Program-made: the position numbers and the translations under genes
From: Owenia fusiformis
Lineage: Eukaryota; Annelida; Polychaeta; Sabellida; Oweniidae
Length of the DNA: 64,000 nt
Reading direction: 5' to 3'
NCBI GenBank assembly: GCA_903813345.2
Contig: CAIIXF020000008.1
Span: forward strand, 36,418,867 to 36,482,866
The notes under the pieces: generated by a model
What the model was told of the DNA's origin: nothing
Database searches by the model: none
The model's input: only the letters and a program-made list of their open reading frames with translations
Shown: positions 1 through 64,000 of the stretch, one piece after another
How positions within the stretch are numbered: position 1 is the first letter of the stretch
Layout of the letters: every line of letters begins with the position of its first letter

Positions 1-627
1 CTGAATTTGTGAATGGTTACTCACCAAAAATAATGGATACATTCTCCTGATTCTGAAGTTGTGAAAGGTTACTCACCAAAAATAATGGATACATTCTCCT
101 GATTCTGAAGTTGTGAAAGGTTACTCACCAAAAATAATGGATACATTCTCCTGATTCTGAAGTTGTGAAAGGTTACTCACCAAAAATAATAGATACATTC
201 TCCTGATTCTGAAGTTGTGAAAGGTTACTCACCAGAAGTGAATGAAAACATTCTCCTGATTCTGACGTTGTGAAAGGTTACTCACCAAAAATAATGAATT
301 CATTCTCCTGATTCTGAATTTGTGAATGGTTACTCACCAAAAATAATGGATACATTCTCCTGATTCTGAAGTTGTGAAAGGTTACTCACCAAAAATAATG
401 GATACATTCTCCTGATTCTGACGTTGTGAAAGGTTACTCACCAAAAATAATGAATTCATTCTCCTGATTCTGAATTTGTGAATGGTTACTCACCAAAAAT
501 AATGGATACATTCTCCTGATTCTGAAGTTGTGAAAGGTTACTCACCAAAAATAATGGATACATTCTCCTGATTCTGAAGTTGTGAAAGGTTACTCACCAG
601 AAGTGAATGGATACATTCTCCTGATTC
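1..627. repeat. 52-bp tandem array carrying splice-site consensus on the minus strand
   Basis: About twelve head-to-tail copies of a 52-bp unit, from the window edge to about 627. Seen on the minus strand, each unit holds a strong 5' splice consensus (G, then GTGAGTAACC) and, 24 bases later, an acceptor-like CTTCAG followed by AATCAGGAGAATGTATCC. The array lies downstream, in gene sense, of the minus-strand exons at 1268-1966, so it sits inside or at the edge of that gene. The unit nearest the gene (598-626) differs from the rest and has its own CTTAG acceptor. The left end of the array is outside the window. Confidence 0.9.
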
Positions 628-685
628 TAAGCAGTGAAACCTGCCCTTTTTTTCACATTGATGTCCTGAAAAGTAATTGATAGAA

Positions 686-1160
686 CAACTTTTTGGCTAA
701 CGTAATCTTTAATAACTCAAATACCATAAAACGGATTCTGTTCAAATCTAATATCCTGATGGATATGGACAAAGTAGCTCTGTTTGAGAGAGTATCATCA
801 AGATTGAAGCTGAATTTCATAATGCCACCATTTTTTGTGTAAGAATGTTACCTTTGATAACTCAAATACCAATTGACAGATTTGGTTTAAATTTTGTATG
901 TTGTCGCCTAGACACATAGGATCTTTGCTAAAGAAGACATTTCCAGTGGACAGATCTATTTTGGTTCAAATTTTATATTTTGAAGAAAACATAATCTTAG
1001 AAGACTCAGTGGATGCAATTGGTTCAAATTTTAGATGCCAGTGTATATATATATGCTCTTAATAATTCAGGAAAAATTTTTCAAGGTGGCCACTTATTTT
1101 CAAAATATGTTTTGTTTGGTGGGATCTGCTACTCTGTGGAGTTGCTGTTTTTCTTGTTAT
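686..1160 (+). mobile_element. Degenerate Helentron/pearl-like element fragment
   Basis: This stretch shares wording with the better-kept element at 61546-62568: the phrase 'taactcaaatacc' occurs twice, followed by AT-rich text, and the 3' part keeps GGTGGGATCTGCTAC, then the hairpin ACTC-TGTG-GAGT at 1131-1142, then TTGCTG. In the other copy the hairpin is ACGC-TTTG-GCGT at the same place. It lies in an intron of the minus-strand gene. No coding capacity is seen. Confidence 0.55.
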
Positions 1161-1267
1161 AATTTGAAATTATCTCTATAGTGATAGATATGCTTTATTT
1201 CATCCCATATATTATAATTGTCTTGAACTGTTTAGCAAGCAACATTTTGTTTAGACTTGACTCATAC

Positions 1268-1966
1268 CTTCTATATATACAGTATCTATTGCATGCTGGC
1301 CCTCTCTTTTGGAATTCTTCATTCGCTCAAGATTAAACTGATTGTCTTGTTTTAACTTTAAGTACTTCTCTTCAATTCTAAAATATTCATGGTTATAGAA
1401 TACTTTTTGTCCATTCTGATACTCAGACCATCTCTGCTTTGCAAAGAATGCTGGAAGGAAACTGATAGGGGACTGAGATATATCATGATGCTTTTTGTCC
1501 AAAATTGCATCAATTTTCATGAACTGAGAAGTTATGATTTAGATGATAAAGATGCATTGTCTCTTAGGGTTCTCCCCTGGACAATGGGCAATGACGTCCT
1601 AATCAACAGAACAATCCACTTTGAGAATATGAAATGATAGGTGATCGTAAGGAATGTCTAGCAATGATATAATAAAACAAATATTTCATTTCTATGTTCG
1701 GACAATACCTGTTGCACTCTCAATGATTTTTGCAGCATGTATTTCCCTCGCCCTCCATAGAGTGAAATATATGCTTAATACCTATTGATAATGGCTTCTT
1801 GTGCATCCAGCCTTGGTTTGATGATCTCTGGTGTTATTGGTGTGGTATTTGCACTTAACTTGCAATCGCATGATGCTCTCACTCTCCCGAATTGACAGAC
1901 ACACAACACCAGCAGTAATATAAACCATCCAGCCATTATAGTGATCAGTGATGGTGTTTGGTGCAT
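1268..1966 (-). CDS. 5' exons of an unrecognised membrane-anchored protein, gene continues past the left edge
   Basis: Three phase-compatible exons, read on the minus strand: 1966-1782 (start ATG at 1966, donor GTATTA), 1752-1709 (donor GTATTG) and 1450-1268 (acceptor TTTCCTTCCAG, donor GTATGA). They run from the ATG to a phase-1 donor, about 137 codons, without a stop. The N terminus is short and followed by a strongly hydrophobic stretch (LITIMAGWFILLLVLCVCQF) and then basic residues, as in a type II signal anchor or an uncleaved signal peptide. The rest is helical and charged (RAREIHAAKIIESAT; FFAKQRWSEYQNGQK). I do not recognise the family. The next exon could be the 29-base block at 598-626, which fits the phase. 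ATG at 1978 is not available (that codon is TTG), so the ATG at 1966 was chosen. Confidence 0.5.
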
Positions 1967-3960
1967 ATGTAGTTCCAATATTTATCACTATTAAACAGTT
2001 ATTCCCAGGCACCTTTTGGAAGTTTAGAAAATGCCGATGGATGAAAAAGATATTGGCGTCCAAGTATCAGATTCAGTTGACACTTGTATTGTTTTACCAG
2101 TTCAGTGTTTGATATCACATTTGTCAAATTTCAAGACATAGCCTTATAACATGAAATTAGATTAGTACATGCCAATCTGTAACAAACTGGAAATTTTGAA
2201 ACCATCTGACCCTTAATTGACACGAGGTACATCTAACAAGAAGTATATAATATGCTATAAATGAAATATGATTATAACAAATTAATTGTTTTGATACTAG
2301 TTTATTTATAGGTTAGTGCAACTTTCTTTCAGTTCATGTATGCATTAGGTAATCTGTCTAGACATACAAAGTGCACAAGTGATTAATAGATGTTAACAGA
2401 AATGTTAATAGAAATCATGATTTCAGAAAATTGTATTCTTGAACGTTTTTGGATGATTTCACCGAGAGCATACCTGGACGGAGAGCCTCTCCAAATCTGA
2501 AAGTTGTTGATGCTTTCTAAGTACTGAAGTACAACAATCTTTTTCCATTGAACACTCATCTACACAAACAATTACATGGATTCCTCTATTCTTGAGAAAG
2601 TTATTCCAAAATTAGTGGATGGTGTTTTTTGTCACCCTTGATAAGTAATGATTAGTTTCTGCAAAAATCTTCTGGAATAAGTTGAAAATTTTCCATTTCT
2701 GAAATATTTTATTGAGTTGTCATATGTTTGAACATACCTAAAAACTTATCTCTCTATAGCTATTCTTTTCACCTTAGATTTCAAATATGCAGAGAACACA
2801 TTTCTTTAAACAGTATTAACACACGAGAATCATAAAAACCTTGTTTATTATAAAATTACAGATAAGAGATAGCAAACATAAGGAAGAAAAACATCGACAC
2901 ATTATTCATGAAAATCTGCTCGTTAACAAATCCATTATGTCAATGCCTGAGAAAAAATGAAACCATTTGGCTAAGAAATTTCTCCAAGAATAATTAGCTT
3001 GTTAAAGATTATCTCCCAGTATTACCTAGAAATGTATGCAAAGCTTAGGGATCTCCAAAACAATCCAGCCAATGTTGATTGTGTCAGTCAATATTTCATA
3101 ACAAAGAACAGATCCAGGATGCAGCTTGATAATTGAGAACAGATAGCTTGAATTTTATGTGTTAAAGATATATGTGAAGCGAAACATCAGGTTATTTCTT
3201 TCACAGTGAATCGTTAATTGAAGCAATTTTGTGCAACACCCACTTGAATTTGTGAAAGTAGGCTTGTACCCCCTTGAAAACATTTTTGCACTACTTGAAA
3301 TTAGAAAAAATTGCATATTTTGACCAGCTCTTGACAAGAATTGAAAAATCTTACGAAAAATCTTAGTGTGAATGCTATATCACACAAATATAGATTCATG
3401 AACAATGTTATTGATTGTAAACATTTTTAGGGAGGGCATCATAACACCCTAATTGCTATTTCTAACCGACACACTAAAAAGAAAGAATGGTCATTTAAAA
3501 GGAATCGTTGACAACTTTACCACAATTTAGTAGCTTAATTTACCAGTACCTTACTGGATTTCTTTCTAAATTAATTCTTTGATTTATTTTATCTGTGTGT
3601 GGCATTGTGATGCTCTGTATTTATATGCTTTTTATTATGTCACCACCAACTTTCGCTTTATTACAACCGTGACTGCTAATATCCCTTTGTTTTTAGAGTC
3701 TGTATTTTGTGTTTTAATGTTGCCATTTGTGATTTTTAGCTCATTTGTTTGATGATTCTTGTTTCTCTTGTTACTTTCTGTTACAGCTTACATCTGACTA
3801 TGTAGATTAAGGTTTATATCAATGTAATGTTACATCAATCTTTTTTAGATTGTAAACTAACAATTCATATATACATATAGATCACTGAAATGATGAATAC
3901 TTGATTATGAAATATGAAAAATTGAGTTGACATGCTGAGTTAACAACCTCACTAGCCCCA
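1967..3960. other. AT-rich non-coding stretch between divergent gene parts
   Basis: Between the start of the minus-strand gene and the transposon at 3980 I see no convincing exon. A short plus-strand ORF from ATG 2031 (36 codons) has no recognisable content. About 3225-3335 resembles a dispersed repeat that recurs near 41.9, 43.9 and 48.7 kb (key words 'gcacccacttgaaaa' and 'catattttgaccaa'). Upstream exons of the WD40 gene should lie in or beyond this region but were not found. Confidence 0.5.
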
Positions 3961-4525
3961 GTGTTTTGACATTCTGATACTGTAGATTGGGTTAATTTGG
4001 CGCCCGGTTTAATTTGGCGAATTTGGCGAAATTAAAAAATTCGCCAATATAAATTTTCGCCAAAATTTAGAATGAATCCCCGGGAATCATCTAGGGTATT
4101 TCGTCCAGTGTATCTAGGTCACTTCCGGTTTAGTTTTTCCAAAAATATGAGAAATGTCTCTCATAAATTGGATCAGAACTGGTCAGTCACTCATTAATAC
4201 TCAGGTAAAAACTAGAAAGGAAAAGCGCGGTATAGTAGCATCGATCGAGGTGCAAAATGTAAAGGATGATCTCACAAAAATGCACAAACGTTGAACGTGG
4301 TGAATATCGCCAGTGGTCCTCTGAAGAAAAATGAACTTAGCCAAACATGCCCATTTACATGGTAATTCGCAAACAGCGCGTAAGTTTAGATTTTTTTGCA
4401 TATCCGCCAAATTAAATAGCCGCCAATATGCCAAAAGTAGCAAAATCGCCAAATTAAGTAGCGCCAAATTAACCCAATCTACAGTACTCAGATCATCTCT
4501 GCCTTGCAAAGAATTCTTCTAGGAT
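3961..4525 (-). pseudogene. Partial exon copy split by a transposon
   Basis: The pieces 3961-3979 and 4485-4520 together match about 45 bases of the exon at 1450-1400: 'cattctgata' joins 'ctcagatcatctctgc' and 'ttgcaaagaat'. In the exon these are continuous. The copy has an in-frame TGA where the exon encodes W, so it is not functional. The match ends on both sides within a few tens of bases. Confidence 0.65.
3980..4484. mobile_element. 505-bp non-autonomous DNA transposon with TA target-site duplication
   Basis: Perfect terminal inverted repeats of at least 24 bp begin CTGTAGATTGGGTTAATTTG and end with the reverse complement. TA is duplicated at 3978-3979 and 4485-4486. The interior repeats GCCAAATTA words near both ends and has no ORF of note. 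TA duplication and the size fit a Tc1/mariner-type MITE. The empty target can be read from the paralogous exon at about 1420 (CTGATACTCAG). Confidence 0.88.
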
Positions 4526-4839
4526 TCTTCACAATGGTGTGTTGGTGATATATTTTGATGAAATTAAGTTCAAATCTTTGCCCTAAGTTCCTAAATGTAT
4601 CATGCAATTTTTTCAAGTTCTATATACAGAAATCATCTTTTAAGCCCTTTTAAGAAATGTACAACTATTTAGATGTTAAATTTTAATTTTCACGATAACT
4701 ATATTAAGTTGTCTCTTGTATATCATTCTCTTTGTTGTACTGGAAGACATTCTAATGAGACCTCTGTCAAATGTGAAGACCTACAGTTTAATCTGTATTA
4801 TCTTGACTGTACATGTATCTAAGTTTCTTCTGTTTTCAG

Positions 4840-7348
4840 TTCTTATCAACCCACAAGGACCTTGCTGTAACTGGTTCATGGGATCGACTCCTTATAATGT
4901 GGGATATCAGTAAAGGCGTACTAGTCTGCACTCTGTCAGGGCACACAGAAGGTACGACTCCAATTTTATCTATTTAACCCAATTAGATATTTTCAATATT
5001 ATTTTGGTGTTATTCATATGTTTCAGTTCGTCAATTCCTACATGATTCATGTTTCACTGGCATATGTTGTACATGTCTTGGTTGTAACATGCTTCATGGG
5101 TAACATATGCTTAATGTTAACATTTGTGGTAACATGCTTTTGTGGTCATTGATTGTGTTACATGCCTTTTGTGACAATAAACAAAAAATGTCAGTGGCAA
5201 CCTTTACATACACTAGTACTGTGTTTGAATGTAACAATATTATAATAATAATTCTTCAATGATTATGTTCTTCAGTTGTTTCATACTTTTGTAGTTAAGG
5301 TAGTTAGATATTTGATTTGAGTAGATTCTGGCATCTATGACATGCTTGAATGGTAACATGCCTCAATGATGACGTGTCTCAACATTTACATGTTTCAGTG
5401 GTAACATGCCTCAGGAATGACATGTCTCAACATTTACATGTTTCAGTGGTAACATGCCTCAGGAATGACATGTCTCAACATTTACATGTTTCAGTGGTAA
5501 CATGCCTCAGGAATGACATGTGTCAACATTTACATGTTTCAGTGGTAACATGCCTTAGGAATGACATGTCTCAACATTTACATGTTTCAGTGGTAACATG
5601 GCTCGGGAATGACATGTCTCAACATTTACATGTTTCAGTGGTAACATGCCTCAATGATGACATGCCTCAACATTTACATGTTTCAGTGGTGACCTGTTGC
5701 CAGTTTGACAACTACCAGCTTGTCAGTGGGAGTGCAGATGGCACAGTTAGAATCTGGAGTACAAATAGTGGAAAATGCAAGCGCACATTGACTGGTCATC
5801 TGGGGGAAGTGGTAAGTTAGTCGTTCATGTACAAATGTTCTTAAAATGTATAGCAAACCTTCCTAGTGTACCAACATTGAGATTTGAGATGGCTCTGAGT
5901 ATGATTTGAATTGTATTATATATGTATATTGTATGTCTACTTATTGGTCTCTAATTTCAATGATTTTCAGTATTGTGTGGTGTACAATGAAAGTGTTATA
6001 GCATCTGGCTCCTCAGACAGTACTGTCAAAATATGGGACTTCTCAGGTATGGATTAACCTTACCCTTTATCTGTTATATTTATTTGGATTAACCTTACCC
6101 TTTATCTGTTATATTTATAAGTACTAAATACAAGTATAGAATATAATTTTCTTAATCAATTTGATTAAAAAACATAAATTATTAGCACTTATTAAACCAC
6201 ATGTTCACTGCTACAGAGTAAGATTAAAATACTTGTGTGAGTATAATAATAAAATATTTATTGTATTACCCTAGATTTAGCTTCATGTAAATACCTGAAT
6301 CCAAAGTCCTGGTACATCAATGGGTATGAGCTGATAATTGTCATCGATTTCTTTTTTAGGCAAATGTATTCACACCCTGGGTGAACATCTGGGGGTCGTC
6401 CGCTGTCTTTATATAGATGACTATAAGCTAATCAGTGGAGGGGATGCAAAGAAACTAATGGTCTGGAATTATAAGGTATTATACGTAATTCTTGAACGAA
6501 ATGAATAATATATAAGGGTTATGTACTGGGAGGTTTTTGATACAGGGTTTAACCCTGCGGTCCCTCGGGAGATACACATATTTCCTGCGGGATAAACCCT
6601 GTTTCCAAAACCGAAAAAAATATGAAAAAAATTTTTGACAAAAAATTGTTAAAAAAATTTTAAAAAAATTAAAAAAAAATATTTTTGAAAAAAAAATTAG
6701 CGTGTATCCATCCCGGTCACGGGCCGGGTGATAGCTCCCTAGATTCACAATATATTCCCGCTCGTTATGTACCTAGAACCTCAGTAGAATTATTTTGTGT
6801 TATGTTTTGTGACCTTGATTTGGCGTCTTATTTGAATTGAAGACAATATTTGGAAATTCTTTTCTAAGAATGTTCTAATATATTAAGCCTCTAAAAGTTC
6901 CACCAAACCATCAACCCATATGGTACAGAAATACACTTATGGACTATGGAAAGACAAATGGACAGATTGGTGGCTTCTTTTTATCTCTACCCAAACTTTT
7001 TTGAAATAAACATTTGCTAATTTGAATCTACAACTGAGCATCTTTCTTTCTTTTTCTTTTTTGTTTCACCACCAGCATTCATAGTCTCTGACTTTTTGTA
7101 TTCAGCGTTTGATGGCCAGCATTTGGTGATCAGCTTTCAGTGTTTGGCGGTCAGAGTCTGTAACAAATGGCAGGTGGTTATTACATTTTGTTAATGATTT
7201 CCTTGTTCTCTTTCAGACTGGAGAACTTTTCAACATAATACATAGACAACCTACACTGCTCCATCTAATGTTGGTAACAGATACTAAACTTGTGACGGCA
7301 TCTCCAGAAAGACCAGGGACAATCACCATGCTTTCGTATTGGAAGTAG
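4840..7348 (+). CDS. WD40-repeat protein, C-terminal exons
   Basis: Five exons join with consistent phase: 4840-4951, 5687-5811, 5971-6046, 6360-6475 and 7217-7348, ending in TAG. They make 186 residues covering roughly four WD40 blades. Each blade ends in the typical SGS..D.TV..W pattern (GSWDRLLIMWD; SGSADGTVRIWS; SGSSDSTVKIWD; SGGDAKKLMVWNY), and GH dipeptides start the repeats (SGHTEV, TGHLGEV). The arrangement recalls F-box/WD proteins such as the FBXW7-like group, but no F-box is visible because the 5' exons were not found upstream to 2 kb. Such proteins usually act as substrate-binding scaffolds. The last blade is degenerate and ends in SYWK. The acceptor of the second exon is the last of seven tandem copies. 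Confidence 0.85.
5351..5686 (+). repeat. 48-bp minisatellite of repeated 3' splice sites
   Basis: About seven copies of a 48-bp unit end exactly at the acceptor of the WD40 exon starting at 5687. Each unit contains ACATGTTTCAG followed by TGGTAACATG, which copies the true acceptor ACATGTTTCAG|TGGTGACCTG. CAG acceptors fall after 5398, 5446, 5494, 5542, 5590, 5638 and 5686. The frame of the exon is open through the whole array, giving a repeated 16-residue unit (VVTCLRNDMSQHLHVS). Confidence 0.93.
6528..6770. repeat. Foldback repeat in a WD40 intron, second fragment at 56.75 kb
   Basis: It starts GGAGGTTTTTGATACAGGGT, and a near inverse copy (AAACCCTGTTTCCAAAA) lies about 70 bases on. An A/T homopolymer-rich stretch then a GC-rich tail follow. 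A related fragment at about 56735-56825 carries AAACCCTGTATCCAAAAACC, so this is a dispersed family. It lies about 50 bases after the donor at 6476. Confidence 0.6.
7060..7190 (-). repeat. Dispersed repeat copy (family A)
   Basis: Read on the minus strand it contains 'cctgccatttgttacaga' followed by runs of 'ccaaacactgaaagctg' type. Related copies lie at 17100-17215, 27165-27295 and 48570-48700 in the opposite orientation. No terminal repeats or coding potential were made out. Confidence 0.55.
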
Positions 7349-10300
7349 CCATTCCGAAACAATGATGATTACCCCCTTCGCTTTCATCATACTGTTGAGT
7401 AGTAGCCACAAGCCAAATTTCAGGAACAATCATTTGACTGTTATATAACGGAATGAATGTATTTTGGAAACTCTACAAGACCAATCTGTAACAGTACCAA
7501 CTGTACCATTTTGGCAATTATACGGTACTGTGAAATATGGTACTGTACGGTACCGTAGACTAAAACGGTACCGTACGATACCTTGGACACTGCACAGCAT
7601 CATACTCAAATGGTACCATGTGGTACAATATTTCAAGTGAGTGTTGCGAGTATTGATTTAAACAATGAGTGTAACAAATGACTGAGTTGTAACGGCAGTG
7701 AGTGCACTGAATGACAGCGAATGGATCAGATGACAGCAAGTGTAGCAAACATAGACTTTATGAGTGCATCGAATGACAATCGTTTAGTTACACTATTTTG
7801 TTGATTATTATGATATCATAAGACAGTATTATATTTCCAGAAATATATCATTTTAGTTGAATTTGTTGTAAATATATTTTTATACTGAATGGAAATCATT
7901 GTTACTGTACCTTATTATCTAACAATGAAAAGATGAATGAGTCGTGGCTAACACATTGTACATTTTTCATTGCATGACGACAAAATGCAGATCTTGAATA
8001 GAAGATGGATAAAAAACATGAAAAAGCCATGTTTGCAAGTGCTCTTTTATCTATCTCTAGATTTTAAGGACTGCCCAGCCAAATGTACAGGAACCACCAG
8101 AGAGGAATATCCCAGCATCTTTCTGTCATGTGACCTGTTTTTGGTCAATCAGAGAATGAGTAACATGAAACAGAGATAACAAACAATATGATCTTTTTAA
8201 CCAAATTCAAGAACATAACACATACTATTTTTTTTAATTTAAATATATTTTCCTCCAGGATATCATTGGCCTTCTTACAATGAAATACAATTTTCAAAAC
8301 AATAATTCTTTTAATCTTTAACTTTACACTGGATATGGTCAAATTCTTTATGGACTACATTGACTCTATCCAGCACTTTTATCTAATTTTTACTCAAACC
8401 AGATATAAAGTTTCAAATAGTAAGTTGTTCATGTTTGGCCTATCACTTCATTTGCATTATTTTTTGAAGGAAGTGACCCATGCATTGACGATTGACATCT
8501 TTTACATGAAATCACTTATTGTGACAAGTTGTATATGAAATCAGTTTTCACACAATACAATGAACTATAATATTCTCCATAGAGAACAATACTAATGTGG
8601 TTGCATACTAGCCTAGAGGTATAATACTGAATCATGTGCAAATATGAATCTAGTCTTAGGCAAAGCACCAAAAATGGCTCATTAAGAGGTCCCTGGGGGA
8701 TCATGGGGTCACAATAAGGTATACAGTACCAAAACAAATAAATGTATACAAGAAGGCATTTACATGACAAAATCTCACCATCAAGCTACAATTTCATAAG
8801 GATTGTTACGAACACCAAATGCTCACATCAAACAGCGTATCCCAGTCGCACCAAGAAGGTACATGTAGTTGTAAAAATGGTGACATCATAATGGTTTATG
8901 ACACCACATATTTTTATTTTAATTCATAACATTCTCCATCAATGTCAATTGTTAAATCTATCAGTAATAATAACAACTTAAGCAAAGTTGCAAAAAATCC
9001 AATGACCCCCAATGGACCCCCATGCAGATTTTGGGGCTCTGCACAAGACTAAATCTAATATCTTTTAATAACAATACATTATGCAATCAGAGCAATGATA
9101 ATACTTTGAGATCACAATCTTAACCAACCCATATAAATATAATACAATTTACAATAATTCATGCATTGTATACAATATAATGCATGCATGTACTGCACAT
9201 GACGTATGCCAGTCTTTCAATTCTGCGTCCCAATAATTTAATTTGGACGGATTTTTCACAAAAGTGTTTTCTAAAATCTGTAGATATTGAGATTGGAATT
9301 CTAAGTTTGTATGGTTAATATTGGAAAAATATCTCGATACCATTGAAAAGCAATGATGGTTTTCTATGGCAAAAGTAAAGCTAACTAGACTAAAAGAGTG
9401 ATATACCAGTGGAAAGGAGGAACATGCCATTTTGCAACTGTAAGACTGAAAGTCTCGCAAATAAGAATAATTAAGGCATTTTAAACTGTTAAAAGCATTA
9501 TTTGTACTCATACCGTACATCTAATTTTCTGCAATTAATTTAAATGCATCAGCCTGTCTAAACATGAAAAATATATTCCATTAGGCTGAAGAATAAATAC
9601 CTATTTCTTTTAAAAATGGATTTTTAATTACAATTTTTCCAATATCTTTGATAAATGAACATTCTTTTTTTAAAAGAATATTTGCAAAAATTCAAAATAT
9701 TAACAACTTATCAACCTATTAAATGTTTGCTTTTTTCTGACAATTCTAACTTTTCAATGGTATATCAAGATCTGAAGAACAAAATCACCAAAACAAAGTT
9801 CATTTTGCTTCTTACAGAGTCCCTCGAATATAAGGTTCTTTGCACAATATATACATAACACACACATAAAATAGACCATTCAGCATCACATTACCAAGTA
9901 CTTGACTATATCATTCCTCATACATAATACTATACACTATTTTTGAAATGTAATATTACATATTTCATATGTACATTGAAGCATTACCATCTGAATAATA
10001 TATTAATCTATATTACGATTCAGTTATATTTTATGATTCTGTTAGACGTCATGTGTCTTAATTCTTAATAAATAAATTAGAATCAACAGTTCAACAACAG
10101 GTCACCGTAAAATACATGTAGGTTAAATAACTCTTGAATTTCATTTTTCTTCAAAATGATGGATTTCATCTCACAACTAAAAAAGAGTTCCATAGAATTC
10201 ACCAGGAATAAATGTCCTAGATTTAACAGATTGTTCAGAAACAACAGGCAACATGTGATTTTCTCTCAACTGTTTTTCCCAAAAGCAACTGTTGTTTGGA

Positions 10301-11850
10301 GGAATTCTGCAATAGTTTCGATGCTACATTATAATGTCTAATAATTTTGACTATAGTTTTTTTCATTTTGCCTGTTTCTAATGAACAGTCTCTTGTGTAG
10401 TATAGAATCTTTAGCATAAACAGAAATTCAGAATTGAGGACAAGCATTATCTTCAAGCCCATCCCAGAGAATGAACATTTCATTTAATAAGAATAAAATA
10501 ATTGTTTCCATAAATACAACCTATGCAAGTATATCATATAGGCCTATATCACATTAAAACTCATGTATCTCAAAACTTGTATGCTAGAAGGAGCCTGTAT
10601 TAATATCATATAGAACCCTATAAAGAAGACTTGTTTTAACATAAAATACCAAGACAGCGCACATTTTGAAAAATAGCGATAAAATTACTTGCTATTTTCT
10701 TTATCTTAAAACAATAAGTAGTCATGTGAGTAAATAAGATTATTTTGACCATGTGGATGGTTTGTTGTGAACATCACAGTATTTTGTCCCAAAATTTATT
10801 TAAAATAAACTACATCTCATTCACCTCAAATTTAGTTTACTGTAACCTACTAGTTATTAAGCTAGATTTCCTGTGTACTCAAATTAATTGATGGTAAACT
10901 AGTGATATTCTACCCTAATATGTAGTCTAGAGTTACTTTTCCCTCATGTTTTAATATGTAATATAAGACTTATAATGCTGTCCTCATAAAAAATTTATTG
11001 TAAAATAAAGTCACTTTGTCCTAATAAATTTCATCAAATTCAAGTTAAAATCAGTATGAAAAAGACTCGTGACCAAGTAAGTTCAGAATGTAAATATAAA
11101 CCTAGCTTTGTCTTTCCACACATCATCAATTTATCTAAAGCATTAGCGTTATATATATTTTGACTGAGTGAAGCCATACTCAAAGCACTACTCAAAAGCC
11201 AGTTTTAAGTATATTTGTGTATCATAAGCTTTTTGCATAGACCTTTTACAAATGCAATGCTATTATATGAGTCTATACAGTCTATAATAATGATAATACT
11301 ATTCTTAGATTGTACATATATTCAACATGTACATGTCTTATGTTCTGTCCACCAATTCAGCTCTTCTCAGCATATCTATGCTTTCACTTTTTTCTTTTTT
11401 CATTCTGTGTCTTATTTGGCTTAACTCATGTCTAATTTTGGCTTAACTCATATGTCATATTTTGGCTTAACTCATATGTGCTTCAACAGGTCTTTAATTC
11501 TGTATGCACGTCATCCTCAAGAAACCAATTATTTCCTCATATATGAGATTCGACATTGTTTATAATGTTAAATTAACCACCAGTCAAATCATACCAACTC
11601 CAATCTAATCCTATCAGCCATTAAAACATCCTTCCAGATGTAGTTCGCGATATAACACTGTCCTAGAGTACAGCACAGTTAGGCAATTACAATCTTGGAT
11701 TGTTGATTTTACAATCGTGTATTGTAAAATAACATGCCAACATAGCAGGTTCATAATCCAGTATTGTCCATTAATTTCTGAATCCTTGACGCTTCTCGAT
11801 CGTAAAAGATGTAAAATAAAATAATTCCAATATCCTAGATTTCCTTAATG
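7349..11850. other. Intergenic region between convergent genes
   Basis: This AT-rich stretch lies between the WD40 stop codon (7348) and the TOGARAM1 stop codon (11851). The first 300 bases, probably 3' UTR of the WD40 gene, are dense in GGTACC/GTACGGTACCG palindromes (7480-7640). The ORFs here are short, low in complexity and without recognisable motifs. No gene is called. Confidence 0.6.
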
Positions 11851-14800
11851 CTACCTCTCGTCTATGAGATCTTTCAAAGTTTGGAGTTGCCTTGGATTCA
11901 AATGTGTTGATCCCGCATCTATAAGTCCTTGGCCCATTTCCACATGTAGGGCTTTGATTAGTTTAACCATCATTGTCTTTGTATTACTCGCACCAGAAGC
12001 TATCAGCTTCCACACCAACGGGAGGACGTGCATTGCAACCTGGGCTCGCTTTCTCGTATAAATAGTTGGTATCAAATCTGGAAATAATGAATAACACAGT
12101 TGTACTATTAAAATCTGGCAAAAAAGTTTTAAGGAAATCACCTCTAGAGTAAAAATTGCCTTTGGGTTTGAAAGTGCTTAACATAAATAGTTTAGAACAA
12201 GATGAGCATATGAATTGCGGAAGTAAAACATGATATTATTAAGTTACTCTAGAAGTAATACATTGCCCAAGGTTTGACAGACATTATCCAAGGTTTGAAA
12301 GACATTGTCCATGGTTAGAAAGACACTGTCCGTGGTTAGAAAGACACTGTCTAAGGTTAGAAAGACACCGCCCATGGTTAGAAAGACACTGTCCATGGTT
12401 AGAAAGACACCAACCATGATTCGAAAGACACTGTCCATAGTTAGAAAGAAAGCTGTAGTGGATAAAAAATGATTACTTACTTGCAAGTTTCTCAATCATA
12501 TCTGGTTTGATGCGCAGATTGTCAGAGCTTGCTTGGTTGACAAATGGTTGTAAGAGTATAGCACCATCTGAAAAAAGGCATTACATTAATAAAGTCAAGA
12601 CATTATGGATAAATAGTCAAGTCATTATTGATATATAGTCAATACATTCTTGATATATAGTCAAGACATTATGGATAAATAGTCGAGACAGTATGGATAA
12701 ATAGTCAAGACATTATGGATAAATAGTCAAGACATTATTGATACAAAGTCAATACATTCTTGATATATAGTCAAGACATTATGGATAAATAGTCGAGACA
12801 GTATGGATAAATAGTTATTATTATTATTAAAATAGTTTATTATAGTGTCACTATAATATGGCAAATTATTATACTGCAGTCAACCGTTCCAGGTCAAATT
12901 GCCTTTTCATGAACATTTTGTATAACAGAGCAGCCCACTGTCTCTGAATTGATCTTGAATGCATTAGGCTTATAAATAAAAGTAACTCATTGTCAGTGTT
13001 TGTTCTTATATGTGGTGTTAAAATATCAGTTACAGATCTATAAAAATGTGTTCTCAAGTTGGAATAATGTTTACATTGGACAGCAAAATGAATTTCATCT
13101 TCAACAAAGTTACCATCACATAATTTACATGTACGATCATTTAGTGCTGTATTTGACCAACGACCTGTCTCAATGTGAAGTGGGAGGCTACCTGTTCTCA
13201 GTCTAGCAAGAATGGTTCTGTGATGCCTTGGAATGTATTCAGACACATATGGTTCATTAACTACTCCATATTTAAACAATCTGTATGTTCGAAGCTTATT
13301 GCCATTTTGTAAATTATTTGTATCATCCCAAATGTTTTTTAAGAAGGGGTCTTTTGCATTGAAACTGTCCTGTAAACGTTTTACAGTTGATTTTATATGC
13401 AAGAAAATATTATGATCAATAAAAATGCCATTCTTAGTCAGCATAGCTTTAGTGTGATAGTCCCAACTTCTTTTGTTTTTTAATGACCATCTATGTACCT
13501 TATGATTCAATCTATTATTGTCCATGTTATGTAACCTCAGGTATTGTCGAGCGCATTCCACTCTTTGTTTATCAATTAGGGGACTCCATCCAAGGTCCCC
13601 ACGGACTGCTTCATTACTGGTTTTAGGGCTAACTCCCAGGAATGTTTTACCAGCACGATTTTGGAGATTATTGAGACATCTATGCTCCCTGAGGCCAACA
13701 ATAGCACTGCCATAGTTTATCACTGGTTGGACGAGGGAATCATAAAGCTTAGAGAACACTTTAAAGTCCATTCCGCCAGTGGCCTTTGCTTTAGTTGTTA
13801 TTGCACCCAGGGCCCTTGAGGCTGATTTGGCAATTTCATGAGCAATGATTTTTGAGTCTAAATGTTCTTCTAGCCACACTCCAAGATATTTGTACTTTGA
13901 TGAATATTCAATGTTATGTTGGCCACACGTAAATGCAAAGTCTGATTGTAGTTGGGAGGGGGGCCTATAATGCACAATTTTTGTTTTACTTAGGTTCATA
14001 GACAGCCTCCATTTTCGACACCATTCATTCACCTTATTTAGCATGTGTTGTAAGTCTTGAGGGGTGGGTGCTATAAGGGCAATATCATCGGCATAGAGTA
14101 ATATTCCTACGTTAATTTCATCAATAGTAATTCCACATCTCAATTGTTTCACATCTGTTGCTAAATCATTAATGTAAATGGAGAACAGGGTCGGAGAAAG
14201 CAGACAGCCCTCCTTACATCCATTGGATACCTTGAATTTAGGGGTTAGCAAGCCATTAATCCTCACAGAGCAGGTCACATCTTGATACAGGGACTGGACA
14301 GCCTTAAAGATCCTACCCTTTACTCCGATCTTATTGAGTTTGAACCACAAGCAGTCACGATTAATACTACAGAACGCTTTCGTCATATCAATGAAACAAA
14401 CATAAGTGTCCTGTTTTGCTAGTTTTCGATTGTTTACAATTGAATACAGAGTATGAATCTGATCACGACAGCTCCTTTTTTCTCGAAACCCATTTTGTTC
14501 TTCAACTAAGAGGGAATTTATTTCCAGGAAATTTGTCAGTCTTTTATTCAGCACGTCACAATATATTTTGCTTGGAACGGATACTAAAGTGATAGCTCTA
14601 TAATGCAGAGGATTCCTTGTATCTCCTTCTTTAAATATAGGATTAATTATTCCTTCCATCCATTGATCTGGCACAATGCCAGATTCAAAGCATTCCTGTA
14701 TTATATTATGCAATAAGGTTATACAATGAGGGTTTTTAAGAGTTTCTGCCGGAATAGAATCTATCCCTACTGCTTTCCGAAGCTTTGCTCGTGAGATGGC

Positions 14801-17800
14801 TTCCGCTACTTCCTGGAGGGATATGTTACGATTGAGAGATTCATCCTCATTGTCATTTTCAAAGTTATTATTACGTGCATTATGCTCTTGAATGTTTTTT
14901 AAGTGGTTATCATCATATTTCCTGTTGTTGTCAATTTTAATAGAGTAAAGCTTTTGGAATGTATCAGCCCATTTATTTAGGACTTGTTGTTTCTCTGTGT
15001 AAATAACGCCAGCATCATCAGCAAATTCCCATGGGATATGTTGTTTTCTGTCATTTGACATGCCAAGCCTACCTATCTGACGCCAGAAGTCTCTTGAGTT
15101 CACCTCGTTATGTAAGTCTAGCAGATGTTGTTGCTCCTGTTTTTGATAAGCCCGCTTATATTTCCTGTGTAGCCTGTCAAAATGTCTCCGCTCGATACAA
15201 TATACTTTTTTGAGATTACTTTTCTGCTTTGTGTCCTTACAGTTAAGCCAATGTTTCTCAGCTTTGTCAGTTATATTACACTGTATTTGTAAGGTTTCAT
15301 TCCAGTAAGGTTTTTTAAAAGATTTTGCTCTCTTGTGATTATTTGACTTCACAGATATTTTGGCAAATACTCGATTCATTTCACTATTAATCACATTTAC
15401 AAATTCACCATAAATAGTATTGATTCGCTGTTTTTTATTTGCGATTCTCTCAAGACCATTGATAGTATCCATGACCTTGTTAAGAAGACTTTCATTCTGC
15501 ATGAAATCAACCGGGGTAGGTCCCACCTTAAAGCGAGTATTATTGACATCTTGTTCTGATATATCACATAGGGTAATTTCAGTATGGATTTCAAGTGAAC
15601 ACTTTAAGATAGAATGGTCAGGGGTACACTGGGGTGTATTCATGTTGAATTCCTGTATAATATCTGATAATCTCAGTACAATAGTCAAGATATTATGAAT
15701 AAATAGTCAAGACACTGTTACTCTAGCCAAGACAATCAAACATTTCTAACACTACACAAGTCAAATTCACTTCTCTTTTTTGAAATTCATTTTCAAATCA
15801 TCAAAAGTGTGGGTAAATTGAAAATGTTATAAATGGAGTTTTATTCTCTTCTGAACGCTATCATGTCTCAACATATCACTTAAAATTTAACAAATGCAAT
15901 ATAGCTTATATACCTAATTGTTCCACCAAAACATTTAATATGATTTTGGCTTTTTCTGAGATTTCTTTGTTGTTTGAGGCCATGTTACTGGCAACCACAC
16001 CAACAACTTGGTTGACCACTTGGCCCACTAGGACGTCACGTAGCATTGGTATTAGCTCCAGGAACGTCGTCAGGGCAGATATGTTCACCTTGCTGTTTGA
16101 GTCATTCAAGCGCGGTATAAATTTGTCAAAAATCTGGAAATAGAATACAGAGGCAGATGCAGTTTTTACTATCTGCAAATTTTGTTGAAACATTCAGTTG
16201 TATTGATAACTCAATCGATGTCGTGTAACATGCCAATTTTACAAATTATGTGAAGACAAATATTGACAAATTCAAAGGCAGTATTGAAGTATTAAAAAGT
16301 AGATATGGGTTGGGTGCTGGTTAGAACAACTTGACTGCTATATGAGGTACATGTACTTTGACTATGAGTCGGTGGTCTGATGGAAAAATGATTGGGTGAA
16401 AAAATGTTTATTTTGAGAGGAGTAAATAGTGGCCAACGTGTCAAAATTCGTTCACAACCAATGATACACTCTAAACTCAGGGATTGATTGACTGCTGGAT
16501 CAGGCTGACCACAAATAGAACCAATAATTATTCTATGGATCATTCAATCTACCCTAATATTAAACCTTATGAAATAGTACCTTGACTGAGTGAGCATTCA
16601 GGACATCAGGCTGCTCCTCAGCTAGTCTCCTGAACTCCATAATGCCATTATTCCTTTCCCTATAGTCATTATTACTGAGCATGGTACATATATCTTTCAC
16701 CATATCTTGAATGTCTTCAGAGTTGTAGTTCAAGCGACGTTTACTGGATGTTGAACTTGAAGGTGTGGCACTCGCTGTACTCTCCAACATGGAGCTGTAA
16801 AATCAGAAAATGAATTGTATGTAACCCTGTAGTTAAATTTTAAGCCATTGTTATTTTCTAAAAAAAACAGACACTTTCGGAATTTTTGAATGCTGGACAG
16901 TATATTAAAAATGATAATAACTTAATATAAATAGATATAATATTTCTAAAACTGCTTGCCTATTTGGCACATTTGTTTTACTTGCATTTAAACTTTTAAT
17001 AATATAGACAAAATACAACACACACATATGTTTGAAAAAAATACAAATTGCATGCAGGGGAGGGGTTTCATAACATCTATCATAAATAATACAAGGGATT
17101 ATCATGCAAAATGTCAACCTGCCATTAGTTACAGATGCTGAATGCCGAACACCAACCTCCGCCACAAAAAAGTTGGAGACTAAAAATATGTCTCCACTTG
17201 AAGTGATGACATCAAAATTATGTACAAATGGAATTATAAAATGGAGAATCATTTGGGAAAATTTTGCATGGATGACGGCAGTTATCCTTTTTGGATGTTA
17301 TATACCATAATGGCATATTGAATGAATGTAATCAGTTCTACGTTATAATGGTTAAAGGCAAAATCAGATCCAGCAAGTATCCATCATTTTCTTTATCATG
17401 ATCTTGACGAAAAATTGTTTCAATTTTAGAATATTTTGAGCTCATACCATTCCTTGTCATGTCTATCTTCTAAAAATGCCCAAAGTGTAAACTTCATTTG
17501 AGGAAAACTTAGATTTTTATAATAATGCATTAAACATAACTTATGATATCTGGCGTTTTCTTTTTCAAATACCACTCTTTGTGCTTTCTTGTCATCCCTA
17601 TTGTATTTCCCAATATGACAACATAACAGAGAAGGAAACTATTCATGCATCTCTAAGGGAGGACACTCATTATAAAATGCTGTTTATTTATTCTATAATG
17701 CCCTGCTCCGATTTTTAGTCCTGGCGCCAGTAGCCAATGAGTATTCTGTTCAAAAATTGCATTAAGTTTTGAACAAAGTACTCATCGCCTGGCTGTCGGC

Positions 17801-20800
17801 GTTGAAGATCAGAGCAAATGTGACCATGGCATAATACAATGTAAAATATCTAGGAAGTACACTCATTATTTACAGAATCTCAAAATCAACTTCAATGACC
17901 ACTTCCGGTTCAAGCAGGTAGAAGTTGACTGTTGGGTAGACTATACATGCTCTTCTAGGGAGAACACTCATTAATACAGTGCTGTTTATTATAAAAATGG
18001 TAAAGGAGGGGGGTGTGCAATAATCAGAACTGCATGTGTAGTAGGGGGAGGGAGGTGAATAAACAGCACTGCATGTACAGCATCAGGCAGGTATGCAGGC
18101 AGGCAGATTCTTAAAAATCTACATACTTTGGAAATTCAATAGACTTTTTACGAATTCTATACGAGCCTCTTCTGCTACAATAAATGAAAATCAAGGTTTA
18201 TGGTGAAGAGTGGTAAGAAGTTACATAGGGGTGATATCTTTGGGATCATGTCAATCATTCAATGACTGCTTTCAAGCACAAGTTCATTTAATTAAAAACA
18301 TCTTTGACAGAATAAGTGAGAGGATTTTGATATGATCCTTTAGATGGTAGTCCATGAATTGTATGATGTGGTTACAATCACTACAGTTATACGAGTCACA
18401 ATCAGTACAAGGTCACTGAAAATTACATCTTGTGATCAATAGAATGTGTTAGAGCTATTGCTAGTGTTATACAAAATAATACTTTGTGTTCAATATAGCA
18501 TCAACTGAGTTAAATTAAACAATAAGGCATTTATGAATTAGATGTCTGTTTAACAAAACAAACTAAGACATTCCCAGTCAAATCTCCAAAATTGAAGTTG
18601 GCCATTTGTCTTTAATCTGCTAAACAGACAGTTAACTTTAGAGATAATGTTACTTGACTGTTCCACAACATTTGATGACCAGAAGGAGGGAGCTTTCATT
18701 AAGTTAGTTTTGGGACTGGGAGTCAAAACTATTGATTATTTGACCCATGACAGATAATTAAAATACAATTCAATAAAGTAACCTTAAGTTTGTTGACATA
18801 AATGAAATAACTTAGCAAAGCATACCTTCCAGCAGAACTGCCACGTGACCTTGACCCTTGTCCTGACCTCCTAGGTTTAGCAGAGGGCGTGTCAGTAGGT
18901 TTGTCACCAAGTCCTTTACTCCTGATACCATCAACTACATCCTTCACAGTGCGGATATTGCTAGTCACATATTTGTTTAACATTTTATCAAAGTCTTGAT
19001 GGGACATTAGTATCTGGAATATTTTCCTGCCATACCACCTGAAATGTTCAATAGATGGCGATGATGTATATACAATATAAATGAATGACGTGTATTTACA
19101 AGTTAACTTGATGATTGCTGCAAATATTTCCTACAATTCAATTTAATATCTGAAAGTAAAGTTTCTCTATAAGTAAACTTTCCATACTGAAAGTGTTGTT
19201 TTTTATTGCAAGTATTTTTTATTCTAATAGTAATATTTTGTTTCTGAGGTATATTTTCCTTCTAAAAGTAACATGAAGCTGTTCAACACTGAAATACCAA
19301 TTAAGACTTTTGTAACATTTCAATGCTTTAGTGGACTTTCGCTCTTCCTAAAAATACATTTGCATAACAATGAAGAACAAAGAGAGAACAGTGGATGGGC
19401 CCATACTAAATATGGAACATACTTAGTATATACATACCTGGTTTCTGGAGAGTTGTCCACCACAAAGCTAGCTGCTGTCAGGAGCACTTTATCAGTGACA
19501 TCTTTTATCCCTGACATGCAACGTCCAGGTCCCATCTTCTCAATAACAACTATGAGATGCTGGGCAGCTGTTTTACGAACCACCATGTTTTTATGGCTGC
19601 AACCCCCAGCCACTAGAGCCACAAGAGCACGCTGGCTGGTGACATTTTCAACCATCTGAGTGAGGGCTTTATCTACATCCTCTCGTATAAAACTGTTGCT
19701 GTCTCCATTTTTGTTCAATAGGACTTTCACTGTATTGTCTAAGTCCTGTAAAATAATTCATAAATTCTGATAAAACATTCACAGAACTGAATTTTTTTTG
19801 GAACAGGAAAGTATTATCCATTTAATAACCAACAAAACCTATTATAGGATGGAAATCTTGGATCATATTGAGCATGATTTGGGTAGTTGTAAGGCCATAT
19901 ACATGATATCTAGGACATTCTGAACTGAACATTGGGTCATAACACTAACAACAGGACAGCATGTAATTCTAAGATTTTCAACTCTGTCAACTCTGAAGCT
20001 TGGGAGATCACTGGATAGATACATATACAAAGGGGTACTTACTGCATCCATGCATTTCTTGAGATTTGCAAAACAATCTCCAACAGCTGCAATTGCCAAT
20101 CTGGACACCTGCGACCTCAAATTACGCACCTACAACATTTACAGGGTATCAATTATTTGACAAGTCATCACCCCCAAAACAAATAAGTTTGACATACTCA
20201 AGATAAGTAACCTAAAGCTTTGAATGTTTTCGCAGTGACTGCATTTGTACAGTACAAACATGGCTAGATAATTGGTATGTCTTTTTATATAATTTCCGAA
20301 GGAAACAAATTATATTACAGAAGAAACTTCAATGATGAACACATAAGTGTCATCATAAATTTCTTTAATTACTCAATATACTGCAGATGATGTTAAAATA
20401 GGAAAACAAAGTTATGATTTAACTTGGGATTACCACTTACCTCAGCAGTAAGCTTTAGGAGAACATCATGTAATTTAGGGATAACTACATCAGGGTGGTG
20501 GAGTGCTAGCCTACGTATGTTGTTGATACTTTCACACTTAATTTCCCTGGAAAACAGTATTCAAATATTTCAACGGAAACTCACAAAATGAATTATGGCA
20601 TGCAGCGTTATTTCATCCAATTTAAAAATTTGACCCACTTTAAGGTTTCAAATAAGCATTTTTTTCTTTCTGCGGAGCTTTTGAATAAATACCATTCTTC
20701 AGTGCATAACCTTTGAACTATTTGTCGACGGCAATATGACTTTTGGAAGGTTTCTAAATTAAGAATGTGACGTCACTTCCGAATTATAGCATTCAACATA

Positions 20801-23800
20801 AGTAGTGTTTAATTACTCCCTTATTCATAAAAACTTGGTAGACTTGCGGTAGAATGCTCGCTCAGCACGCATGTAAAAACAATATATGGCAACATATTGC
20901 GTTTTGGAGCGATGTGCTGTTTAAAATAACCCAAATATGAATATCAATTATTAAATACCAATCTTCATTGTTGATTCCCTTCATTGCATCATTCATAACA
21001 TTGCTAGGGTTGTTACATGGAGTGAGTTCTTCTTCATCTTTTGCATATGGTGATGCACCAGTTCCTGATCCAATACGCTTCTCATAGCTTGGAGAAAACT
21101 CTGGTGGACTGTAATCAAAGTTGAAATTAAAGAAGATTGCTATATGGAAATTCCATGACTACTGGAGGGTTGATTCAAAGCTTGGAGGAAACTCTGGCGG
21201 ACTGGACAAAAACAAGTGAAAATTAAGTGAAAATTAGGGAAGGTGGAATTGTAATGTTACATGAAAGTTCCATGACTACAGTAGGGTTGAAAATGTGATT
21301 GCAAAAATTCTAAATATTCACACTCAGTCAATTTCCTAACAGGTAAAAGTTGTTTTTTTTAATTCAAATTATCTTTGGTGTAATACAAAATTAACATACG
21401 ATTTTGTTTTTCTTCGTGGTGGGGTTGATGCTGCAGGTGGTTTCCCAAGAGGCACCTTGGCTGACATGTCCTCTTGTGATATTTGACGAAGTCGCATTTT
21501 CTCCCGAGCCTTTTGCCTATCCTGTCTCTCCTTTTCTTCCCGCTGTTTACGTTCTTTTTCTGCTCGTCGTCTCTCGGCATCGTCTTGTTTCTGCTGTTGA
21601 CGTCGCTCGGACTCTTCCTGTTTCTGTAGTTGACGCTGTTCCATTTTATCACGCATAGTTTTTGACATCGACATACCAGAGAAGTTACTCATATCCTGAA
21701 ATGTAGAATTTGATTGTTGTTTGTAATCTACCATGATTTTCTACCAATCAAATCTAACAGTTTCATTCATTTCATATGTCCAGAAATGTGTGTAGATCTG
21801 CCCATATATTGTTCTAGGCACTCCTAAAATCACTTAATTAAAAGAAACCCTGAAATATCCTTAACAGAACTTGTAACATAATTAATCAACTTCATAATAA
21901 TGAATGAGAAAATGTTTTTTCTTAAACCAAGCAACACTATGACGTATCAATGAAAATATTTCCCTAGGATATTGTAAACAAGTTGCATGATTCAAGACGC
22001 CAGACAATCTCTTTAGTAGCATGCAAATAAGAAATCTTGCTCTAAATAATAAATGGCATGATAAATTATGAGTTTAAAGCCACGCAATAGTTCCCATTCA
22101 TCAAGGTTTTAGTGGTAATCAAACCCCATTTTAAGATCACTAAAGGCCCCTTAAAAACAAAAACCATTGCATGGGGCCTTTAAGAGACACAATGACCTAA
22201 AGTCAGTATGTAAAAAGTCACGATCAATCAATGTAAATTAGGTTTGAGACATATGCCCACCCTCCTGTCATCTACCTGAACCACCAGCCTGCCCAATTTT
22301 CTCTTATTTACCCAAATTACTTTTTTCATACAGTTTGTTTGATATAAATATGCTTTCATTATACGTTGATTTGTATTTAAACATTTGTTAAAAACTACTT
22401 AGAATATAATGTCATTAAGCCGATTGATTCATTTGCGTACATTTGTATTTTAACATTACTTGTTAAAATCTACTTCGACTATAAGGTCATTAAGCGGATT
22501 GACAATCTTGTACACAAATTAAAGTGGTAATATAAATTGATTATCTCATAAAAAGAAAACACACAAGATCCAAACTGAAAATAACATATGCATAAATAAC
22601 AAGCCAATAAAATGAAATTATCACACCACCCTTACCTCTCAAATTGCTCATATCCTATATATTATATGTATGTATTTACCTTTCCATTAATGTGATATTT
22701 TTTATATTTTGTTAATAGAACTGAACTCTGTCCAACAATAGCCAGAGGGAACAATTACTACATCTGTCATAAAAACAAATGTTTAATTAAGTGACCTGCC
22801 AACTAAGTCACAAAATACATATACACCCTTTAAATGTACAGCACCAAAACGACCATTCAAAAATAGCTTCAAAATAATCGAAAAAAACTAATGGAAAATA
22901 CACTAATGAGGGAAGTATGAGAATAACGTATCCATTCAATCTTGATCCTTGTTCATTATAATTATTCTTTTGATTTTTGACATATGTTGATAAAATTTTC
23001 CCGAGGTATGAAATCATTAATATGATAATAATATTGCTGTAGGGTAGAATAAATAAGTGACCTGTTTACAAACAAAGGGCACATTAGACATGGTTAGCAT
23101 ACAATAATGTAATATTAAACTGACACTGTAATAAACTGACATCACCCTTGTAATAATCATTAGGCTTATTAAGAAATTATTAATATACTTATAATGTTAT
23201 TATAAGTAACAATAATGAAAACCTTGGAAAAGTTATTGAATTATTAAGATGCTTATGATTTCTTCAAATACTTATTATGAAAGGAAATCAAAGGAGAATT
23301 TGATGAGTGCTAAGCTTTTAATGGAATAAGGTGTCTCCCAATTCTGATATTCTGATACATCTGTTTCACCTGAAACATCTCAGGGCTGAGAAAAACGAGA
23401 TGTCATGGTTTATCATGACGGTGTCTCCCTTATACCTATGGAACATCTAATGATACATTTTAGGTCAAAATCAAGAAGTTTAAAATGATAGAAAAATAAG
23501 TCACATATGTATTAAATGAAACACCTCTTGAATCACCTAAACATTAAAGAAAAGACCACTTAAGTCACCTATGTATTAAATGGAACACCTGAAGATTAAA
23601 GAAAAGACCACTTAAGTCACCTATATAATTAAATGAAACACCCAAACATTAAAGAAAAGACCACTTAAGTCACCTATATAATTAAATGAAACACCTAAAG
23701 ATTAAACAAAAGACCACTTAAGTCACCTATGTATTAAATGAAACACTTCTTGAATCACCTAAACATCAAACACAAGGCAACTCAAGGCAATGAAAGAAAC

Positions 23801-26800
23801 CCCAAAAACCTTTACAAAACAGTGTCTAAATCAAATCGTCTTTTTCAATTTGGTCATCAATAGAAAATGGCAAACTTACATCATCTGATTCCAGTTGGTC
23901 ATCAATGTCTTCCTGAGAATTGTTTTTCATGCGAACTCCATATATGGCTGGCGGATCATTTGCATCTCTTTGGTTGTTGCTCCTGGACTGACGGACATCT
24001 ACCTTCTCTAGTGAGGGACTGCTACTGGTTAGTAGGTCACTCCCACTAGCTGAACTATCAAACATTCCTGAAATGACGAATGAAATATGAATGTAGATTG
24101 CAAAAATATTAACTTCAAGGCAGTTCTGTGAACAGGGTAGTCCTAGGAACATGTAGATTGCACACTTATAATCTGCTGCACAATATATACTAACTTCAAG
24201 ATAGTCGTGTCTGTATGCTTATTGATATTGAAGAAAATAGGAATCTCTCACATGGGAAGTCTATACATACAGTCAAACCTGTATATCAAAACACCTTTCT
24301 TACCTAACACCCTTTCAATGTTAACACCCTTTTTGGTCCCATTTTTAAATCCTTAATATACAGATATAATACCATGTTGAAAAGTGATCATCTGAAAATC
24401 CAAATACTTTTGGCCAGGCCCAGTGGTGTTTGGATAAGCCAAGTTTTACTGTATTGTTAAGGACTATTGAACGTGAGATAATAAAACTTCAACATTTGAT
24501 AAACTAAACAAACCATAGGAGGTGTGGGACTTTTTCAGAGGTGCCAACAATGCTTTACAATATTTTGATTGCATATTTAAATGTACAGGGTGCCCTGTCT
24601 TTACACAGATTTGTATTGCAATTGTAAAGACTTAATGGGGGGCACCCTGTACTATTGGGATGAACATTAACATGTTAAGGTGCTTCCCTCTATAAATGGT
24701 TTATGTATTGTACTCACCTCTACCTACTATAGCATCAAGCATTAAATGTACAGGGTGTCCATAAAGTCTCTTTACACAGATTTGTATTGCAATTGTAAAC
24801 ACTTAGTGGGCACCCTGTACTATTTGGATGAACATTAACATGTTAAGGTGCTTCCCTCTATAAATGGTTTATGTATTGTACTCACCTCTACCTACTATAG
24901 CATCAAGCATTAAATGTACAGGGTGTCCATAAAGTCTCTTTACACAGATTTGTATTGCAATTGTAAAGACTTTATGGGCACCCTGTACTATTTGGATGAA
25001 CATTAACATGTTAAGGTGCTTCCCTCTATAAATGGTTTATGTATTGTACTCACCTCTACCTACTATAGCATCAAGCATTAAATGTACAGGGTGTCCATAA
25101 AGTCTCTTTACACAGATTTGTATTGCAATTGTAAAGACTTTATGGGCACCCTGTACTATTTGGATGAACATTAACATGTTAAGGTGCTTCCCTCTATAGA
25201 TAGTTAATGTATTGTACTCACCTCTACCTACTATAGCATCAGGTATTTTATCATCATCAATGTCAACTGAGCCATGGCTGTACATTAACATGCTAAGGTG
25301 CTTCCTTCTATAAATGGTTAATGTATTGTACTCACCTCTACCTACTATAGCATCAGGTATTTTATCATCATCAATGTCAACTGAGCCATGGCTGTACATT
25401 AACATGCTAAGGTGCTTCCTTCTATAAATGGTTAATGTATTGTACTCACCTCTACCTACTATAGCATCAGGTATTTTATCATCATCTATGTCAACTGAAC
25501 CATGGCTGTGCATGGAGGCCATGCCAAGTGGGGACAGCAGGGAACCTACAATAAAACATATAATCATGTATTACACTGAAATGCAGGCCTGTAGCCAGGG
25601 GGGGTTCCGGGGTTCAGGCGAACCCCTAGAATTTTTTGGAAAAGTGAACCCCCCCCTTGGAAAATTCTGGCTCGGGCCTGAAATGTGATGGCTTGAGAAA
25701 ATCATTTGGATTAATGTCATTGTCCACTTTTGTATCATGCTGATATGTTATTTTCATTCTGCTAGAGTATAAATACCCTCCCCATGATCTTTAAATATGG
25801 AGGATGATTTAGCACAATATATAGGATTTTGTACGTTTAGTACAACAGTGTTGGTTTTGACATTTAAAAAAAAAATACTTGAGGGCTTTGAAATTTTTGA
25901 CAATTTAAGATCATTGAAATTGTATTTGTGTTGCATTGTGTCATGAGAGGAAAAGTTGAGAAATAGTTGGTAGTGTAGTACTCCATCAGAGATTTCAATG
26001 TGGGAGAGCCTTGATAGTTATTATAACTTACTAAATGAGATGGCTGCATCACTTTATTTTACCAATCAGTGTAGAATTATAAATTCATGTAAAAGCATTA
26101 AATTTCTTCATGATTTGAATATTACACAGATGTACGTATCCCTTACCTTTGTTCATTCTACGTCTCTCCCTTGCTTTACTAGTAGGGTATGAAGGCTTGG
26201 GCTCAGCAACTATAGGGTCATCGCTATATCCACGACCAACAATCGCAACATCTGACGTGTGATTCTCCCTAAATGTGGCACCACCTAATGGATTATAATC
26301 ACCCAGTGATATTTCTGATTTCGAGTCCGATCTCATTGGGGCGTTCTCTGATTCGGGTGAATGGTTATTATTCAAGCTTGCCTTTGGTGGTTTCTTTGAG
26401 ACTAATTTAGGTTTAGATTCAAAGGGAGATTCTGGTTTGCCATTCAGCGCCCCCTTTCTGTAGCTTTTTTCTGTACCCCAGGGCAGAGGGGAGTCGTCAT
26501 CACGGGGACTGAGGGTAGAGAATGGACTATATATGCCACTTTCACCAAGATTTTCATCTCCAGGACTAGGGGACCTGGAACAAGCACAAAAAATATAAGT
26601 ACCTTACTCAACAACTCAATAATTAGTGAGACTCATGAATTAATTTTTGTAGAACTTTTGTGGCAAAGGATGAAACAAGACAAATTCATCTCCAATATTC
26701 TGGAGGCTTATGTACACTGAAATGACATTATAAGTGTAGCATGAAGAATTTAGAATTATGACTCATCCTTTATTATGCTCCCCCTATTCCAAAATGTCAA

Positions 26801-29800
26801 GGTTACTTTCTGGTAAAAAGACACACATTTACATATTTTTCACATTCATTATAAATATAGTTGCATATACACTTTAAATCAAATTGTTTTTCTTTTTGAA
26901 TTGTGTTTTACATTGTAAGAAAAGAATATTCAAATAACAACATAAACACAGTATTTAAAACTGACCTTGAGCTCACTGTTTTACAATCTTTGGCATGAAT
27001 ATTCAAATTACATCATAAACCTTTCAACTGACCTTGAACTTGCTGCTGAAGTTTGCTGTTCAAGTTTCTCCCAAATTTTCTTTGCTTTTTTCTTCGATGC
27101 ACTGTTCCGTATTTTCCTGAGTGAGGTCAGCATCATCTGGAATTAAACAAAAAGAAATATATTCCAAGGCATTAACATGCGAAACCTGCCATTTGTCACA
27201 GACACTGCCTGCCAAATGCCAAACACCAACCATCAAATGATGAAAACCAACCGACGAATGCCAAATACCGTCAACAGTCTGAGACCTATAATAACAATAT
27301 ATTAATCATCAAAAAAGTTATTTGTCATTTATGAAGTCCATCTGGTTATAGCAAAAACAATAAATTACTCTAAAAAACAAATAGAAAATTACTATACAGA
27401 GAAACATATCAGAGAAAATCATGCTTTACTATTCTTAACCATTCAAAACTAATCTTAACCATTGCAAGTTTACTGTACTTAACTCAATAATGAGTAATTC
27501 AACAAGTCCGCTGCTTATATTGTCCTTTATGTAAGTGTTTACGATATAATTCCTTGGTCACGCTAACTCATGTCAATGCAACATTTATCAGGCAGTTTTT
27601 CTAAATTGCGTTAATAATTAAAAAACTGAGATTGATCATGACATAATACACTCGCTTCATTCATAAACACTGATTTGCACAATCTAAGTCAGGATTTCTT
27701 TTACCAATTAAACTTTTTTGTTGTACCAAATCTTTAACATGTACTATAACCCATTCGCAATTTATTATTGTATTCTCGGGACTTGATTTGTTTATACAGT
27801 AAAACCAGTAGTATGATGAAACCTCTTTGTAAGGAACACCTCCAATAATCAGTTTTCAAAAGACCAATTTTAATTTTGGCTATCAAGTTAATAAACCCTC
27901 TCTGTGCAGAACACCTGTCTACAAGGAACAATTTTGGTCACTGAGGGTATTCACTATCAAAGGTTTTACAAGATCAGACCAGATTTTATCTACCCTTTGC
28001 ATTCGTTTGACTTCACTTCTTAAAAGAGAGCTTCGTCTTCACTCTTTCAAACTAAAATAAACCTGTGAACTCTCCGCGCCAATCAGTGTTCGTCGGCCAA
28101 ATTTGACCGACGTTCTTTATATGGTCATTCCTTCTGACGTCATTGTTGAGCCCGGAATTGACCAATGACATGCGCATATTTAATTAGAACGCATTTGGCG
28201 TATGTTTTCAAGCTCGCTGATTGGTGTAAGGTCAGCGCGTAGGTCAAAAGTGATTTACCTAAACTGTCACCGGTACAAGGCGGTACCCGTCGTGGGGGCG
28301 GGGCTACTAAACTAAACTAGGCAGAGTGTAGTTTAACTAGACTCTGCACGCAGGGTAGATTTTATCAAATAGGCCTCTCTATCAATTTGGCCTTTTTAAC
28401 AAACAGGACTTTTTAACAAATGGGCCTTTTTATCCATTGGGTCTTTTTGATCAAAATAGGCCTTTTTTACAAATGGGCCTACCTCATCCTCTTCATCAGC
28501 TCTTTCCATGGTACTGCCGAGACTACCAGCATATGCACTGTCCCTCGCACTATCCTTGCCGCCATTCTCTACAGACCCCTTATCCGAGACAGCAATAGGT
28601 GGCACTTTACGACGTCTCGATGCAGACCCTCGTGCTAATGTTGGTTTCATTGGAATTGGCGACTCATTTATTCCACTTCCTAGTAAACAATTACAGATGT
28701 TTTATTTTTCAATATATCTTATTTTTATGGCTGTGCTTTATTATAAAAGTGTCCTTATTTCTGCTGTCAGCTTTAAGAGTCTTTTTAAATGCTGATTGAG
28801 GTTCCATAATTACTTCAATCAATATTTGGAATATCTCTATATTACCATACCTTTTTTATCTTCAGTAGACTCGGACCAGTCAGGTGGGTACATACCGGAG
28901 GGGGTCTCTGGGGCTGAAACACATAATACACAAAACATTAGAGATTTAAAATCAAACAAATGTCAACCAGGGGACCATTAAAAGAACGTAAAGGCTAGAG
29001 TACCGACAATTGTCGGTACTCTAGACTTTGATGTGGTGGCACGCTAGAGGACCGACAAATAAATTGTCGGTACGGGAGATATGCTGTGTTTACACGCTAG
29101 AGGACCGACAAATATTGATTTTCGAATTTTCTGGCGCATGCGCAATGCGCGGGGGGATATTTCAGATATCATACGGATATTTTGGGAACAAGTGCAAAAC
29201 CCGGGGAGGGCATTAGCCCCGGTTACCCGGGGATTACTAAACCCAGTCAAAAAATGGTAGCTCGGGAACAGGGAATGGTAGTAAACGTTGAAAAACCAAT
29301 AAAAAAACATGAAGAAGTAAGACGTTAGAGAGCTATTAATGCAGAGTAAACGGCTATATATATTCTAAACAGACAGGATATTTCTCCTGAGCCGATCAGG
29401 CGTAGAAAGGGGCGTTTGCTACCCATTAGATAGAAGAAAATAGCTAGAATGTTTTTTATTTAGAGCTTATCGTATGGTATGAGGTTCCATATCCATCCGC
29501 CAAAAGGTATGACCCTATATAGTCCATTTAAAAACCTGTGGTATCGTTCTATATAACCCATTAAGTTGGCTTCTAGGGTACCTAGTATGCCACTATTTGG
29601 TATCAAAATAAAGAGGAGTTAAACTTTCATTTCGTGAATTACGAAAATAGCGATGTAGGTCAAAATAGTTCCGAACGTGAGCATGTTTACTATGCGTTTG
29701 CCCGTCATATCAGAATTTAGGAAGTGGTAGCAAACGCGAGTTACAATAAACGGACGCTGATATCTCAAAAAGTAACCTGACTCCCTATAATTTGATGTAG

Positions 29801-32800
29801 GTCAATCGAACCCCCACATGGACAGGTGCATTTTGATATATAACACTATGGGGGGTAAGCGTTTCATAGTTGGTCACGAACGCCATATGTGCAAAGTATT
29901 GTTATGAATTTTCGAATTTGGTGTTGGATTACGGTACTCATACCTTATAGCACAATATTTGATGGAAGTTGCATTTGGCTCCCTTAGTTAATGGCCACGA
30001 TTCCATCTCGCATGAGAGAGATACCAAACGCAAAGTTAACAGTGATATATTCCAAATGAGATATTTCTCCTGTGCCATGGCGTAGTAAGGGTAGAGGTCG
30101 ACGGGGGCGAAAGCATCCCCTCCCCTAATTGTATATATCGACCCATTAGATAGAACAAGAAAAGAGCTTTAAAATGTTTTTTAATTGAAGCTTGTAGTAC
30201 AATTTTGATGGAAGTTGAATCAATTTTTGTCGAAATAAATCATTACAAGTTAATGCCTTTACGATTCCATACTGCAAAAGAAGCACTATATCCCCCCTCA
30301 AAAGAAAAAAGGAGGTGCTGCCGGGATTCGAACTCGGGACCGAGTGTGTTCGAGTCGTGCTCGCTATCCACTAGACTACCAGTGATGAGGTTATTTCTAA
30401 TATTAAAAGTAGTGGATTTATTTATGAAATTGTCGGCTCTCTAGCAAAAACACGTAGCAGCCACTTGCGTACCGACAATTTATCTGACACTACTAGGTGA
30501 CGATAGAGTGCCGACAATTGTCGGTACCCCAGCAAATACCCCTGGACAGTCTCCAGTACCGACAATTGTCGGTCCTGGAGCCACTCCGTTAAAAGAAACG
30601 ACGTAAAGTTAGGAATTCGTAAAATCTATTGTTCTCTAACTGTGACGTCATTATATCCATGGTTACAATTGATTAACATTCAAACTCGAAACTTTACAAA
30701 GTTTCTGTTAATGGCCTCCAGCTCTCTAATGCCATAAAACGAACTGTTGATAGCTTTAAACATAGAGATGATACTCCTTTCAAACGGGTTACTTTGATTG
30801 TGCAATTCACATGTACTCAGAGTGTTAGAGCTCTGATGCATTCTCAATCTCTTGAAAAGGGTTCCCATATGATGGGAAAGCATTGTGATGCATATGGGAA
30901 TGAACCCATATGATCTCTTACAGATCAAAATAATTGAAAAAATCGTACAAAATGAATGAACCCGCATAGTCATTGACAGATATTGAAAAAATCATCTAAG
31001 GTCAATGTTACTCTGAGGTCAAGCCAATTTACAAGGTAAAATTAAATAATCCCAGATACATGAATTGAAAAATCTATATCATGAATCCTGCTTTAATTAA
31101 GGATTTTTACATGTGTGCATATACTTGTAGACAGATTATTACATTTTTCAATATAAATGATCAATCCATCTGCTACATGCTAATATCTCATAATTATGGT
31201 TTTAACTCTTGCTGGTCCTGAGTGGGGATTTAAGTAAATCATCAATTCTAACGTAATAACTAAGATTCTGTATGATGCCTCTACATCCTATTCTCATTTG
31301 CTTAACATTTACCTCACCTCTTTAGAGTTTACCTCACCTCTTTAGAGTTTACCTCACCTCTTTAGAGTTTGCCTCACCTCTTTAGAATTTGCCTCACCTC
31401 TTTAATTGCCTCACTTCTTTAGAGTTTGCCTCACCTCTTTAGAGTTGACCTCACCTCTTTAGAGTTTATCTCACCTGTTTAGAGTTTGCCTCACTTCTTT
31501 AGAGTTTGCCTCACCTCTTTAATTGCCTCACTTCTTTAGGGTTTGCCTCACTTCTTTAGAGTTTGCCTCACCTCTTTAGAGTTTGCCTCACCTCTTTAGA
31601 GTCTGCCTCAGCTGTTTAGAGTTTGCCTCACCTTTTTAGAGTCTGCCTCACCACTTCAAGCATTCTAACAGACTTATGGCCCTGGCCAATGATTACTTGC
31701 AGATTACTGAATTTATGTATGCAAATGATAATATTGCAAATCATGACGTTATATCTCGTAAATAATCAAAAAGGATACTTCATTAATAATTGGGTTTAAT
31801 CAAGAGAGCTCATTTTAAATGCAATTTAAAGCTGACAATATTTATGCAAATCAGAAGAATTTTCATAAACAACATTTTCACTGACGTCAAAATATTTAAT
31901 CCAACACATGATAAAAACATGTTCAAGCCAGCAGACTGGAGCTAAACGCAATCAACTATCACAATTTGCCTTGCGGAGACATTCATGTAAAAAATATGTT
32001 TCACATATAAAAGAACTTGCATCTGTTGACAACATTTTTCCTAACTTTTATCGAAATAAAACTAAAGCTAAAACACCTACCTAATTCACAGATAGATTCA
32101 ACTAATTAAAATCATATAAACCGATTATTCGTGAACTCTCGACACTTGTGCAAGAGAATTGATAAACATCATTATTAGAATAATCCAAATGCAAAAAAAA
32201 TAATTATGATTCAACAGCCCATATGTTACAAATCTATAAAATCTGCTGCACAAAGGTTATTAACAGGTCTGTTCTATAGTAACCATGGTGACCTAACATG
32301 GTACTACAATAATAAGTAAATCACCCTTCTCAAGATCTATATATAATCAACACTCTTAAGAAGATGAGATTTTTGAAGTCGCTCCTATTATTCTCTTAAC
32401 ATAAAGTTGGAAATCATGACACGATTACAATCTGTAAGTAGCTTACATATTACTTTAATAACATTCAAACTCTCATGAAGTTCCATTTGAACTTTTTAGA
32501 TCTTGTCAACATCAAAACTGTAAAATCCTCTGTCATATTAAGAGGATGGTGTACCTAAGTGATACTGAATCAGGGTACAACACCTAGGTATGATCCATGA
32601 TATCATCTGCACAAACAAACAAATGGATGGAAAAATGAACAGACAGAAAGCTTCACTATATCCCTTCTCAAACTTCACTTGGTCTCCGTTAGTAAAAGAT
32701 AATTTATTAAAATGCAGATGATAAGCTGTGTATGTATTGTGAGCGCGAGAAAAGTTTGCAAACTGATAAACTGTATGAAAGGAAACACAGATGTTACATC

Positions 32801-35800
32801 AAGTTATGATTTCTGCATTATTATCATCAAAAGATCAAAAGTCTGCACCGCTCATTAGCATATCTGTATTTTAAAGTATGGTTATAACCATGATGTACCA
32901 GTGTAGACCATGAATATATATATATATATATACACAAAAGTATGTATACTATATATGGCATCAGAGTATGACCTGATAATCAACATAAATTAAACAAACA
33001 TTTATTTAAAAACATAATAAATCATATTTACTTGTATTATTTACCTCCCACAACATGTCTTTGTCAAAGTGTCCACCTTATTGTATAGTTATATGTGACA
33101 TACATGCTATAATGAGAATTTAATGATAGGTTGTCACAGTATCATTTCAATGTATTTTGTTATTGAGATGATATAAGTACTTCGTTTGTGTATGAGAGTC
33201 TAAACGATGTAACACTTTTTAAAATGCACATTTATAGCTATAATGAATAATTATATTTTTTTCCAAAAACAGCACTATATGAAAATATTTTTTCAAGAAA
33301 TTAAAAATAAATTTGATATGTAATGAGATAATCTTAAATGCTAAAGAAAGAATAGGATTAAAAAAATAAATTAATAAGAGATAAAAGCTTTATCACCTTA
33401 CAGCTGTGAGTTACAACATATGATTAAACATTACACTTAAACAAAAAAACTAATATTGAGTTACAAGTACTATACATTAGTAGCATTGATTTTTCTTTGT
33501 TTGTTAAAAAAAAACCCAGTAATACTAGCTCTATATGGTGGAAATAAAGTTAATTCTTATACAGAGCCTATTTTTGCTCAAGAAAAAATTGAAACATACC
33601 AGAGATGGCAAAAACAAATGCCCGTGGGCAATGCACTATCTTAGTAAGTGCCTTACCATGTTTCTACTATTTTGTACTATTTTGTACTTTTGTATATTGT
33701 TTTAGTTTTTGTAACATCTTTGAATAAAATACACATGAATATGCATCTAATCATTTTCTATGGATTTTAATGAAAAATATGTTGATTCTTGATTGTTATA
33801 TTAATCTAAATAAATCCCTTACAAAAAGTACCATGTACATGACTGATAATCTACTGCAAGGGCTCTATCAATATACTCACTTGTGTCTAGCAAGAAACTC
33901 TCTTGAAAAACCATGGTAACATAAAAAGAAAGATCTGTGGAGGGGATCGGTTACAAATTGCATATCATGAAATCTGCATTATTTCAAAAACATTGAAAAC
34001 TGTTATATTCAGAATCATTTTTTATATATCAATAGCTCACTCTCGCCGCCATTGATGTCTTAAAATCGAAGATGACGCACTGGAGTGAGAATCTTAATAT
34101 GCAAAGGAAATTCTATCATAAGGTGAAGAACAATATAGCACCTTTTCTGAACTTTCCAAACTAAAATATCATCTTATTCTTCACATACTTTAACACATAA
34201 TTGGAGAGGGTCCCTTATTCTCCATTGAATAACTTTGATATTTGGACCTGACCCCTTTGATCAGTGCATGTTACTAGGCAATTATCCTTGATAACGATCA
34301 TACTTATCAATATTATTCCAATATTTATTGATTCGCTATAGAACATTATTTCAGTAAGAGTGCATCATTAAAGGCAACTTATTATTCCAATTTATATAAG
34401 AACTGCGTATTGACTCCTGTCAAGATCAAGTGTCAAATATCAAATATCACAAAGGTATGAAACCATGTAATATATCATACAATAAAAGAATATGAAAATG
34501 GTACTTTTTCATTTGTATTTATGAGGACCAAGACATGATTATGTAAGAATTTTGGCTCTTCGAAACCCAATTTTTGTTATGTACTGAGACCAGAAAAGTT
34601 GCAATTTTTTTCCAAAAAGTCGCAGGAGGGGTATGCAAAAGTTGCGATCCAAAAATAACAAAAGTTGCAAAAATCTGTGCCATGTAAAAGCCCTGTGATT
34701 GGGGGAGGGGGTTCTCTTATTAACAGTCACCAAAAATCGCTTCATATTCATGTCCATAATTTAGAATATTGTAACGTGTAGACGGTAAGTTTTTTACTTA
34801 GCGATTTTTTAAATATCACCTGATAATGTAAATTGGTACGTGCAATGTCCTTAATAACCAAAGTGATCTTGTAAAACCAGAATAAAGCTACCAATTCTCG
34901 GCAAGACAAAAAGATCTTTCGATAAAAAATTACGATAGATATTGACTGGAAAATGAGCTGAAGTGTTAAAGTTGCTGTAACTATAGGCACAATATTTATT
35001 TAATTTCGTAACGTTTTGCATCTCAGTTTCCTGGTATTCATTCGATTTATAGACAATCCATCAATTGATTATAATTAAGGTATAATTAAAGTTTATTGGA
35101 TTGTTCCCGATGTCCCACTTCCTGGATAGCATGTTAGTAATTCTTCTATAAAGCTTAAATTACATTGTGATGATCTGATCAAAATCATTTTTTCTTGCAT
35201 GCATATACCTGTTGTACACCCAGTGACCCGTAATGGGACAATTTTTTAAAATTGAAGTTGTTTTGATTTTGGAGTAACCAAGATGTACAGATGATCTTCT
35301 CACCATGTATTGCAGGGTGTCAAATCGGCCTTTTTACCTGTTTTAGACTTTAGTAAATCAAAATTTCTTCTGACAGGGGGCTTACACATTTTAACACATG
35401 GCATGTCATTTTCAGATTGTCAGCAATGTGCACTGATCTAATGGTGGGGAGATTAGCTGATTGCCATGAAATATATCTGTAACGAAACTCACCTGAAATA
35501 GGATCAAGTTTTGGTTTGTTTGGTTTATGGTCAGGCCAAGATGAGGCCAAGTCTGCACGTTGGAAGGCCTTGTCTGAGTTACTGAATGTGGAAAATGGAG
35601 ATTTGGTGGCCTTAGTTGGTGAAGCATTGTTACTGTACAAACCACCTGAAAATATAGAGAAGCGTTAATTGGTGTCACCAATAATAGTGTGTCACAAATG
35701 GGAGGATGTCACAAATGACAGGGTATCACAAATGACATGACTTCACAAATGTCAGTGTCACAAATGACAGAGCATCACAAATGACAGTTTCACAAATGAC

Positions 35801-38800
35801 ACTACATCACAAATGACAGGACATAACAGACTGTCACAAATGACAGAGTATCACAAGTGATAGGATACCACGAATGACATTTCATTGCCATTAAAGACTT
35901 GATATCACAGTTTGAGGGAATATCTCTGTTGATAATATCTGGATTAGTAAACCATAAAAATTACACTCCCAAAGCCTCAGACAAGCCATTTCACCATTTC
36001 GTATTGTGTGAAACAAAGTCTGTAATTGATCCATCAGAAACAAATGACGGTCAACGGATGGTCATTGGCCTTAATTATTTCAGCAATAATGATTCCTAAT
36101 AGCTTCTCACTTTCAATGACTATGGAATTTCTATGCTCCATAGACAATGGCCAGTTTTACGTATTGTTCTACACTGAGCAATCTAGACCATCTGAACAGA
36201 AAGTATTGACATGATATACCAATAATGCGCAACTAGATGCCTAATCAATGTGATACTCTTAAGTCAGTAAATACAGCCAGGTATAAGTAAAACTTGGTAA
36301 GATAGTAAATAAAGCCCTATTGATTTTTAGATATACCTTATACAAGGTGTGTACTAAAGATATGGAAAATCTTTTTATTTTTACTGCTTCCAGGGATAGA
36401 ATAGGAATTAAGACTCCCTAAATGATTGCTTATTTTATCTTTGATTCCTGTACTTTCAACACACAATGACATTTAATCTTTCACTGTTACGAAATAGTTA
36501 TGTTTTTGTCGATTTTATTCATGTATTATGGGATGGGTCGCCTACCTCTCTGTGATGCAGGTGCACTCTGGGATGTAAAAGCATTTTCTGCTTCTTGTTT
36601 TTCCCGCACAGGAAGAGTACTGGACATAACACGCAGTCCCTCTGATGTTTGGAACTTCACCTTTTGCTTGTATATACCCATATAAGCTGAAAAATATATA
36701 TGACATTTTAGTTTAACCTGTTTATAATTAACAGTTCTGAGCCCATGGTCCAGATACAAGTATCCATGGTGGCAGCGGCAGATATTCTAAATGAGAGGTG
36801 TTCATCAAGAGGTGTTTCCACAGAGAGGTGTTCACATTAAGAGGTGCTGATGACCAGTGGATCCAGCCTGAGGAACATCCAGAAGTTGGTACTCACTTGG
36901 TGTTCACATTACATACATGTACTTAGAGTTTATACATGTACTTCGAGTTTATATATGTACTTAGAGTTTATACATGTACTTAGAGTTTATATATGTACTT
37001 AGAGTTTATCTCTGCAAGAGTTCTTGCCCAAGTTGCAATTTAGCATTTTGCAGTCCCCGTGTCTTTAATTGGTCAATGAGAGGTAAAGTAAGCATTGGAG
37101 ATTTGGTTAACTTGGAGGAATCAATTACTCCTCAGTAACTTTGGTTTACTTTTTAGCCAACTCTTTAAGGTAAAATAGAAATATAAAAATCATTTGAAAA
37201 ATGTCATTTCAAAAAAAAATTTTTACAAAATATTTTATTTTTAACAAAATATATTCTAAAACGATGTGTAAATATCAACATAAAATTTCATACACATATT
37301 TACCATTTTATTTAATAATGTTAATCATAAAATAGTCATCAAGTGGATCTTCCTTAATCTAACCAATCTACAATGTTCTGTCTACCATAATGGTCACACA
37401 AATGCTGGTGCGTGGGTGCATTGAGGCAGTGCATGATAGATGTCACTAACTGTAGTTAATCCATATCAACACTATGGCTACCACACTATGGATGTAATGT
37501 GGCATATAGATATCAAACACAAGCATTTAACTAGCTAGATCTTCATCTTTATATGTTGTATTATGTGTGAAATTTGATTACTCTGTGTCCATTTTGATGC
37601 TGTATAAAAAAATTCAAAGTTTTGTGTGTAAATTTTGATATTTTGTGCACAGTTTGATATTCAGTTGAAAAGTAATATATATTAAAGATCTAATAGCAAA
37701 GGTTTTGCAAAAATAAATCAATGTAGTATAAAACAAATGTATGTATTATGAAGAAATAAATATATAATGAAAAAAATAGATATGTGTTTGTAATATTGGT
37801 ATAAACTTAAGATTAAAAAGTGTCACTATCTCTTTCATTTTTCAACAAATATAGGCTCACGTGACATGTGACGCGGGGCAGTCAATTTTGATCTATCGTA
37901 GACCATATCAGTATCAAATTACTGATATTTCAACCTCGTCTTGCGAGGCCATTTTGATTTGAAACATCTTGAATTTGGTGTCAAAATGAAGCTGGTCACG
38001 CCCACTTTCAGAGTTATCAATGAATCATTTACTACGACTACTATATTCATTTAGGAGGCGTGTAAAGTTAACCAATCAGAAAGACAATTGTTCCATATAT
38101 GGCAGTTCATTAACATATTCAGTGTTTACTACTGCTTTTCACGTCATGACAACACGAGTAGTAACCAATCAAGATGCCGTATTTTATCACGTGAGTTCAG
38201 AGTGACACGCACGCGACATGTTGTCTGGGGTGATCGCGATGGAACAATTTCTTCTCGGAATTTGTCCAGAGAAATCAGCGATTCTAAATTAAGGTAGGAT
38301 CTGCCATTTTTTCCTGTACAAGTTATAACTTATCTCTATCGAATCCTAAAGTTTTGGAAGAAGATATGAAGCGTAGGTTTAAAAACGAAGCGATTAATTT
38401 GACGATCTGATTTTGCAATTTGCAATGGCCAATTTACTGCAAGTCCAGTGCATGTATTTGACAAGAGATAGCGCCAAGTCTGGTATCTAAATGCTTGTTA
38501 AGCCACTCAAAAACAAGATCCATATCTTCTAAATTTGATAACTTTGCAGAAAACCTGTTTTCATAATCTGTTTTCCGCGTCTAGATTCAAACTGAGTATG
38601 ATAATAGGATCGCTGCAATCTTCAGTCAATGGCAACGGGTCTTCATTCCAGAACTCACATTTTTAGTTGATTCTCCGTCATAGTTCTTGTTTAAAGTCCC
38701 CATATCTGCTCTCTTACTGCCATACTTGCACACATTTCCCCTCCTTAAATTGTCTTCATTCAAATTACACCCTCTCGCCGATTTATATAGTCATTTCCCA

Positions 38801-41800
38801 GAACCCGGGAATCAGAATCGCTGATGTTTGCCATATTGAACATATTATATGTACTGTAATATCTGTACATTGACTGCTACGCGTTATGGTCACGTGACTA
38901 GCGCGATACAGGAAAAATGGGGAATTTCGAAACAACAATTTTTGGGCACTTTTATTGCAAATTTCAGGTATTTATAAAGTGTTTGTGGTATAAAATATAA
39001 TCCACAGACATAAATGAACATCCAAACTACATATTTCATTAAGTTTTGGAGCCTTTTTTGCTCTTAAATCAACATCTTTAAAAATTTGATGTTTTGTTAA
39101 AAACTTGATAATTATGTGTTTTGATGTGATTACAATTTGATATTTAGTGCACATTTTGAAATTAAGTTGAAAAGTAATATATAATATTAAAAATTTGATA
39201 ATATTTGATATTTTTGATGATTTATGTGATTAAAATTTGATATTAAATTTACAGTTTGGTATTGATATTCAGTTGAAAAGTAATATATAATATTAATAAT
39301 TTGATAATTATGTGTTTTGATGTGATTACAATTTGATATTTTGTGCACAGTTTGATATTTGGTTGAGAAGTAATATTAAAAATTTGATAATTATGTGTTT
39401 TGATGTGATGAAAATTTGATATTAAATGTACAGTTTGGTATTGATATTCAGTTGAAAAGTAATATATAATATTAAAAAGGATGATTCTCGGTTTGGAGAA
39501 CAGTCTCCTGGGCTAATAATTTTTTTCATGAAAAATACAGAAATATTACCCAAATTAAACTATGAATATTCAAAAGAGGACATTTAAATCTACAAGATGT
39601 AAAAATAACAAATTGGTCTGAAGCAGGGATAACGCTCAATACTGATTCAATAAAATACAAGGCTCGATTTGGGGAAAGAAGTTCATCAGTGTACTGCGCT
39701 AATATTTTTTTTGCGAAAAATCTAGAAATATTACCCAAATTAAATTATGCCTATTCAAAAGAAGACATTCAAATATATATTATGTAAAAATATCAAATTT
39801 GTCCGAAGCAGGGATAATGCTCATTTAGATTGATGAACTTCATTTTCCAAACCGAGAATCGTCCTTTGATAATTATGTGCTTTGATGTGATTAAAATTTG
39901 ATATTTAGTATCCAGTTTGATACTGTGTTAAAAGTATATGTGGGACTTGTAAAGTTTGATATTTGTTTGTTTTTTTGATATCATGTTTAAGATATAAAGT
40001 GTGTTCAACATTTGGTGTTGTATAAAATTAAATGTGCGCTACTTTTGAAGCATGAAGTATAAAATATAAATTTTGACGTGTAAAGTAGTGAAATATGTTA
40101 TGTTAAAAGCGCCACCTTTTTCCTTGCCACTCTCTGATATGGCAGGCATACTGGCTCTCCGCATTAAATCTAAAAAAGAAACTTATTTCATTAAAATAAA
40201 CTTTTTTCATTTTTTGATAAGATGGAAGGGTCAAGGTCATTACAAATTATTGTTTTAGCCTTGATATTTTTCAATTTTAAACTAACGAATTTTTAATTTT
40301 TACAAAATTTCTCTTAATGAACCCCTGGATAGTTGATTTTTGTATAATTTCTTCCCAATTATAGCTTTTATTTTTTATATGATTTTATGTACATTTAAAT
40401 ATACTCAATTCAATACTAATGGCCACATGGTCAGTTAACTCCTCAGTCAACAAGCAGCATAAAATAAAATAAATCCAGTGGGTTCTGAAGTTGTTTTTTT
40501 TAGAATAAATCTCTATTGTGTTCCAAACATAAGATTTTGTACTTGAATAGTATAGAAATCTTAATAATCAAAACTATTTCATTAGATTAGAATCCGCGGC
40601 CTGCTCTTTCTAAATCTAGTTAATACCTATAATCAGACATAAGAGGAACAGCCAATCTTGAGTGAACTTAATGGCAGACAAAAAACTTATTATAAAATAT
40701 CATTTTTTTACAATTATAGTAACACATGCATTGTTCTGCTAAAGTACACGGAAGTAAAATCAATGTTTCAGGGCCTAATCTAATAACTGTATTATTGTAT
40801 AACATTCATAAAAACTGTTAATTAAAACTGGATCTAATGAATTAATCATTTGATATAACTGTGAGCCAATTCCAGTTTAGCTATATCGATTGGGTGTATA
40901 GAAGTAACTCAGATGTAAGGGGCAAGGTCAAATATACAAGGAAATAATGAAAGATTGTTCTTCAAATAATAAGTAACATACTTAGAGTCATAATACTTGT
41001 TCCATGCATTGAACTCCCTATTAGAAAAAAAACACGGAAGGTATCACAATAGATTTTATTCAGTCATATGTCAGATTGTGGCTTTTTTCTGAAGATTTAA
41101 AAAGGTTCATATGTTACCCAGTGCATTTTCTAAATGAGAAGTACTCATAGAGGTGATCAAATGATTTGGACTACAAGACAGGGAAGGTGCAAACAACCCA
41201 TCAACATTTTTTCAAATTTTTTTTACTGATTTTCAAGTGGGATTAATTGGAAAACAATATTTCCCATGTTATTTTCTCATAGGGAAATCTCATGCGATCA
41301 ATTGCTTTCAGCTTAATTTTGATCACCCATAATTGGTATCTTTTAAATCCCTGCTTGAAACATATTTTCCTTTTAAGAGGTTAACTGTGTCTACAAATGC
41401 AACACATCGATGCATAAAACATTGAAAAAACATGAGTGGAAGGGGATGAAAAAACAGGAAAAGATTTTTGAAAAAAAATCTTGGTTTGCACCTTCCTTGT
41501 CTCGAAGTCAGAATTATTTGATCATGCATCTCTATGAGTTCTTTTCAATTAGATGCATTGGCCTAACATATGCATCTTTTAAATCCCCAGAAAATAGCCA
41601 TAATTTAACATATGACTGTCTACAATCCGGTGCGATACCTTCCCTGGTCTTTTTAAGAAGATTTCATCAAAAATGAGAAACTTATTGACACAAAAGACAG
41701 TATTACGAGTCTTAATAAGTATATTTATAAAAATGTGTGAGATTTTTCTGAGGTAATGTGTTGGGTCTGAGAAACTTATTGTGTTATTTGATACCTGTGA

Positions 41801-44800
41801 TATTTTCTATCTTGACTTGTGCCATCTGAAGGGAGTTATTGTGGACATTGAATATGATGTCTAGTTGTAACAATACTAGGTGGGTCAATGTATGATAACT
41901 CTGATATGTGAATATAAATGCAGTGATCTCCCCAGCATTAAAGCAAGTAGGCGCAGCACCAACCTGAGATTTTGAAAATTGGCTTGCACCCACCCGAAAA
42001 TCCATTTACACCCACCCGAAAATCCATTTGCACTTACTTCAAAATGAGAAGACATGAAATATTGGCATGATTTGATCAATTTTGGTCTAAAAATGAGAAT
42101 TTTGCACCCACCTGAGAAAAAATACTGGGGAGATCACTGAAATGTACATAGTAGTAAATTCATGTTCATTACATGTATATGTGAACTGTGATCTACAAAT
42201 GGAATCTAAATATTATCTAAATGCAGTAAATCCCACCATTGGGTTTTGCCTTCGATGGCATACTGAAAGATCTGTTCATCTTCCTAGTGGCTCCTAATGC
42301 TGCATATGTTGTTTGTTCTGAGAATATACAATTAAAATAAGATATGAATATTTAAGAATATTCAAACTCTTAGAAAAAGTGATATCTATGGAAAATTCTT
42401 CATATTCCTCAGAGTGTTAATATTATCCCAATAAAATGAAGCTTCTATAAACTTTTAGCCTAAAAGTATAATTCATTCATATATGTATAATACTTTAACA
42501 GTGGCATTGCAATATATGTATTTATACTTTTAAAATTATTTCATATTTCCAATCCATCATTTTCAACCAAGATCATAAATAAGGGACAGTGTGGACCATC
42601 TCTTCTCAACTCTTTTACTGGCATCAAGAAACAACTCATTAAAATCTTCTCACAATTTTTGTCACCTGGTGTGAATTTCTCCTTTCCCATACTCTTTCTG
42701 ACTTAACAAACTGGTCAAAATAATTTCACTTATAATTTCATAATTATCCACATTTAATACAAGGTTTTCAATTGGACAAAAGGCAATTTTGAAAAACTCA
42801 GTATCACTTAAAGTCACTAGACAGGCCCATAGGGGGTTCGGCCAAAAATTCTTTCAAAATCATGCAGTTTTTCACCATTTTGAACACCTCTCAAGTGATT
42901 TTAGCAATATTTGGGCCAAAATTGTTAAATGTGAACCCTCCCCTGGAAATTTTTGAAAACTGAACCCCCTTGGCAAATCCTGGCTACAGGCCTGCTAGAG
43001 TAGAGATACTGGGAAAAATCATGTTAACACAGGAATGATATTTTAGAAATAGCTTACTGTTACTGTCTGGGGAGGGGTCCCTCTGTGTACTTGATAATCC
43101 CGCCTGTCGCTTTTTCATCTTTTTACCATCACTTGAGTTAGGAGAATCCTCCCATGTATTCTTTGTCTTTACGGGAGGTATATCATCTTCTTTGCTATAA
43201 CGACTCTGAAAGCAGAAAAACATTTGGTTATTCTTTACCCTTTGAAAATAGGACTGAGTTCCTAGCATTCTTAAATTTTTGTTATTTCTGAAAAACCTCC
43301 AAATCAATCAGAGCTTTTTTATAAGCTATGATACAACCAACATGGCTGTAAATTGCTGAGTTGACTTGAACACCAGACTCTAAAATCAACTAAACTTAGT
43401 CAGAGTGCAGTATGCTGAACACTGTTCTCAGGGTAGTTATTCTTTATCACATTTATGCCATTATTAGCTCATTAATCAAGATGAGAATATCTACAATGTC
43501 GTAACTCATTGTAATCACAAAAGAAATGGATCTTTTATATTGTCTGAGTTAGTCAGTTTGGATCAGAGGTGATTCAGTTTATATTTCATGGCTAAAGAAA
43601 CAGAAAAGGTAAAATTGTAGAAGGGATTTATCTCAGAAACACCTTGGATTAACAGGAGTGCCTTGAAATTCTGACTTGTCTGATGTCATGCTTTTTCACT
43701 CTAATATCTTGTTCTCTTAGATTTCTTTTTTAAAATGTGTGACCTTTTGTTTATATACATCTGTATTCCAATTATACTTCAAACTATATTTCATGATCCG
43801 AGCTTTTTTCCATGAATTATTCCAAAGTATTTTTAAAGTTTAGGTAAAGTGTATGTTATTTTAGAATTCATTTGAATCCTTTTATCTATGACCATCAAGC
43901 TATGTGCCCACGTGAGAATTTAATAAATAGCCTTTCTCTAGCCTTCGAATCGATTTGCACACACTTCGAAAATGAGAAAATAATAAAAAATAGGCATATT
44001 TTGACCAAAGGTCTAATAATTGTACAAATAAGAATTTTGCACCCACTTGAAAAAATCCTGGGGAGAACACTGCAAATATATTTATGTGGCATCCAATTTT
44101 CAATACTGGCAACAAAGGCGATTTAATCTATTATGATATTTGTAAATCATGTATATTATTTTAAGAAATGATTCAAAACAAAAGTCATTTGTTAAGTTCA
44201 GTCCAGTCTGTCATCTTAAATAGAAAGTCACACAGCTCATATTGAATATATGTCATTATGGTTAAAATAAAGAAGTTTAATGTATATAGTATGTGTTTAT
44301 TTTATAAATTAAGATATAAAGGAAAAATCTATAACATACTTTATCATATTAGTATATGTAGCATTACCTTTTATTATAATTAACAGAATTAAATTGTCAT
44401 TAAACACTCCTACATCATTTGAAAGTTGACTCGCCATGAAAGCATTAGCATCAGCAGTGAAATGACATTAATCGAAATAATATAATATATATTGTGTATA
44501 TGACATTTACAGGGTGTCCTAGAACTGATGAGAACTTTTTGAGGGAGATATAAGGCATGTTTGATTTTTCTTCTTGGGTGCACTTACTAAACATACATTG
44601 AGAAATAATTGACATGAATTTCAGGCAAATATCGTTTATATTTCTGAATTTATTGACAATTAACACCACCACAAACCCTGAACATAACTTAAGATTGAAG
44701 GCCCTATGAATTCAACAAGTCATTATTCATTCCAGTTTCCTCTTAAATACTATATTAATTCAGCCATGATGTTCATGGAAATGTGATAATAGCATATGTT

Positions 44801-47800
44801 TCTGAGTTACATCATGATAAGGCTTAAAATCTCAATTTTTCATGTTTCTAGTGAAACAGAGAGATGTGATGAGTATCAGAATGGAGTGGTACAATTTTTA
44901 TAAGTTGATATCATTTATACATAGCTGAATTAATTAGCCAACGACAATGATCTCCATAAGGTTTTTTAATAGCCCTGCATTCACTTTTTTAACATAATTG
45001 CCATATGCCTGGGATAACTCATATCACAAAAAAATATTATTTTTGCAGGTGCCCGTATATAACATGTATTACATTAATATCAAAGCTCTTACTTACAAAT
45101 TCTGACAAAATTAGCTGTGCTTCTATCAAAGCAACTATAACATTCAGACTTTTCAATCTTGTTACAAATATAAGGTCACAAATAAAAAGAAAATTAAGAA
45201 GAAACATTATACTATAGACTTTGAAACGAGTAAGCTGCTTATTGTTAAATTATTACAGGAAACCAAATCAATAGTGTTGAAATGTAACCGTGTAAATGCC
45301 AAAGGCAGGGTGTAGCTTTTAAATACATTTATCTTTCACTTAAGATATCATGTAACCTGTAGATTATCATGTAAGCTGTAGATTGGTGTAACTTTTAGAC
45401 ATTTGAATAGTTCTTCAAACATTCAATCTGAAACAAAGGTCCACACAATACCAAAATCACTCAAAATTGAACTTCATGCTATAGGGTTGGATGATGAGAT
45501 CTTAACAGACGCATTTCCCGAAAATAGAACATTTTTTCAGAAACTACCAAATCCCAGGAACTGCTCATTCAATTTTTCCAAAACCATCAATGTTTCACAA
45601 TTAACAAAAACAGGTACAAACAGAATCTTAATCCATCCAAAGCTGAAGACATCTTTTGAAAACTTATTTGCTTACCTTTAGAGATTTACTGGTTTCGTGT
45701 GGGTGTTGAATTATCAGTTTATGAGATCATAAACAAGCAACATTATCAAGCATGAAGATAAACAACAGTTCTGCATCATGCAGACATAATCAATGAATTA
45801 ACAAGGTTAAAATAATCTAGAATTGGTAGTATAACCAACATTAAGTAGAACCTGTTTCCAATTCGTTTTTTGGGGATTTGTAAATGAGACTCCTTGAGCT
45901 CAAAGATGGTTTCACTCCTGCTTAAGAATTCTGTATCAGGCTATTTATATTGCCTTGTCCAATCCCTTTGCTTAAAATCCCACTCTTGGGGATGGAGGAC
46001 CTTTGATAAGTTTTACAATTTACATGTAGTGTAAGGAATAGGCCTTTAACAGGTACAATAAGGCATGGGCTTTTAACAGGTCCAATTAGGGATGGGCCTT
46101 AGTTGGGGATGGGCCTTGAATAAGTGCAGTAAGGGATGGGCCTTAATAGGGGATGGGCCTTGAATAGGTAGAGGTAGGGATGGGCCTTTAATAGATTGAA
46201 GACTTTAAATGAATTAATGAGCACAGCTGTTGAAGGTAAAACAATAACAATCATATGCAGGTAGATGAATCAGAATAAATTATATAAGAAACAATACAAT
46301 ATAAGTACATAATGCAACATATTTTCTACAATACAAATTAGAGATTTTGCACATCATTCAATTTGGTTTGCAACCATTTTTTGTTTTTCTCTTTCCTTGA
46401 TAATCTTTAATTCCAAATAGCCAAAATTAACTACATCCTAATTGTCATTTTACATTTGTTCGATTTTCTTAAGACTTTGAGATTTAGAAAATTGGTCTTT
46501 GTGTCCAATGTCTTTTAATGGTATAATTCAAACTTTTATATTCATGGATGTCTGCACTCTTATTTCATATTCTATTTGAGGAGAAATGAATTTTTATGAA
46601 AGACTGATATTAGTATGAGGCTGTTCAAGCGAGATTTTATTTCTCATTCAATTGAAACTGAAATAAGATTATGCATTGCTTTTGACATGCAAAATTAACT
46701 CTTTTAAATTCCTGTTAAATGAACTACAAACTCTAACTTATACTTCTGGATCATTGGTCAAGTTTGGTAACAATTATCAAAATAGTTTTTCAGAGTACTA
46801 ATTGTCTTCAGCCCCCACTACTAAATTGGACACCAAAGGATTATAGAACATAGTTTGCTTAGTTCTGAATTCCAAAGTCGAAACTCAGGCAACCTCAATG
46901 AATATGAACCATTTCATCAAAGCTACTTTGAGTTGAGGGCAACAATATATTTGTATTATAGATTTGTGTTCTTAATTTGATATCACAAACTTCAAATTTT
47001 AGTATCGATTTCTATCAAGTAAAAACATTGCCAAACCAAAAGCATCTCAATGTAGTCAGTATTCAAGTTTGACATAATCTCTAATCTTTAATAAAAGCAC
47101 CAATTTTTTTTTCAAATAGTCTGAGGCAAGTATTTTACATTGCATTTCATAATGATTTTAAATGATAAATATTTCAATGACATCTGTATATTATAGCTAT
47201 TTATAAATGATTCTAATGATATATATGTAAGTGACATATTTGTATTGACGAATTCAGCTGATCTAATTTCACATTGTAATTTTTTCACTTTCATCCATTT
47301 AAAGTTTGTCACATTTACCATTTCAACAATAGCTCAATTGTATGCCTTTATACAATAAATCAACAAAATTAAATAAAATGTCATTTTACATTTATTTGCT
47401 ACCATACCTCTGTAACTAGTTATAACAATAGCAACAGAAATTCCTAATAAATAATATATATTAACTTAACAACAAATCATGATCTTGACATTTTTGTATA
47501 AAATCCAATCATAATATTACAATCACGAAAGTACATGTCAGTAACCTTGTTATAATAAGTTTTTATTTGGGATTGTTTGAGACTGTATTATTTTTCAACT
47601 TTTGACAAATATATTTGATGGATTAGGTCTTTTGAGGTTTACCCTTTGCATTCGTTTGACTTCACTTCTTAAAAGAGAGCTTCGTCTTCACTCTTTCAAA
47701 CTAAAATAAACCTGTGAACTCACCGCGCCAATCAGTGTTCGTCGGCCAACTTTGACCGACGTTCTATATATGGTCATTTCTTCTGACGTCATCGTTGAGC

Positions 47801-50800
47801 CCGGAATTGACCAATGACATGCGCATATTTAATTAGAACGCATTTGGCGTATGTTTCTTCAAGCTCGCTGATTGGTGGAAGAAAAAAGGTCAGCGCGTAG
47901 GTCAAAAGTAATTTAATACCCAAACTGTCACCGGTACCCGTCGTGGGGGCGGGGCTACTAAACTGTAATATGATCTCTACTAGGCAGAGTGTAGTTTAAC
48001 TAGACTCTGCACGCAGGGTATTTGAGGTTATGAAATTTGATATTGTTGTTGAATGCTTCAGAACTTGTCTGGTGCCTGTCTTAAGACAATTTGTCAACAA
48101 TAGCAAAAAAATAGGCTGAAATTTACTTCAGTATTTCATACCATAAGAATGTCATTAATGTTCGACTTTTTTGCTTCAGTGGTTGGTATTGTTTATGGGT
48201 GTTGGTTTTTTATGTGATATTGCCAAGTAGAGATGCTTACCAATCACTGCTGAAGAATAATTCAACTTCTTGGTCGTGACATAAAAAGCATAATTATCAA
48301 TAGTTATCAGCCACTTAAAAGTGATTTTAAGCTGCTGTTTATCTTAATGGCTCTATTCTCTGGCAGATATACCTTGACAAGGGTGTATTTATATTTTCCA
48401 GAAGATAATAAAAGTGTTTAAATCCGTATATCATTGTTGCTAAAATATAAAGAAAATAGGTCAAAAAATGAAATGTGGGTGTTACTTTATATGTTGTTTG
48501 TGACACATGAACATTGCTTGGCTGAGTAGGAAGACCCTATACACAGTAACTCTCCAATATAATACTAGACAAGGCATTCACATGCAAAATGTCACCACCT
48601 ACCATTTGTTACAGATGAAGACCAATGACTGAACATCACAAATAGTTGGAGACTATAACAATATGTCACCACATTCAGTTGGTCTGTGGTGACATAACAA
48701 TTATTGCACATTGAATATTTTTTTAAAAGAAGCTTGCACCCACCTGAGAATCCCTTTACATCCACTTAATGAGAAAAAAATCATGAAAAATTCAACTTCA
48801 ACTTAATTCTGATATGAAAACCAGAATTTTGCAACTCCCTGAAGTATAATAAATCATACACAGAATACTAAAATAGCTTTATTTCTGGAATCAATGAATC
48901 CACTATATTCAACAACAAAGTAATATAAAAGCCGTTTCACTGGAGCAGAACATTAGAGATACCTGTAGTGAAAGGTAATCCCTCAATCTAATTGCATCCT
49001 TATAAAAGAGATAATGCTCTCTCCTTTCAGTATCTCTCATACTAATAATATTGAAAGCAAATTAATTGATCTCTCAGATATCTTGTTAGGGAACATCTGC
49101 AACCAGTCATGCATAAATCTATTCTGCATAAATATAAACAGGGCCATGAAGTAATTTAGTCAATGCTCTAAGGTAGTAGAACTTGTTCCTGGTTGTCTGG
49201 TGATTCAGTATATAACTAAGACTGGTAAATAGAAAAAGTTCAATCTAGGACTCCAGATTGAATTGACCTTGACTTTTACTTTTAAAATGTTGACGTTACT
49301 TCCATCTTTGGTCTTTGGTTATAAACTCAAAACAAAATGTTAAAAATTTGAACATTTTGATCTTTAATATATATATAATATTATGAAATAATACAAGTTT
49401 AACAAGAAAATAGATTTCAAAATTAGATACCAGTTTTGGAATTCTGATGAAATACCAATATTGTTGAATTTGGAGAAGAATAACCTTGACCTACTTTTTG
49501 TATATTTAGAAACCTTATGACAGCAAAGGGCTTAGACTATTCATTACTTAATCTTAACTATCAGTAAAAAGGGCCATAAAAGGTCAACTGTTTGATTGCA
49601 ATTTGATAACAGATTCAGAATCCTGAGATTTAATACCAAAATTGTTTTTTGTTGACCAGTTCTCTCTTTACACAAATATCTCAAAATAAGGCCAAAATAC
49701 CTCAGCAAAAAGTGAACACTATAAGCAATACTCTTGGATATCTGTTTACGATATCTAAAAAAGGGCTATTAAAATATAGTGTCAGGATCTCAAAATTAGG
49801 AAATTTGACCTACATTTTGACCTTGGTATTTGAATGTCCACATTTTGAATTAAGTTAGCTTTAGTGATAAGTAATCAATGCTTATTTTTGCAAAAAAGTA
49901 CCTGTTCTGTATTCTGTATGTTTCAGTATATTGCTATTATTGGTCTCATTATCTTGTAAATGATTCTCCCTTTAACTGATTGATAATACCATCCGATTGT
50001 AAGGGCCATCTAAGCCAGTTTTCATGTACCAATTTAATAATGATTTATTATATATATGCATAAACTAGATGAACAGAATCAATTTCCACCTGATATCTAT
50101 CATTGTTATCAGCTAATGAGTTGTCAGAAAGAGATCCTATTATTTTAGATCGACACAAGTACTGTAAATATCTCCTTGAAACACCATTCTGATACTCATC
50201 ACAACTGATTTTTGACTATTAATTCATTAACTTAATCTAAATACATAAAAACATCTGATAGAATGTTGCGCTCTATAGTGCCTGATTAACTAAATATGGA
50301 TTACAAGTTATCACATTCCATTACATGCTACAAACTCAGGTGTTCCTTTTATCTGATTATTAGAGATTTTTTGTCTCCAGAGGCACTTGTTTCAAGAGAC
50401 AAATCAATGAGACATCACGAATCAAGTATGTACTTATTTCACACTCCCTGGACTCATTGCCATCTCATTGTTGGCAGGATACGGCATCAATAATGGATAC
50501 AATTTGTATAGTCAATTACTCCAAACTTACAATGAACTAAGAACTTATGTTATATTGTGTACTAATTAGTAGTTCACCATGATTCCTGTTGTTTTAGAAT
50601 TGTTGTTGCAAAAAGATTCATTGGGAGTAAGGTTTCAACCCGGATCTAAGAGAACACTTATGCTGGAGTGCTAAATGTCAAGATCAATATGTTTGGTTTT
50701 GCTTCTTTAAGGGAGAGTTCTTTCATTCAGTCAAATTCTTTGATCTAGCCTTGCCAGAATAAGAATCAAAATCTTGCCTCTCAATTAGCATCCACTGATT

Positions 50801-53800
50801 TATACTTGCATTAACCTTCTGCACTCTGACTTATTTCAGCAAATATATCCCACGCATCTGACTTATTTTTCAAAAATGATATGCCTGGACTAAATAATTA
50901 ATATCTCAATAACTACTGAATGAATCTGGATAAAATTTTCACAAAGGGAAGATACACTAGCGTGGCTCATGAGAAAAATGTTCTCATGAATTTTTTCGTA
51001 CATAAACACGACTGGGCATAAATATACCATGAATACTCCTCCAGAATCCGCCGTTTTGCCCCTCGGGAGATTCAACGTCTGGTCAGAATCCAAAACTGAA
51101 TGTGCAGCGATCGAATGTTCTTCTTTTCAGTTCAGAAAATATTCTAGTTTCTATTTTCGATGACCATTAGCGGCTTCCAAGAGCCTAAAGAGCTCGAAAT
51201 CGCAATCCATTTCCTCCACATTTTCGTTGTGATCGTATTTGGCCGTCATTTTGTACGATTTGTTCACTAAAAACGACTTAAACACTGTTTAAATTGTTGA
51301 ATTGAGAAATATTTTTTGAAACATCGCCATTTCTAGGTCAACAGGAAGTCACCTTCTAAGGACTGAATAAATCGGGCAATCTAATTGGATCATAAGAACG
51401 GCGGGAAAAAGTAAAGTTTTCAAAAGTTAGATTTGTGTCGTCCGGATACGCCGGTGGATTCTGGCGGTAATTTTGAATGGGCGGACGCGGTCGCCGGTGG
51501 TCTGCTAAAGGTTAATAACCTGGCATTTATTTCATGTTGTCCAAGACATCTACCTTATGAATCATTTAGATCTCAGGGCACCCAAAAGTTTTTTTTCTTT
51601 TTTAGAAGTACTGAACGTGGCATCATGACCAAATTGAGAGTGACTAACAAAGGGCTTTCCTAGAATCCAAATTAATTGCATCATAAAGGATATTATCAAA
51701 AGTAACTGAATAAACAAGAAAACAATTAGATACAATAATATCGGAAAAACAACTGTGTGGGCAGCTTTTACTGTGAATCTATTTCCAATTTTTTGCTAAT
51801 TTTGATTTACTGAATGGTATATTCCTGAAAATATTGATGCATTCATTTTCAACTTCCCAAATTTGACTTTTCTTAATGTAGCTGTCACACTTATGCTATG
51901 TGGGCTCTCACAGTTCGCCACCATGTGGATACTTTGGGGCAGATGACAGGGCATGGCACAGATACATGGTGGGCAAAACAAATAATTTTACAGCAAGAAG
52001 CAAGATCCCCATCAGACCAAATAAAAATAAATAAATTAATTAATCAAAAAATTAATATAGTGGTGAGCCCACATGGCCAATGTGACAGCTATTACCAATT
52101 CTTTAGAAATGAGTCAAAATGCAAACATTTCCTTGAAACCATTGATCAAATCATTCTATTAACAAACCAGTCATGCATTCATGCATATCATTCACTGACT
52201 TTTGTTACTGCTATTAATCATGATAATCTATAGACCAGATGATAAGCAGATGATAAGAATTGTGTTAAGGACAAATTGAGCTCATAAAATAAAATGGAAA
52301 AATCTGAAAATACAAAGGCATATTGTCATTTCTAAATAAAAATGAGATAATTTTCAACTCAAAGGACCTGAATATAGGATTTTCAGATGAGTGCTTCTGG
52401 ATGCTTGGATCAATGATAAATGTTCATATTGCTGAATCTTGAATACAGATATGAATCATGCTTTATCCCTTCACGGATCAGAATGTCAGACTGTTTTAGT
52501 AGTCCCTACCAAACCATCTGAGAAGTTTTCTCTAACTGATGAGGCAGTTTTCATTTGTCCGAAAACTGTCAAAATAGATGGACTGAGAGTCTGATATAGT
52601 ATTTGTGATTCTGAAGGCTTACACTATCACACTACTATACCTTTTTAACCCCTAGAAATGCTTAAGATACTCTCATTGTATTGTTTAGTATATTTTTGAA
52701 AGTATCTCATAACATTTAACAGTCATCCAATAAACCATTTATAAGGAACAGACAAATAAAAACGTAATCATTACTAATAAGCCAATTGGGTTGCTCATGA
52801 ACACCAAATGCAAGGTATAGTAGAGTGACTATGAGCCATTTCTGATTAACAGACAATTTGCTGAATACAGTATGTGATTAAGGTAATGCTTACCTGTTGT
52901 CCACCTACTGGTGCACTGCTAGGGTGCATACTGAATGGTAGCCTGCTCTCCTGTTCCTCTTCCCAGGGCAGCTTCCCTTTGCCTCTACCAGCACTCATGA
53001 ACCGCTTAGGGCTATCATAGGGCCCTGGGGGGACTGTGGGGGTCGACCTGGCACTGGCAGAGCTGAGGCTCTCAAGTTCTATGGTATCTGAGCGTGTAGA
53101 GCGTGCGGAGTTCCCTCCACCACCAGATGCTTGCATTATCCATTCAATGTCTGCCCCTGCAGGGAGATTACTTGAGCCTAGACGTGCAGAGGTTGGAATC
53201 GTAATCGCATATTCTACAAGACCATCTTGGGACACTTTAGGGAGTTGTCTACGCGCTAGCCGTGCCTGCACAGCTGCCATTACACCATCCCCACCATCGT
53301 TTAACTCGACATTATCTACAGCCTTTACTAAAGGTCCAAGTTTTCCTGCCCCCATAGCTTGTGCAATGAGGGAGAAACATTCCATGCAAGCTTGCCGTAC
53401 TTGTCTCTTGCTATCAACTAGCATCATAGCAATCGTTTGACATATTTCACCAAGGTCAAATTCATAACTAGGGAATTTACTGAGTGTAGCTATAACAATG
53501 TTTAAGGTTTCAGCTCTCACTCTCGAATTTCGATTATTTAAGTTCCAACATATAGTGTTCAGGATTTCATGCCGTGACAAGGTGTTTACATGCATTAAAT
53601 TCATTGCAATTTTCATAATTGATTGTCGTATCACTATTTTGTTATCTACCATTCGCTTTGCTATAGCACTGGCAAATGATTTCAAGTATGGCGCCACACC
53701 ACCTTCTAATTTCTCAACCACAACTGCAAGAATATCAAGTGCAGCGAGAGTAATTTTGAAATTGGGATCATCTAATAGATTGTTCAAAAAACTTATAAAC

Positions 53801-54783
53801 TGTTGAGCATGTGGTAAAAGTTCTTGCGGATCTTCCAAGTCCTGAACTATATCAAATAATTCCTCCATAGCTTGATTCCTAGACCGATGATTAGAAGTAT
53901 CCTCTAGTTTTCCCATTATATGACTAGGTATAATACCAAATTCAAATCCTTCGAGTGAGATCTGCCGCCTCGGTGAGGCTTTGTTGTACATGGATGCATA
54001 GCCATCACGTCTCTGAGTGTTGTTATCATAATCGACATAACCACCATCATTAACAATATTATTTCGTGACAACTGCCTTTTTGGGGAAGGAGGTGCTCTA
54101 ATGGATGGGTCTGGTGGTATTTCATTACCCGTGGTTTTCATGTAAAATTTCCTTAATGGTGGAGACAATTTTTGCAAGTAGCTATTGAATGTACTTTCAC
54201 CTACAAGATTTTTGAGCTTTTCTAAACTTATCTCTGCAGATTTGGCAATATTATTTTCATCTGATGAAGAGTCCACTAACTTTTTGGTTAATGACTGAGC
54301 TATTTCAAAGAAGTTCCTTGTCTTGAACTCTTGAGTAAAAAGCATGGGTAAAGCAACAGTCACTTCTTTTACAATCTTACGATCGTCATTTTCTAATCCA
54401 AATTTCACAATCGCACTGAACAGTCTAGTTAGGTTCTCTGTGTGTTTCATATAAACATGCAAAGTTTGAATCACAGCTCGACGGATTGTAATTTTACTGT
54501 CTCCCATATTTGGTATGAGCATATGTAATATCACAGACATACACATATCCAGCTCATCCCCTGCTTGGGGGACAAGCTCATTTATCAACTGGATACATTT
54601 ATGACGTACGTCCCAATCCTTGTCAGACAAAGTGAATGACAAAGCCTTGTACATTTCCAAATGACTGGATAATGGCAATTTTCCTCCATTTCGTCGTACC
54701 TGAATCCGTAAGTCATCTAGAACTTGTGAACGTTGTTTGTAGCTTGAGTCACGGAGATGACTGAGTACTACATCTTCTTCCAT
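11851..54783 (-). CDS. TOGARAM1: TOGARAM1 (crescerin/CHE-12): TOG-array regulator of ciliary microtubules
   Basis: The family binds tubulin through TOG domains and regulates axonemal microtubule length in cilia. Exons, 5' to 3' on the minus strand: 54783-52894, 43205-43058, 41017-40982, 40169-40116, 36686-36546, 35645-35493, 28913-28851, 28679-28483, 27136-27033, 26574-26147, 25545-25450, 24067-23880, 21695-21400, 21108-20959, 20546-20441, 20129-20043, 19745-19438, 19038-18826, 16794-16581, 16133-15914, 12567-12481, 12077-11851. All junctions are GT-AG with matching phase. The sum is 1,801 codons plus stop, close to the vertebrate protein. HEAT-type helices form TOG1 (about 1-210), TOG2 (about 290-510), TOG3 (about 1290-1500) and TOG4 (about 1570-1795). 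The linker is disordered, carries VGRG motifs in exons 10 and 11, and has an R/E/K/Q-rich helix in exon 13 (about 1175-1245). Weak points are the very small exons 3 and 4 and the donors GTGGCG and GTCAGT. Confidence 0.93.
12262..12455. repeat. 21-bp minisatellite next to the exon 21 donor
   Basis: About nine copies of a 21-bp unit (GGTTAGAAAGACACTGTCCA) lie within 25 bases of the donor of TOGARAM1 exon 21. In gene sense each unit contains TTTCTAAC, close to a branch-point consensus, and GGACAG. The array is open in another frame, but the exon frame meets a stop just after the donor, so read-through is not coding. Confidence 0.85.
12598..12815. repeat. Minisatellite of 'tagtcaagacattatggataaa' units, interrupted by a LINE
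   Basis: Imperfect units of about 22-24 bases repeat up to 12815. The same words resume at 15680-15720 on the far side of the LINE, so the array was one block before the insertion. Confidence 0.85.
12816..15679 (-). mobile_element. 5'-truncated LINE (non-LTR retrotransposon) with intact reverse transcriptase ORF
   Basis: One ORF spans 15688-12869 (939 codons). It begins at the very end of the endonuclease domain (CTPDHSILKC near residue 21), so the 5' part of the element is missing and the first four codons come from flanking DNA. RT motifs in order are GIDSIPAETL (308), NGFREKRSC (399), FIDMTKAF (432) and YADD (532). A C-terminal zinc-knuckle-like CKLC...H...C lies at 854-872. The 3' end is a (TAA)n-type tail at 12816-12830. 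AATAGT is repeated at both edges (12810-12815, 15680-15685). It has the same orientation as the host gene and lies in intron 20. The clade was not assigned; the I/Ingi or CR1/L2 groups are possible. The long open frame suggests a fairly recent insertion. Confidence 0.93.
17100..17215 (+). repeat. Dispersed repeat copy (family A)
   Basis: Contains 'catgcaaaatgtcaacct', 'gccattagttacagatgctg', 'ccgaacaccaacc' and 'ttggagactaaaaatatg', shared with copies at 27165 and 48570. It lies in TOGARAM1 intron 18. Confidence 0.55.
17705..17815. repeat. Imperfect 110-bp hairpin
   Basis: Arms of about 50 bases, GCTCCGATTTTTAGTCCTGG... and ...GTTGAAGATCAGAGC, pair with a ten-base loop. The best match is AATGAGTA.T.TGTTCAAAA against TTTTGAACAAAGTACTCAT. 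It looks like a small foldback MITE in intron 18. Confidence 0.6.
21085..21290 (-). repeat. Partial tandem duplication of the exon 14 acceptor region
   Basis: The 5' end of TOGARAM1 exon 14 with its acceptor (first exon base 21108) is repeated upstream in gene sense, with the copied acceptor giving a first base at 21201. Both read TCC[AG]CC[AT]GAGTTT.CTCCAAGCT. The flanking intron words 'ccatgactac' and 'agggttga' also occur twice. The spacing is 93 bases, but the copied frame reaches a TAG before the native exon. Confidence 0.75.
23498..23770. repeat. About 55-bp minisatellite next to the exon 12 donor
   Basis: Four to five imperfect copies built from 'aagtcacctat', 'attaaatgaaacacct' and 'aaagaaaagaccactt' lie about 110 bases downstream, in gene sense, of exon 12. 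On the minus strand each copy has TTTTCTTTAATGTTTAG, which looks like a 3' splice site, and ATAG|GTGACTT. Confidence 0.8.
24584..25155. mobile_element. Four copies of a 68-71-bp mariner-type MITE inside a tandem array
   Basis: Copies lie at 24584-24651, 24749-24819, 24917-24987 and 25085-25155. Each starts TACAGGGTGTCCATAAAG (the first is shortened) and ends with the near inverse CTTTATGGGCACCCTGTA. Ends of this type with TA are typical of mariner elements. The last three sit at the same place in successive 168-bp units, so one insertion was multiplied by array growth. Confidence 0.85.
24712..25449 (-). repeat. Array of duplicated exon 11 ends with 5' splice sites
   Basis: The donor of TOGARAM1 exon 11 (GGTAGAG|GTGAGTAC, donor 25449-25444) is followed by five more copies of the same donor context at 25335, 25221, 25053, 24885 and 24717. 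The first two spacings are 114 bp and the next three 168 bp, all multiples of three. The two 114-bp units also copy about 60 bases of coding sequence (GSVDIDDDKIPDAIVGRG). The exon frame stays open through the array to about 25037. Confidence 0.9.
25584..25680. mobile_element. 97-bp MITE-like element with AAATG duplication
   Basis: It begins CAGGCCTGTAGCCAGGGG and ends CGGGCCTG, with AAATG on both sides (25579-25583, 25681-25685). A related sequence in opposite sense ends at about 42991 (CCTGGCTACAGGCCTG) and shares 'gtgaacccc' and 'ttttggaaa' words. It is probably a short hAT-like non-autonomous element. It lies 39 bases upstream of exon 11's acceptor in gene sense. Confidence 0.7.
27165..27295 (+). 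repeat. Dispersed repeat copy (family A)
   Basis: Contains 'aaggcattaacatgcgaaac', 'ctgccatttgtcacagac' and 'gccaaacaccaacc', shared with copies at 17100 and 48570. It lies just upstream, in gene sense, of the exon 9 acceptor. Confidence 0.55.
27991..28357. mobile_element. MITE, copy 1 (367 bp) with 9-bp target duplication
   Basis: It starts TACCCTTTGCATTCG and ends GCACGCAGGGTA. It is flanked on both sides by GATTTTATC (27982-27990, 28358-28366). A second copy at 47640-48020 is almost identical over its whole length and lies in the same orientation. Short TACCCT ends and a 9-bp duplication would fit a Mutator-like or similar superfamily, but no transposase is present to prove it. Confidence 0.92.
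28987..30588. mobile_element. About 1.6-kb non-autonomous DNA transposon with palindromic ends
   Basis: Both ends carry the perfect palindrome ACCGACAATTGTCGGT (29002-29017 and 30558-30573). A near copy lies at 30510-30525 and a spaced version at 29051-29071. The outermost bases are related as inverted repeats (CG...GGCT). TTAAAAGAA flanks both sides (28978-28986, 30589-30597), a possible 9-bp duplication. The words 'acccattagatagaa' and 'atgttttttat' occur twice inside (29420-29470, 30130-30190), showing internal duplication. No transposase ORF is seen. It lies in TOGARAM1 intron 6. Confidence 0.7.
30315..30385 (-). tRNA. tRNA-like sequence, probably a pseudogene
   Basis: On the minus strand it has an A-box-like TAGTCTAGTGGATAG and a B-box GAGTTCGAATCCC at the right spacing, like tRNAs with GTCTAGTGGTTA D-arms. 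The acceptor arms do not pair well (TCACTGG against GCAGCAC) and the anticodon stem is poor, so a working tRNA is unlikely. It sits inside the palindromic transposon, as a captured tRNA or SINE head would. Confidence 0.45.
31310..31652. repeat. 21-bp minisatellite with donor-like words on the minus strand
   Basis: About sixteen units of GAGTTTGCCTCACCTCTTTA, some shortened. On the gene strand each reads AAAGAG|GTGAGGC, an eight-of-nine match to a 5' splice site. It lies in the 6.6-kb intron 6. No exon was found next to it. Confidence 0.9.
31660..35480. other. AT-rich intronic stretch of TOGARAM1
   Basis: This part of intron 6 has a short (TA)n run at about 32913-32931 and a poly-T/poly-A-rich stretch at 33.2-33.4 kb. 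About 34550-34720 has 'agttgcaa' words and a GC-richer end that may be a repeat remnant. I see no exon or intact element. Confidence 0.5.
35688..35880. repeat. Short-unit array next to the exon 6 acceptor
   Basis: About ten imperfect copies of 'tcacaaatgacag' spaced 15-20 bases, starting about 45 bases upstream of exon 6 in gene sense. Confidence 0.85.
36912..37009. repeat. 19-bp minisatellite
   Basis: Five copies of 'tacatgtacttagagttta' lie in intron 4, about 230 bases upstream of exon 5 in gene sense. Confidence 0.85.
37840..39000. promoter_or_regulatory. CpG-richer intronic block with three TCACGTGA E-boxes
   Basis: The block is richer in CG dinucleotides than the surrounding intron. 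The palindrome TCACGTGA occurs at 37857, 38187 and 38890. The same eight bases occur once in the TOGARAM1 promoter (55092). It could be an internal promoter, an enhancer, or part of an inserted element. Function is inferred from motifs only. Confidence 0.25.
39479..39864. mobile_element. 386-bp MITE with about 20-bp inverted ends
   Basis: It begins GGATGATTCTCGGTTTGGA and ends TCCAAACCGAGAATCGTCC. It has two internal copies of a stretch containing 'gaaatattacccaaatta' and 'gaagcagggataa'. The uninterrupted neighbouring units (attaaaaatttgataattatg) show the target without the insert. No clear target duplication is left. Confidence 0.8.
41036..41643. mobile_element. 608-bp foldback element with long inverted arms
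   Basis: The left arm (41036-41230) and right arm (41460-41643) are inverted copies at roughly 75% identity. The left begins GGAAGGTATCACAATAG and the right ends CGGTGCGATACCTTCC; shared inner words are 'cagtcatatgt' and 'gaaggtgcaaac'. It stops 17 bases before the acceptor AG of TOGARAM1 exon 3, leaving only TGTTTTTTTTCTAATAG between. Confidence 0.75.
41921..42139. mobile_element. 219-bp hAT-like MITE with AAATG duplication
   Basis: Perfect 15-bp inverted ends CAGTGATCTCCCCAG...CTGGGGAGATCACTG. AAATG lies on both sides (41916-41920, 42140-42144). The interior repeats 'cacccacccgaaaatcca'. Fragments of the same family are at about 3225-3335, 43930-44075 and 48720-48850. Confidence 0.85.
42820..42995. 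repeat. Relative of the 25584 element
   Basis: It ends CCTGGCTACAGGCCTGC and contains 'gtgaaccctcccctgg' and 'aactgaacccccttggcaaa', matching the 97-bp element at 25584 in reverse. It ends about 65 bases from the donor of exon 2. Confidence 0.6.
43930..44075. repeat. Fragment of the 41921 MITE family
   Basis: Shares 'atttgcacacacttcgaaaa', 'gcatattttgacc' and 'aagaattttgcacccac', and ends CCTGGGGAGAACACTG, close to the family's 3' end. The 5' end is not recognisable. Confidence 0.65.
44100..47630. other. TOGARAM1 intron 1, middle part
   Basis: AT-rich. A lone mariner-type end (TTTACAGGGTGTCCTAGAAC, about 44507) and an array of 'aagggatgggcctt' units (46038-46194) are visible. An open stretch at 45403-45681 has no ATG near its start and no recognisable content, so no gene is called. 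Confidence 0.5.
47640..48020. mobile_element. MITE, copy 2 (381 bp) with 9-bp target duplication
   Basis: The same element as 27991-28357, in the same orientation, starting TACCCTTTGCATTCG and ending GCACGCAGGGTA. TTTGAGGTT flanks both sides (47631-47639, 48021-48029). It has short insertions relative to copy 1 (for example 'aagaaaaa' and 'tgtaatatgatctc') and few substitutions. Confidence 0.92.
48570..48850 (+). repeat. Two dispersed repeat fragments
   Basis: 48570-48700 belongs to family A ('aaggcattcacatgcaaaat', 'taccatttgttacagatg', 'ttggagactataacaatatg'). 48720-48850 is a worn fragment of the 41921 MITE family ('gcttgcacccacctgagaat', 'cagaattttgca'). Confidence 0.55.
48860..51870. 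other. TOGARAM1 intron 1, 5' part
   Basis: Mostly AT-rich with no recognised exon. 50980-51480 is richer in CG and has two related words in opposite sense (CCAGAATCCGCCG near 51040 and GGTGGATTCTGGCGG near 51455), which may mark an old foldback insertion. The ORF at 51433-51663 has no recognisable domain. Confidence 0.45.
51881..52089. mobile_element. 209-bp MITE with TA duplication
   Basis: Inverted ends GCTGTCACACTTATGC... and ...GGCCAATGTGACAGC extend inward to ATGTGGGCTC/GAGCCCACAT. TA is on both sides (51879-51880, 52090-52091). The open frame across it (51898-52233) is incidental. Confidence 0.8.
52894..54783 (-). CDS. TOGARAM1: TOGARAM1 exon 1: TOG1 and TOG2 domains
   Basis: A single 1,890-base exon encodes 630 residues from ATG at 54783 to the donor GTAAGC at 52893. 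The first TOG block has repeated HEAT turns (KDWDVRHKCIQLINELVP; SKITIRRAVIQTLHVYMK). The second starts near residue 290 (LEDTSNHRSRNQAMEELFDI) and includes NSRVRAETLNIVIATL and SKRQVRQACMECFSLIAQAM. A polar spacer with SPKRQLS and SPRRQIS lies between them. The exon ends in a P/S-rich stretch, ...SSAPVGGQQ. Reading past the donor adds 15 residues without family likeness, so the splice is preferred over the longer ORF. Confidence 0.93.
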
Positions 54784-55110
54784 ATTGGTGCTATACGCAG
54801 GCTTAATGTTTATGTAGGATACATCATTTATATTTGTAAACTCATGCTGAAATTTTTTTCACAAAATTGTCTGCCATCAGTTTGAAATATCCTTATAAAA
54901 AATACGTAATTTCAACAACAATTTGGTTTGAATCCATAGTATCATACTTCCTCTGACATTAAGATTCAAATTTTATAGCACACTACTCTGTATACGTCGT
55001 AATATGAGTAAAAATCCATAAAACGTTTAAACTCTCGATACTTTTTCGAAAAATGTCATCCAAGATGGCGACTTCACCACAACAACTATGATCACGTGAT
55101 CAAGCTAAAA
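54784..55110 (-). promoter_or_regulatory. Probable TOGARAM1 promoter/5' UTR
   Basis: The 330 bases before the ATG contain CAAGATGGCG (55061-55070), matching the YY1 core often found at start sites, and the palindrome ATCACGTGAT (55091-55100), an E-box. Both are about 280-320 bases from the ATG. No TATA box is evident. A transcription start near here is an inference from the motifs and the distance only. Confidence 0.4.
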
Positions 55111-58100
55111 CCCCGGATGTTATCGCACCTGCATAGGTTGCCATCTTTTAATAGTGCAAATGTTATTACAATTATTATATCCTTCCTTCAGGAATAGTAT
55201 TTGCACTCCAGGACCATGCAGAGATCCCGGGGGTTTCACTCCAATATACTTCTTAATACCTTAGGGGGTCAACATTTTCGGTTTTAGGGGCCCAATTTTT
55301 TTTCTGCGCAAGTGCGGTGATATTTTTGGCTGGCTCCACTTCTCGCTTGTTTATCTGGATCCACTGGCGAAACAGAAAGAAAGATGCCATGAGCACAGAT
55401 ATTGGCCAGATCGTTTTGTAGTAGGATCTCATAGCTCAAAGAATAATAAATAAAGAATAAACAAGTTAAAGAATAACAAGATGCTTCGAATGAGGTATGA
55501 TTTGTCTCATATTTTTCAGAAATGGCTCCATAATCGTCATTTGAAAATTTGAATCTGGCCGGGATCTATGGCTATGAGTATCAGAATGAGTGGGTGGACG
55601 TGTCATCATGGACTACCTTTGCATCAGCCCAAAGGATTGGTATCGGTATGGAGAACTGAATTCAAAAACGTTTTTCTCTCAAACCAATCATTGAAAACAT
55701 TCTGTAAAAAAACACTGTATTTTATGTAATGTTGACTGATTGACAACAATTTAATGCGAAAATTCATTAGAAATATTTTATGTAACTGTTTTTGTAAGAT
55801 CGGACAGGTTTTTAGATGCGATGTGCGTCAGAATGGGATGGTGTATTTATTAAACAGTGGTAAGCTTACTAGCTCATGACATTATAAGGCCAGGAATAAG
55901 GCTATGTAGCTTAAGCTTACATGCAACTTAAAAATAAAAATGACATTATAACTTGCATCACAACCAGTATACACACCCTTGGTATACGCAGCTAACGAAA
56001 ATTGACCGGCACGGGTCAAAAGCTGGACCGGCACGGGTTAACGGTTTTATTTGAATTTAAAACAGCCATAACTTGCTCAATATTGACTTCCTCGTGTCTA
56101 ATTTGAAATATATGATGCCTCCCGATGCTTTTAAGTACCCCAATTTTTTACAGATTTTTAAACGGACCAAAACTCTCGAAATGCGCATTTATGCTCTTTT
56201 CTCTCGAGAACGACTGTCTCATTTTCACGATAACTTTTATTTAGTACTTCTAACATATAAGATCTATTTTTCCCCATCAAGGTATGATGTAAATGACATG
56301 CTATTTACATATTGTGAGTTTCAATGACACGCGTTTGATTTTATAAAAAATACCAAACTTTGTGACAAAGAATTTCCTCCTGCTTGCAGCGAGAAGACGG
56401 ACCGGTTCGGGGCAATAGCATGAACATCATTCAGGAATCTTTATTCATGTGTGTTACATCTATTATTACAAGGATCTAAAGTTTCAAATCTTCTCTTAGA
56501 ACCTCTTCGACAAACCGTTACATGTCCAACTTACCTTCGGTTGTGAATTCCAATGGTTAGAATATTGCCCAACTATGCGATCAGGTCATCGTTCCATCGC
56601 TTCTTGGGACACTTTTAATTAAAATATTTATTGTATACCAACATTTATCCCATTCTACGACGCATTTGAGGTAAAAATAGGTTGGTAAAAGCTGATTAAT
56701 ATTATCCAGAGCAAGTTGGATACAGCTGGAAATATATGTATATATCCCTCGGTCCCTGCAGTCCATTGGGAAATACACATATTTCCCTGAGGATAAACCC
56801 TGTATCCAAAAACCTCCAACATAATCCATATTCACATGCCGGCTGAGCAGGCGGATGTATCTTCCTGCTTCACGTTAGACTCAGTTCTCATTATCTTAAA
56901 TATTTAAGTGCCAAGTGCGCTGGAAAAATCAAGCCATTGAATATAAAGGGGCATGGGATAAACAGTTTTTCCTTTAGTAGGTTCTGAATATTGGTATTAT
57001 CCTAGGACCATATAATTTATCTGCCCTTGAAACCTAGAACCTCATATAGAGTAATCTCTATTTATCCTATGCCAAGTAGTTTTAGGAAGATAAGTTAGCA
57101 AGATATATTCGCATCTGTATCCCGACTCTTAAGTTTCCATATCCAGAACCTACGTATCTCCCGCCATATCTCCCGCTCCCGAGCATATACCTTTCCACTT
57201 TCGGCAATTCTAAAAATCTTCTTGGCATAGGATAAAGCAGTTATTTACGCTCGGTTTCGAAATGGGGTTTACTGCTCCGGAGATATGCATTTCCTACCCC
57301 TATATAAACTCCATATTAAAATCTCCCCAATGCATAATCCCTTTGTACCCCATAACTAGGAAGGTAAATAGTACATAAATGTAGTATGTATCAGAGCAGG
57401 TGAATATTATGTATCACTGAACATAGGAATTTCTGTTTTGAAAAGTACGATATGAAATATATATTTTTTAGTTCTCCTAGTAAAGCTCGATAACATCCAA
57501 TCGCGTTTTTGTCTTTACAAAGTTTAATCTATCAAAGGTTAATCTATTTTCAATCGAGAGTTAGCTTGAAATATCAAAACATTATAATATTCTCATACTT
57601 GTAGAACTAAAAATGCTTTCCTATTATCATTACTACAATGACGAATATTTGCTACATGGGTCACAAAAATATATTTTCAGTTTCCCAAATAATTCTAGCA
57701 AATATGCCTCTGAAGGTATGTGAAAATAGGTTATGTGCGATCGGTTGAAATACAAGGTTTATCTCTTGGAATTACTGACCTCCGCGAACAGACCGTAGAT
57801 TGCTAGACATTGTTAGTACCTCAGTTGAAATACTCAATTTTGATTGGTCAATTAGCGGTCAACAATATGTACTGTTGACCGATACTGGGTACTGTTGACC
57901 GCTTCTGGGTACTGTTGACCGTTACTGGGTACTGTTGACCGCTACTCAGTACTGTTGACCGCTGCTAGGTACTGTTTCAAAATTATTATTTTTAAATCAG
58001 AATTGAAAAAAGAAATTGAAAAAAATCTAAATCGTATTATATGTTTTTTTCGTGAAATATGATATCTTGATCAACTTATCAAATATTTCTTCACGTATTA

Positions 58101-58365
58101 CTAATCTAGTATTCGATTATTCTCAGTCAACAGTACTTTCAAGGTTTACAGTATCGGTATATATATCGTATACTATATGATTTCTATTAGCAGAGAAACA
58201 ATAACTCAAGACAGAAAATATTTTATTCAAAAATATTGCAAATACGATGTAACATTGAAATGTCATGAGAAAAAATAAAACAGGAACACTAAAATAAGAA
58301 ACATATACAAAAACATGCGCTTTAGTGATAGTCTACATGTTGAAGTCACTTGTCGTTTTCCTGGT
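55111..58365. other. Intergenic stretch
   Basis: Upstream of TOGARAM1. Exon-like wording at 55570-55654 (GIYGYEYQNEWVDVSSW) is open for under 30 codons on the plus strand and ends in a possible donor, but no partner exon was found. A repeat fragment at 56735-56825 matches 6528-6610. 57869-57988 holds six copies of a 20-bp unit (GTACTGTTGACCGCTACTGG), preceded by an inverted half unit (CGGTCAACA at 57855). Otherwise nothing is seen. Confidence 0.5.
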
Positions 58366-58548
58366 CTATAGGCCTACATGTACATGTATGTCCTCTTTTT
58401 TACAATGCGCAAGATTTCTTCTTTGTTTGAATTTTGCATGGCATGTACAAATGTAATCCCTTCTTTTGCTGTGCACATCTAACTCATGTTGTTTTCTCAT
58501 TCTCCTGCTCGTGCATACTTTTTTACAAATCTTGCATTTCTCAGGCAT
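58366..58548 (-). CDS. Small zinc-finger protein, 60 residues
   Basis: From an internal ATG (58548) the frame reads MPEKCKICKKVCTSRR and onward to a stop at 58366. It contains a full C2H2 spacing (C-x2-C-x12-H-x4-H, ending ELDVH). A second looser set of Cys and His follows (YICTCHAKFKQRRN then H, C, H, H), and the chain is very basic, as expected of a nucleic-acid-binding protein. The longer frame from 58650 is less likely, because the region before the ATG is occupied on the other strand by an exon-like block. I do not recognise the family. Confidence 0.45.
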   Translation of the reverse strand: MPEKCKICKKVCTSRRMRKQHELDVHSKRRDYICTCHAKFKQRRNLAHCKKEDIHVHVGL

Positions 58549-58556
58549 CTTTTGGA

Positions 58557-58689
58557 TGCAGAATGTTGGATATGCAATGACTGTGTTCGCAGAAGACGTC
58601 GAGATTGAAATGCGGCGGAGGGGACATGTAAATGAAGCTAATCTATGCAAGCTTGTTAGAGAGTGGTACCAAGCAGAAGATGATCCAGG
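58557..58689 (+). CDS. Exon-like block of an unrecognised protein
   Basis: It is bounded by TGGATGCAG (acceptor-like) and CCAG|GTACTA (donor-like). It encodes about 44 residues with VFAEDVEIEMRRRGHVNEAN followed by LCKLVREWYQAEDDPG. The amphipathic E/R-rich pattern with LVREWYQAEDDPG resembles, from memory only, uncharacterised proteins common in repeat-rich invertebrate genomes. It lies head to head with the zinc-finger ORF at 58366-58548, eight bases away. Confidence 0.35.
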
Positions 58690-58802
58690 TACTAAATATT
58701 TTTTAGTTAGTTGGTTTTAGGTAGATTTTATCACTCTTCCTTATAAACGTATGTACACGTTTTCGAAGGAAGTGTATACAATCATGAAGGTCAAAAATGG
58801 AC

Positions 58803-58925
58803 ACATATGTTGTATTGTATTGTATGGTGTGGTATGATATGGTATGGTATGGTATGGATTGGAATGGCATGGAATGATATTGTATGGTGTTGAATGTTAT
58901 TGTATTGTACTGTATTGCATTGTAA
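58803..58925. repeat. Pentanucleotide-like microsatellite
   Basis: Imperfect runs of TATGG/TATTG units (tggtatggtatggtatgg; attgtattgtattg). Low complexity, not coding. Confidence 0.9.
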
Positions 58926-59319
58926 AATTGCATTGTACAGTGTCCTCGGTTATAGAAATACATGTATATACAATTACCATTCTAGTACATCACATATAAC
59001 GGCCACTGAGGTACATCACCTTGTTCCCTAATCCTTAAGATTTTCCACGGGCTTTTGCCACATGTAGGAATATTCGGACATCAATGTGTTGAATTTATCC
59101 TAAAACCTGGAATTTTATTTGCAACCTTTGCGACTGATCAATTTATCGAAATAATCAACTGGCTTGATGAGTATCGATTGTTGTTGAAATCAACTATTTT
59201 GACCATTTTTATCAAATATTTCTTGTTTAATTAACACCAACCGGCATTTGTGGGAAATGAGTTGATTTCTCTTCAAGTGGTGTTTTAATTTAAAATTTGC
59301 TCAGCAAAAAATGTGTACG

Positions 59320-59580
59320 AATACAACGAATCCTGACGTCAGGATACATACAGGATATGCACCCCGTGTGCCAAACCTGTATGAATCCTGACGCCTGGAT
59401 TCATACAGGATTGGCACCGAATGTACATATCCTGTACATATCCTGTGTCAGGATTTATACAGGATTGACGCGTGTAGGAATCCAGTATGAATCCTGCATC
59501 TGGATTCATACAGGATACGCTCGCAGTGTGCCAATCCTGTATGAATCCTGACGCCTGGATACATACAGGATTGGCACATT
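59320..59580. repeat. Array of strong hairpins
   Basis: Four palindromic units: a perfect 16-mer ATCCTGACGTCAGGAT (59330-59345); 21-base arms 59368-59388/59397-59417 with loop TGACGCCT; 14-base arms 59481-59494/59502-59515; and 22-base arms 59527-59548/59557-59578. Arms are variants of GCCAATCCTGTATGAATCC. Open frames on both strands here result from the repeats. Confidence 0.88.
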
Positions 59581-59589
59581 GTGAGTAGT

Positions 59590-60470
59590 GTATGTTAAGG
59601 AGGCACGGGATTACTTTGCGGTGTCTAAAAATGCGATGCCAGAAATGAGATGCTGAGACTACTTTGCGGTGCCTAAAGTGAGATACCAGGAATGAGATGC
59701 CAGGGGTTAATAACATTTTTACTAATGATGAGATGCTTGCTTTTGTAGTAACCATAGTGATAACCTGAGGTTTGTGGTAGCTTCAATTTGAGACGCATAA
59801 CGGTATCCTTATTTAATTGAAATGCTTTGTAGAGAGTCTTAACATTGAGATATCCCTGAGATACCTTTGTGAAACCTTAAAGCTAGGGATAAGTCAGGGA
59901 ATCTTAAAACTGCGACGTCATATTAAGAACTCATACAATTATTGAAATGAAACCTTAAAAACTGAGTTGGTTTGAGAGACTTTTCGGTGATATCTTAAAA
60001 TTTAGGTACTTTCAAGATATCTTTGTATTATATCAAATACGATAAGACATTGGAAGGGTAAGTACATTATCAATCATTACATAATCATCCTTGCAAGACC
60101 TCAAGTTGTTGCTTCATTGAGATGCACTATGCATCCATGAACATTCAGCTTGTGTTCATGAAATACTTTGTGAAACACCTTTGTGCCACCTTAAAACTGA
60201 GCTTTTCAAAGCTTTAGACTTCGAGATACCTTTGTGGAACTTAACTTTTGGCTGGTTGGGAAAATTCTTAACTGTAATGACATTGAGTTGCTTTGCGATT
60301 CCTAAAATATGATAACTACTGAGGGTTGGTGAGCTAACATTATCACACTTTGATAAGATATGAAGAAACCATCCATCTGCGGGATGACAACACATGTTGC
60401 ATCACATCTTGATAAGTCTCATATATAGACTCTGAACTTTACTAATTTGTAATGTTCAACAATTGCAGTA
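59590..60470. other. Non-coding stretch with scattered short repeats
   Basis: Words such as 'actttgcggtg.ctaaa', 'gagatgccagg' and 'gagatacctttgtg' recur between 59590 and 60240. No gene is seen. An acceptor-like AATTGCAG ends at 60469, just before an ATG at 60475. Confidence 0.45.
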
Positions 60471-60634
60471 CAAAATGTCATCTCCAGCAATAATTGAAAC
60501 AGTGTGGAATGCAACGACAAAATGCATCATCATTGAGGATGTTAATTCGGTGAGCGCCTCTCCCGAACTAACGCCGAATAGCGACACAAAAAAACATAAG
60601 ATCAACACCACCACCAGCACCATTCAAGAAACGC

Positions 60635-61402
60635 ATGGTTAGCTTTCAGAGAGAGTTGACGCTAGGTATACCTGCTCAACCTAGCTGTCGGAGAGACTTG
60701 AAGCTTGATATACCCCCTCATCCAATGACGCTAGATGGTGTAGTACACTTTCATCTGACTTTGGAAGATGCAGCGCGTCCATCTGGATGTATCGTCAATC
60801 CGATTCAACCTGAATGGCCACAAATGCTCAAGATTTCGAACCGCTCCTGCTTGCGGAAAATATTCATATACACGCAGGGAGATCACGTTGTAATTCGAAC
60901 ATTTAAACTTAAACTTATCGTTGTGAACAAGGTGAAGCGGGTAGGCTGTATGCCTTACAGCTCGAAGTTTGCACGACTACCTCGACAGGAGTTTGACTAC
61001 ATGATCACCTGCTGCACAGAAAGAGGAATTCGGGAGTATATGCGTGCCATTCAAGATGATTTGGCCATTCCAAACCAGGCACTGGCTACACCTTTGAATG
61101 CACCGCATCACCTAGGACTGGGATACGAGTTCAAAGTGCATTCTGATATAAACCTTTTCGAAGTAACAGCGACTTACCACGACCGGGTAAAACAAAAATC
61201 TACCCAACTTTGGTCAGTGTACCTCAATTTCGAGGAGATGGAGGATGTATTGAAAAACATACACAGTCTTATTCCTCCCTTAGCTATAGAGGACATGAAT
61301 TGTATAGCCACGTTACATGGTGATCATATGAACCAGGAGGGTATGTGGGCTTGTAACGTGTGCCAATATCTCTCTCCATGTGATAACCTGCTTGACAATT
61401 AG
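60635..61402 (+). CDS. Unrecognised 255-residue protein
   Basis: An intronless ORF with balanced, protein-like composition and no low-complexity stretches, in contrast to the surrounding DNA. The first part has proline-rich turns (LKLDIPPHPMTLDG), the middle looks beta-rich and basic (FIYTQGDHVVIRTFKLKL), and there is a helical stretch (RGIREYMRAIQDDLAIPN). The end carries Cys pairs (WACNVCQYLSPC). No signal peptide or membrane segment is seen. ATG 60635 is the first Met in frame, but codons before it also look coding (STPPPAPFKKR), so the true start may lie upstream or in an earlier exon. I do not recognise the family. A host gene or a gene of a mobile or virus-like element are both possible. 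Confidence 0.55.
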   Translation: MVSFQRELTLGIPAQPSCRRDLKLDIPPHPMTLDGVVHFHLTLEDAARPSGCIVNPIQPEWPQMLKISNRSCLRKIFIYTQGDHVVIRTFKLKLIVVNKVKRVGCMPYSSKFARLPRQEFDYMITCCTERGIREYMRAIQDDLAIPNQALATPLNAPHHLGLGYEFKVHSDINLFEVTATYHDRVKQKSTQLWSVYLNFEEMEDVLKNIHSLIPPLAIEDMNCIATLHGDHMNQEGMWACNVCQYLSPCDNLLDN

Positions 61403-61545
61403 ATACACTTTTTATCTTTAAATTGTGTTGTACTAGCTAAAGCATTCATTGCAGGCAACATAATTACATCAATGGGAAATCACACAAAACATTTCTCTGT
61501 CTATTGTTATTTTGTATTCAATTTTTAATAAATGATTCAATTATT

Positions 61546-62568
61546 ATCCCATCGAACGAAGTTCCGTCCGTCCGTCCGTCCGTCCATACATCCTTCCATA
61601 CGTCAGTCCGTCCGTCTCTCCGTCCGTCCGGGTGATAACTCAAATACCGTTGGCCCGATTTTGTTCATATTTTGTACAAATATGCCCTATGGCGGTAGAG
61701 GTTCTACTCGAAAGCCGATTTTCAAAATGGCCACTCGTTTCAAAATGGCGGCCATTTCAATGCCGATTTTACAGTAATTTAGGTACAATATATAAAACTG
61801 TAATAGCAATGTGTTTTAAATGTAAAGAAGTTATAAAGGACATAATACAGCTAGAAATGTAGATATTTAAGAAACACACGGCAGCCAACTTGTAAAATGG
61901 CGGCCCTTACACGCTATTTACGATTTTTGCTGTAACTTGAAAAGTAGTGGAGCGATTGTGTTCATATTTGATATTTGAATACTCATAAGCATGGCACACT
62001 GTCTAATGATACTTTGGGTAGTAGGTGACCATTTTGAAAAATGGCCGCCATTTTTACGTGTGTTATTTTACGTTTTTTCCCCATAACTTGAAAAGTAGTG
62101 GAGCTATTTTGTTCATATTTGATATGCGAATACTATAAGCATGGCACCCTGTCTATTGACACTTTGGTTTTTGGGTTTTTGGCCACCATTTGTACGTGTG
62201 TTATTTTACGTTTTTTACTTTAACTGAAAGTAGTGGAGCGATTTTGTTCATATTTGATATGTGAATACTCATAAGCATGGCACAATATCTTATGACACTT
62301 CGGCTAGTAGGAGGCAATTTTTCAAAATGGCTGCCATTTACATGTACATGCGTGCGATTTTGTTGAAATTTTATATGTGCCTTTCTAGAAGCAATTGTCC
62401 TTTTGACAATTTGGCAACTTAGCGAGCATTTTGAAAATGGTAGCCATTTTTATGTGTGTTTATGTACGATTCTTGCTATAACTGAAAAAGTAGTAGAAGG
62501 ATTTTGTAAAAATGGCAGCCATGGCTGTTCGATGGGATTTGCTACGCTTTGGCGTTGCTGTTGTCTAG
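61546..62568 (+). mobile_element. Helentron/pearl-type non-autonomous element, about 1.0 kb
   Basis: Parts in order: sub-terminal repeat ATCCCATCGAAC (61546-61557); a (GTCC)n microsatellite (61564-61630); three to four core repeats of about 130-155 bp, each with 'gattttgttcatatttgata' and 'ataagcatggcac' (about 61620-62500); the inverse sub-terminal repeat GTTCGATGGGAT (62527-62538); a hairpin ACGC-TTTG-GCGT (62544-62555); and a CTAG end (62565-62568). This order is that of HINE/pearl elements, which are moved by Helentron rolling-circle transposases. No protein is encoded. Confidence 0.75.
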
Positions 62569-63000
62569 TTGCAATATAATATCAATACAACGTTAAATTA
62601 AACTGTTCTATAATATTTACATCTGTTTGATAAGTTCTACCTACACAATTGTATTTTAAATATAATTACAACATATTGTACACATACTCTCATATATGAG
62701 AATCGTGTAGTTTGGAAATTAATAAAAGTTGTTCCTTGATACAACATAGAATAATTTGTTTATTTTACTACTCAATAAGAAACGATGCATAGGTGAGACT
62801 TTCATCTTAGATGGATAAGAAATGAATTGAATAAGAAAGGATGCACATATTATGATCTCTGTGTTTTCGTAGAGTGATGGTGATCACATTTTTTTGAAGC
62901 ACGAGGTTTCTTTTGTAACATAAATAACAAAACAATGACATAACACTTTGTTTTATAATGTACATTTACTCTTATATTTATGTCATAAGTTTCTTTACAT
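62569..63000. other. AT-rich spacer
   Basis: No gene or repeat recognised between the Helentron-type element and the stop codon of the minus-strand ORF at 63002. This is probably 3' UTR of that ORF in part. Confidence 0.5.
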
Positions 63001-63001
63001 G

Positions 63002-64000
63002 TTAAATGCTGGTCATATCAGTACTATTACTTTCGGAATTGCTTTCATCATTATAATAAGATTGCTCTTCATCAGTAGATTCTTCATCAGAATTGCTTTC
63101 ATCATTATTATAAGATTGCTCTTCATCAGTAGATTCTTCATCAGAATTGCTTTCATCATTATTATAAGATTGCTCTTCATCATCAGTAGACTTTGCTTCA
63201 GAATTGCTTTCATCATCATCTGTATCTTCTATGAATAGCTCATTAAACTTATGTTCATTATTCACAAGTGCCTTTTTGATTGCAAGATCTCTAGAGACAC
63301 CTCTCATCAACATATCATTCACTGCATTTACAATATTTCTGTGTAATGCATTGTCTGCTAAACCGAAAACTTGTTTTAAGACCTTCTTATAGTGCTTCAT
63401 AAATCTTTCCTTATCATTTCGTACAAGTTTCTTCTCAGCCTTTTCCATAGCTTCCTTTTCATTGTTTCCCCTATCCATATACTCCTTTACTTTATGATTA
63501 TAATCTTTTTCATTATCACTTCTAGCCTTGTTTTTTAAATATACAAATATTTCATTTAATGTAAGATCAGCATCTTCTTCACGGGAAGAATCTTGTCCTA
63601 TTTGTGAGGTGGTTTCAATCTTCATTTTCTTGGGCAGTTGACCTTGCTCTTGGCACCAATTCCTGATGTGAGGTTGCAAATCGTGTACGCTGTCAAAGAC
63701 TAAACCACAGTTATCACATGATACCATATTGTTACATCCGCCAGAGATTAAATGAGGAGACAAACAAGGAGAAGGTCCAGTTTTTATATCATGCATTCTT
63801 GTATCCTTTTCATGCGTTTGAGGTGTTTCTGGTAGCTCATGGTGAAGTACATTTGCATTACTTTCACGCTGTTGCGATTGATTTGATTCATCCTGATTTT
63901 GTTTTGCTAATGGTTTTTGCAGCATTATATTTGTAGTTGTGGTAGGATTATACAATCTCATACTCTCAGGAGTTTCTTGCTTGAGGTCTACTAACAGGTA
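63002..64000 (-). CDS. Unrecognised zinc-finger protein with acidic repeat tail, 5' end outside window
   Basis: The frame is open from the right edge to the stop at 63002. The first Met is at 63961, but 13 codons before it are also open (YLLVDLKQETPES), so the protein probably starts further right. It contains a C2HC-type finger (VSCDNCGLVFDSVHDLQPHI then RNWC), and a Lys/Glu-rich helical region (KDYNHKVKEYMDRGNNEKEA; FMKHYKKVLKQVFGLADNAL). The C-terminal tail is acidic, made of three 18-residue repeats of the type DESNSDEESTDEEQSYNN (54-bp tandem DNA repeat, 63040-63215). It may be a nuclear or nucleic-acid-binding protein. I recall similar architecture only in uncharacterised mollusc proteins. 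Confidence 0.6.
   Translation of the reverse strand, partial: YLLVDLKQETPESMRLYNPTTTTNIMLQKPLAKQNQDESNQSQQRESNANVLHHELPETPQTHEKDTRMHDIKTGPSPCLSPHLISGGCNNMVSCDNCGLVFDSVHDLQPHIRNWCQEQGQLPKKMKIETTSQIGQDSSREEDADLTLNEIFVYLKNKARSDNEKDYNHKVKEYMDRGNNEKEAMEKAEKKLVRNDKERFMKHYKKVLKQVFGLADNALHRNIVNAVNDMLMRGVSRDLAIKKALVNNEHKFNELFIEDTDDDESNSEAKSTDDEEQSYNNDESNSDEESTDEEQSYNNDESNSDEESTDEEQSYYNDESNSESNSTDMTSI

Follow-up and report, generated by a model that had tools for sequence, protein, structure and literature searches.

An array of duplicated splice donors across the end of exon 11 in a TOGARAM1-like gene of the annelid Owenia fusiformis

Introduction

The term mirage denotes a minisatellite that lies across an exon-intron boundary, and such structures have been described for the Adh, TnC, and globin genes of amphioxus. 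They occur on the donor or the acceptor side of the intron, and the Adh3 data, together with RT-PCR of the globin genes, are said to suggest that splicing is regular. Among the globin mirages, BflGb6 has units of 150-160 bp and BflGb9 units of 157 bp, and an aberrantly assembled mirage has been reported for BflGb6. It has also been pointed out, in the paper on the amphioxus globin genes, that the spare splice signals of mirages could act as cryptic sites. Tandem repeats at splice sites are known from lancelet PGBD5 as well; in PMC3902484 they are called imperfect, the Adh and TnC mirages are said to yield no aberrant mRNAs, and the same is suggested for PGBD5. Intron gain via tandem genomic duplication is treated in PMC4974935 and PMC3443670. 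A literature search on mirages and on TOGARAM1 splicing returned mirage reports for lancelets only.

Here, an array of this type is described at exon 11 of a TOGARAM1-like gene, in a 64-kb stretch of contig C8 of Owenia fusiformis that is called the window below; positions given without a contig refer to it. As in the amphioxus globin mirages, the units of the array cross the boundary, many of them carry a splice signal, and several copies are nearly identical. In contrast to those mirages, the array belongs to a lophotrochozoan, has two nested unit lengths and a palindrome in one unit, and keeps the reading frame through four donors; it is known here from the sequence of one assembly. From the PGBD5 repeats it differs in gene and lineage. 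In the model of intron gain, extra splice signals are placed within a gene by tandem duplication, whereas the duplicated segment described here crosses the boundary of an intron that was already there, and no new intron is seen. Thus, the kind of structure is already known, while its host lineage, an annelid, appears to be new.

The host gene and its surroundings

The array lies in a minus-strand gene that a preliminary description had named TOGARAM1. This name fits the TOG/HEAT matches of a large open frame and is based on such domain matches rather than on a TOGARAM1-specific match; the gene is referred to here as TOGARAM1-like. A weaker CLASP_N match at 19320-19757 (5.5e-05) falls under the curated cut-off. 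The host is a probable ciliary gene. The preliminary description had also likened the array to one on the acceptor side of a WD40 gene, and that likeness is real. The true exon start of the WD40 gene is at 5687 by reading, with a WD40 match within 5587-5820.

52846-54858, minus strand: long open frame with domains of the TOG/HEAT type, on which the TOGARAM1-like name is based (Pfam TPR_DNAAF5 3.2e-11, XMAP215_CLASP_TOG 6.1e-11, CLASP_N 3.6e-07)
5340-5690, plus strand: acceptor-side array of the WD40 gene, seven ACATGTTTCAG words 48 bp apart

Other repeats are found nearby. A retroelement at 12869-15706 on the minus strand, whose open frame of 945 residues contains a reverse transcriptase domain (RVT_1, 9.9e-38), lies close to the 3' portion of the TOGARAM1-like gene. 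A 52/53-bp array occupies positions 1-639 and runs on past the start of the window; its minus-strand unit is donor-bearing and contains TTTTTG/GTGAGTAACC (a slash marks a real or potential splice junction here and below). On the plus strand, a 30-bp array at C8:36408720-36409541 holds the donor-like words AAAG/GTAAG. A 20-bp array at 31308-31656, which shares its strand with the TOGARAM1-like gene and bears GTGAGG, has no adjoining exon in sight and was not counted as a mirage. The GC content of the window is 34%, as it is in 200 kb elsewhere in the genome, and the window has no Rfam match at gathering scores.

Structure of the array

Exon 11 is followed by six GTGAGT donors on the minus strand, which start at 25449, 25335, 25221, 25053, 24885, and 24717 and are numbered 1 to 6 in this order. 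The native donor and five copies, spaced at 114, 114, 168, 168, and 168 bp, had been proposed before, and both the coordinates and the spacings were reproduced, each spacing being divisible by three. The 24-base context is identical around all six donors, with AG/GTGAGT kept in every one, and a 34-base donor word has six mismatch-free matches in the 498-Mb genome, all of them inside this array. Tandem Repeats Finder reports a period of 168 at 24598-25241 and a period of 114 at 25161-25513. The elements of the locus are as follows.

25450-25545, minus strand: exon 11 as spliced at the native donor, 96 nt, both ends in phase 1 (acceptor and donor read directly)
25444-25449, minus strand: native donor GTGAGT, read from the sequence
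25398-25511, minus strand: 114-bp unit, copy 1, with 62 nt exonic and 52 nt intronic
25284-25397, minus strand: 114-bp unit, copy 2, donor 25335; three differences from copy 1, in the exon-like part only
25170-25283, minus strand: 114-bp unit, copy 3, donor 25221; four differences from copy 2, in the intron-like part only
25073-25240, minus strand: 168-bp unit, copy 1, donor 25221, overlapping copy 3 of the 114-bp unit
24905-25072, minus strand: 168-bp unit, copy 2, donor 25053
24737-24904, minus strand: 168-bp unit, copy 3, donor 24885
24577-24736, minus strand: 168-bp unit, copy 4, donor 24717; the last copy, with a diverging end
25037-25039, minus strand: stop codon closing the extended frame of exon 11, just past donor 25053
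23880-24067, minus strand: exon 12, the presumed acceptor partner of all array donors (direct reading; the phase fits)
25075-25152, minus strand: palindrome in copy 1 of the 168-bp unit (self blastn, also found on the opposite strand)
24907-24984, 24739-24816, and 24577-24648, minus strand: further copies of the palindrome in the array (self blastn)

The 168-bp unit consists of 19 nt of exon and 149 nt of intron, and its roughly four copies interlock with the three copies of the 114-bp unit. Between copies 1 and 2 of the latter, changes are found at -61 (H/Y, at the unit edge), -50, and -38, the last two being silent by reading. Copies 2 and 3 differ in their intron-like part by two silent and two replacement changes, also by reading. 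Tandem duplication over the donor of exon 11 is certain. The units hold the end of an exon plus the start of an intron, which is what defines a mirage structurally, and as judged from its sequence the array is one.

Behind the donor of the 168-bp unit lies a nearly palindromic stretch of 78 bp, which matches its own complement at 76% (blastn). Similar sequences occur at at least 39 other sites of the genome, on 11 contigs, a count in which 61 of 67 matches lay outside the array, were merged within 1 kb, and came from scoring the best 40 of 223 candidates. Because of these further copies, the palindrome is classed from its sequence as a small dispersed repeat, and probably as a MITE with TA on either side. 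Compared with 20 shuffled versions of itself, the region folds better (z -6.4), which is explicable by the repeated palindromes, and no conclusion on splicing is drawn from it.

What the extra donors would add

The preliminary description had stated that the frame of exon 11 stays open past the donors at 25335, 25221, and 25053, so that their use would add 38, 76, or 132 residues. This was confirmed, the open frame closing at 25037. Each of donors 1 to 4 is in phase with exon 12 and meets no stop before the splice, whereas donors 5 and 6 meet one and three stops, respectively. From the native donor, the junction of exons 11 and 12 reads GSLLSPLGMASMHSHGSVDIDDDKIPDAIVGR/GMFDSS (...DAIVGR/GMFDSS). 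It had also been claimed that the extension brings extra copies of a segment of the protein. This holds for two copies of DDDKIPDAIVGRG, which arrive with donors 2 and 3; donor 4, in contrast, contributes only DAIVGRG, behind a stretch of intron and palindrome sequence, and of the 56 codons that separate donors 3 and 4 about half are supplied by the transposon-like palindrome.

The motif AIVGRG is present in exon 10 (VAIVGRGYSDD; 26085-26603) and again at the junction of exons 11 and 12 (DAIVGRGMFDSS), as a repeated linear motif in what is presumed to be the TOG linker. The extended frame as a whole matches FG-GAP (7.5e-07), but no stretch passes alone, and the match is read as the sum of tandem DIDDDKIPDAIVG copies and not as a domain.

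How often such a frame would stay open by chance was estimated with stretches of equal length drawn from the window, allowing one third for each period. A single frame was open in 0.35 of the draws for the 52-base piece and in 0.07 for the 149-base piece. For this array alone, the naive chance of keeping the frame is then about 0.12 over donors 2-3 and falls to about 0.003 over donors 2-4, both before allowing for the other donor arrays of the genome and for the selection of this array by its frame. The naive probability mildly favours a functional use of the extra donors; nevertheless, chance together with ascertainment is the best reading of the open frame.

A natural control in the TAF5 gene

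A second array of donors was found among 150 WD40 matches in the genome, some of which form a series on C7 with a spacing of 94 or 188 bp. At C7:38703567-38704037, six GTAAGT donors follow each other at 94-bp steps in near-identical tandem units beside a coding exon. This exon, with SEDGT at its end, matches residues 329-374 of TFIID subunit 5 (6f3t_A), and the next exon matches the adjoining residues, 375-438, of the same chain. For either exon the highest-ranking chain is 2ymu_A, a WD-40 repeat protein, with a score summed over many repeats of which no stretch passes alone. Of the six matches to the exon in the genome, one is whole and five are copies; every one lies in the C7 array and none elsewhere.

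Both arrays consist of six donors, of one word within each array, in near-identical tandem units at a coding exon. In contrast to the TOGARAM1-like array, the TAF5 unit is almost wholly exon and, at 94 bp, not a multiple of three, and use of its downstream donors would disrupt the protein. When the next exon is joined on, donor 1 gives SEDGTIRLWSLK, with no stops and the junction SEDGT-I-RLWSLK, while donors 2-6 give 7, 5, 2, 9, and 7 stops. Since only donor 1 leaves an open frame, the coding capacity of the two exons suggests that TAF5 must be made from the first donor despite the five copies downstream.

Donor arrays in the rest of the genome

In the whole genome, three AGGTRAGT words at a spacing of 90-120 bp gave 1153 matches, against 421 for the reversed word, and at 150-180 bp 861 against 406. 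These matches are not independent, as a single array yields many of them; there was one control word, and arrays were counted irrespective of exons. Among the matches listed, taking places more than 5 kb apart, 11 donor arrays lie on the first 23.2 Mb of C1, and 11 control-word arrays lie on C1 together with the initial 29.6 Mb of C2, a four-fold higher density of donor arrays (two-sided p 0.0017). Outside arrays, in 235 kb of DNA, it is the donor word that is the rarer of the two (11 against 19), and adjusting for word frequency raises the excess to about seven-fold, a figure that rests on these small counts. In a separate survey of 264 kb with 111 arrays, GGTRAGK was found 8 times in array units against 1.7 expected, and the reversed word 3 times against 3.2. 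Several of these eight occurrences lie in or next to the window, and the whole-genome counts are therefore relied on instead.

The leading periods of 15 donor arrays are 54, 52, 25, 114, 33, 91, 38, 91, 29, 44, 100, 41, 41, 167, and 58, where 114 and the second 91 each come from a single match with equal gaps assumed, and a few arrays are irregular. Only three of the 15 are divisible by three, and frame-keeping is thus not general among donor arrays. It may be that splice donors enter tandem arrays more than the control word does, that exon-intron boundaries are hot spots of duplication or places where arrays are retained, and that mirages are general in some animal genomes outside the cephalochordates, with the TOGARAM1-like array as one in-frame case; this broader proposal is tentative, and we would sooner doubt it than adopt it.

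Two other features of the genome were observed. At C9:37986009-37994334, on the minus strand, a tandem series of 12 separate places of exon size, each 0.3-1.9 kb from the next, matches positions ~18-84 of Myosin_head. The series has the appearance of a large set of alternative exons belonging to a gene for a muscle myosin heavy chain. A myosin fragment of the genome is nearest to chains that we take to be those of scallop myosin. At C10:25644691-25647724, a degenerate-looking 18S rRNA fragment, presumably lophotrochozoan by its look, lies in a GC-rich, repeat-containing stretch. A search for mitochondrial COX1 gave no match.

Origin of the array and choice of donor

The array is best explained as a mirage made of the tandem-duplicated end of exon 11 and start of intron 11, in which the first donor most likely gives the main mRNA and the rest is intronic (probability about 0.8). 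A segment with these two parts would have been duplicated in tandem to give a minisatellite. The 168-bp unit starts at GATGCT in the exon and takes in the donor and the palindromic transposon-like element, which probably sat in intron 11 before this duplication, and the 114-bp unit extends from approximately the exonic ACAGCC to the intronic TTAAT. Afterwards, slippage or unequal exchange may have multiplied the copies and partly homogenised them. Donor 1 is the most likely source of the main mRNA because it alone ends a normal exon, and its preference is also suggested by the TAF5 control and by the published mirages. The spliceosome would mostly take this donor and leave the downstream copies as intronic ballast. 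Low-level in-frame isoforms from donors 2-4 may occur, and their occasional use would be tolerated because the frame is kept, while donors 5-6 would bring a stop codon.

Some observations speak against the array being a mirage and nothing more. Each of the two unit lengths is divisible by three, no stop interrupts the frame as far as donor 4, at the low naive chance given above, and the WD40 array of the same window likewise has a period divisible by three; there is also the remark in the globin paper on cryptic sites. One explanation that would accommodate such facts is a regulated set of alternative donors yielding TOGARAM1 with 0, 38, 76, or 132 extra linker residues. All six donors are identical, and the extra copies would repeat an existing motif, IVGRG, which is found once in exon 10 and again at the junction of exons 11 and 12. 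Nevertheless, mirages elsewhere are reported as regularly spliced, the TAF5 array of the same genome is out of frame, in-frame periods are not in excess among the 15 arrays, and a transposon-like repeat accounts for about half of what is gained between donors 3 and 4. In addition, the two silent and two replacement changes between the intron-like parts of copies 2 and 3 give no sign of constraint. Regulated use of the donors is thus held to be improbable. The in-frame extension of exon 11 in the preliminary description accordingly stands as to the array, the donors, the open frame, and the phase to exon 12, but the same comparisons argue against a functional extension.

The frame could also be kept without any function if splice-site duplications arose everywhere and the in-frame ones lasted longer, as mis-splicing from them would cost less, with leaky isoforms being neutral. 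Both boundary arrays of the window have in-frame periods (114/168 and 48), as this would predict; by contrast, the only TAF5 copy found has out-of-frame donors and just three of the 15 donor arrays have in-frame periods, so that such survivorship, too, is considered unlikely, if less so than regulated splicing. As for the assembly, the copy number of a repeat is hard to establish, and the BflGb6 mirage provides a precedent for a repeat that has been collapsed or expanded into an unreal number of copies. Here, however, the copies have their own substitutions and the two unit types interlock, which argues against a simple copying error, and an artefact is given very little credence.

Significance

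A curiosity of lancelet genes is extended here to an annelid. The genome of O. fusiformis offers a natural experiment in which six competing donors of the same sequence are out of frame in TAF5, a gene of core transcription, and in frame in TOGARAM1, probably a ciliary gene. If a full survey based on gene models bears out the enrichment of donors in tandem arrays, the way new introns originate and the redundancy of splice sites would become directly testable. And if exon-intron boundaries are hot spots of such duplication, mirages would keep supplying spare splice sites, new introns, and exons of variable length.
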